From positions 30,763,501 to 30,827,500 of the forward strand of contig OY754465.1 of the NCBI GenBank assembly GCA_963575645.1: a DNA stretch of 64,000 nucleotides, written 5' to 3'. Below are positions 1 to 64,000 of this stretch, one piece after another. Under the pieces are notes generated by a model that searched no databases, had not been told where the DNA came from, and worked only from the letters and a program-made list of their open reading frames with translations. The translations under genes were made by a program, and so were the position numbers. The stretch is from Xanthostigma xanthostigma. Taxonomy: Eukaryota > Arthropoda > Insecta > Raphidioptera > Raphidiidae. Numbering within the stretch: position 1 is the stretch's first letter; each line of letters begins with the position of its first letter.

Positions 1-663
1 TATGACAATTAGGGGCAAATGAGTCTATATAGGCAAAATTGCTTTATTTTACAAAGGTAAGTTTACATAAACTACAACATTCAGGTTTAGATCATTCTCT
101 CATAAGAAAATGCAAACTGCATATTAACTATTATTTTAACGCATACAAGCAGTTTTTACAAGCTTTATGACAATTAGGTGCAAATGAGTCCTTATAGGCA
201 AAATTGCTTTATTTCATGAGGGTAAGACTGTTTACACTATAACATTCAGGTTTGGATTATTCTTTCGTAAGAAAATGAAAACTGCATATTTACTATCATT
301 TTAACGCATACAAGCAGTTTTTACATGCTTTATGACAATTAGGTGCAAATGAGTCTTTATAGGCAAAATTGCTTTATTTCATGAGGGTTTAGTCTATTTA
401 CACTATAACATTCAAGTTTGGATCATTCTCTCATAAGAAAATGCAAACTGCATATTATACATTATTTTAACGCATACAAGCAGTTTTTACATGCTTGATG
501 ACAATTAGGGGCAAATGAGTCCTTATAGGCAAAATTGATTTATTTCATGAAGGTAAGTCTATTTACACTATAACATTCAGGTTTAGATCATTCTCTCATA
601 AGAAAATGCAAACTGCATATTTACTATCATTTTCACGCAGACAAGCAGTTTTTTTACATGCTT
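1..663. repeat. Four-monomer block with ttacataaac variant
   Basis: Starts at 1, 166, 331 and 497. The first monomer has gagtctatatag and ttacataaactacaac, the second ends at a HindIII site (acaagctt, 160-165), and the second has the unusual atgaaaactgc. The same succession recurs at 5119-5781 (its first monomer differs at the head), 6110-6772 and 35129-35791, and partly at 23592-24086, 31832-32326 and 50031-50360. The third monomer is 166 bp (gggtttagtc) and the fourth 167 bp (two extra T in the T-run). Confidence 0.88.
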
Positions 664-993
664 CACGACAATTGCGTGCAAATGAGTCCTTATAGGCAAA
701 ATTGCTTTATTTTACAATGGTAAGTCTATTTACACTATAACATTCAGGTTTGGATCATTCTCTCATAAGAAAATGCAAACTGCATATTTACTATCATTTT
801 CACGCAGACAAGCAGTTTTTACATGCTTCACGACAATTGCGTGCAAATGAGTCCTTATAGGCAAAATTGCTTTATTTTACAAAGATAAGTCTATTTACAC
901 TATAACATTCAGGTTTGGATCATTCTCTCATAAGAAAATGCAAACTGCATATTAACCATTATTTTAACGCATACAAGCAGTTTTTACATGCTT
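664..993. repeat. Two type B monomers preceding the 12-monomer unit
   Basis: The monomers at 664 and 829 are both type B. The first carries tttacaatgg and the second tttacaaagataag. The same pair precedes the same downstream block at 32327 and 32492, exactly 31663 bp away, which marks the left edge of a copied segment. Confidence 0.85.
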
Positions 994-2973
994 TATGACA
1001 ATTAGGGGCAAATGAGTACTTATAGGCAAAATTGCTTTATTTCATGCGGGTAAGTCTATTTACACTATAACATTAAGGTTTGGATATTTCTCTCATAAGA
1101 AAATGCAAACTGCATATTAACCATTATTTAAACGCAGACAAGCAGTTTTTACATGCTTTACGACAATTAGGTGCAAATGAGTCTTTATAGGCAAAATTGC
1201 TTTATTTCATGAGGGTAAGTCTATTTACACTATAACCTTCAGGTTTGGATCATTCTCTCATAAGAAAATGCAAACTGCATATTTACTATCATTTTCACGC
1301 AGACAAGCAGTTTTTATATGCTTCACGACAATTGCGTGCAAATGAGTCCTTATAGGCAAAATTGCTTTATTTTACAAAGGTAAGTCTATTTACACTATAA
1401 CATTCAGGTTTGGATCATTCTCTCATAAGAAAATGCAAACTGCATTTTAACCATTATTTTAACGCATACAAGCAGTTTTTACATGCTTGATGACAATTAG
1501 GGGCAAATGAGTCCTTATAGGCAAAATTGCTTTATTTCATGAGGGTAAGTCTATTTACACTATAACATTCAGGTTTGGATCATTCTCTCATAAGAAAATG
1601 CAAACTGCATACTAACCATTATTTTAACGCAGACAAGCAGTTTTTACATGCTTTACGACAATTAGGTGCAAATGAGTCCTTATAGGCAAAATTGCTTTAT
1701 TTCACAAAGGTAAGTTTACTTACACTATAACATTCAGGTTTGGATCATTCTCTCACAAGAAAATGCAAACTGCATATTAACTATTATTTTAACGCATACA
1801 AGCAGTTTTTACATGCTTTATGACAATTAGGTGCAAATGAGTCCTTATAGGCAAAATTGCTTTATTTTACAAAGGTAAGTCTATTTTCACTATAACATTC
1901 AGGTTTGGATCATTCTCTCATAAGAAAATGCAAACTGCATATTATACATTATTTTAACGCATACAAGCAGTTTTTACATGCTTTATGACAATTAGGTGCA
2001 AATGAGTCCTTATAGGCAAAATTGCTATATTTTACAATGGTAAGTCTATTTTCACTATAACATTCAGGTTTGGATCATTCTCTCATAAGAAAATGCAAAC
2101 TGCATATTACACATTATTTTAACGCATACAAGCAGTTTTTACATGCTTTATGACAATTAGGGGCAAATGAGTCCTTATAGGCAAAATTGCTTTATTTCAT
2201 GAAGGTAAGTCTATTTACACTATAACATTCAGGTTTGGATCATTCTCTCATAAGAAAATGCAAACTGCATATTTACCATTATTTTAACGCTGACAAGCAG
2301 TTTTTACATGCTTTATGACAATTAGGGGCAAATGATTCCTTATAGGCAAAATTGCTTTATTTCATGAAGGTAAGTCTATTTACACTATAACTATTAGGTT
2401 TGGATCATTCTCTCATAAGAAAATGCAAACTGCATATTAACCATTACTTTAACGCAGACAAGCAGTTTTTACATGCTTCACGACAATTGCGTGCAAATGA
2501 GTCCTTATAGGCAAAATTGCTTTATTTTACAAAGGTGAGTCTATTTACACTATAACATTCAGGGTTGGATCATTCTCTCATAAGAAAATGCAAACTGCAT
2601 ATTAACCATTATTTAAACGCAGACAAGCAGTTTTTACATGCTTTACGACAATTAGGTGCAAATGAGTCTTTATAGGCAAAATTGCTTTATTTCATGAGGG
2701 TAAGTCTATTTACACTATAACATTCAGGTTTGGATCATTCTCTCATAAGAAAATGCAAACTGCATATAAACCATTATTTTAACGCAGACAAGTAGTTTTT
2801 ACATGCTTCACGACAATTGCGTGCAAATGAGTCCTTATAGGCAAAATTGCTTTATTTTACAAAGGTAAGTTTACTTTAACTATAACATTCATGTTTTGAT
2901 CATTCTCTCATAAGAAAATGCAAACTGCATATTAACTATTATTTTAACGCATACAAGCAGTTTTTACATGCTT
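994..2973. repeat. 12-monomer unit, copy 1
   Basis: Twelve monomers (1980 bp) begin with a type A copy carrying gagtacttatag. The block is followed directly by a second version at 2974-5118 with an initial offset of exactly 1980 bp. It recurs a third time at 32657-34800. The monomer at 1984 combines the head of the monomer at 3964 with the tail of that at 4129, so copies differ by one whole monomer. A distinctive tataactattagg variant lies near 2387. Confidence 0.9.
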
Positions 2974-5118
2974 TATGACAATTAGGGGCAAATGAGTACT
3001 TATAGGCAAAATTGCTTTATTACATGAAGGTAAGTCTATTTACACTATAACATTAAGGTTTGGATATTTCTCTCATAAGAAAATGCAAACTGCATATTAA
3101 CCATTATTTAAACGCAGACAAGCAGTTTTTACATGCTTTACGACAATTAGGTGCAAATGAGTCTTTATAGGCAAAAATGCTTTATTTCATGAGGGTAAGT
3201 CTATTTACACTATAACCTTCAGGTTTGGATCATTCTCTCATAAGAAAATGCAAACTGCATATTTACTATCATTTTCACGCAGACAAGCAGTTTTTATATG
3301 CTTCACGACAATTGCGTGCAAATGAGTCCTTATAGGCAAAATTGCTTTATTTTACAAAGGTAAGTCTATTTACACTATAACATTCAGGTTTGGATCATTC
3401 TCTCATAAGAAAATGCAAACTGCATTTTAACCATTATTTTAACGCATACAAGCAGTTTTTACATGCTTTATGACAATTAGGGGCAAATGAGTCCTTATAG
3501 GCAAAATTGCTTTATTTCATGAGGGTAAGTCTATTTACACTATAACATTCAGGTTTGGATCATTCTCTCATAAGAAAATGCAAACTGCATACTAACCATT
3601 ATTTTAACGCAGACAAGCAGTTTTTACATGCTTTACGACAATTAGGTGCAAATGAGTCCTTATAGGCAAAATTGCTTTATTTCACAAAGGTAAGTTTACT
3701 TACACTATAACATTCAGGTTTGGATCATTCTCTCACAAGAAAATGCAAACTGCATATTAACTATTATTTTAACGCATACAAGCAGTTTTTACATGCTTTA
3801 TGACAATTAGGTGCAAATGAGTCCTTATAGGCAAAATTGCTTTATTTTACAAAGGTAAGTCTATTTTCACTATAACATTCAGGTTTGGATCATTCTCTCA
3901 TAAGAAAATGCAAACTTCATATTATACATTATTTTAACGCATACAAGCAGTTTTTACATGCTTTATGACAATTAGGTGCAAATGAGTCCTTATAGGCAAA
4001 ATTGCTTTATTTTACAAAGGTAAGTCTATTTTCACTATAACATTCAGGTTTAGATCATTCTCTCATAAGAAAATGCAAACTGCATATTAACCATTATTTT
4101 AACGCAGACAAGCTGTTTTTACATGCTTCACGACAATTGCGTGCAAATGAGTCCTTATAGGCAAAATTGCTATATTTTACAATGGTAAGTCTATTTTCAC
4201 TATAACATTCAGGTTTGGATCATTCTCTCATAAGAAAATGCAAACTGCATATTACACATTATTTTAACGCATACAAGCAGTTTTTACATGCTTTATGACA
4301 ATTAGGGGCAAATGAGTCCTTATAGGCAAAATTGCTTTATTTCATGAAGGTAAGTCTATTTACACTATACCATTCAGGTTTGGATCATTCTCTCATAAGA
4401 AAATGCAAACTGCATATTTACCATTATTTTAACGCTGACAAGCAGTTTTTACATGCTTTATGACAATTAGGGGCAAATGAGTCCTTATAGGCAAAATTGC
4501 TTTATTTCATGAAGGTAAGTCTATTTACACTATAACTTCTAGGTTTGGATCATTCTCTCATAAGAAAATGCAAACTGCATATTAACCATTACTTTAACGC
4601 AGACAAGCAGTTTTTACATGCTTCACGACAATTGCGTGCAAATGAGTCCTTATAGGCAAAATTGCTTTATTTTACAAAGGTGAGTCTATTTACACTATAA
4701 CATTCAGGGTTGGATCATTCTCTCATAAGAAAATGCAAACTGCATATTAACCATTATTTAAACGCAGACAAGCAGTTTTTACATGCTTTACGACAATTAC
4801 GTGCAAATGAGTCTTTATAGGCAAAAATGCTTTATTTCATGAGGGTAAGTCTATTTACACTATAACATTCAGGTTTGGATCATTCTCTCATAAGAAAATG
4901 CAAACTGCATTTTAACTATTATTTTAACGCATACAAGCAGTTTTTACATGCTTTATGACAATTAGGGGCAAATGAGTCTTTATAGGCAAAATTGCTTTAT
5001 TTCATGAGGGTAAGTCTATTTACACTATAACATTCAGGTTTGGATCATTCTCTCATAAGAAAATGCAAACTGCATATTAACCATTATTTTAACGCAGACA
5101 AGTAGTTTTTACATGCTT
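2974..5118. repeat. 12-monomer unit, copy 2, expanded to 13
   Basis: This block is collinear with 994-2973, at an offset of 1980 bp up to about 4000 and 2145 bp after that, because one extra monomer (tail of 3964 plus head of 4129, with the rare acaagctgttttt) is present. Near its right end the order is again shifted by one monomer (2644 corresponds to parts of 4789 and 4954). These steps are what unequal exchange in register would leave. Confidence 0.88.
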
Positions 5119-6109
5119 CACGACAATTGCGTGCAAATGAGTCCTTATAGGCAAAATTGCTTTATTTTACAAAGGTAAGTTTACATAAACTACAACATTC
5201 AGGTTTAGATCATTCTCTCATAAGAAAATGCAAACTGCATATTAACTATTATTTTAACGCATACAAGCAGTTTTTACAAGCTTTATGACAATTAGGTGCA
5301 AATGAGTCCTTATAGGCAAAATTGCTTTATTTCATGAGGGTAAGACTGTTTACACTATAACAATCAGGTTTGGATCATTCTTTCCTAAGAAAATGAAAAC
5401 TGCATATTTACTATCATTTTAACGCATACAAGCAGTTTTTACATGCTTTATGACAATTAGGTGCAAATGAGTCTTTATAGGCAAAATTGCTTTATTTCAT
5501 GAGGGTAAGTCTATTTACACTATAACATTCAGGTTTGGATCATTCTCTCATAAGAAAATGCAAACTGCATAATATTATACATTATTTTAACGCATACAAG
5601 CAGTTTTTTTATGCTTTATGACAATTAGGGGCAAATGAGTCCTTATAGGCAAAATTGATTTATTTCATGAAGGTAAGTCTATTTACACTATAACATTCAG
5701 GTTTAGATCATTCTCTCATAAGAAAATGCAAACTGCATATTTACTATCATTTTAACGCAGACAAGCAGTTTTTACATGCTTTATGACAATTAGGTGCAAA
5801 TGAGTCCTTATAGGCAAAATTGCTTTATTTCATGAGGGTAAGACTATTTACACTATCATTCAGGTTTGGATCATTCTCTCATAAGAAAATGCAAACTGCA
5901 TATTAACTATTATTTTAACGCATACAAGCAGTTTTTACATGCTTTATGACAATTAGGTGCAAATGAGTCTTTATAGGCAAAATTGCTTTATTTCATGAGG
6001 GTAAGTCTATTTACACTATAACATTCAGGTTTGGATCATTCTCTCATAAGAAAATGCAAACTGCATATTAACCATTATTTTAACGCAGACAAGCAGTTTT
6101 TACATGCTT
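5119..6109. repeat. 6-monomer unit (991 bp), copy 1
   Basis: Starts at 5119, 5284, 5449, 5617, 5782 and 5945. It includes the ttacataaac monomer, a monomer ending in a HindIII site, a 168-bp monomer with gcataatattatac, and a 163-bp monomer lacking two bases (actatcattc). Most of this text repeats 991 bp downstream at 6110-6772. Confidence 0.9.
5449..5616 (+). repeat. 168-bp length-variant monomer (extra 3 bp in ata tract)
   Basis: The tail reads gcataatattatac where other copies read gcatattatac, adding 3 bp. The same variant occurs at 6440-6607 and 35459-35626, each time in the same neighbour order, so it marks common descent of the three blocks. Confidence 0.85.
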
Positions 6110-6772
6110 TATGACAATTAGGGGCAAATGAGTCTATATAGGCAAAATTGTTTTATTTTACAAAGGTAAGTTTACATAAACTACAACATTCAGGTTTAGA
6201 TCATTCTCTCATAAGAAAATGCAAACTGCATATTAACTATTATTTTAACGCATACAAGCAGTTTTTACAAGCTTTATGACAATTAGGTGCAAATGAGTCC
6301 TTATAGGCAAAATTGCTTTATTTCATGAGGGTAAGACTGTTTACACTATAACAATCAGGTTTGGATCATTCTTTCCTAAGAAAATGAAAACTGCATATTT
6401 ACTATCATTTTAACGCATACAAGCAGTTTTTACATGCTTTATGACAATTAGGTGCAAATGAGTCTTTATAGGCAAAATTGCTTTATTTCATGAGGGTAAG
6501 TCTATTTACACTATAACATTCAGGTTTGGATCATTCTCTCATAAGAAAATGCAAACTGCATAATATTATACATTATTTTAACGCATACAAGCAGTTTTTT
6601 TATGCTTTATGACAATTAGGGGCAAATGAGTCCTTATAGGCAAAATTGATTTATTTCATGAAGGTAAGTCTATTTACACTATAACATTCAGGTTTAGATC
6701 ATTCTCTCATAAGAAAATGCAAACTGCATATTTACTATCATTTTAACGCAGACAAGCAGTTTTTACATGCTT
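6110..6772. repeat. 6-monomer unit, copy 2 (first four monomers)
   Basis: From about 6150 this repeats 5160-5781 at an offset of 991 bp. It shares the rare aacaatcagg, ctttcctaag, gcataatattatac and cagtttttttatgc variants. The order then leaves the unit and enters the 168-bp type B variant at 6773. The whole arrangement reappears at 35129-35791, with cagtttttacatgc in place of the T-run. Confidence 0.88.
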
Positions 6773-6940
6773 CACGACAATTGCATGCAATTAATGAGTC
6801 CTTATAGGCAAAATTGCTTTATTTTACAAAGGTAAGTCTATTTTCATTATAACATTCAGGTTTGGATCATTCTCTCATAAGAAAATGCAAACTGCATATT
6901 ATACATTATTTTAACGCATACAAGCAGTTTTTACATGCTT
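6773..6940 (+). repeat. 168-bp type B variant with gcatgcaattaatgag
   Basis: The head reads cacgacaattgcatgc followed by aattaatgag, 3 bp longer than standard type B, and it loses the CGTG arm of the type B dyad. The tail has the tattttcattataac variant. The only other clear copy is at 35792-35959, which helps tie 5782-7270 to 34801-36289 (offset 29019). Confidence 0.87.
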
Positions 6941-9414
6941 TATGACAATTAGGGGCAAATGAGTCCTTATAGGCAAAATTGCTTTATTTCATGAAGGTAA
7001 GTCTATTTACACTATAACATTCAGGTTTGGATCATTCTCTCATAAGAAAATGCAAACTGCACATTAACCATTATTTTAACGCTGACAAGCAGTTTTTACA
7101 TGCTTTATGACAATTAGGGGCAAATGAGTCCCTATAGGCAAAATTGCTTTATTTCATGAAGGTAAGTCTATGTACACTATAACATTTAGGTTTGGATCAT
7201 TCTCTCATAAGAAAATGCAAACTGCATATTAACCATTATTTTAACGCAGACAAGCAGTTTTTACATGCTTCACGACAATTGCGTGCAAATGAGTCCTTAT
7301 AGGCAAAATTGTTTTATTTTACAAAGATAAGTCTATTTACACTATAACATTCAGGTTTGGATCATTCTCTCATAAGAAAATGCAAACTGCATATTAACCA
7401 TTATTTTAACGCATACAAGCAGTTTTTACATGCTTTATGACAATTAGGGGCAAATGAGTACTTATAGGCAAAATTGCTTTATTTCATGAAGGTAAGTCTA
7501 TTTACATTATAACATTAAGGTTTGGATATTTCTCTCATAAGAAAATGCAAACTGCATATTAACCATTATTTAAACGCAGACAAGCAGTTTTTACATGCTT
7601 TACGACAATTAGGTGCAAATGAGTCTTTATAGGCAAAATTGCTTTATTTCATGAGGGTAAGTCTATTTACACTATAACCTTCAGGTTTGGATCATTCTCT
7701 CATAAGAAAATGCAAACTGCATATTTACTATCATTTTCACGCAGACAAGCAGTTTTTATATGCTTCACGACAATTGCGTGCAAATGAGTCCTTATAGGCA
7801 AAATTGCTTTATTTTACAAAGGTAAGTCTATTTACACTATAACATTCAGGTTTGGATCATTCTCTCATAAGAAAATGCAAACTGCATTTTAACCATTATT
7901 TTAACGCATACAAGCAGTTTTTACATGCTTTATGACAATTAGGGGCAAATGAGTCCTTATAGGCAAAATTGCTTTATTTCATGAGGGTAAGTCTATTTTT
8001 ACTATAACATTCAGGTTTGGATCATTCTCTCATAAGAAAATGCAAACTGCATATTAACCATTATTTTAACGCATACAAGCAGTTTTTACATGCTTTATGA
8101 CAATTAGGGGCAAATGGGTCCTTATAGGCAAAATCGCTTTATTTTATGAAGGTTAGTCTATTTACACTATAACATTCAGGTTTGGATTATTCTCTCATAA
8201 GAAAATGCAAACTGCATACTAACCATTATTTTAACGCAGACAAGCAGTTTTTACATGCTTTACGACAATTAGGTGCAAATGAGTCCTTATAGGCAAAATT
8301 GCTTTATTTCACAAAGGTAAGTTTACTTACACTATAACATTCAGGTTTGGATCATTCTCTCACAAGAAAATGCAAACTGCATATTAACTATTATTTTAAC
8401 GCATACAAGCAGTTTTTACATGCTTTATGACAATTAGGGGCAAATGGGTCCTTATAGGCAAAATCGCTTTATTTTATGAAGGTTAGTCTATTTACACTAT
8501 ACCATTCAGGTTTGAAACATTCTCTCATAAGAAAATGCAAACTGCATATTAACCATTATTTTAACGCATACAAGCAGTTTTTACATGCTTTATGACAATT
8601 AGGGGCAAATGGGTCCTTATAGGCAAAATTGCTTTATTTTATGAAGGTAAGTCTATTTACACTATAACATTCAGGTTTGGATTATTCTCTCATAAGAAAA
8701 TGCAAACTGCATATTAACCATTAATTTAACGCAGACAAGTAGTTTTTACATGCTTCACGACAATTGCGTGCAAATGAGTCCTTATAGGCAAAATTGCTTT
8801 ATTTTACAAAGGTAAGTTTACTTAAACTATAACATTCATGTTTAGATCATTCTCTCATAAAAAAATGCAAACTGCATATTAACTATTATTTTAACGCATA
8901 CAAGCAGTTTTTAAATGCTTTATGACAATTAGGTGCAAATGAGTCCTTATAGGCAAAATTGCTTTATTTCATGAGGGTAAGACTATTTATACTATCATTC
9001 AGGTTTGGATCATTCTCTCATAAGAAAATGCAAACTGCATATTTACTATCATTTTAACGCATACAAGCAGTTTTTACATGCTTTATGACAATTAGGTGCA
9101 AATGAGTCTTTATAGGCAAAATTGCTTAATTTTATGAGGGTAAGTCTATTTACACTATAACATTCAGGTTTGGATCATTCTCTCATAAGAAAATGCAAAC
9201 TCAATATTAACCATTATTTTAACGCAGACAAGCAGTTTTTACATGCTTCACGACAATTGCGTGCAAATGAGTCCTTAATTGAAAAATTGCTTTTTTTTTA
9301 GAAAGGTAAGTCTATTTTCACTATAACATTCAGGTTTGGATCATTCTCTCATAAGAAAATGCAACTTGCATATTATACATTATTTTAACGCATACAAGCA
9401 GGTTTTACATGCTT

Positions 9415-9579
9415 TATGATAATTAGGTGCAAATGAGTCTTTATAGGCAAAATTGCTTTATTTTACAAAGGTAAGTCTATTTGCACTATAACATTCAGGT
9501 TTGGATCATTCTCTCATAAGAAAATGCAAACTGCATATTAATCATTATTTTAACGCAGACAAGCAGTTTTTACATGCTT
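9415..9579 (+). repeat. Hybrid monomer at a one-monomer deletion point
   Basis: Upstream text matches the monomer before 17654, while the body matches the monomer at 17819 (tatgataattaggtg). Copy 2 has an additional complete monomer at 17654-17818 (tatgacaattatggg) that copy 1 lacks here. The switch point lies in the shared acatgctttatga around the monomer border. Either copy 1 lost or copy 2 gained one monomer. The missing type is still present in copy 1 at 11227 and 12707. Confidence 0.85.
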
Positions 9580-10240
9580 CACGACAATTGCGTGCAAATG
9601 AGTCCTTATAGGCAAAATTGCTTTATTTTACAAAGGTAAGTCTATTTACACTATATTATTCAAGTTGGGATCATTCTCTCATAAGAAAATGCAAACTGCA
9701 TATTAACCATTATTTTAACGCATACAAGCAGTTTTTACAAGCTTTATGACAATTAGGTGCAAATGAGTCCTTATAGGCAAAATTGCTTTATTTCGAGGGG
9801 GTTAGTCTATTTACACTATAACATTCAGGTTTGGATCATTCTCACATAAGAAAATGCAAACTGCATATTAACCATTATTTTAACGCATACAAGCAGTTTT
9901 TACATGCTTTATGACAATTAGGGGCAAATGGGTCCTCTTAGGCAAAATAGCTTTATTTTATAAAGGTTAGTCTATTTACACTATATCATTCAGGTTTGGA
10001 TTATTCTCTCATAAGAAAATGCAAACTGCATATTAACCATTATTTTAACGCATACAAGCAGTTTTTACATGCTTTATGACAATTAGGTGCAAATGAGTCC
10101 TTATAGGCAAAATTGCTTTTGTTTCACAAAGGTAAGTTTACTTACACTATAACATTCAGGTTTGGATCATTCTCTCACAAGAAAATGCAAACTGCATATT
10201 GACTATTATTTTAACGCATACAAGCAGTTTTTACATGCTT

Positions 10241-11721
10241 TATGACAACTAGGTGCAAATGAGTCCTTATAGGCAAAATTGCTTTATTTCATGAGGGTAA
10301 GACTATTTACACTATCATTCAGGTTTGGGTCATTCTCTCATAAGAAAATGCAAACTGCATATTTACTATCATTTTAACGCATACAAGCAGTTTTTACATG
10401 CTTTATGACAATTAGGTGCAAATGAGTCTTTATAGGCAAAATTGCTTTATTTCATGAGGGTAAGTCTATTTACACTATAACATTCAGGTTTGGATCATTC
10501 TCTCATAAGAAAATGCAAACTGCATATTAACCATTATTTTAACGCAGACAAGCAGTTTTTACATGTTTCACGACAATTGCGTGCAAATGAGTCCTTATAG
10601 GCAAAATTGCTTTTTTTTACAAAGGTAAGTCTATTTTCACTATAACATTCAGGTTTGGATCATTCTCTCATAAGAAAATGCAAACTGCATATTAACCATT
10701 ATTTTAACGCATACAAGCAGTTTTTACATGCTTTATGACAATTAGGTGCAAATGAGTCCTTATAGACAAAATTGCTTTATTTCATGAGGGTAAGACTATT
10801 TACACTATCATTCAGGTTTGGATCATTCTCTCATAAGAAAATGCAAACTGCATATTTACTATCATTTTAACGCATACAAGCAGTTTTTACATGCTTTATG
10901 ACAATTAGGTGCAAATGAGTCTTTATAGGCAAAATTGCTTTATTTCATGAGGGTAAGTCTATTTACACTATAACATTCAGGTTTGGATCATTCTCTCATA
11001 AGAAAATGCAAACTGCATATTAACCATTATTTTAACGCAGACAAGCAGTTTTTACATGCTTCACGACAATTGCGTGCAAATGAGTCCTTATAGGCAAAAT
11101 TGCTTTTTTTTACAAAGGTAAGTCTATTTTCACTATAACATTCAGGTTTGGATCATTCTCTCATAAGAAAATGCAACTTGCATATTATACTTTATTTTAA
11201 TGCATACAAGCAGGTTTTACATGCTTTATGACAATTATGGGCAAATGAGTCCTTATAGGCAAAATTGCATTATTTAATGAGGGTAAGACTATTTACACTA
11301 TAACATTCAGGTTTGGATCATTCTCTCATAGGAAAATGCAAACTGCATATTAACCATTATTTTAACGCAGACAAGCAGTTTTTACATGCTTCACGACAAT
11401 TGCGTGCAAATGAGTCCTTATAGGCAAAATTGCTTTATTTTACAAAGGTAAGTCTATTTGCACTATAACATTCAGGTTTGGATCATTCTGTCATAAGAAA
11501 ATGCAAACTGCATATTAACCATTATTTTAACGCAGACAAGCAGTTTTTACATGCTTCACGACAATTGCGTGCAAATGAGTCCTTAAAGGCAAAATTGCTT
11601 TATTTTACAAAGGTAAGTCTATTTGCACTATAACATTCAGGTTTGGATTATTCTCTCATAAGGAAATGCAAACTGCATATTGACTATTATTTTAACGCAT
11701 ACAAGCAGTTTTTACATGCTT
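10241..11721. repeat. 9-monomer unit (1481 bp), copy 1a
   Basis: Nine monomers start with the rare tatgacaactagg border. They include acatgtttcacg at 10561, a 163-bp monomer, atgcaacttgcat with aatgcatac near 11171-11200, and two copies with ctatttgcac. The unit is repeated immediately at 11722-13201 and is present again in the third segment copy at 24913-26393 (offset 14672). Confidence 0.9.
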
Positions 11722-13201
11722 TATGACAACTAGGTGCAAATGAGTCCTTATAGGCAAAATTGCTTTATTTCATGAGGGTAAGACTATTTACACTATCATT
11801 CAGGTTTGGATCATTCTCTCATAAGAAAATGCAAACTGCATATTTACTATCATTTTAACGCATACAAGCAGTTTTTACATGCTTTATGACAATTAGGTGC
11901 AAATGAGTCTTTATAGGCAAAATTGCTTTATTTCATGAGGGTAAGTCTATTTACACTATAACATTCAGGTTTGGATCATTCTCTCATAAGAAAATGCAAA
12001 CTGCATATTAACCATTATTTTAACGCAGACAAGCAGTTTTTACATGTTTCACGACAATTGCGTGCAAATGAGTCTTTATAGGCAAAATTGCTTTTTTTAC
12101 AAAGGTAAGTCTATTTTCACTATAACATTCAGGTTTGGATTATTCTCTCATAAGAAAATGCAAACTGCATATTAACCATTATTTTAACGCATACAAGCAG
12201 TTTTTACATGCTTTATGACAATTAGGTGCAAATGAGTCCTTATAGACAAAATTGCTTTATTTCATGAGGGTAAGACTATTTACACTATCATTCAGGTTTG
12301 GATCATTCTCTCATAAGAAAATGCAAACTGCATATTTACTATCATTTTAACGCATACAAGCAGTTTTTACATGCTTTATGACAATTAGGTGCAAATGAGT
12401 CTTTATAGGCAAAATTGCTTTATTTCATGAGGGTAAGTCTATTTACACTATAACATTCAGGTTTGGATCATTCTCTCATAAGAAAATGCAAACTGCATAT
12501 TAACCATTATTTTAACGCAGACAAGCAGTTTTTACATGCTTCACGACAATTGCGTGCAAATGAGTCCTTATAGGCAAAATTGCTTTTTTTTACAAAGGTA
12601 AGTCTATTTTCACTATAACATTCAGGTTTGGATCATTCTCTCATAAGAAAATGCAACTTGCATATTATACTTTATTTTAATGCATACAAGCAGGTTTTAC
12701 ATGCTTTATGACAATTATGGGCAAATGAGTCCTTATAGGCAAAATTGCATTATTTAATGAGGGTAAGACTATTTACACTATAACATTCAGGTTTGGATCA
12801 TTCTCTCATAAGAAAATGCAAACTGCATATTAACCATTATTTTAACGCAGACAAGCAGTTTTTACATGCTTCACGACAATTGCGTGCAAATGAGTCCTTA
12901 TAGGCAAAATTGCTTTATTTTACAAAGGTAAGTCTATTTGCACTATAACATTCAGGTTTGGATCATTCTCTCATAAGAAAATGCAAACTGCATATTAACC
13001 ATTATTTTAACGCAGACAAGCAGTTTTTACATGCTTCACGACAATTGCGTGCAAATGAGTCCTTATAGGCAAAATTGCTTTATTTTACAAAGGTAAGTCT
13101 ATTTGCACTATAACATTCAGGTTTGGATTATTCTCTCATAAGGAAATGCAAACTGCATATTTACTATCATTTTAACGCATAAAAGCAGTTTTTACATGCT
13201 T
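11722..13201. repeat. 9-monomer unit, copy 1b
   Basis: This is the tandem repeat of 10241-11721. The offset is 1481 bp, then 1480 bp after one T is lost from the T-run near 12085. The unit recurs at 26394-27708 in segment copy 3 but with eight monomers, because one ctatttgcac monomer is missing there. Segment copy 2 keeps only five related monomers (18645-19467). Confidence 0.9.
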
Positions 13202-14189
13202 TACGACAATTAGGTGTAAATGAGTCTTTATAGGCAAAATTGCTTTATTTCATGAGGGTAAGTCTATTTACACTATAACATTCAGGTTTGATCATTCTCT
13301 CATAAGAAAATGCAAACTGCATATTTACTGTCATTTTCACGCAGACAAGCAGTTTTTACATGCTTCACGACAATTGCGTGCAAATGAGTCCTTATAGGCA
13401 AAATTGCTTTATTTTACAAAGGGAAGTTTATTTACACTATATTATTCAAGTTGGGATCATTCTCTCATAAGAAAATGCAAACTGCATATTAACCATTATT
13501 TTAACGCATACAAGCAGTTTTTACAAGCTTTAAACAATTAGGTGCAAATGAGTCCTTATAGGCAAAATTGCTTTATTTCAAGGGGGTAAATCTATTTACA
13601 CTATAACATTCAGGTTTGGATCATTCTCTCATAAGAAAATGCAAACTGCATATTAACCATTATTTTAACGCATACAAGCAGTTTTTACATGCTTTATGAC
13701 AATCAGGGGCAAATGGGTCCTTATTGGCAAAATTGCTTTATTTTATGAAGGTTAGTCTATTTACACTATATCATTCAGGTTTGGATTATTCTCTCATAAG
13801 AAAATGCAAACTGCATATTAACCATTATTTTAACGCAGACAAGCAGTTTTTACATGCTTCACGACAATTAGGTGCAAATGAGTCCTTATAGGCAAAATTG
13901 CTTTATTTCACAAAGGTTAGTTTACTTACACTATAACATTCAGGTTTGGATCTTTCTCTCACAAGAAAATGCAAACTGCATATTGACTATTATTTTAACG
14001 CATACAAGCAGTTTTTACATGCTTTATGACAATCAGGGGCAAATGAGTCCTTATAGGCAAAATTGCTTTATTTCATGAGGGTAAGTCTATTTACACTATA
14101 ACATTTAGGTTTGGATCATTCTCTCATAAGAAAATGCAAACTGCATATTAACCATTATTTAAACGCAGACAAGCAGTTTTTACATGCTT

Positions 14190-14354
14190 TACGACAATTA
14201 GGTGCAAATGAGTCTTTATAGACAAAATTGCTTTATTTCATGAAGGTAAGTCTATTTACACTATAACATTCAGGTTTGGATCATTCTCTCATAAGAAAAT
14301 GCAAACTGCATATTAACTATTATTTTAACGCATACAAGCAGTTTTTACAAGCTT
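14190..14354 (+). repeat. Example type C monomer (tacgacaattaggtg subtype)
   Basis: Type C starts tacgacaattaggtgc. It usually follows a monomer tail with tatttaaacgcagac or attttaacgcagac, and often reads gagtctttatag instead of gagtccttatag. It combines B-like upstream text (gcagacaag) with A-like downstream text (attagg). It could be an ancestral intermediate or an A/B recombinant; the sequence alone does not decide. Other examples are at 1159, 1654, 2644, 8261, 16500 and 40409. Confidence 0.8.
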
Positions 14355-14849
14355 TATGACAATTAGGTGCAAATGAGTCCTTATAGGCAAAATTGCTTTA
14401 TTTTATGATGGTAAGTCTATTTACACTATAACATTTAGGTTTGGATCATTCTCTCATAAGAAAATGCAAACTGCATTTTAACCATTATTTAAACGCAGAC
14501 AAGCAGTTTTTACATGCTTTACGACAATTAGGGGCAAATGAGTCCTTATAGGCAAATCTGCTTTATTTCATTAAGGTAAGTCTATTTACACTATAACATT
14601 CAGGTTTGGATCATTCTCTCATAAGAAAATGCAAACTGCATATTAACAATCATTTTAACGCTGACAAGTAGTTTTTACATGCTTTACGACAATTAGGTGC
14701 AAATGAGTCCTTATAGGCAAAATTGTTTTATTTCACAAAGGTTAGTCTACTTTCACTATAACATTCAGGTTTGGATCATTTTCTCATAAGAAAATGCAAA
14801 CTGCATATTAACCATTATTTTAACGCAGACAAGCAGTTTTTACATGCTT

Positions 14850-15014
14850 CACGACAATTGCGTGCAAATGAGTCCTTATAGGCAAAATTGCTTTATTTTA
14901 CAAAGGTAAGTCTATTTACACTATAATATTCAGGTTTGGATAATTCTCTCATAAGAAAATGCAAACTGCATATTAACCATTATTTTAACGCATACAAGCA
15001 GTTTTTACATGCTT
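14850..15014 (+). repeat. Example type B monomer (cacgacaattgcgtg subtype)
   Basis: Type B monomers begin with cacgacaattgcgtg, which creates a CACG/CGTG dyad and two extra CpG sites that type A lacks. The preceding monomer carries gcagacaag rather than gcatacaag, and the text downstream is usually tttacaaagg rather than tttcatgagg. These linked variants recur throughout the window (664, 829, 1324, 2479, 7271, 14850, 19138, 38926, 52343, 61354 and others), so B is a stable lineage of monomer. Confidence 0.9.
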
Positions 15015-15179
15015 TATGACAATTAGGGGCAAATGAGTCCTTATAGGCAAAATTGCTTTATTTCATGAGGGTAAGTCTATTTACACTATAACATTCAGGT
15101 TTGGATCATTCTCTCATAAGAAAATGCAAACTGCATATTAACCATTATTTTAACGCATACAAGCAGTTTTTACATGCTT
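15015..15179 (+). repeat. Reference type A monomer (matches consensus)
   Basis: This 165-bp copy matches the consensus I derived by eye and serves as a coordinate frame. Monomer positions: tatgacaatt 1-10, gcaaatgag 15-23, ggcaaaattgc 32-42, tttcatgaggg 47-57, GTAAGT 57-62, GATC 90-93, atgcaaactgcat 110-122, aacgca 138-143, aagca 147-151, tgctt 161-165. Type A is marked by gcatacaag before the border, attaggggc after it, and tttcatgagg or tttcatgaag downstream. It has one CpG, in aacgca. The phase of the monomer is arbitrary. Confidence 0.93.
15124..15179. other. Overlapping inverted repeats in each monomer tail (example)
   Basis: Three dyads overlap here. ATGCA/TGCAT is separated by 3 bases (monomer positions 110-122). 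AAACTGC (114-120) pairs with GCAGTTT (149-155) across 28 bases. AAGCA (147-151) pairs with TGCTT (161-165). All three are conserved in most monomers. By general knowledge, satellites lacking CENP-B boxes are often rich in short dyads, and a role in DNA secondary structure has been proposed. Function here is inference. Confidence 0.7.
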
Positions 15180-17653
15180 TATGACAATTAGGGGCAAATG
15201 AGTCCTTATAGGCAAAATTGCTTTATTTGATGAAGGTAAGTCTATTTACACTATAACATTCAGGTTTGGATCATTCTCTCATAAGAAAATGCAAACTGCA
15301 CATTAACCATTATTTTAACGCTGACAAGCAGTTTTTACATGCTTTATGACAATTAGGGGCAAATGAGTCCCTATAGGCAAAATTGCTTTATTTCATGAAG
15401 GTAAGTCTATGTACACTATAACATTTAGGTTTGGATCATTCTCTCATAAGAAAATGCAAACTGCATATTAACCATTATTTTAACGCAGACAAGCAGTTTT
15501 TACATGCTTCACGACAATTGCGTGCAAATGAGTCCTTATAGGCAAAATTGTTTTATTTTACAAAGATAAGTCTATTTACACTATAACATTCAGGTTTGGA
15601 TCATTCTCTCATAAGAAAATGCAAACTGCATATTAACCATTATTTTAACGCATACAAGCAGTTTTTACATGCTTTATGACAATTAGGGGCAAATGAGTAC
15701 TTATAGGCAAAATTGCTTTATTTCATGAAGGTAAGTCTATTTACATTATAACATTAAGGTTTGGATATTTCTCTCATAAGAAAATGCAAACTGCATATTA
15801 ACCATTATTTAAACGCAGACAAGCAGTTTTTACATGCTTTACGACAATTAGGTGCAAATGAGTCTTTATAGGCAAAATTGCTTTATTTCATGAGGGTAAG
15901 TCTATTTACACTATAACCTTCAGGTTTGGATCATTCTCTCATAAGAAAATGCAAACTGCATATTTACTATCATTTTCACGCAGACAAGCAGTTTTTATAT
16001 GCTTCACGACAATTGCGTGCAAATGAGTCCTTATAGGCAAAATTGCTTTATTTTACAAAGGTAAGTCTATTTACACTATAACATTCAGGTTTGGATCATT
16101 CTCTCATAAGAAAATGCAAACTGCATTTTAACCATTATTTTAACGCATACAAGCAGTTTTTACATGCTTTATGACAATTAGGGGCAAATGAGTCCTTATA
16201 GGCAAAATTGCTTTATTTCATGAGGGTAAGTCTATTTTTACTATAACATTCAGGTTTGGATCATTCTCTCATAAGAAAATGCAAACTGCATATTAACCAT
16301 TATTTTAACGCATACAAGCAGTTTTTACATGCTTTATGACAATTAGGGGCAAATGGGTCCTTATAGGCAAAATCGCTTTATTTTATGAAGGTTAGTCTAT
16401 TTACACTATAACATTCAGGTTTGGATTATTCTCTCATAAGAAAATGCAAACTGCATACTAACCATTATTTTAACGCAGACAAGCAGTTTTTACATGCTTT
16501 ACGACAATTAGGTGCAAATGAGTCCTTATAGGCAAAATTGCTTTATTTCACAAAGGTAAGTTTACTTACACTATAACATTCAGGTTTGGATCATTCTCTC
16601 ACAAGAAAATGCAAACTGCATATTAACTATTATTTTAACGCATACAAGCAGTTTTTACATGCTTTATGACAATTAGGGGCAAATGGGTCCTTATAGGCAA
16701 AATCGCTTTATTTTATGAAGGTTAGTCTATTTACACTATACCATTCAGGTTTGAAACATTCTCTCATAAGAAAATGCAAACTGCATATTAACCATTATTT
16801 TAACGCATACAAGCAGTTTTTACATGCTTTATGACAATTAGGGGCAAATGGGTCCTTATAGGCAAAATTGCTTTATTTTATGAAGGTAAGTCTATTTACA
16901 CTATAACATTCAGGTTTGGATTATTCTCTCATAAGAAAATGCAAACTGCATATTAACCATTAATTTAACGCAGACAAGTAGTTTTTACATGCTTCACGAC
17001 AATTGCGTGCAAATGAGTCCTTATAGGCAAAATTGCTTTATTTTACAAAGGTAAGTTTACTTAAACTATAACATTCATGTTTAGATCATTCTCTCATAAA
17101 AAAATGCAAACTGCATATTAACTATTATTTTAACGCATACAAGCAGTTTTTAAATGCTTTATGACAATTAGGTGCAAATGAGTCCTTATAGGCAAAATTG
17201 CTTTATTTCATGAGGGTAAGACTATTTATACTATCATTCAGGTTTGGATCATTCTCTCATAAGAAAATGCAAACTGCATATTTACTATCATTTTAACGCA
17301 TACAAGCAGTTTTTACATGCTTTATGACAATTAGGTGCAAATGAGTCTTTATAGGCAAAATTGCTTAATTTTATGAGGGTAAGTCTATTTACACTATAAC
17401 ATTCAGGTTTGGATCATTCTCTCATAAGAAAATGCAAACTCAATATTAACCATTATTTTAACGCAGACAAGCAGTTTTTACATGCTTCACGACAATTGCG
17501 TGCAAATGAGTCCTTAATTGAAAAATTGCTTTTTTTTTAGAAAGGTAAGTCTATTTTCACTATAACATTCAGGTTTGGATCATTCTCTCATAAGAAAATG
17601 CAACTTGCATATTATACATTATTTTAACGCATACAAGCAGGTTTTACATGCTT

Positions 17654-17818
17654 TATGACAATTATGGGCAAATGAGTCCTTATAGGCAAAATTGCTTTAT
17701 TTAATGAGGGTAAGACTATTTACACTATAACATTCAGGTTTAGATAATTCTCTCATAAGGAAATGCAAACTGCATATTCACCATCATTTTAACGCATACA
17801 AGCAGTTTTTACATGCTT
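17654..17818 (+). repeat. Whole-monomer insertion relative to copy 1
   Basis: This type A-like monomer (attatgggcaaatgag, tttaatgaggg, aggtttagataattc, attcaccatc) has no counterpart at the same place in copy 1, where 9249 runs into 9415. It changes the copy offset from 8239 to 8404 bp, exactly one monomer. Confidence 0.87.
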
Positions 17819-18644
17819 TATGATAATTAGGTGCAAATGAGTCTTTATAGGCAAAATTGCTTTATTTTACAAAGGTAAGTCTATTTGCACTATAACATTC
17901 AGGTTTGGATCATTCTCTCATAAGAAAATGCAAACTGCATATTAATCATTATTTTAACGCAGACAAGCAGTTTTTACATGCTTCACGACAATTGCGTGCA
18001 AATGAGTCCTTATAGGCAAAATTGCTTTATTTTACAAAGGTAAGTCTATTTACACTATATTATTCAAGTTGGGATCATTCTCTCATAAGAAAATGCAAAC
18101 TGCATATTAACCATTATTTTAACGCATACAAGCAGTTTTTACAAGCTTTATGACAATTAGGTGCAAATGAGTCCTTATAGGCAAAATTGCTTTATTTCGA
18201 GGGGGTTAGTCTATTTACACTATAACATTCAGGTTTGGATCATTCTCACATAAGAAAATGCAAACTGCATATTAACCATTATTTTAACGCATACAAGCAG
18301 TTTTTACATGCTTTATGACAATTAGGGGCAAATGGGTCCTCTTAGGCAAAATAGCTTTATTTTATAAAGGTTAGTCTATTTACACTATATCATTCAGGTT
18401 TGGATTATTCTCTCATAAGAAAATGCAAACTGCATATTAACCATTATTTTAACGCATACAAGCAGTTTTTACATGCTTTATGACAATTAGGTGCAAATTA
18501 GTCCTTATAGGCAAAATTGCTTTTGTTTCACAAAGGTAAGTTTACTTACACTATAACATTCAGGTTTGGATCATTCTCTCACAAGAAAATGCAAACTGCA
18601 TATTGACTATTATTTTAACGCATACAAGCAGTTTTTACATGCTT

Positions 18645-19467
18645 TATGACAACTAGGTGCAAATGAGTCCTTATAGGCAAAATTGCTTTATTTCATGAGG
18701 GTAAGACTATTTACACTATCATTCAGGTTTGGATCATTCTCTCATAAGAAAATGCAAACTGCATATTTACTATCATTTTAACGCATACAAGCAGTTTTTA
18801 CATGCTTTATGACAATTAGGTGCAAATGAGTCTTTATAGGCAAAATTGCTTTATTTCATGAGGGTAAGTCTATTTACACTATAACATTCAGGTTTGGATC
18901 ATTCTCTCATAAGAAAATGCAAACTGCATATTAACCATTATTTTAACGCAGACAAGCAGTTTTTACATGCTTCACGACAATTGCGTGCAAATGAGTCCTT
19001 ATAGGCAAAATTGCTTTATTTTACAAAGGTAAGTCTATTTGCACTATAACATTCAGGTTTGGATCATTCTCTCATAAGAAAATGCAAACTGCATATTAAC
19101 CATTATTTTAACGCAGACAAGCAGTTTTTACATGCTTCACGACAATTGCGTGCAAATGAGTCCTTATAGGCAAAATTGCTTTATTTTACAAAGGTAAGTC
19201 TATTTGCACTATAACATTCAGGTTTGGATCATTCTCTCATAAGAAAATGCAAACTGCATATTAACCATTATTTTAACGCAGACAAGCAGTTTTTACATGC
19301 TTCACGACAATTGCGTGCAAATGAGTCCTTATAGGCAAAATTGCTTTATTTTACAAAGGTAAGTCTATTTGCACTATAACATTCAGGTTTGGATTATTCT
19401 CTCATAAGGAAATGCAAACTGCATATTTACTATCATTTTAACGCATAAAAGCAGTTTTTACATGCTT
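18645..19467. repeat. Contracted form of the 9-monomer unit pair
   Basis: The first two monomers match 10241 and 10404 and the last three are ctatttgcac type B copies matching the end of unit 1b (12872 and 13037, plus one more). The middle monomers with acatgtttcacg and atgcaacttgcat are absent. The deletion joins two points of the same monomer phase. Confidence 0.83.
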
Positions 19468-19830
19468 TACGACAATTAGGTGTAAATGAGTCTTTATAGG
19501 CAAAATTGCTTTATTTCATGAGGGTAAGTCTATTTACACTATAACATTCAGGTTTGATCATTCTCTCATAAGAAAATGCAAACTGCATATTTACTGTCAT
19601 TTTCACGCAGACAAGCAGTTTTTACATGCTTCACGACAATTGCGTGCAAATGAGTCCTTATAGGCAAAATTGCTTTATTTTACAAAGGGAAGTTTATTTA
19701 CACTATATTATTCAAGTTGGGATCATTCTCTCATAAGAAAATGCAAACTGCATATTAACCATTATTTTAACGCATACAAGCAGTTTTTACAAGCTTTAAA
19801 CAATTAGGTGCAAATGAGTCCTTATAGGCA

Positions 19831-21810
19831 AAATTGCTTTATTTCAAGGGGGTAAATCTATTTACACTATAACATTCAGGTTTGGATCATTCTCTCATAA
19901 GAAAATGCAAACTGCATATTAACCATTATTTTAACGCATACAAGCAGTTTTTACATGCTTTATGACAATTAGGGGCAAATGGGTCCTTATTGGCAAAATT
20001 GCTTTATTTTATGAAGGTTAGTCTATTTACACTATATCATTCAGGTTTGGATTATTCTCTCATAAGAAAATGCAAACTGCATATTAACCATTATTTTAAC
20101 GCAGACAAGCAGTTTTTACATGCTTCACGACAATTAGGTGCAAATGAGTCCTTATAGGCAAAATTGCTTTATTTCACAAAGGTTAGTTTACTTACACTAT
20201 AACATTCAGGTTTGGATCTTTCTCTCACAAGAAAATGCAAACTGCATATTGACTATTATTTTAACGCATACAAGCAGTTTTTACATGCTTTATGACAATC
20301 AGGGGCAAATGAGTCCTTATAGGCAAAATTGCTTTATTTCATGAGGGTAAGTCTATTTACACTATAACATTTAGGTTTGGATCATTCTCTCATAAGAAAA
20401 TGCAAACTGCATATTAACCATTATTTAAACGCAGACAAGCAGTTTTTACATGCTTTACGACAATTAGGTGCAAATGAGTCTTTATAGACAAAATTGCTTT
20501 ATTTCATGAAGGTAAGTCTATTTACACTATAACATTCAGTTTTGGATCATTCTCTCATAAGAAAATGCAAACTGCATATTAACTATTATTTTAACGCATA
20601 CAAGCAGTTTTTACAAGCTTTATGACAATTAGGTGCAAATGAGTCCTTATAGGCAAAATTGCTTTATTTTATGATGGTAAGTCTATTTACACTATAACAT
20701 TTAGGTTTGGATCATTCTCTCATAAGAAAATGCAAACTGCATTTTAACCATTATTTAAACGCAGACAAGCAGTTTTTACATGCTTTACGACAATTAGGGG
20801 CAAATGAGTCCTTATAGGCAAATCTGCTTTATTTCATTAAGGTAAGTCTATTTACACTATAACATTCAGGTTTGGATCATTCTCTCATAAGAAAATGCAA
20901 ACTGCATATTAACAATCATTTTAACGCTGACAAGTAGTTTTTACATGCTTTACGACAATTAGGTGCAAATGAGTCCTTATAGGCAAAATTGTTTTATTTC
21001 ACAAAGGTTAGTCTACTTTCACTATAACATTCAGGTTTGGATCATTTTCTCATAAGAAAATGCAAACTGCATATTAACCATTATTTTAACGCAGACAAGC
21101 AGTTTTTACATGCTTCACGACAATTGCGTGCAAATGAGTCCTTATAGGCAAAATTGCTTTATTTTACAAAGGTAAGTCTATTTACACTATAATATTCAGG
21201 TTTGGATAATTCTCTCATAAGAAAATGCAAACTGCATATTAACCATTATTTTAACGCATACAAGCAGTTTTTACATGCTTTATGACAATTAGGGGCAAAT
21301 GAGTCCTTATAGGCAAAATTGCTTTATTTCATGAGGGTAAGTCTATTTACACTATAACATTCAGGTTTGGATCATTCTCTCATAAGAAAATGCAAACTGC
21401 ATATTAACCATTATTTAAACGCAGACAAGCAGTTTTTACATGCTTTATGACAATTTGGGGCAAATGGGTCCTTATAGGCAAAATTGCTTTATTTTATGAA
21501 GGTTAGTCTATTTACACTATAACATTCAGGTTTGGATTATTCTCTCATAAAAAAATGCAAACTGCATATTAACCATTATTTTAACGCATACAAGCAGTTT
21601 TTACATGCTTTATGACAATTAGGGGCAAATGGGTCCTTATAGGCAAAATTGCCTTATTTTATGAAGGTTAGTCTATTTACACTATAACATTCAGGTTTGG
21701 ATCATTCTCTCATAAGAAAATGCAAACTGCATATTAACCATTATTTAAACGCAGACAAGCAGTTTTTACATGCTTTATGACAATTTGGGGCAAATGGGTC
21801 CTTATAGGCA
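19831..21810. repeat. 12-monomer tandem unit in segment copy 2, first
   Basis: The unit runs from tttcaagggggtaaatc at about 19842 to the same motif at about 21822, an offset of 1980 bp. It contains the monomers at 20126 (open frame), 20621 (tttatgatgg), 20786 (ggcaaatctgc) and 20951. The second copy follows directly. Confidence 0.87.
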
Positions 21811-23480
21811 AAATTGCTTTATTTCAAGGGGGTAAATCTATTTACACTATAACATTCAGGTTTGGATCATTCTCTCATAAGAAAATGCAAACTGCATATT
21901 AACCATTATTTTAACGCATACAAGCAGTTTTTACATGCTTTATGACAATTAGGGGCAAATGGGTCCTTATTGGCAAAATTGCTTTATTTTATGAAGGTAA
22001 GTCTATTTACACTATATCATTCAGGTTTGGATTATTCTCTCATAAGAAAATGCAAACTGCATATTAACCATTATTTTAACGCAGACAAGCAGTTTTTACA
22101 TGCTTTACGACAATTAGGTGCAAATGAGTCCTTATAGGCAAAATTGCTTCATTTCACAAAGGTAAGTTTACTTACACTATAACATTCAGGTTTGGATCAT
22201 TCTCTCACAAGAAAATGCAAACTGCATATTGACTATTATTTTAACGCATACAAGCAGTTTTTACATGCTTTATGACAATCAGGGGCAAATGAGTCCTTAT
22301 AGGCAAAATTGCTTTATTTCATGAGGGTTAGTCTATTTACACTATAACATTTAGGTTTGGATCATTCTCTCATAAGAAAATGCAAACTGCATATTAACCA
22401 TTATTTAAACGCAGACAAGCAGTTTTTACATGCTTTACGACAATTAAGGTGCAAATGAGTCTTTATAGACAAAATTGCTTTATTTCATGAAGGTAAGTCT
22501 ATTTACACTATAACATTCAGGTTTGGATCATTCTCTCATAAGAAAATGCAAACTGCATATTAACTATTATTTTAACGCATACAAGCAGTTTTTACAAGCT
22601 TTATGACAATTAGGTGCAAATGAGTCCTTATAGGCAAAATTGCTTTATTTTATGATGGTAAGTCTATTTACACTATAACATTAAGGTTTGGATCATTCTC
22701 TCATAAGAAAATGCAAACTGCATTTTAACCATTATTTAAACGCAGACAAGCAGTTTTTACATGCTTTACGACAATTAGGGGCAAATGAGTCCTTATAGGC
22801 AAATCTGCTTTATTTCATTAAGGTAAGTCTATTTACACTATAACATTCAGGTTTGGATCATTCTCTTATAAGAAAATGCAAACTGCATATTAACAATCAT
22901 TTTAACGCTGACAAGTAGTTTTTACATGCTTTACGACAATTAGGTGCAAATGAGTCCTTATAGGCAAAATTGTTTTATTTCACAAAGGTTAGTCTACTTT
23001 CACTATAACATTCAGGTTTGGATCATTTTCTCATAAGGAAATGCAAACTGCATATTAACCATTATTTTAACGCAGACAAGCAGTTTTTACATGCTTCACG
23101 ACAATTGCGTGCAAATGAGTCCTTATAGGCAAAATTGCTTTATTTTACAAAGGTAAGTCTATTTACACTATAATATTCAGGTTTGGATAATTCTCTCATA
23201 AGAAAATGCAAACTGCATATTAACCATTATTTTAACGCATACAAGCAGTTTTTACATGCTTTATGACAATTAGGGGCAAATGAGTCCTTATAGGCAAAAT
23301 TGCTTTATTTCATGAGGGTAAGTCTATTTACACTATAACATTCAGGTTTGGATCATTCTCTCATAAGAAAATGCAAACTGCATATTAACCATTATTTAAA
23401 CGCAGACAAGCAGTTTTTACATGCTTTATGACAATTTGGGGCAAATGGGTCCTTATAGGCAAAATTGCTTTATTTTATGA
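21811..23480. repeat. 12-monomer tandem unit in segment copy 2, second
   Basis: This repeats 19831 onward at offsets of 1980-1981 bp for about ten monomers, then passes into a caatttgggg monomer and the ttacataaac block. It carries attaaggtgc (one extra base, near 22446) that the first unit lacks. The same pair is at 28073-30053 and 30054-31720 in segment copy 3. Confidence 0.85.
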
Positions 23481-24086
23481 AGGTAAGTCTATTTACACTA
23501 TAACATTCAGGTTTGGATCATTCTCTCATAAGAAAATGCAAACTGCATATTAACCAATATTTTAACGCATACAAGCAGTTTTTACATGCTTTATGACAAT
23601 TAGGGGCAAATGAGTCTATATAGACAAAATTGCTTTATTTTACAAAGGTAAGTTTACATAAACTACAACATTCAGGTTTAGATCATTCTCTCATAAGAAA
23701 ATGCAAACTGCATATTAACTATTATTTTAACGCATACAAGCAGTTTTTACAAGCTTTATGACAATTAGGTGCAAATGAGTCCTTATAGGCAAAATTGCTT
23801 TATTTCATGAGGGTAAGACAGTTTACACTATAACATTCAGGTTTGGATCATTCTTTCCTAAGAAAATGAAAACTGCATATTTACTATCATTTTAACGCAT
23901 ACAAGCAGTTTTTACATGCTTTATGACAATTAGGTGCAAATGAGTCTTTATAGGCAAAATTGCTTTATTTCATGAGGGTAAGTCTATTTACACTATCACA
24001 TTCAAGTTTGGATCATTCTCTCATAAGAAAATGCAAACTGCATATTTACTATCATTTTCACGCAGACAAGCAGTTTTTACATGCTT

Positions 24087-27000
24087 CACGACAATTGCGT
24101 GCAAATGAGTCCTTATAGGCAAAATTGCTTTATTTTACAAAGGTAAGTCTTTTTGCACTATAACATTCAGGTTTGGATCATTCTCTCATAAGAAAATGCA
24201 AACTGCATATTAATCATTATTTTAACGCAGACAAGCAGTTTTTACATGCTTCACGACAATTGCGTGCAAATGAGTCCTTATAGGCAAAATTGCTTTATTT
24301 TACAAAGGTAAGTCTATTTACACTATATTATTCAAGTTGGGATCATTCTCTCATAAGAAAATGCAAACTGCATATTAACCATTATTTTAACGCATACAAG
24401 CAGTTTTTACAAGCTTTATGACAATTAGGTGCAAATGAGTCCTTATAGGCAAAATTGCTTTATTTCGAGGGGGTTAGTCTATTTACACTATAACATTCAG
24501 GTTTGGATCATTCTCACATAAGAAAATGCAAACTGCATATTAACCATTATTTTAACGCATACAAGCAGTTTTTACATGCTTTATGACAATTAGGGGCAAA
24601 TGGGTCCTCTTAGGCAAAATAGCTTTATTTTATAAAGGTTAGTCTATTTACACTATATCATTCAGGTTTGGATTATTCTCTCATAAGAAAATGCAAACTG
24701 CATATTAACCATTATTTTAACGCATACAAGCAGTTTTTACATGCTTTATGACAATTAGGTGCAAATGAGTCCTTATAGGCAAAATTGCTTTTGTTTCACA
24801 AAGGTAAGTTTACTTACACTATAACATTCAGGTTTGGATCATTCTCTCACAAGAAAATGCAAACTGCATATTGACTATTATTTTAACGCATACAAGCAGT
24901 TTTTACATGCTTTATGACAACTAGGTGCAAATGAGTCCTTATAGGCAAAATTGCTTTATTTCATGAGGGTAAGACTATTTACACTATCATTCAGGTTTGG
25001 ATCATTCTCTCATAAGAAAATGCAAACTGCATATTTACTATCATTTTAACGCATACAAGCAGTTTTTACATGCTTTATGACAATTAGGTGCAAATGAGTC
25101 TTTATAGGCAAAATTGCTTTATTTCATGAGGGTAAGTCTATTTACACTATAACATTCAGGTTTGGATCATTCTCTCATAAGAAAATGCAAACTGCATATT
25201 AACCATTATTTTAACGCAGACAAGCAGTTTTTACATGTTTCACGACAATTGCGTGCAAATGAGTCCTTATAGGCAAAATTGCTTTTTTTTACAAAGGTAA
25301 GTCTATTTTCACTATAACATTCAGGTTTGGATCATTCTCTCATAAGAAAATGCAAACTGCATATTAACCATTATTTTAACGCATACAAGCAGTTTTTACA
25401 TGCTTTATGACAATTAGGTGCAAATGAGTCCTTATAGACAAAATTGCTTTATTTCATGAGGGTAAGACTATTTACACTATCATTCAGGTTTGGATCATTC
25501 TCTCATAAGAAAATGCAAACTGCATATTTACTATCATTTTAACGCATACAAGCAGTTTTTACATGCTTTATGACAATTAGGTGCAAATGAGTCTTTATAG
25601 GCAAAATTGCTTTATTTCATGAGGGTAAGTCTATTTACACTATAACATTCAGGTTTGGATCATTCTCTCATAAGAAAATGCAAACTGCATATTAACCATT
25701 ATTTTAACGCAGACAAGCAGTTTTTACATGCTTCACGACAATTGCGTGCAAATGAGTCCTTATAGGCAAAATTGCTTTTTTTTACAAAGGTAAGTCTATT
25801 TTCACTATAACATTCAGGTTTGGATCATTCTCTCATAAGAAAATGCAACTTGCATATTATACTTTATTTTAATGCATACAAGCAGGTTTTACATGCTTTA
25901 TGACAATTATGGGCAAATGAGTCCTTATAGGCAAAATTGCATTATTTAATGAGGGTAAGACTATTTACACTATAACATTCAGGTTTGGATCATTCTCTCA
26001 TAGGAAAATGCAAACTGCATATTAACCATTATTTTAACGCAGACAAGCAGTTTTTACATGCTTCACGACAATTGCGTGCAAATGAGTCCTTATAGGCAAA
26101 ATTGCTTTATTTTACAAAGGTAAGTCTATTTGCACTATAACATTCAGGTTTGGATCATTCTGTCATAAGAAAATGCAAACTGCATATTAACCATTATTTT
26201 AACGCAGACAAGCAGTTTTTACATGCTTCACGACAATTGCGTGCAAATGAGTCCTTAAAGGCAAAATTGCTTTATTTTACAAAGGTAAGTCTATTTGCAC
26301 TATAACATTCAGGTTTGGATTATTCTCTCATAAGGAAATGCAAACTGCATATTGACTATTATTTTAACGCATACAAGCAGTTTTTACATGCTTTATGACA
26401 ACTAGGTGCAAATGAGTCCTTATAGGCAAAATTGCTTTATTTCATGAGGGTAAGACTATTTACACTATCATTCAGGTTTGGATCATTCTCTCATAAGAAA
26501 ATGCAAACTGCATATTTACTATCATTTTAACGCATACAAGCAGTTTTTACATGCTTTATGACAATTAGGTGCAAATGAGTCTTTATAGGCAAAATTGCTT
26601 TATTTCATGAGGGTAAGTCTATTTACACTATAACATTCAGGTTTGGATCATTCTCTCATAAGAAAATGCAAACTGCATATTAACCATTATTTTAACGCAG
26701 ACAAGCAGTTTTTACATGTTTCACGACAATTGCGTGCAAATGAGTCTTTATAGGCAAAATTGCTTTTTTTACAAAGGTAAGTCTATTTTCACTATAACAT
26801 TCAGGTTTGGATTATTCTCTCATAAGAAAATGCAAACTGCATATTAACCATTATTTTAACGCATACAAGCAGTTTTTACATGCTTTATGACAATTAGGTG
26901 CAAATGAGTCCTTATAGACAAAATTGCTTTATTTCATGAGGGTAAGACTATTTACACTATCATTCAGGTTTGGATCATTCTCTCATAAGAAAATGCAAAC

Positions 27001-30000
27001 TGCATATTTACTATCATTTTAACGCATACAAGCAGTTTTTACATGCTTTATGACAATTAGGTGCAAATGAGTCTTTATAGGCAAAATTGCTTTATTTCAT
27101 GAGGGTAAGTCTATTTACACTATAACATTCAGGTTTGGATCATTCTCTCATAAGAAAATGCAAACTGCATATTAACCATTATTTTAACGCAGACAAGCAG
27201 TTTTTACATGCTTCACGACAATTGCGTGCAAATGAGTCCTTATAGGCAAAATTGCTTTTTTTTACAAAGGTAAGTCTATTTTCACTATAACATTCAGGTT
27301 TGGATCATTCTCTCATAAGAAAATGCAACTTGCATATTATACTTTATTTTAATGCATACAAGCAGGTTTTACATGCTTTATGACAATTATGGGCAAATGA
27401 GTCCTTATAGGCAAAATTGCATTATTTAATGAGGGTAAGACTATTTACACTATAACATTCAGGTTTGGATCATTCTCTCATAAGAAAATGCAAACTGCAT
27501 ATTAACCATTATTTTAACGCAGACAAGCAGTTTTTACATGCTTCACGACAATTGCGTGCAAATGAGTCCTTATAGGCAAAATTGCTTTATTTTACAAAGG
27601 TAAGTCTATTTGCACTATAACATTCAGGTTTGGATTATTCTCTCATAAGGAAATGCAAACTGCATATTTACTATCATTTTAACGCATAAAAGCAGTTTTT
27701 ACATGCTTTACGACAATTAGGTGTAAATGAGTCTTTATAGGCAAAATTGCTTTATTTCATGAGGGTAAGTCTATTTACACTATAACATTCAGGTTTGATC
27801 ATTCTCTCATAAGAAAATGCAAACTGCATATTTACTGTCATTTTCACGCAGACAAGCAGTTTTTACATGCTTCACGACAATTGCGTGCAAATGAGTCCTT
27901 ATAGGCAAAATTGCTTTATTTTACAAAGGGAAGTTTATTTACACTATATTATTCAAGTTGGGATCATTCTCTCATAAGAAAATGCAAACTGCATATTAAC
28001 CATTATTTTAACGCATACAAGCAGTTTTTACAAGCTTTAAACAATTAGGTGCAAATGAGTCCTTATAGGCAAAATTGCTTTATTTCAAGGGGGTAAATCT
28101 ATTTACACTATAACATTCAGGTTTGGATCATTCTCTCATAAGAAAATGCAAACTGCATATTAACCATTATTTTAACGCATACAAGCAGTTTTTACATGCT
28201 TTATGACAATTAGGGGCAAATGGGTCCTTATTGGCAAAATTGCTTTATTTTATGAAGGTTAGTCTATTTACACTATATCATTCAGGTTTGGATTATTCTC
28301 TCATAAGAAAATGCAAACTGCATATTAACCATTATTTTAACGCAGACAAGCAGTTTTTACATGCTTCACGACAATTAGGTGCAAATGAGTCCTTATAGGC
28401 AAAATTGCTTTATTTCACAAAGGTTAGTTTACTTACACTATAACATTCAGGTTTGGATCTTTCTCTCACAAGAAAATGCAAACTGCATATTGACTATTAT
28501 TTTAACGCATACAAGCAGTTTTTACATGCTTTATGACAATCAGGGGCAAATGAGTCCTTATAGGCAAAATTGCTTTATTTCATGAGGGTAAGTCTATTTA
28601 CACTATAACATTTAGGTTTGGATCATTCTCTCATAAGAAAATGCAAACTGCATATTAACCATTATTTAAACGCAGACAAGCAGTTTTTACATGCTTTACG
28701 ACAATTAGGTGCAAATGAGTCTTTATAGACAAAATTGCTTTATTTCATGAAGGTAAGTCTATTTACACTATAACATTCAGGTTTGGATCATTCTCTCATA
28801 AGAAAATGCAAACTGCATATTAACTATTATTTTAACGCATACAAGCAGTTTTTACAAGCTTTATGACAATTAGGTGCAAATGAGTCCTTATAGGCAAAAT
28901 TGCTTTATTTTATGATGGTAAGTCTATTTACACTATAACATTTAGGTTTGGATCATTCTCTCATAAGAAAATGCAAACTGCATTTTAACCATTATTTAAA
29001 CGCAGACAAGCAGTTTTTACATGCTTTACGACAATTAGGGGCAAATGAGTCCTTATAGGCAAATCTGCTTTATTTCATTAAGGTAAGTCTATTTACACTA
29101 TAACATTCAGGTTTGGATCATTCTCTCATAAGAAAATGCAAACTGCATATTAAAATCATTTTAACGCTGACAAGTAGTTTTTACATGCTTTACGACAATT
29201 AGGTGCAAATGAGTCCTTATAGGCAAAATTGTTTTATTTCACAAAGGTTAGTCTACTTTCACTATAACATTCAGGTTTGGATCATTTTCTCATAAGAAAA
29301 TGCAAACTGCATATTAACCATTATTTTAACGCAGACAAGCAGTTTTTACATGCTTCACGACAATTGCGTGCAAATGAGTCCTTATAGGCAAAATTGCTTT
29401 ATTTTACAAAGGTAAGTCTATTTACACTATAATATTCAGGTTTGGATAATTCTCTCATAAGAAAATGCAAACTGCATATTAACCATTATTTTAACGCATA
29501 CAAGCAGTTTTTACATGCTTTATGACAATTAGGGGCAAATGAGTCCTTATAGGCAAAATTGCTTTATTTCATGAGGGTAAGTCTATTTACACTATAACAT
29601 TCAGGTTTGGATCATTCTCTCATAAGAAAATGCAAACTGCATATTAACCATTATTTAAACGCAGACAAGCAGTTTTTACATGCTTTATGACAATTTGGGG
29701 CAAATGGGTCCTTATAGGCAAAATTGCTTTATTTTATGAAGGTTAGTCTATTTACACTATAACATTCAGGTTTGGATTATTCTCTCATAAAAAAATGCAA
29801 ACTGCATATTAACCATTATTTTAACGCATACAAGCAGTTTTTACATGCTTTATGACAATTAGGGGCAAATGGGTCCTTATAGGCAAAATTGCTTTATTTT
29901 ATGAAGGTTAGTCTATTTACACTATAACATTCAGGTTTGGATCATTCTCTCATAAGAAAATGCAAACTGCATATTAACCATTATTTAAACGCAGACAAGC

Positions 30001-32326
30001 AGTTTTTACATGCTTTATGACAATTTGGGGCAAATGGGTCCTTATAGGCAAAATTGCTTTATTTCAAGGGGGTAAATCTATTTACACTATAACATTCAGG
30101 TTTGGATCATTCTCTCATAAGAAAATGCAAACTGCATATTAACCATTATTTTAACGCATACAAGCAGTTTTTACATGCTTTATGACAATTAGGGGCAAAT
30201 GGGTCCTTATTGGCAAAATTGCTTTATTTTATGAAGGTAAGTCTATTTACACTATATCATTCAGGTTTGGATTATTCTCTCATAAGAAAATGCAAACTGC
30301 ATATTAACCATTATTTTAACGCAGACAAGCAGTTTTTACATGCTTTACGACAATTAGGTGCAAATGAGTCCTTATAGGCAAAATTGCTTCATTTCACAAA
30401 GGTAAGTTTACTTACACTATAACATTCAGGTTTGGATCATTCTCTCACAAGAAAATGCAAACTGCATATTGACTATTATTTTAACGCATACAAGCAGTTT
30501 TTACATGCTTTATGACAATCAGGGGCAAATGAGTCCTTATAGGCAAAATTGCTTTATTTCATGAGGGTAAGTCTATTTACACTATAACATTTAGGTTTGG
30601 ATCATTCTCTCATAAGAAAATGCAAACTGCATATTAACCATTATTTAAACGCAGACAAGCAGTTTTTACATGCTTTACGACAATTAAGGTGCAAATGAGT
30701 CTTTATAGACAAAATTGCTTTATTTCATGAAGGTAAGTCTATTTACACTATAACATTCAGGTTTGGATCATTCTCTCATAAGAAAATGCAAACTGCATAT
30801 TAACTATTATTTTAACGCATACAAGCAGTTTTTACAAGCTTTATGACAATTAGGTGCAAATGAGTCCTTATAGGCAAAATTGCTTTATTTTATGATGGTA
30901 AGTCTATTTACACTATAACATTAAGGTTTGGATCATTCTCTCATAAGAAAATGCAAACTGCATTTTAACCATTATTTAAACGCAGACAAGCAGTTTTTAC
31001 ATGCTTTACGACAATTAGGGGCAAATGAGTCCTTATAGGCAAATCTGCTTTATTTCATTAAGGTAAGTCTATTTACACTATAACATTCAGGTTTGGATCA
31101 TTCTCTCATAAGAAAATGCAAACTGCATATTAACAATCATTTTAACGCTGACAAGTAGTTTTTACATGCTTTACGACAATTAGGTGCAAATGAGTCCTTA
31201 TAGGCAAAATTGTTTTATTTCACAAAGGTTAGTCTACTTTCACTATAACATTCAGGTTTGGATCATTTTCTCATAAGGAAATGCAAACTGCATATTAACC
31301 ATTATTTTAACGCAGACAAGCAGTTTTTACATGCTTCACGACAATTGCGTGCAAATGAGTCCTTATAGGCAAAATTGCTTTATTTTACAAAGGTAAGTCT
31401 ATTTACACTATAATATTCAGGTTTGGATAATTCTCTCATAAGAAAATGCAAACTGCATATTAACCATTATTTTAACGCATACAAGCAGTTTTTACATGCT
31501 TTATGACAATTAGGGGCAAATGAGTCCTTATAGGCAAAATTGCTTTATTTCATGAGGGTAAGTCTATTTACACTATAACATTCAGGTTTGGATCATTCTC
31601 TCATAAGAAAATGCAAACTGCATATTAACCATTATTTAAACGCAGACAAGCAGTTTTTACATGCTTTATGACAATTTGGGGCAAATGGGTCCTTATAGGC
31701 AAAATTGCTTTATTTTATGAAGGTAAGTCTATTTACACTATAACATTCAGGTTTGGATCATTCTCTCATAAGAAAATGCAAACTGCATATTAACCAATAT
31801 TTTAACGCATACAAGCAGTTTTTACATGCTTTATGACAATTAGGGGCAAATGAGTCTATATAGACAAAATTGCTTTATTTTACAAAGGTAAGTTTACATA
31901 AACTACAACATTCAGGTTTAGATCATTCTCTCATAAGAAAATGCAAACTGCATATTAACTATTATTTTAACGCATACAAGCAGTTTTTACAAGCTTTATG
32001 ACAATTAGGTGCAAATGAGTCCTTATAGGCAAAATTGCTTTATTTCATGAGGGTAAGACAGTTTACACTATAACATTCAGGTTTGGATCATTCTTTCCTA
32101 AGAAAATGAAAACTGCATATTTACTATCATTTTAACGCATACAAGCAGTTTTTACATGCTTTATGACAATTAGGTGCAAATGAGTCTTTATAGGCAAAAT
32201 TGCTTTATTTCATGAGGGTAAGTCTATTTACACTATCACATTCAAGTTTGGATCATTCTCTCATAAGAAAATGCAAACTGCATATTTACTATCATTTTCA
32301 CGCAGACAAGCAGTTTTTACATGCTT
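24087..32326. repeat. 50-monomer segment, copy 3 (8240 bp)
   Basis: Fifty monomers. From about 24135 the text matches copy 1 from 9463 (offset 14672), so the left 15 monomers of copies 1 and 2 are absent. It keeps both 9-monomer units (24913-26393 and 26394-27708, the latter one monomer short), then both 12-monomer units as in copy 2. Copy 3 therefore shares its left half with copy 1 and its right half with copy 2. It ends at the same monomer type where copy 2 ends and passes into a block homologous to 664-2973. Confidence 0.88.
29027..29190 (+). repeat. 164-bp variant monomer (one base lost)
   Basis: The tail reads attaaaatcatttt where its relatives at 14520, 20786, 22767 and 31007 read attaacaatcatttt. 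This single-base loss changes the copy 2 to copy 3 offset from 8241 to 8240. Confidence 0.8.
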
Positions 32327-34800
32327 CACGACAATTGCGTGCAAATGAGTCCTTATAGGCAAAATTGCTTTATTTTACAATGGTAAGTCTATTTACACTA
32401 TAACATTCAGGTTTGGATCATTCTCTCATAAGAAAATGCAAACTGCATATTTACTATCATTTTCACGCAGACAAGCAGTTTTTACATGCTTCACGACAAT
32501 TGCGTGCAAATGAGTCCTTATAGGCAAAATTGCTTTATTTTACAAAGATAAGTCTATTTACACTATAACATTCAGGTTTGGATCATTCTCTCATAAGAAA
32601 ATGCAAACTGCATATTAACCATTATTTTAACGCATACAAGCAGTTTTTACATGCTTTATGACAATTAGGGGCAAATGAGTACTTATAGGCAAAATTACTT
32701 TATTTCATGAAGGTAAGTCTATTTACACTATAACATTAAGGTTTGGATATTTCTCTCATAAGAAAATGCAAACTGCATATTAACCATTATTTAAACGCAG
32801 ACAAGCAGTTTTTACATGCTTTACGACAATTAGGTGCAAATGAGTCTTTATAGGCAAAATTGCTTTATTTCATGAGGGTAAGTCTATTTACACTATAACC
32901 TTCAGGTTTGGATCATTCTCTCATAAGAAAATGCAAACTGCATATTTACTATCATTTTCACGCAGACAAGCAGTTTTTATATGCTTCACGACAATTGCGT
33001 GCAAATGAGTCCTTATAGGCAAAATTGCTTTATTTTACAAAGGTAAGTCTATTTACACTATAACATTCAGGTTTGGATCATTCTCTTATAAGAAAATGCA
33101 AACTGCATTTTAACCATTATTTTAACGCATACAAGCAGTTTTTACATGCTTGATGACAATTAGGGGCAAATGAGTCCTTATAGGCAAAATTGCTTTATTT
33201 CATGAGGGTAAGTCTATTTACACTATAACATTCAGGTTTGGATCATTCTCTCATAAGAAAATGCAAACTGCATACTAACCATTATTTTAACGCAGAAAAG
33301 CAGTTTTTACATGCTTTACGACAATTAGGTGCAAATGAGTCCTTATAGGCAAAATTGCTTTATTTCACAAAGGTAAGTTTACTTACACTATAACATTCAG
33401 GTTTGGATCATTCTCTCACAAGAAAATGCAAACTGCATATTAACTATTATTTTAACGCATACAAGCAGTTTTTACATGCTTTATGACAATTAGGTGCAAA
33501 TGAGTCCTTATAGGCAAAATTGCTTTATTTTACAAAGGTAAGTCTATTTTCACTATAACATTCAGGTTTGGATCATTCTCTCATAAGAAAATGCAAACTG
33601 CATATTATACATTATTTTAACGCATACAAGCAGTTTTTACATGCTTTATGACAATTAGGTGCAAATGAGTCCTTATAGGCAAAATTGCTTTATTTTACAA
33701 AGGTAAGTCTATTTTCACTATAACATTTAGGTTTAGATCATTCTCTCATAAGAAAATGCAAACTGCATATTAACCATTATTTTAACGCAGACAAGCTGTT
33801 TTTACATGCTTCACGACAATTGCGTGCAAATGAGTCCTTATAGGCAAAATTGCTATATTTTACAATGGTAAGTCTATTTTCACTATAACATTCAGGTTTG
33901 GATCATTCTCTCATAAGAAAATGCAAACTGCATATTACACATTATTTTAACGCATACAAGCAGTTTTTACATGCTTTATGACAATTAGGGGCAAATGAGT
34001 CCTTATAGGCAAAATTGCTTTATTTCATGAAGGTAAGTCTATTTACACTATAACATTCAGGTTTGGATCATTCTCTCATAAGAAAATGCAAACTGCATAT
34101 TTACCATTATTTTAACGCTGACAAGCAGTTTTTACATGCTTTATGACAATTAGGGGCAAATGATTCCTTATAGGCAAAATTGCTTTATTTCATGAAGGTT
34201 AGTCTATTTACACTATAACTATTAGGTTTGGATCATTCTCTCATAAGAAAATGCAAACTGCATATTAACCATTACTTTAACGCAGACAAGCAGTTTTTAC
34301 ATGCTTCACGACAATTGCGTGCAAATGAGTCCTTATAGGCAAAATTGCTTTATTTTACAAAGGTGAGTCTATTTACACTATAACATTCAGGGTTGGATCA
34401 TTCTCGCATAAGAAAATGCAAACTGCATATTAACCATTATTTAAACGCAGACAAGCAGTTTTTACATGCTTTACGACAATTAGGTGCAAATGAGTCTTTA
34501 TAGGCAAAATTGCTTTATTTCATGAGGGTAAGTCTATTTACACTATAACATTCAGGTTTGGATCATTCTCTCATAAGAAAATGCAAACTGCATATAAACC
34601 ATTATTTTAACGCAGACAAGTAGTTTTTACATGCTTCACGACAATTGCGTGCAAATGAGTCCTTATAGGCAAAATTGCTTTTTTTACAAAGGTAAGTTTA
34701 CTTTAACTATAACATTCATGTTTTGATCATTCTCTCATAAGAAAATGCAAACTGCATATTAACTATTATTTTAACGCATACAAGCAGTTTTTACATGCTT
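32327..34800. repeat. Distant copy of the 664-2973 block
   Basis: Fifteen monomers match 664-2973 at an offset of 31663 bp, then 31828 bp after one extra monomer. The extra monomer is the acaagctgttttt type also present in 2974-5118, so this copy is closer in structure to a version intermediate between the two left blocks. It keeps the private aatgattcct (34159), tataactattagg and catgttttgatc variants. A few substitutions (for example aaaattactttat near 32695) separate the copies. Confidence 0.88.
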
Positions 34801-37444
34801 TATGACAATTAGGTGCAAATGAGTCCTTATAGGCAAAATTGCTTTATTTCATGAGGGTAAGACTATTTACACTATCATTCAGGTTTGGATCATTCTCTCA
34901 TAAGAAAATGCAAACTGCATATTTACTATCATTTTAACGCATACAAGCAGTTTTTACATGCTTTATGACAATTAGGTGCAAGTGAGTCTTTATAGGCAAA
35001 ATTGCTTTATTTCATGAGGGTAAGTCTATTTACACTATAACATTCAGGTTTGGATCATTCTCTCATAAGAAAATGCAAACTGCATATTAACCATTATTTT
35101 AACGCAGACAAGCAGTTTTTACATGCTTTATGACAATTAGGGGCAAATGAGTCTATATAGGCAAAATTGTTTTATTTTACAAAGGTAAGTTTACATAAAC
35201 TACAACATTTAGGTTTAGATCATTCTCTCATAAGAAAATGCAAACTGCATATTAACTATTATTTTAACGCATACAAGCAGTTTTTACAAGCTTTATGATA
35301 ATTAGGTGCAAATGAGTCCTTATAGGCAAAATTGCTTTATTTCATGAGGGTAAGACTGTTTACACTATAACATTCAGGTTTGGATCATTCTTTCCTAAGA
35401 AAATGAAAACTGCATATTTACTATCATTTTAACGCATACAAGCAGTTTTTACATGCTTTATGACAATTAGGTGCAAATGAGTCTTTATAGGCAAAATTGC
35501 TTTATTTCATGAGGGTAAGTCTATTTACATTATAACATTCAGGTTTGGATCATTCTCTCATAAGAAAATGCAAACTGCATAATATTATACATTATTTTAA
35601 CGCATACAAGCAGTTTTTACATGCTTTATGACAATTAGGGGCAAATGAGTCCTTATAGGCAAAATTGATTTATTTCATGAAGGTAAGTCTATTTACACTA
35701 TAACATTCAGGTTTAGATCATTCTCTCATAAGAAAATGCAAACTGCATATTTACTATCATTTTAACGCAGACAAGCAGTTTTTACATGCTTCACGACAAT
35801 TGCATGCAATTAATGAGTCTTTATAGGCAAAATTGCTTTATTTTACAAAGGTAAGTCTATTTTCATTATAACATTCAGGTTTGGATCATTCTCTCATAAG
35901 AAAATGCAAACTGCATATTATACATTATTTTAACGCATACAAGCAGTTTTTACATGCTTTATGACAATTAGGGGCAAATGAGTCCTTATAGGCAAAATTG
36001 CTTTATTTAATGAAGGTAAGTCTATTTACACTATAACATTCAGGTTTGGATCATTCTCTCATAAGAAAATGCAAACTGCACATTAACCATTATTTTAACG
36101 CTGACAAGCAGTTTTTACATGCTTTATGACAATTAGGGGCAAATGAGTCCCTATAGGCAAAATTGCTTTATTTCATGAAGGTAAGTCTATGTACACTATA
36201 ACATTTAGGTTTGGATCATTCTCTCATAAGAAAATGCAAACTGCATATTAACCATTATTTTAACGCAGACAAGCAGTTTTTACATGCTTCACGACAATTG
36301 CGTGCAAATGAGTCCTTATAGGCAAAATTGCTTTATTTTACAATGGTAAGTCTATTTACACTATAACATTCAGGTTTGGATCATTCTCTCATAAGAAAAT
36401 GCAAACTGCATATTTACTATCATTTTCACGCAGACAAGCAGTTTTTACATGCTTCACGACAATTGCGTGCAAATGAGTCCTTATAGGCAAAATTGTTTTA
36501 TTTTACAAAGATAAGTCTATTTACACTATAACATTCAGGTTTGGATCATTCTCTCATAAGAAAATGCAAACTGCATATTAACCATTATTTTAACGCATAC
36601 AAGCAGTTTTTACAAGCTTTATGACAATTAGGGGCAAATGAGTACTTATAGGCAAAATTGCTTTATTTCATGAAGGTAAGTCTATTTACATTATAACATT
36701 AAGGTTTGGATATTTCTCTCATAAGAAAATGCAAACTGCATATTAACCATTATTTAAACGCAGACAAGCAGTTTTTACATGCTTTACGACAATTAGGTGC
36801 AAATGAGTCTTTATAGGCAAAATTGCTTTATTTCATGAGGGTAAGTCTATTTACACTATAACCTTCAGGTTTGGATCATTCTCTCATAAGAAAATGCAAA
36901 CTGCATATTTACTATCATTTTCACGCAGACAAGCAGTTTTTATATGCTTCACGACAATTGCGTGCAAATGAGTCCTTATAGGCAAAATTGCTTTATTTTA
37001 CAAAGGTAAGTCTATTTACACTATAACATTCAGGTTTGGATCATTCTCTCATAAGAAAATGCAAACTGCATTTTAACCATTATTTTAACGCATACAAGCA
37101 GTTTTTACATGCTTTATGACAATTAGGGGCAAATGAGTCCTTATAGGCAAAATTGCTTTATTTCATGAGGGTAAGTCTATTTACACTATAACATTCAGGT
37201 TTGGATCATTCTCTCATAAGAAAATGCAAACTGCATATTAACCATTATTTTAACGCATACAAGCAGTTTTTACATGCTTTATGACAATTAGGGGCAAATG
37301 GGTCCTTATAGGCAAAATCGCTTTATTTTATGAAGGTTAGTCTATTTACACTATAACATTCAGGTTTGGATTATTCTCTCATAAGAAAATGCAAACTGCA
37401 TACTAACCATTATTTTAACGCAGACAAGCAGTGTTTACATGCTT
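34801..37444. repeat. Distant copy of the 5782-8260 block
   Basis: Sixteen monomers. The offset to 5782-7270 is 29019 bp, then 29184 bp after an extra type B monomer (36290, tttacaatgg). The block includes both 168-bp variants (35459 and 35792), the gcacattaacc plus acgctgac monomer (about 36079) and ctatgtacac (about 36187). At about 37490 the homology jumps from the relative at 8261 to the relative at 9580. Confidence 0.87.
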
Positions 37445-39420
37445 TACGACAATTAGGTGCAAATGAGTCCTTATAGGCAAAATTGCTTTATTTTACAAAG
37501 GTAAGTCTATTTACACTATATTATACAAGTTGGGATCATTCTCTCATAAGAAAATGCAAACTGCATATTAACCATTATTTTAACGCATACAAGCAGTTTT
37601 TACAAGCTTTATGACAATTAGGTGCAAATGAGTCCTTATAGGCAAAATTGCTTTATTTCAAGGGGGTAAGTCTATTTACACTATAACATTCAGGTTTGGA
37701 TCATTCTCTCATAAGAAAATGCAAACTGCATATTAACCATTATTTTAACGCATACAAGCAGTTTTTACATGCTTTATGACAATTAGGGGCAAATGGGTCC
37801 TTATAGGCCAAATTGCTTTATTTTATGAAGGTTAGTCTATTTACACTATATCATTCAGGTTTGGATTATTCTCTCATAAGAAAATGCAAACTGCATATTA
37901 ACCATTATTTTAACGCATACAAGCAGTTTTTACATGCTTTATGACTATTAGGTGCAAATGAGTCCTTATAGGCAAAATTGCTTTATTTCACAAAGGTAAG
38001 TTTACTTACACTATAACATTCAGGTTTGGATCATTCTCTCACAAGAAAATGCAAACTGCATATTGACTATTATTTTAACGCATACAAGCAGTTTTTACAT
38101 GCTTTATGACAACTAGGTGCAAATGAGTCCTTATAGGCAAAATTGCTTTATTTTATGAGGGTAAGACTATTTACACTATCATTCAGGTTTGGATCATTCT
38201 CTCATAAGAAAATGCAAACTGCATATTTACTATCATTTTAACGCATACAAGCAGTTTTTACATGCTTTATGACAATTAGGTGCAAATGAGTGTTTATATG
38301 CAAAATTGCTTTATTACATGAGGGTAAGTCTATTTACACTATAACATTCAGGTTTGGATCATTCGCTCATAAGAAAATGCAAACTGCATATTAACCATTA
38401 TTTTAACGCAGACAAGCAGTTTTTACATGCTTCACGACAATTGCGTGCAAATGAGTCCTTATAGGCAAAATTGCTTTTTTTTACAAAGGTAAGTCTATTT
38501 TCACTATAACATTCAGGTTTGGATCATTTTCTCATAAGAAAATGCAAACTGCATATTAACTATTATTTTAACGCATACAAGCAGTTTTTACATGCTTTAT
38601 GACAATTAGGTGCAAATGAGTCCTTATAGGCAAAATTGCTATATTTCATGAGGGTAAGACTATTTACACTATCATTCAGGTTTGGATCATTCTCTCATAA
38701 GAAAATGCAAACTGCATATTTACTATCATTTTAACGCATACAAGCAGTTTTTACATGCTTTATGACAATTAGGTGCAAATGAGTCTTTATAGGCAAAATT
38801 GCTTTATTTCATGAGGGTAAGTCTATTTACACTATAACATTCAGGTTTGGATCATTCTCTCATAAGAAAATGCAAACTGCATATTAACCATTATTTTAAC
38901 GCAGACAAGCAGTTTTTACATGCTTCACGACAATTGCGTGCAAATGAGTCCTTATAGGCAAAATTGCTTTTTTTTACAAAGGTAAGTCTATTTTCACTAT
39001 AACATTCAGGTTTGGATCATTCTCTCATAAGAAAATGCAACTTGCATATTATACATTATTTTAACGCATACAAGCAGGTTTTACATGCTTTATGACAATT
39101 ATGGGCAAATGAGTCCTTATAGGCAAAACTGCTTTATTTATTGAGGGTAAGACTATTTACACTATAACATTCAGGTTTGGAATATTCTCTCATAAGAAAA
39201 TGCAAACTGCATATTAACCATTATTTTAACGCAGACAAGCAGTTTTTACATGCTTCACGACAATTGCGTGCAAATGAGTCCTTATAGGCAAAATTGCTTT
39301 ATTTTACAAAGGTAAGTCTATTTGCACTATAACATTCAGGTTTGGATCATTCTCTCATAAGAAAATGCAAACTGCATATTAACCATTATTTTAACGCAGA
39401 CAAGCAGTTTTTACATGCTT
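37445..39420. repeat. Distant copy of the 9580-11556 block
   Basis: Twelve monomers follow 9580-11556 at an offset of about 27865 bp. They begin with the ctatattat plus caagttggg variant and continue through the caactagg border, two 163-bp copies and the atgcaacttgcat monomer. Here the second 9-monomer unit is absent. The variant ttatacaagt (37521) differs from ttattcaagt of the 9.6-kb relative and is shared with 39496 and 45817. Confidence 0.85.
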
Positions 39421-41563
39421 CACGACATTGCGTGCAAATGAGTCCTTATAGGCAAAATTGCTTTATTTTACAAAGGTAAGTCTATTTACACTATATTATA
39501 CAAGTTGGGATCATTCTCTCATAAGAAAATGCAAACTGCATATTAACCATTATTTTAACGCATACAAGCAGTTTTTACAAGCTTTATGACAATTAGGTGC
39601 AAATGAGTCCTTATAGGCAAAATTGCTTTATTTCAAGGGGGTAAGTCTATTTACACTACAACATTCAAGTTTGGATCATTCTCTCATAAGAAAATGCAAA
39701 CTGCATATTAACCATTATTTTAACGCATACAAGCAGTTTTTACATGCTTTATGACAATTAGGGGCAAATGGGTCCTTATAGGCAAAATTGCTTTATTTTA
39801 TGAAGGTTAGTCTATTTACACTATATCATTCTGTTTGGATTATTTTCTCATAAGAAAATGCAAACTACATATTAACCATTATTTTAACGCATACAAGCAG
39901 TTTTTACATGCTTTATGACAACTAGGTGCAAATGAGTCCTTATAGGCAAAATTGCTTTATTTCATGAGGGTAAGTCTATTTACACTATAACATTCAGGTG
40001 TGGATCATTCTCTCATAAGAAAATGCAAACTGAATATTGACTGTCATTTTCACGCAGACAAACAGTTTTTACATGCTTCACGACAATTGCGTGCAAATGA
40101 GTCCTTATAGGCAAAATTGCTTTATTTTACAAAGGTAAGTCTTTTTTCACTATAACATTCAGGTTTGGATCATTCTCTCATAAGAAAATGCAAACTGCAT
40201 ATTATACATTATTTTAACGCATACAAGCAGTTTTTACATGCTTTATGACAATTAGGGGCAAATGAGTCCTTATAGGCAAAATTGCTTTATTTCATGAGGG
40301 TAAGTTTATTTACACTATAACATTTAGGTTTGGATCATTCTCTCATAAGAAAATGCAAACTGCATATTAACCATTATTTAAACGCAGACAAGCAGTTTTT
40401 ACATGCTTTACGACAATTAGGTGCAAATGAGTCTTTATTGACAAAATTGCTTTATTTCATGAAGGTAAGTCTATTTACACTATAACATTCAGGTTTGGAT
40501 CATTCTCTCATAAGAAAATGCAAACTGCATATTAACTATTATTTTAACGCATACAAGCAGTTTTTACAAGCTTTATGACAATTAGGTGCAAATGAGTCCT
40601 TATAGGCAAAATTGCTTTATTTCATGAGGGTAAGTCTATTTACACTATAACATTTAGGTTTGGATCATTCTCTCATAAGAAAATGCAAACTGCATATTAA
40701 CCATTATTTAAACGCAGACAAGCAGTTTTTACATGCTTTACGACAATTAGGTGCAAATGAGTCTTTATAGACAAAATTGCTTTATTTCATGAAGGTAAGT
40801 CTATTTACACTATAACATTCAGGTTTGGATCATTCTATCATAAGAAAAGGCAAACTGCATATTAACCATTATTTGAACGCATACAAGCAGTTTTTACATG
40901 CTTTATGACAATTAGGGTCAAATGAGTCCTTATAGGCCAATCTGCTTTATTTCATTAAGGTAAGTCTATTTACACTATAACATTCAGGTTTGGATCATTC
41001 TCTCATAAGAAAATGCAAACTGCATATTAACAATCATTTTAACGCTGACAAGCAGTTTTCACATGTTTTACGACAATTAGGTGGAAATAAGTCCTTAAAG
41101 GCAAAATTGTTTTATTTCACAAAGGTTAGTCTACTTTCACTATAACATTCAGGTTTGGATCATTTTCTCATAAGAAAATGCAAACTGCATATTAACCATT
41201 ATTTTAACGCAGACAAGCAGTTTTTACATGCTTCACGACAATTGCGTGCAAATGAGTCCTTATAGGCAAAATTGCTTTATTTTACAAAGGTAAGTCTATT
41301 TACACTATAACATTCAGGTTTGGATCATTCTCTCATAAGAAAATGCAAACTGCATATTAACCATTATTTTAACGCATACAAGCAGTTTTTACATGCTTTA
41401 TGACAATTAGGGGCAAATGAGTCCTTATAGGCAAAATTGCTTTATTTCATGAGGGTAAGTCTATTTACACTATAACATTTAGGTTTGGATCATTCTCTCA
41501 TAAGAAAATGCAAACTGCATATTAACCATTATTTTAACGCATACAAGCAGTTTTTACATGCTT
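38926..41563. repeat. 16-monomer block, first copy
   Basis: This block recurs at 45246-47884 with offsets of 6320-6321 bp. Private shared variants are aaaactgc with tttattgaggg (about 39127), ttctgtttgg (about 39830), gaatattgactgtc with acaaacag (about 40031-40073), aggccaatctgc (about 40936) and gtggaaataa (41081). By eye there are about ten differences in 2.6 kb. The first three monomers of the inner part (39421-39913) also repeat 37445-37939 at an offset of about 1975 bp. Confidence 0.88.
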
Positions 41564-43378
41564 TATGACAATAAGGGGCAAATGAGTACTTATAGGCAAA
41601 GTTGCTTTATTTTATGAAGGTAAGTCTATTTACACTATAACATTCAGGTTTGGATCATTCTCTCATAAGAAAATGCAAACTGCATATTAACCATTATTTT
41701 AACGCAGACAAGCAGTTTTTACATGCTTCACGACAATTGCGTGCAAATGAGTCCTTATAGGCAAAATTGCTTTAATTTACAAAGGTAAGTCTATTTACAC
41801 TATAACATTCAGGTTTGGATCATTCTCTCATAAGAAAATGCAAACTGCATATTAACCATTATTTTAACGCATACAAGCAGTTTTTACATGCTTTATGACA
41901 ATTAGGGGCAAATGAGTACTTATAGGCATAATTGCTTTATTTCATGAAGGTAAGTCTATTTACACTATAACATTAAGGTTTGGATCTTTCTCTCATAAGA
42001 AAATGCAAACTGCATATTAACCATTACTTAAACGCAGACAAGCAGTTTTTACATGCTTCACGACAATTGCGTGCAAATGAGTCCTTATAGGCAAAATTGC
42101 TTTATTTTACAAAGGTAAGTCTATTTACACTATAACATTCAGGTTTGGATCATTCTCTCATAAGAAAATGCAAACTGCATTTTAACCATTATTTTAACGC
42201 ATACAAGCAGTTTTTACATGCTTTATGACAATTAGGGGCAAATGAGTCCTTATAGGCAAAATTGATTTATTTCATGAGGGTAAGTCTATTTACACTATAA
42301 CATTCAGGTTTGGATCATTCTCTCATAAGAAAATGCAAACTGCATTTTAACCATTATTTTAACGCATACAAGCAGTTTTTACATGCTTTATGACAATTAG
42401 GGGCAAATGGGTCCTTATAGGCAAAATTGCTTTATTTTATGAAGGTTAGTCTATTTACACTATAACATTCAGGTTTGGATCATAATCTCATAAGAAAATG
42501 CAAACTGCATTTTAACCATTATTTTAACGCATACAAGCAGTTTTTACATGCTTTATGACAATTAAGGGCAAATGAGTCCTTATAGGCTAAATTGCTTTAT
42601 TTTACAAAGGTAAGTCTATTTTCACTATAACATTCAGGTTTGGATCATTCTCTCATAAGAAAATGCAAACTGCATATTAACCATTATTTTAACGCATACA
42701 AGCAGTTTTTACATGCTTTATGACAATTAAGGGCAAATGAGTCCTTATAGGCAAAATTGCTTTATTTCATGAGGGTAAGTCTATTTACACTATAACATTC
42801 AGGTTTGGATCATTTTCTCATAAGAAAATGCAAACTGCATATTTACTATCATTTTCACGCAGACAAGCAGTTTTTACATGCTTCACGACAATTGCGTGCA
42901 AATGAGTCCTTATAGGCAAAATTGCTTTATTTTACAAAGGTAAGTCTATTTACACTATAACATTCAGGTTTGGATCATTCTCTCATAAGAAAATGCAGAC
43001 TGCATATTAACCATTATTTTAACGCATACAAGCAGTTTTTACATGCTTTATGACAATTAGGGGCAAATGGGTCCTTATAGGCAAAATTGCTTTATTTTAT
43101 GAAGGTTAGTCTATTTACACTATAACATTCAGGTTTGGATTATTCTCTCATAAAAAAATGCAAACTGCATTTTAACCATTATTTTAACGCATACAAGCAG
43201 TTTTTACATGCTTTATGACAATTAGGGGCAAATGGGTCCTTATAGGCAAAATTGCTTTATTTTATGAAGGTTAGTCTATTTACACTATAACATTCAGGTT
43301 TGGATCATTCTCTCATAAGAAAATGCAAACTGCATATTAAACATTATTTTAACGCATACAAGCAGTTTTTACATGCTT
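41564..43378. repeat. Mixed type A and B monomers without a clear long unit
   Basis: Eleven monomers of ordinary satellite. Marks include gagtacttataggcaaagttgc at 41564, gcataattgc at 41894, gatcataatctc near 42481 (also near 63312), and attaagggc borders at 42554 and 42719. I found partial matches to 55695 and 63221 but no long collinear partner inside the window. Confidence 0.75.
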
Positions 43379-43708
43379 TATGACAATTAGGGGCAAATGA
43401 GTCCTTATAGGCAAAATTGATTTATTTCATGAAGGTAAGTCTATTTACACTATAACATTCAGGTTTAGATCATTCTCTCATAAGAAAATGCAAACTGCAT
43501 ATTTACTATCATTTTCACGCAGACAAGCAGTTTTTACATGCTTCACGACAATTGCGTGCAAATGAGTCCTTATAGGCAAAATTGCTTTATTTTACAAAGG
43601 TAAGTCTATTTACACTATAACATTCAGGTTTGGATCATTCTCTCATAAGAAAATGCAAACTGCATTTTAACCATTATTTTAACGCATACAAGCAGTTTTT
43701 ACATGCTT

Positions 43709-43925
43709 TATGACAATTAGGGGCAAATGGGTCCTTATAGGCAAAATTGCTTTATTTTATGAAGGTTAGTCTATTTACACTATAACATTCAGGTTTGGAT
43801 TATTCTCTCATAAAAAAATGCAAACTGCATACTATAACATTAAGGTTTGAATCATTCTCTCATAAGAAAATGCAAACTGCACATTTACTATCATTTTAAC
43901 GCAGACAAGCAGTTTTTACATGCTT
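43709..43925 (+). repeat. 217-bp monomer with 52-bp internal duplication
   Basis: Text from actataac at 43779 is repeated from 43831, 52 bp later, covering monomer positions of about 70-122. The first half carries ggattattc and cataaaaaaatgc, and the second carries aacattaagg, ggtttgaatc and cataagaaaatgc, so the two halves came from different monomers. The junction gcat/actataac lies beside the atgcaaactgcat dyad. Downstream monomers keep the normal 165-bp spacing. Confidence 0.93.
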
Positions 43926-45245
43926 TACGACAATTAGGGGCAAATGGGTCCTTATAGGCAAAATCGCTTTATTTTATGAAGGTTAGTCTATATACACTAT
44001 AACATTCAGGTTTGGATTATTCTCTCATAAGAAAATGCAAACTGCATATTAACCATTATTTTAACGCAGACAAGCAGTTTTTACATGCTTTACGACAATT
44101 AGGTGCAAAAAGGTCCTTATAGGCAAAATTGCTTTATTTCACAAAGGTAAGTTTACTTACACTATAACATACAGGTTTGGATCATTCTCTCACAAGAAAA
44201 TGCAAACTACATATTAACTATTATTTTAACGCATACAAGCAGTTTTTACATGCTTTATGACAATTAGGTGCAAATGAGTCCTTATAAGCAAAATTGCTTT
44301 ATTTTACAAAGGTAAGTCTATTTACACTATAACATTCAGGTTTGGATCATTCTCTCATAAGAAAATGCAAACTGCATATTAAATATTATTTTAACGCAGA
44401 CAAGCAGTTTTTACATGCTTTACGACAATTAGGTGCAAATGAGTCCTTATAGGCAAAATTGCTTTATTTCACAAAGGTAAGTTTACTTACACTATAACAT
44501 TCAGGTTTGGATCATTCTCTCACAAGAAAATGCAAACTGCATATTAACTATTATTTTAACGCATACAAGCAGTTTTTACATGCTTTATGACAATTAGGTG
44601 CAAATGAGTCCTTATAGGCAAAATTGCTTTATTTCATGAGGGGAAGTCTATTTACACTATAACATTCAGGTGTGGATCATTCTCTCATAAGAAAATGCAA
44701 ACTGCATATTTACTATCATTTTCACGCAGATAAGCAGTTTTTACATGCTTTACGACAATGGCGTGCAAATGAGTCCTTATAGGCAAAATTGCTTCATTTT
44801 ACAAAGGTAAGTCTATTTACACCATAATATTCACGTTTGGATAATTCTCTCATAAGAAAATGCAAACTGCATATTAACCATTATTTTAACGCATACAAGC
44901 AGTTTTTACATGCTTTATGACAATTAGGGGCAAATGAGTCCTTATAGGCAAAATTGCTTTATTTCATTAAGGTTAGTCTATTTACACTATAACATTCAGG
45001 TTTGGATCATTCTCTCATAAGAAAATGCAAACTGCATATTAAATAATATTTTAACGCATACAAGCAGTTTTTACAAGCTTTATGACAATTAGGTGCAAAT
45101 GAGTCCTTATAGGCAAAATTGCTTTATTTCATGAGAGTAAGTCTATTTACACTATAACAATAAGGTTTGGATCATTCTCTCATAAGAAAATGCAAACTGC
45201 ATATTAACCATTATTTTAACGCAGACAAGCAGTTTTTACATGCTT
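43926..45245. repeat. Eight-monomer stretch; 44256-45200 is a triplicated block
   Basis: 44091 has gcaaaaaggtcc, a damaged border. From 44256 (ccttataagc) through 44421, 44586 (gaggggaagtc, aggtgtggatc), 44751 (attcacgtttgg) and 44916 (cattaaggttag), the order repeats at 53168-53992 (offset 8912). From about 44360 it also repeats at 56310-57140 (offset about 11934). Confidence 0.82.
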
Positions 45246-47884
45246 CACGACAATTGCGTGCAAATGAGTCCTTATAGGCAAAATTGCTTTTTTTTACAAA
45301 GGTAAGTCTATTTTCACTATAACATTCAGGTTTGGATCATTCTCTCATAAGAAAATGCAACTTGCATATTATACATTATTTTAACGCATACAAGCAGGTT
45401 TTACATGCTTTATGACAATTATGGGCAAATGAGTCCTTATAGGCAAAACTGCCTTATTTATTGAGGGTAAGACTATTTACACTATAACATTCAGGTTTGG
45501 ATCATTCTCTTATAAGAAAATGCAAACTGCATATTAACCATTATTTTAACGCAGACAAGCAGTTTTTACATGCTTCACGACAATTGCGTGCAAATGAGTC
45601 CTTATAGGCAAAATTGCTTTATTTTACAAAGGTAAGTCTATTTGCACTATAACATTCAGGTTTGGATCATTCTCTCATAAGAAAATGCAAACTGCATATT
45701 AACCATTATTTTAACGCAGACAAGCAGTTTTTACATGCTTCACGACAATTGCGTGCAAATGAGTCCTTATAGGCAAAATTGCTTTATTTTACAAAGGTAA
45801 GTCTATTTACACTATATTATACAAGTTGGGATCATTCTCTCATAAGAAAATGCAAACTGCATATTAACCATTATTTTAACGCATACAAGCAGTTTTTACA
45901 AGCTTTATGACAATTAGGTGCAAATGAGTCCTTATAGGCAAAATTGCTTTATTTCAAGGGGGTAAGTCTATTTACACTACAACATTCAAGTTTGGATCAT
46001 TCTCTCATAAGAAAATGCAAACTGCATATTAACCATTATTTTAACGCATACAAGCAGTTTTTACATGCTTTATGACAATTAGGGGCAAATGGGTCCTTAT
46101 AGGCAAAATTGCTTTATTTTATGAAGGTTAGTCTATTTACACTATATCATTCTGTTTGGATTATTCTCTCATAAGAAAATGCAAACTGCATATTAACCAT
46201 TATTTTAACGCATACAAGCAGTTTTTACATGCTTTATGACAACTAGGTGCAAATGAGTCCTTATAGGCAAAATTGCTTTATTTCATGAGGGTAAGTCTAT
46301 TTACACTATAACATTCAGGTGTGGATCATTCTCTCATAAGAAAATGCAAACTGAATATTGACTGTCATTTTCACGCAGACAAACAGTTTTTACATGCTTC
46401 ACGACAATTGCGTGCAAATGAGTCCTTATAGGCAAAATTGCTTTATTTTACAAAGGTAAGTCTTTTTTCACTATAACATTCAGGTTTGGATCATTCTCTC
46501 ATAAGAAAATGCAAACTGCATATTATACATTATTTTAACGCATACAAGCAGTTTTTACATGCTTTATGACAATTAGGGGCAAATGAGTCCTTATAGGCAA
46601 AATTGCTTTATTTCATGAGGGTAAGTTTATTTACACTATAACATTTAGGTTTGGATCATTCTCTCATAAGAAAATGCAAACTGCATATTAACCATTATTT
46701 AAACGCAGACAAGCAGTTTTTACATGCTTTACGACAATTAGGTGCAAATGAGTCTTTATAGACAAAATTGCTTTATTTCATGAAGGTAAGTCTATTTACA
46801 CTATAACATTCAGGTTTGGATCATTCTCTCATAAGAAAATGCAAACTGCATATTAACTATTATTTTAACGCATACAAGCAGTTTTTACAAGCTTTATGAC
46901 AATTAGGTGCAAATGAGTCCTTATAGGCAAAATTGATTTATTTCATGAGGGTAAGTCTATTTACACTATAACATTTAGGTTTGGATCATTCTCTCATAAG
47001 AAAATGCAAACTGCATATTAACCATTATTTAAACGCAGACAAGCAGTTTTTACATGCTTTACGACAATTAGGTGCAAATGAGTCTTTATAGACAAAATTG
47101 CTTTATTTCATGAAGGTAAGTCTATTTACACTATAACATTCAGGTTTGGATCATTCTATCATAAGAAAAGGCAAACTGCATATTGACCATTATTTTAACG
47201 CATACAAGCAGTTTTTACATGCTTTATGACAATTAGGGTCAAATGAGTCCTTATAGGCCAATCTGCTTTATTTCATTAAGGTAAGTCTATTTACACTATA
47301 ACATTCAGGTTTGGATCATTCTCTCATAAGAAAATGCAAACTGCATATTAACAATCATTTTAACGCTGACAAGCAGTTTTCACATGTTTTACGACAATTA
47401 GGTGGAAATAAGTCCTTAAAGGCAAAATTGTTTTATTTCACAAAGGTTAGTCTACTTTCACTATAACATTCAGGTTTGGATCATTTTCTCATAAGAAAAT
47501 GCAAACTGCATATTAACCATTATTTAAACGCAGACAAGCAGTTTTTACATGCTTCACGACAATTGCGTGCAAATGAGTCCTTATAGGCAAAATTGCTTTA
47601 TTTTACAAAGGTAAGTCTATTTACACTATAACATTCAGGTTTGGATCATTCTCTCATAAGAAAATGCAAACTGCATATTAACCATTATTTTAACGCATAC
47701 AAGCAGTTTTTACATGCTTTATGACAATTAGGGGCAAATGAGTCCTTATAGGCAAAATTGCTTTATTTCATGAGGGTAAGTCTATTTACACTATAACATT
47801 TAGGTTTGGATCATTCTCTCATAAGAAAATGCAAACTGCATATTAACCATTATTTAAACGCAGACAAGCAGTTTTTACATGCTT
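45246..47884. repeat. 16-monomer block, second copy
   Basis: This is the partner of 38926-41563, with all the private variants in the same order. Differences include gactgcc for gactgct-like positions near 45450, attgatttattt near 46934, attgaccatt near 47180 and tatttaaacg near 47521. Homology ends within the monomer at 47720. Confidence 0.88.
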
Positions 47885-50030
47885 TACGACAATTAGGTGC
47901 AAATGAGTCTTTATAGACAAAATTGCTTTATTTCATGAAGGTAAGTCTATTTACACTATAACATTAAGGTTTGGATCTTTCTCTCATAAGAAAATGCAAA
48001 CTGCATATTAACCATTATTTAAACACAGACAAGCAGTTTTTACATGCTTTATGACAATTAGGTGCAAAAGAGTCTTTATAGGCAAAATTGCTTTATTTCA
48101 TGAGGGTAAGTCTATTTACACTATTTCATTCAGGTTTGGATCATTCTCTCATAAGAAAATGCAAACTGCATATTAACCATTATTTTAACGCAGACAAGCA
48201 GTTTTTACATGCTTCACGACAATTGCGTGCAAATAAGTCCTTATAGGCAAAATTGCTTTATTTTACAAAGGTAAGTCTATTTTCATTATAACATTCAGGT
48301 TTGGATCATTCTCTCATAAGAAAATGCAAACTGCATATTACACATTATTTTAACGCATACAAGCAGTTTTTACATGCTTTATGACAATTAGTGGCAAATG
48401 AGTCCTTATAGGCAAAATTGCTTTATTTCATGAAGGTAAGTCTATTTACACTATAACATTCAGGTTTGGATCATTCTCTCATAAGAAAATGCAAACTGCA
48501 CATTAACCAGTATTTTAACGCTGACAAGCAGTTTTTACATGCTTTATGACAATTAGGGGCAAATGAGTCCCTATAGGCAAAATTGCTTTATTTCATGAAG
48601 GTAAGTCTATGTACACTATAACATTTAGGTTTGGATCATTCTCTCATAAGAAAATGCAAACTGCATATTAACCATTATTTTAACGCAGACAAGCAGTTTT
48701 TACATGCTTCACGACAATTGCGTGCAAATGAGTCCTTATAGGCAAAATTGCTTTATTTTACAATGGTAAGTCTATTTACACTATTACATTCAGGTTTGGA
48801 TCATTCTCTCATAAGAAAATGCAAACTGCATATTTACTATCATTTTCACGCAGTAAAGCAGTTTTTACATGCTTCACGACAATTGCGTGCAAATGAGTCC
48901 TTATAGGCAAAATTGCTTTATTTTACAAAGATAAGTCTATTTACACTATAACATTCAGGTTTGGATCATTCTCTCATAAGAAAATGCAAACTGCAAATTA
49001 ACCATTATTTTAACGCATACAAGCAGTTTTTACATGCTTTATGACAATTAGGGGCAAATGAGTACTTATAGGCAAAATTGTTTTATTTCATGAAGGTAAG
49101 TCTATTATTACACTATAACATTAAGGTTTGGATCTTTCTCTCATAAGAAAATGCAAACTGCATATTAACCATTATTTAAACGCAGACAAGCAGTTTTTAC
49201 ATGCTTTACGACAATTAGGTGCAAATGAGTCTTTATAGGCAAAATTGCTTTATTTCATGAGGGTAAGTCTATTTACACTATAACCTTGAGGTTTGGATCA
49301 TTCTCTCATAAGAAAATGCAAACTGCATATTAACCATTATTTTAACGCATACAAGCAGTTTTTACATGCTTTATGACAATTAGGGGCAAATGAGTCCTTA
49401 TAGGCAAAATTGCTTTATTTCATGAGGTTAAGTCTATTTACACTATAACATTCAGGTTTGGATCATTCTCTCATAAGAAAATGCAAACTGCATATTAACC
49501 ATTATTTTAACGCATTCAAGCAGTTTTTACATGCTTTATGACAATTAGGGGCAAATGGGTCCTTATAGGCAATATCGCTTTATTTTATGAAGGTTAGTCT
49601 ATTTACACTATAACATTCAGGTTTGGATTATTCTCTCATAAGAAAATGCAAACTGCATATTAACCATTATTTTAACGCAGACAAGCTGTTTTTACATGCT
49701 TTACGACAATTAGGTGCAAATGAGTCCTTATAGGCAAAATTGCTTTATTTCACAAAGGTAAGTTTACTTACACTATAACATTCAGGTTTTGATCATTCTC
49801 TCACAAAAAATGCAAACTGCATATTAACTATTATTTTAATGCATACAAGCAGTTTTTACATGCTTTATGACAATTAGGTGCAAATGAGTCCTTATAGGCA
49901 AAATTGCTTTATTTTACAAAGGTAAGTCTATTTTCACTATAACATTCAGGTTTGGATCATTCTCTCATAAGAAAATGCAAACTGCATATTAACCAATATT
50001 TTAACGCATACAAGCAGTTTTTACATGCTT
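47885..50030. repeat. Tandem block of 13 monomers, first copy
   Basis: From about 48050 this block is repeated at 50361-52177 (offset 2311, then 2146-2147 bp). It includes gcacattaaccag with acgctgac (about 48499), ctatgtacac (about 48609), tttacaatgg (about 48764) and the 167-bp monomer with tctattattacac (49040-49206). It is also a diverged relative of 6941-8425 and 35960-37444. Confidence 0.84.
49040..49206 (+). repeat. 167-bp variant monomer (tctattattacac)
   Basis: Two extra bases in tctattattacac replace tctatttacac. The same variant occurs at 51186-51352, 2146 bp downstream, and ties the two tandem copies together. Confidence 0.85.
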
Positions 50031-50360
50031 TATGACAATTAGGGGCAAATGAGTCTATATAGGCAAAATTGCTTTATTTTACAAAGGTAAGTTTACTTAA
50101 ACTACAACATTCAGGTTTAGATCATTCTCTCATAAGAAAATGCAAACTGCATATTAACTATTATTTTAACGCATACAAGCAGTTTTTACAAGCTTTATGA
50201 CAATTAGGTGCAAATGAGTCCTTATAGGCAAAATTGCTTTACTTCATGAGGGTAAGACTATTTACACTATAACATTCAGGTTTGGATCATTCTTTTCTAA
50301 GAAAATGAAAACTGCATATTTACTATCATTTTAACACATACAAGCAGTTTTTACATGCTT
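50031..50360. repeat. Two-monomer ttacttaaactacaac block between tandem copies
   Basis: A gagtctatatag monomer with ttacttaaactacaac is followed by one ending its tail with atgaaaactgc. This is the same pairing as at 1, 6110, 23592, 31832 and 35129, though with ttacttaaac rather than ttacataaac. Confidence 0.82.
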
Positions 50361-52177
50361 TATGACAATTAGGTGCAAATGAGTCTTTATAGGCAAAATT
50401 GCTTTATTTCATGAGGGTAAGTCTATTTACACTATAACATTCAGGTTTGGATCATTCTCTCATAAGAAAATGCAAACTGCATATTAACCATTATTTTAAC
50501 GCAGACAAGCAGTTTTTACATGCTTCACGACAATTGCGTGCAAATAAGTCCTTATAGGCAAAATTGCTTTATTTTACAAAGGTAAGTCTATTTTCATTAT
50601 AACATTCAGGTTTGGATTATTCTCTCATAAGAAAATGCAAACTGCATATTATACATTATTTTAACGCATACAAGCAGTTTTTACATGCTTTATGACAATT
50701 AGTGGCAAATGAGTCCTTATAGGCAAAATTGCTTTATTTCATGAAGGTAAGTCTATGTACACTATAACATTTAGGTTTGGATCATTCTCTCATAAGAAAA
50801 TGCAAACTGCATATTAACCATTATTTTAACGCAGACAAGCAGTTTTTACATGCTTCACGACAATTGCGTGCAAATGAGTCCTTATAGACAAAATTGCTTT
50901 ATTTTACAATGGTAAGTCTATTTACACTATAACATTCAGGTTTGGATCATTCTCTCATAAGAAAATGCAAACTGCATATTTACTATCATTTTCACGCAGA
51001 CAAGCAGTTTTTACATGCTTCACGACAATTGCGTGCAAATGATTTCTTATAGGCAAAATTGCTTTATTTTACAAAGATAAGTCTATTTACACTATAACAT
51101 TTAGGTTTGGATTATTCTCTCATAAGAAAATGGAAACTGCATATTAACCATTATTTTAACGCATACAAGCAGTTTTTACATGCTTTATGACAATTTGGGG
51201 CAAATGAGTACTTATAGGCAAAATTGTTTTATTTCATGAAGGTAAGTCTATTATTACACTATAACATTAATGTTTGGATCTTTCTCTCATAAGAAAATGC
51301 AAACTGCATATTAACCATTATTTAAACGCAGACAAGCAGTTTTTACATGCTTTACAACAATTAGGTGCAAATGAGTCTTTATAGGCAAAATTGCTTTATT
51401 TCATGAGGCTTAGTCTATTTACACTATAACCTTCAGGTTTGGATCATTCTTTCATAAGAAAATGCAAACTGCATATTAACCATTATTTTAACGCATACAA
51501 GCAGTTTTTACATGCTTTATGACAATTAGGGGCAAATGAGTCCTTATAGGCAAAATTGCTTTATTTCATGAGGCTTAGTCTATTTACACTATAACATTCA
51601 GGTTTGGATCATTCTCTCATAAGAAAATGCAAACTGCATATTAACCATTATTTTAACGCATACAAGCAGTTTTTACATGCTTTATGACAATTAGGGGCAA
51701 ATGGGTCCTTATAGGCAAAATCGCTTTATTTTATGAAGGTTAGTCTATTTACACTATAACATTCAGGTTTGGATTATTCTCTCATAAGAAAATGCAAACT
51801 GCATATTAACCATTATTTTAACGTAGACAAGCAGTTTTTACATGCTTTACGACAATTAGGTGCAAATAAGTCCTTATAGGCAAAATTGCTTTATTTCACA
51901 AAGGTAAGTTTACTTACACTATAACATTCAGGTTTGGATCATTCTCTCACAAGAAAATGCAAACTGCATATTAACTATTATTTTAACGCATACAAGCAGT
52001 TTTTACATGCTTTATGACAATTAGGTGCAAATGAGTCCTTATAGGCAAAATTGCTTTATTTTACAAAGGTAAGTCTATTTTCACTATAACATTCAGGTTT
52101 TGATCATTCTCTCATAAGAAAATGCAAACTGCATATTGTACATTATTTTAACGCATACAAGCAGTTTTTACATGCTT
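50361..52177. repeat. Tandem block, second copy, one monomer shorter
   Basis: This block is collinear with 48050-50030. The monomer at 50691 joins the head of 48380 (attagtggc) to the tail of 48545 (ctatgtacac), so one monomer has been lost by in-register exchange. It carries caatttgggg at 51186, the loss of CpG in tttacaacaatt at 51353, and gaggcttag near 51410 and 51572. Confidence 0.84.
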
Positions 52178-53167
52178 TATGACAATTAGGGGCAAATGAG
52201 TCCTTATAGGCAAAATTGCTTTATTTCATGAAGGTAAGTCTATTTACACTATAACATTCAGGTTTCGATCATTCTCTCATAAGAAAATGCAAACTGCATA
52301 TTTACTATCATTTTCACGCAGACAAGCAGTTTTTACATGCTTCACGACAATTGCGTGCAAATGAGTCCTTATAGGCAAAATTGCTTTATTTTACAAAGGT
52401 AAGTCTATTTACACTATAACATTCAGGTTTGGATCATTCTCTCATAAGAAAATGCAAACTGCATTTTAACCATTATTTTAACGCATACAATCAGTTTTTA
52501 CATGCTTTATGACAATTAGGGGCAAATGAGTCCTTATAGGCAAAATTGCTTTATTTCATGAGTGTAAGTCTATTTACACTATAACATTCAGGTTTGGATC
52601 ATTCTCTCATAAGAAAATGCTTACTGCATATTAACCATTATTTTAACGCATACAAGCAGTTTTTACATGCTTTATGACAATTAGGGGCAAATGGGTCCTT
52701 ATAGGCAAAATCGCTTTATTTTATGAAGGTTAGTCTATTTACACTATAACATTCAGGTTTGGATTATTCTCTCATAAGAAAATGCAAACTGCATAATAAC
52801 CATTATTTTAACGCAGACAAGCAGTTTTTACATGCTTTACGACAATTAGGTGCAAATAAGTCCTTATAGGCAAAATTGCTTTATTTCACAAAGGTAAGTT
52901 TACTTACACTATAACATTCAGGTTTGGATCATTCTCTCACAAGAAAATGCAAACTGCATATAAACTATTATTTTAACGCATACAAGCAGTTTTTACATGC
53001 TTTATGACAATTAGGTGCAAATGAGTCCTTATAGGCAAAATTGCTTTATTTCATGAGTGTAAGTCTATTTACACTATAACATTCAGGTTTGGATCATTCT
53101 CTCATAAGAAAATGCTTACTGCATATTAACTATTATTTTAACGCATACAAGCAGTTTTTACATGCTT
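52178..53167. repeat. Six monomers with 3- and 6-monomer local duplications
   Basis: The monomers at 52673, 52838 and 53003 repeat 51683, 51848 and 52013 at an offset of 990 bp (aaatcgc, then gcaaataagtcc). The gagtgtaagtc plus atgcttactgc monomer at 52508 returns in part at 53003, 495 bp later. This is the finest-grained local reshuffling in the right half. Confidence 0.8.
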
Positions 53168-53992
53168 TATGACAATTAGGTGCAAATGAGTCCTTATAAG
53201 CAAAATTGCTTTATTTTACAAAGGTAAGTCTATTTACACTATAACATTCAGGTTTGGATCATTCTCTCATAAGAAAATGCAAACTGCATATTAAATATTA
53301 TTTTAACGCAGACAAGCAGTTTTTACATGCTTTACGACAATTAGGTGCAAATGAGTCCTTATAGGCAAAATTGCTTTATTTCACAAAGGTAAGTTTACTT
53401 ACACTATAACATTCAGGTTTGGATCATTCTCTCACAAGAAAATGCAAACTGCATATAAACTATTATTTTAACGCATACAAGCAGTTTTTACATGCTTTAT
53501 GACAATTAGGTGCAAATGAGTCCTTATAGGCAAAATTGCTTTATTTCATGAGGGGAAGTCTATTTACACTATAACATTCAGGTGTGGATCATTCTCTCAT
53601 AAGAAAATGCAAACTGCATATTTACTATCATTTTCACGCAGATAAGCAGTTTTTACATGCTTTACGACAATTGCGTGCAAATGAGTCCTTATAGGCAAAA
53701 TTGCTTTATTTTACAAAGGTAAGTCTATTTACACTATAATATTCACGTTTGGATAATTCTCTCATAAGAAAATGCAAACTGCATATTAACCATTATTTTA
53801 ACGCATACAAGCAGTTTTTACATGCTTTATGACAATTAGGGGCAAATGAGTCCTTATAGGCAAAATTGCTTTATTTCATTAAGGTTAGTCTATTTACACT
53901 ATAACATTCAGGTTTGGATCATTCTCTCATAAGAAAATGCAAACTGCATATTATACATTATTTTAACGCATACAAGCAGTTTTTACATGCTT
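53168..53992. repeat. Five-monomer block, second of three
   Basis: This is collinear with 44256-45080 at an offset of 8912 bp, and from 53333 with 56355 onward. Private variants are ccttataagc, attaaatatt, gaggggaagtc with aggtgtggatc, acgcagataagc and attcacgtttgg. Confidence 0.83.
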
Positions 53993-55199
53993 TATGACAA
54001 TTAGGGGCAAATGAGTCCTTATAGGCAAAATTGATTTATTTCATGAAGGTAAGTCTATTTACACTATAACATTCAGGTTTAGATCATTCTCTCATAAGAA
54101 AATGCAAACTGCATATTTTCTATCATTTTCACGCAGACAAGCAGTTTTTACATGCTTCACGACAATTGCGTGCAAATGAGTCCTTATAGGCAAAATTGCT
54201 TTATTTTACAAAGGTAAGTCTATTTACACTATAACATTCAGGTTTGGATCATTCTCTCATAAGAAAATGCAAACTGCATATTAACCATTATTTTAACGCA
54301 TACAAGCAGTTTTTACATGCTTTATGACAATTAGGGGCAAATGGGTCCTTATAGGCAAAATTGCTTTATTTTATGAAGGTTAGTCTATTTACACTATAAC
54401 ATTCAGGTTTGGATTATTCTCTCATAAAAAAATGCAAACTGCATACTATAACATTAAGGTTTGGATCATTCTCTCATAAGAAAATGCAAACTGCACATTT
54501 ACTATCATTTTAACGCAGACAAGCAGTTTTTACATGCTTTACGACAATTAGGTGCAAATTAGTCCTTATAGGCAAAATTGCTTTATTTCATGAAGGTAAG
54601 TTTATTTACACTATAACATTCTGGATTGGATCATTCTCTCATAAGAAAATGCAAACTGCGTATTTATCATTATTTTAACGCATACAAGCAGTTTTTACAT
54701 GCTTTATGACAATTAGGGGCAAATGAGTCCTTATAGGCAAAATTGCTTTATTTCATGAAGGTAAGTCTATTTACACTATAACATTCAGGTTTGGATTATT
54801 TTCTCATAAGAAAATGCAAACTGCATATAAACAATTATTTTAACGCAGACAAGCAGTTTTTACATGGTTTACGACAATTAGGTGCAAATAAGTCCTTAAA
54901 GGCAAAATTGTTTTATTTTACAAAGGTAAGTCTACTTTCACTATAACATTCAGGTTTGGATCATTCTCTTATAAGAAAATGCAAACTGCATTTTAAATAT
55001 TATTTTAACGCAGACAAGCAGTTTTTACATGCTTTATGACAATTAGGGGCAAATGAGTCATTATAGGCAAAATTGCTTAATTTCATGAAGGTATAACTAT
55101 TTACATTATTATATTCAGGTTTGGATCATTCTCTCATAAGAAAATGCAAACTGCATATTAACCATTATTTTAACGCAGACAAGCAGTTTTTACATGCTT
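53993..55199. repeat. Seven-monomer block including a 217-bp monomer
   Basis: This block is collinear with 58498-59704 at an offset of 4505 bp, and its first monomers match 43379-43925 (offset 10614). It contains the 217-bp monomer (54323), attctggattgg (about 54620), acatggtttacg (about 54862), gtccttaaagg and the tataactatttacattattat variant (about 55091). Confidence 0.87.
54323..54539 (+). repeat. 217-bp monomer, second occurrence
   Basis: It has the same 52-bp internal duplication and the same gcatactataac junction (54441) as at 43709, with ggtttggatc in place of ggtttgaatc in the second half. The spacing to the next start is 217 bp. Confidence 0.92.
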
Positions 55200-57430
55200 T
55201 ACGACAATTAGGTGCAAATGAGTCCTTATAGGCAAAATTGCTTTATTTTACAAAGGTAAGTTTACTTAAACTATAACATTCAGGTTTAGATCATTCTCTC
55301 ATAAGAAAATGCAAACTGCATATTAACTATTATTTTAACGCATACAAGCAGTTTTTACATGCTTTATGACAATTAGGTGCAAATGAATCTTTATAGGCAA
55401 AATTGCTTTATTTCATGAGTGTAAGTCTATTTACACTATAACATTCAGGTTTGGATCATTCTCTCATAAGAAAATGCAAACTGCATATTTACTATCATTT
55501 TAACGCATACAAGCAGTTTTTACATGCTTTTTGACAATTAGGTGCAAATGAGTCCTTATAGGCAAAATTGCTTTATTTTACAAAGGTAAGTCTATTTACA
55601 CTATAACATTCAGGTTTGGATCATTCTCTCATAAGAAAATGCAAACTGCATATTAACCATTATTTTAACGCATACAAGCAGTTTTAACATGCTTTATGAC
55701 AATTAGGGGCAAATGAGTACTTATAGGCATAATTGCTTTATTTCATGAAGGTAAGTCTATTTACACTATAACATTAAGGTTTGGATCTTTCTCTCATAAG
55801 AAAATGCAAACTGCATATTAACCATTATTTAAACGCATACAAGCAGTTTTTACATGCTTTACGACAATTAGGTGCAAATGAGTCTTTATAGGCAAAATTG
55901 CTTTATTTCATGAGGGTAAGTCTATTTACACTACAACATTCAGGTTTGGATCATTCTCTCATAAGAAAATGAAAACTGCATATTTACTATCATTTTCACG
56001 CAGACAAGCAGTTTTTATATGCTTCACGACAATTGCGTGCAAATAAGTCCTTATAGGCAAAATTGCTTTATTTTACAAAGGTAAGTCTTTTTACACTATA
56101 ACATTCAGGTTTGGATCATTCTCTCATAAGAAAATGCAAACTGCATTTTAACCATTATTTTAACGCATACAAGCAGTTTTTACTTGCTTTATGACAATTA
56201 GGGGCAAATGAGTCCTTATAGGCAAAATTGCTTTATTTCATTAAGGTAAGTCTATTTACACTATAACATTCAGGTTTGGATCATTCTCTCATAAGAAAAT
56301 GCAAACTGCATATTAAATATTATTTTAACGCAGACAAGCAGTTTTTACATGCTTTACGACAATTAGGTGCAAATGAGTCCTTATAGGCAAAATTGCTTTA
56401 TTTCACAAAGGTAAGTTTACTTACACTATAACATTCAGGTTTGGATCATTCTCTCACAAGAAAATGCAAACTGCATATTAACTATTATTTTAACGCATAC
56501 AAGCAGTTTTTACATGCTTTATGACAATTAGGTGCAAATGAGTCCTTATAGGCAAAATTGCTTTATTTCATGAGGGGAAGTCTATTTACACTATAACATT
56601 CAGGTGTGGATCATTCTCTCATAAGAAAATGCAAACTGCATATTTACTATCATTTTCACGCAGATAAGCAGTTTTTAAATGCTTTACGACAATTGCGTGC
56701 AAATGAGTCCTTATAGGCAAAATTGCTTTATTTTACAAAGGTAAGTCTATTTACACTATAATATTCACGTTTGGATAATTCTCTCATAAGAAAATGCAAA
56801 CTGCATATTAACCATTATTTTAACGCATACAAGCAGTTTTTACATGCTTTATGACAATTAGGGGCAGATGAGTGCTTATAGGCAAAATTGCTTTATTTCA
56901 TTAAGGTAAGTCTATTTACACTATAACATTCAGGTTTGGATCATTCTCTCATAAGAAAATGCAAACTGCATATTAAATATTATTTTAACGCATACAAGCA
57001 GTTTTTACAAGCTTTATGACAATTAGGTGCAAATGAGTCCTTATAGGCAAAATTGCTTTATTTCATGAGAGTAAGTCTATTTACACTATAACAATAAGGT
57101 TTGGATCATTCTCTCATAAGAAAATGCAAACTGCATATTAACCATTATTTAAACGCAGACAAGCAGTTTTACATGCTTTACGACAATTAGGTGCAAATGA
57201 GTCTTTATAGACAAAATTGCTTTATTTCATGAAGGTAAGTCTATTTACACTATAACATTCAGGTTTGGATCATTCTCTCATAAGAAAATGCAAACTGCAT
57301 ATTTACTATCATTTTCACGCAGACAAGCAGTTTTTACATGCTTCACGACAATTGCGTGCAAATGAGTCCTTATAGGCAAAATTGCTTTATTTTACAAAGC
57401 TTAGTCTATTTTCACTATTACATTCAGGTT
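55200..57430. repeat. Mixed monomers, including third copy of the 44.4-kb block
   Basis: 55695 and 55860 (gcataattgc, aacattaagg, then type C) match 59870 and 60035. 56025 is type B with acgcagac and ttatatgc upstream, as at 62891. 56310-57140 is the third copy of the block at 44360 and 53270. 57179 and 57344 lead into the regular repeat, the latter with tttacaaagcttag, which contains a HindIII site at a novel monomer position (about 57398). Confidence 0.8.
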
Positions 57431-60121
57431 TGGATCATTCTCTCATAAGAAAATGCAAACTGCATATTACCATTATTTTAACGCATTCAAGCAGTTTTTA
57501 CATGATTTATGACAATTAGGGGCAAATGAGTCCTTATAGGCAAATCTGCTTTATTTCATTAAGGTAAGTCTATTTACACTATAACATTCAGGTTTGGATC
57601 ATTCTCTCATAAGAAAATGCAAACTGCATATTAACAATCATTTTAACGCTGACAAGCAGTTTTTACATGCTTTACGACAATTAGGTACAAATGAGTCCTT
57701 ATAGGCAAAAGTGCTTTATTTCATGAGGGTAAATCTATTTACACTATAACATTTAGGTTTCGATCATTCTCTCATAAGAAAATGCAAACTGCATATTAAC
57801 CATTATTTTAACGCACACAAGCAGTTTTTACATGCTTCACGACAATTGCGTGCAAATGAGTCCTTATAGGCAAAATTGCTTTATTTTACAAAGGTAAGTC
57901 TATTTACACTATAACATTCAGGTTTGGATCATTCTCTCATAAGAAAATGCAAACTGCATATTAAACATTATTTTAACGCATACAAGCAGTTTTTACATGC
58001 TTTATGACAATTAGGGGCAAATGAGTACTTATAGGCATAATTGCTTTATTTCATGAAGGTAAGTCTATTTACACAATAACATTCAGGTTTGGATCATTCT
58101 CTCATAAGAAAATGCAAACTGCATATTAACCATTATTTTAACGCATACAAGCAGTTTTTACATGCTTTATTACAACTAGGGGCAAATGGGTCCTTATAGG
58201 CAAAATTGCTTTATTTTATGAAGGTTAGTCTATTTACACTATACCATTCAGGTTTGGATTATTCTCTCAAAAAAAAATGCAAACTGCATATTAACCATTA
58301 TTTTAACGCATACAAGCAGTTTTTACATGCTTTATGACAATTAGGGGCAAATGGGTCCTTATAGGCAAAATTGCTTTATTTTATGAAGGTTAGTCTATTT
58401 ACACTATAACATTCAGGTTTGGATCATTCTCTCATAAGAAAATGCAAACTGCATATTATACATTAATTTAACGCATACAAGCAGTTTTTACATGCTTTAT
58501 GACAATTAGGGGCAAATGAGTCCTTATAGGCAAAATTGATTTTTTTCATGAAGGTAAGTCTATTTACACTATAACATTCAGGTTTAGATCATTCTCTCAT
58601 AAGAAAATGCAAACTGCATATTTACTATCATTTTCACGCAGACAAGCAGTTTTTACATGCTTCACGACAATTGCGTGCAAATGAGTCCTTATAGGCAAAA
58701 TTGCTTTATTTTACAAAGGTAAGTCTATTTACACTATAACATTCAGGTTTGGATCATTCTCTTATAAGAAAATGCAAACTGCATATTAACCATTATTTTA
58801 ACGCATACAAGCAGTTTTTACATGCTTTATGACAATTAGGGGCAAATGGGTCCTTATAGGCAAAATTGCTTTATTTTATGAAGGTTAGTCTATTTACACT
58901 AAAACATTCAGGTTTGGATTATTCTCTCATAAAAAAATGCAAACTGCATACTATAACATTAAGGTTTGGATCATTCTCTCATAAGAAAATGCAAACTGCA
59001 CATTTACTATCATTTTAACGCAGACAAGCAGTTTTTACATGCTTTACGACAATTAGGTGCAAATTAGTCCTTATAGGCAAAATTGCTTTATTTCATGAAG
59101 GTAAGTTTATTTACACTATAACATTCTGGATTGGATCATTCTCTCATAAGAAAATGTAAACTGCATATTAACCATTATTTTAACGCATACAAGCAGTTTT
59201 TACATGCTTTATGACAATTAGGGGCAAATGAGTACTTATAGGCAAAATTGCTTTATTTCATGAAGGTAAGTCTATTTACACTATAACATTCAGGTTTGGA
59301 TTATTTTCTCATAAGAAAATGCAAACTGCATATAAACAATTATTTTAACGCAGACAAGCAGTTTTTACATGGTTTACGACAATTAGGTGCAAATAAGTCC
59401 TTAAAGGCAAAATTGTTTTATTTTACAAAGGTAAGTCTACTTTCACTATAACATTCAGGTTTGGATCATTCTCTCATAAGAAAATGCAAACTGCATTTTA
59501 AACATTATTTTAACGCAGACAAGCAGTTTTTACATGCTTTATGACAATTAGGGGCAAATGAGTCATTATAGGCAAAATTGCTTAATTTCATGAAGGTATA
59601 ACTATTTACATTATTATATTCAGGTTTGGATCATTCTCTCATAAGAAAATGCAAACTGCATATTAACCATTATTTTAACGCAGACAAGCAGTTTTTACAT
59701 GCTTCACCACAATTGCGTGCAAATGAGTCCTTATAGGCAAAATTGCTTTATTTTACAAAGGTAAGTCTATTTACACTATAACATTCAGGTTTGGATCATT
59801 CTCTCATAAGAAAATGCAAACTGCATATTAACCATTATTTTAACGCATACAAGCAGTTTTTACATGCTTTATGACAATTAGGGGCAAATGAGTACTTATA
59901 GGCATAATTGCTTTATTTCATGAAGGTAAGTCTATTTACACTATAACATTAAGGTTTGGATCTTTCTCTTATAAGAAAATGCAAACTGCATATTAACCAT
60001 TATTTAAACGCAGACAAGCAGTTTTTACATGCTTTACGACAATTAGGTGCAAATGAGTCTTTATAGGCAAAATTGCTTTATTTCATAAGGCTAAGTCTAT
60101 TTACACAATAACATTCAGGTT
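57431..60121. repeat. 2691-bp higher-order repeat, copy 1
   Basis: Sixteen monomers plus the 52-bp internal duplication make one unit. It runs from the attaccatt plus gcattcaag plus catgatttatg monomer tail to the same point 2691 bp downstream. It contains ggcaaatctgc (57508), attaggtac (57673), tattacaactagg (58168), two poly-A variants (ctcaaaaaaaaatgc near 58266), the 217-bp monomer (58828) and the tataactatttac monomer (59540). The edges are approximate to tens of bases. Confidence 0.9.
58828..59044 (+). repeat. 217-bp monomer, third occurrence
   Basis: The 52-bp duplication junction gcatactataac is at 58946. The first half has the actaaaacatt substitution, shared only with the fourth occurrence. 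Confidence 0.92.
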
Positions 60122-62812
60122 TGGATCATTCTCTCATAAGAAAATGCAAACTGCATATTACCATTATTTTAACGCATTCAAGCAGTTTTTACATGATTTA
60201 TGACAATTAGGGGCAAATGAGTCCTTATAGGCAAATCTGCTTTATTTCATTAAGGTAAGTCTATTTACACTATAACATTCAGGTTTGGATCATTCTCTCA
60301 TAAGAAAATGCAAACTGCATATTAACAATCATTTTAACGCTGACAAGCAGTTTTTACATGCTTTACGACAATTAGGTACAAATGAGTCCTTATAGGCAAA
60401 AGTGCTTTATTTCATGAGGGTAAGTCTATTTACACTATAACATTTAGGTTTCGATCATTCTCTCATAAGAAAATGCAAACTGCATATTAACCATTATTTT
60501 AACGCACACAAGCAGTTTTTACATGCTTCACGACAATTGCGTGCAAATGAGTCCTTATAGGCAAAATTGCTTTATTTTACAAAGGTAAGTCTATTTACAC
60601 TATAACATTCAGGTTTGGATCATTCTCTCATAAGAAAATGCAAACTGCATATTAAACATTATTTTAACGCATACAAGCAGTTTTTACATGCTTTATGACA
60701 ATTAGGGGCAAATGAGTACTTATAGGCATAATTGCTTTATTTCATGAAGGTAAGTCTATTTACACAATAACATTCAGGTTTGGATCATTCTCTCATAAGA
60801 AAATGCAAACTGCATATTAACCATTATTTTAACGCATACAAGCAGTTTTTACATGCTTTATTACAACTAGGGGCAAATGGGTCCTTATAGGCAAAATTGC
60901 TTTATTTTATGAAGGTTAGTCTATTTACACTATAACATTCAGGTTTGGATTATTCTCTCAAAAAAAAATGCAAACTGCATATTAACCATTATTTTAACGC
61001 ATACAAGCAGTTTTTACATGCTTTATGACAATTAGGGGCAAATGGGTCCTTATAGGCAAAATTGCTTTATTTTATGAAGGTTAGTCTATTTACACTATAA
61101 CATTCAGGTTTGGATCATTCTCTCATAAGAAAATGCAAACTGCATATTATACATTAATTTAACGCATACAAGCAGTTTTTACATGCTTTATGACAATTAG
61201 GGGCAAATGAGTCCTTATAGGCAAAATTGATTTATTTCATGAAGGTAAGTCTATTTACACTATAACATTCAGGTTTAGATCATTCTCTCATAAGAAAATG
61301 CAAACTGCATATTTACTATCATTTTCACGCAGACAAGCAGTTTTTACATGCTTCACGACAATTGCGTGCAAATGAGTCCTTATAGGCAAAATTGCTTTAT
61401 TTTACAAAGGTAAGTCTATTTACACTATAACATTCAGGTTTGGATCATTCTCTTATAAGAAAATGCAAACTGCATATTAACCATTATTTTAACGCATACA
61501 AGCAGTTTTTACATGCTTTATGACAATTAGGGGCAAATGGGTCCTTATAGGCAAAATTGCTTTATTTTATGAAGGTTAGTCTATTTACACTAAAACATTC
61601 AGGTTTGGATTATTCTCTCATAAAAAAATGCAAACTGCATACTATAACATTAAGGTTTGGATCATTCTCTCATAAGAAAATGCAAACTGCACATTTACTA
61701 TCATTTTAACGCAGACAAGCAGTTTTTACATGCTTTACGACAATTAGATGCAAATTAGTCCTTATAGGCAAAATTGCTTTATTTCATGAAGGTAAGTTTA
61801 TTTACACTATAACATTCTGGATTGGATCATTCTCTCATAAGAAAATGCAAACTGCATATTAACCATTATTTTAACGCATACAAGCAGTTTTTACATGCTT
61901 TATGACAATTAGGGGCAAATGAGTACTTATAGGCAAAATTGCTTTATTTCATGAAGGTAAGTCTATTTACACTATAACATTCAGGTTTGGATTATTTTCT
62001 CATAAGAAAATGCAAACTGCATATAAACAATTATTTTAACGCAGACAAGCAGTTTTTACATGGTTTACGACAATTAGGTGCAAATAAGTCCTTAAAGGCA
62101 AAATTGTTTTATTTTACAAAGGTAAGTCTACTTTCACTATAACATTCAGGTTTGGATCATTCTCTCATAAGAAAATGCAAACTGCATTTTAAACATTATT
62201 TTAACGCAGACAAGCAGTTTTTACATGCTTTATGACAATTAGGGGCAAATGAGTCATTATAGGCAAAATTGCTTAATTTCATGAAGGTATAACTATTTAC
62301 ATTATTATATTCAGGTTTGGATCATTCTCTCATAAGAAAATGCAAACTGCATATTAACCATTATTTTAACGCAGACAAGCAGTTTTTACATGCTTCACCA
62401 CAATTGCGTGCAAATGAGTCCTTATAGGCAAAATTGCTTTATTTTACAAAGGTAAGTCTATTTACACTATAACATTCAGGTTTGGATCATTCTCTCATAA
62501 GAAAATGCAAACTGCATATTAACCATTATTTTAACGCATACAAGCAGTTTTTACATGCTTTATGACAATTAGGGGCAAATGAGTACTTATAGGCATAATT
62601 GCTTTATTTCATGAAGGTAAGTCTATTTACACTATAACATTAAGGTTTGGATCTTTCTCTCATAAGAAAATGCAAACTGCATATTAACCATTATTTAAAC
62701 GCAGACAAGCAGTTTTTACATGCTTTACGACAATTAGGTGCAAATAGGTCTTTATAGGCAAAATTGCTTTATTTCATAAGGCTAAGTCTATTTACACAAT
62801 AACATTCAGGTT
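60122..62812. repeat. 2691-bp higher-order repeat, copy 2
   Basis: This is a direct tandem repeat of 57431-60121. The offset is a constant 2691 bp at landmarks catgatttat (57501/60192), gcatactata (58946/61637) and tttcataagg (60081/62772). By eye fewer than a dozen bases differ, for example attagatgc near 61746 for attaggtgc and gcaaataggtc near 62742. Confidence 0.92.
61519..61735 (+). repeat. 217-bp monomer, fourth occurrence
   Basis: The junction is at 61637, 2691 bp after the third occurrence, with the same actaaaacatt variant. It defines the phase of the higher-order repeat. Confidence 0.92.
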
Positions 62813-64000
62813 TGGATCATTCTCTCATAAGAAAATGCAAACTGCATATTTACTATCATTTTCACGCAGACAAGCAGTTTTTATATGCTTCACGACAATT
62901 GCGTGCAAATGAGTCCTTATAGGCAAAATTGCTTTATTTTACAAAGGTAAGTCTACTTTCACTATAACATTCAGGTTTGGATCATTCTCTCATAAGAAAA
63001 TGCAAACTGCATTTTAAACATTATTTTAACGCAGACAAGCAGTTTTTACATGCTTTATGACAATTAGGGGCAAATGAGTCATTATAGGCAAAATTGCTTA
63101 ATTTCATGAAGGTATAACTATTTACATTATTATATTCAGGTTTGGATCATTCTCTCATAAGAAAATGCAAACTGCATTTTAACCATTATTTTAACGCATA
63201 CAAGCAGTTTTTACATGCTTTTTGACAATTAGGGGCAAATGGGTCCTTATAGGCAAAATTGCTTTATTTTATGAAGGTTAGTCTATTTACACTATAACAT
63301 TCAGGTTTGGATCATAATCTCATAAGAAAATGCAAACTGCATTTTAACCATTATTTTAACGCATACAAGCAGTTTTTACATGCTTTATGACAATTAGGGG
63401 CAAATGAGTCCTTATAGGCAAAATTGCTTTATTTCATGAGGGTAAGTCTATTTACACTATACCATTCAGGTTTGGATCATTCTCTCATAAGAAAATGCAA
63501 ACTGCATATTAACCATTATTTTAACGCATACAAGCAGTTTTTACATGCTTTATTACAACTAGGGGCAAATGGGTCCTTATAGGCAAAATTGCTTTATTTT
63601 ATGAAGGTTAGTCTATTTACACTATAACATTCAGGTTTGGATTATTCTCTCATAAAAAAATGCAAACTGCATATTAACCATTATTTTAACGCATACAAGC
63701 AGTTTTTACATGCTTTATGACAATTAGGGGCAAATGGGTCCTTATAGGCAAAATTGCTTTATTTTATGAAGGGTAGTCTATTTACACTATAACATTCAGG
63801 TTTGGATCATTCTCTCATAAGAAAATGCAAACTGCATATTATACATTATTTTAACGCATACAAGCAGTTTTTACATGCTTTATGACAATTAGGGGCAAAT
63901 GAGTCCTTATAGGCAAAATTGATTAATTTCATGAAGGTAAGTCTATTTACACTATAACATTCAGGTTTAGATCATTCTCTCATAAGAAAATGCAAACTGC
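62813..64000. repeat. Higher-order repeat, copy 3, start replaced, cut by window end
   Basis: The first monomers (62891, 63056, 63221 and 63386) differ from the unit. 62891 is B with ctactttcac, 63056 matches 62231 (tataactatttac), 63221 matches 42389 (cataatctc) and 63386 is a plain type A. From 63551 (tattacaactagg) the order and text again follow 60859 onward at an offset of 2692 bp up to the end. The unit length is kept although its contents changed. The last monomer (63881) is incomplete. Confidence 0.82.

Follow-up and report, generated by a model that had tools for sequence, protein, structure and literature searches.

The 64,000-nt window that we analyzed (C2:30763501-30827500) lies within a 69.3-Mb contig. 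The genome totals 623 Mb and has 28 contigs, of which numbers 1-13 measure 18-84 Mb each and number 14 is 24 kb. The entire window (1..64000, + strand) is an uninterrupted satellite array of 387 head-to-tail monomers on one strand, and the array extends past both edges of the window. No monomers on the opposite strand were found within these 64 kb. The monomer is 165 bp long and AT-rich (31% GC), and the mean identity of the 387 monomers is 91.9% over all pairs and 91.4% between neighbors.

No long reading frames were found in the window: the three open reading frames of at least 60 amino acids are all of 68 amino acids, with one in each copy of the block that we will call S. An Rfam scan of the window gave 0 matches at the gathering thresholds. 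A 28-base monomer pattern had no exact match in the genome_contigs or viral_contigs collections, 1 kb of the array had no match in the plasmid or phage collections, and six monomer fragments did not occur in the literature text searched. Four monomers of 217 bp (43706-43922, 54320-54536, 58825-59041, and 61516-61732) contain an internal 52-bp tandem duplication, which marks related units. Also, 93-94 of the 387 monomers form a variant family, in which alignment columns 3, 13, and 14 depart together from the consensus; the two commonest linked haplotypes of this type account for 81 monomers.

Using an ungapped block search of the window, we identified duplicated blocks in three adjoining segments, which we compared as copy 1 (6904-15142), copy 2 (15143-24112), and copy 3 (24113-32352). 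A sequence-only reading had described these as three near-identical copies with borders at 15180 and 24087. The near identity holds for the blocks that the segments have in common (~99.9% identical over 1.7-3.5 kb), and, as that reading had said, neighboring monomers are far more different (91.4%). The segments are not full copies of one unit, however: end-to-end alignments give 96.3-98.0% identity when gap columns are ignored. The block order is P-Q-R-S in copy 1, P-q-Q-S-U in copy 2 (where q is a single monomer), and Q-R-S-U in copy 3. Block P is missing from copy 3, a net 13 monomers of R are missing from copy 2, and copy 1 stops before U. The borders between segments also fall elsewhere, at 15143-15151 and 24113-24141.

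All of the features that follow are on the + strand. In copy 1, block P (6904..9402) matches block P of copy 2 (15143..17641) with 1 mismatch (1 in 2516 for the pair). Just ahead of block Q (9403..10711), monomer q has been lost; it is kept in upstream paralogs. Block R (10712..12775) lies inside two 9-monomer units with an offset of 1480. Block S (12776..15142) has 2 mismatches to 19042-21408 (2 in 2375 for the pair) and ends at the S to P junction (15143..15151), which has an 8-nt ambiguity and keeps the monomer register. In copy 2, block P is followed by monomer q (17642..17806), which this copy alone of the three retains, and then by block Q (17807..19041), which ends at the loss of R; the net 13 absent monomers fall around 18913-19042. 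Blocks S and U of copy 2 (19042..24112) follow, and U contains a 12-monomer repeat with an offset of 1981. The U to Q junction (24113..24141) has a 28-nt ambiguity and again keeps the monomer register. In copy 3, blocks Q and R (24113..27447) have 2 mismatches to 9441-12775 (2 in 3335), and blocks S and U (27448..32352) have a left edge that is one monomer short of copies 1 and 2, as well as one lost base. Beyond copy 3 lies an older duplicated flank (32314..37456) that resembles 651-8272 with rearrangements.

For the remaining pairs, S of copy 3 differs from S of copy 1 or copy 2 by 1 mismatch in 1706, and the two U blocks differ by 3 in 3227. Q of copy 2 is more divergent (5/1309 versus copy 1 and 4/1232 versus copy 3), largely because of three changes that adjoin its R loss. 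The longest block in the window is 3484 bp, as compared to a maximum of 606 bp over ten shuffles of monomer order. The window contains 25 blocks of at least 1 kb, and all six of those with 0.1% divergence or less are within 6904-32380; the next youngest has 0.289% divergence.

Both difference counts of the sequence-only reading were exact. It had reported about one difference between 6941-9414 and 15180-17653, and there is 1 in 2474 positions; it had reported about five differences between 19303-24120 and 27544-32360, and there are 4 substitutions and one 1-bp indel. It had also recognized in copy 3 the two 9-monomer units of copy 1 (the offset of 1480 is present in both copies) and the 12-monomer units of copy 2 (offset 1981, the same stretch in copy 3). 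But copy 3 does not begin like the left end of copy 1, because the 2.5-kb block P is absent; its start matches 9441 onward, which is inside copy 1. Copies 1 and 3 have nearly the same length (8239 and 8240 bp), yet their block content differs.

We propose that this array, which is probably centromeric, recently grew by two staggered tandem duplications, and we consider this likely. The ancestral stretch would have been L-P-q-Q-R-S-U-F, with P to U (~11.1 kb) in single copy. One duplication, of P-S (8404 bp), would have created the S to P junction, and the other, of Q-U (8406 bp), would have created the U to Q junction; the two could have occurred in either order, and each step would comprise 51 monomers. 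Later, q would have been lost from copy 1, a net 13 monomers of R from copy 2, and one base from copy 3. The similar sizes of copies 1 and 3, which might be taken for equal content, would each be a duplication step minus one monomer, made of different blocks. The sequence-only reading had proposed that copy 3 is either a recombinant of the other two or their parent; neither is needed, as two staggered duplications of equal length and the later changes give the mosaic.

Compared with the 25,449 bp observed, this model has 11 mismatches and needs five gaps. Every gap is sequence that the real copies do not have: copy 1 has one of 165 bp, copy 2 has two (823 and 1315 bp), and copy 3 has two (165 bp and 1 bp). 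Because copy 1, part of copy 3, and the q that copy 2 retains went into building the model, 11,108 bp match by construction, and the remaining 14,341 of 25,449 bp are the test. The flanks support the model: copy 1 retains the older left flank, which runs into it, and copy 3 retains the older right flank, which runs out of it. Some findings count against it. The R loss takes two gaps (823 and 1315 bp), and an upstream stretch at -7442..-5963 has 1 mismatch in 1480 to part of P (7244-8723). This stretch is as close to P as the copies are to each other, which implies further recent exchange beyond the model. Also, an upstream paralog has a single 9-monomer unit and, by painting, no extra monomers at the R/S border, which shows that the number of monomers varies locally in ways that the model does not include.

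Upstream paralogs allowed us to polarize the later changes. The best other match to monomer q in the window has 7 mismatches, while upstream of the window there is an identical copy at -13829 and a copy with 1 mismatch at -4627. Since q is present in upstream paralogs, copy 1 lost it; we considered a gain of q in copy 2 and rejected it because of the identical q upstream. Divergence is 0.29% for the 9-monomer duplication in R, versus 0.03-0.09% between copies. The duplication is therefore older than the copies, which means that copy 2 lost it and that copies 1 and 3 did not gain it. Since a 291-bp tract at the R loss is repeated in tandem, an alternative reading is a bigger deletion together with the duplication of one monomer.

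An identical monomer tract occurs twice in copy 1 (at 12808), three times in copy 2 (at 18909), and once in copy 3 (at 27484). These copy numbers at the R/S border suggest single-monomer slippage. Copy 3 is one monomer short of copies 1 and 2 at this border, and the upstream paralog seems to hold fewer. As the monomer lies within both duplicated spans, the two steps would be equal whichever state is older, at 51 or 50 monomers each.

The paralogs provided an outgroup base at 11 of the 12 substitution sites (all except 21653) and at the 1-bp indel, which was a loss in copy 3. Copy 1 has two derived changes. Copy 2 has five, plus 21653 by consensus and three at the R-loss junction. The only one in copy 3 is at 24151, which is ten bases away from the left junction of this copy. 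Leaving out the three changes at the R-loss junction, copy 2 has 6 of the 9 private substitutions, which is not a significant excess (P = 0.055). These 9 substitutions over 25.4 kb correspond to 3.5e-4 per site per copy, in agreement with the earlier claim of a very recent, large-scale amplification. If the mutation rate is assumed to lie between 3e-9 and 1e-8 per site per generation, values that are not from this species, the age would be about 35,000 to 120,000 generations.

No derived change is common to two copies. This supports the staggered duplications, and it also implies that copy 3 did not arise by recombination between copies 1 and 2 once these had mutated. A gene-conversion or crossover origin of copy 3 has some appeal, as only 6 mismatches in 8201 bp separate this copy from a painting that uses copy 1 over 24113-29153 and copy 2 over 29154-32313. 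But wherever copy 1 or copy 2 is derived at a site that copy 3 covers, copy 3 shows the outgroup base, so none of their testable private changes are present in it. (This test omits 21653, which has no outgroup base, and 15229, which is in P and is absent from copy 3.) Copy 3 also runs on into the older right flank. We consider a recombinant origin to be the least probable of the alternatives. An artefact of assembly, in which the assembler repeated one or two real copies or strung two haplotypes together, is scarcely more probable. Identity of 99.9% over kilobases does fall in the allelic range, but the copies bear private substitutions and private structural changes, and with just 8 and 28 identical bases at the joints, an overlap-based assembler would be unlikely to join them without a molecule that crosses. 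Assembly duplication thus seems unlikely, and we take the copy number as assembled.

A further alternative fares better, though we still think that it is improbable: there could have been three complete P-Q-R-S-U copies, with P then lost in copy 3, R in copy 2, and U in copy 1. Every block is indeed present in at least two of the three copies. However, P would have to be lost exactly at the border of copies 2 and 3 and U exactly at the border of copies 1 and 2, which amounts to two deletions that erase copy borders, whereas staggered duplication yields both borders without any deletion.

How might the two staggered duplications have come about? Both junctions preserve the phase of the monomers. 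In gapped alignments, the parents of the junctions are identical at 303/333 and 298/332 positions, so the joined monomers are ~90% alike, and the identical runs at the joints are 8 and 28 bases. Out-of-register exchange, or restart behind a fork, is described as producing tandem duplications (PMC8997354, PMC12321929). Here, sister chromatids offset by that number of monomers could have undergone out-of-register exchange or break-induced replication. The outcome is the same tandem duplication as in models of unequal exchange or break-induced replication, and these models are not new; in this case, single steps are legible base by base. Identity of ~90% with runs of 8 and 28 bases is less than a classical crossover would prefer, and this counts against the model. 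That both steps have the same shift suggests one of two things: the second duplication followed the pairing that the first had set up, or a single repair episode slipped back on two occasions by an equal distance. The short joint runs and the equal shift would favor a restart through strand invasion, the first step serving as a guide for the second, and this is the reading to which we lean. That a replication or repair fork slipped back twice in the same register during one repair episode, using homology as short as 8 and 28 bases, strikes us as rather unlikely. If it were true, short-homology restarts with a preferred step would drive array growth, and not exchanges that involve long tracts of identity. 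A preferred length near 8 kb is also hinted at by further young blocks in the neighborhood, which are offset by 46-49 monomers.

The surrounding array holds many other duplications. In 264 kb around the window, we found 270 blocks of at least 1.2 kb, including 22 with 0.1% divergence or less. Six of these young blocks are inside the region, 2 link part of P to -7442..-5963, and 14 are elsewhere, so that 16 of the 22 are wholly or partly outside 6904-32352. One of the young blocks elsewhere is 8260 bp long, with 5 mismatches and an offset of 49 monomers, and those at 108-123 kb have offsets of 46-47 monomers. Downstream of the window, a larger young duplication (68135-87010 and 92367-110252) has offsets near 24 kb and three blocks at ~0.05%. 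Within the window, further duplications at ~0.3% divergence link 57420-60159 to 60111-62850 and 39427-41534 to 45748-47855. There is also an older layer (0.23-1.4%) that links 651-8309 and 10122-11563 to 32314-39427 with rearrangements; its shift was roughly 104 monomers prior to the recent duplications. The region is typical of the array, and what it records is ordinary satellite turnover, well resolved.

To locate the satellite in the genome, we used two pieces of the array as queries and scored 40 candidates for each. The satellite is found in a single interior zone per contig on at least 11 of the 13 chromosome-sized contigs (C1 to C11). C12 and C13 had no match among the scored candidates (40 per search), and satellite there may have been missed. 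Among the matches listed, those on C2 span 29.6 to 31.5 Mb; samples from C2 at 29.3 and 31.7 Mb were satellite too, in the opposite orientation. A 500-bp sample within the C1 zone was not satellite. One localized zone per chromosome, common to most chromosomes, is what is expected of a centromeric satellite. Given this location, rather than CENP-A binding, the array is most likely the centromere. Elsewhere on C2, at 24.27 Mb (C2:24265701-24267000), there is a reading frame for a diverged, CENP-A-like histone H3. Its best matches among solved structures are H3/CENP-A chimeras (95 bits), with ordinary H3 close behind (88-89 bits).

We compared this array to known satellites. Using the CENP-B box motif, we found 0 matches in the window at 0 or 1 mismatch; at 2 mismatches there were 41, versus 29.8 expected, and 2 of 100 shuffles were as high. 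Like primate alpha satellite as described (~171 bp), the array has head-to-tail monomers, multimonomer units that are more alike than neighbors, and young layers over older ones. Unlike alpha satellite, it lacks the CENP-B box at those thresholds and its units are irregular, without one fixed unit; the likeness is one of organization. Its multimonomer units are far above neighbor identity (~99.9% vs. 91.4%), as in higher-order repeats, but no regular unit is repeated many times in the window: duplications vary in length, with offsets of 9, 12, 13, 16, 38, and ~50 monomers among others, and are mostly in two or three copies. Unlike the host of the poplar satellite Palv156, this genome has 0 matches to PF00504 (the chlorophyll-binding family) and 111 to PF00379 (the cuticle family). 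These counts suggest an arthropod genome, probably that of an insect. The monomers of Palv156 are described as arranged in higher-order repeats, with similarity that drops with distance (PMC12046899). The likeness to such plant centromere satellites is again one of organization. CentO of Oryza punctata also has a 165-bp monomer, going by the title of its report, and this likeness is one of length. The literature on human centromeres describes unequal crossing over and saltatory amplification, as well as many structural changes (PMC11062924).

Segmental self-copying is the usual growth mode of such arrays, so the phenomenon is expected and this is an unusually clean case. In what is probably an insect centromere array, the region records two steps of expansion and several changes that came later, at base resolution, and upstream paralogs polarize nearly all of the substitutions. 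The same array holds other events of comparable age. That diverged monomers were joined with their register kept is relevant to the debated question of unequal exchange versus break-induced replication.
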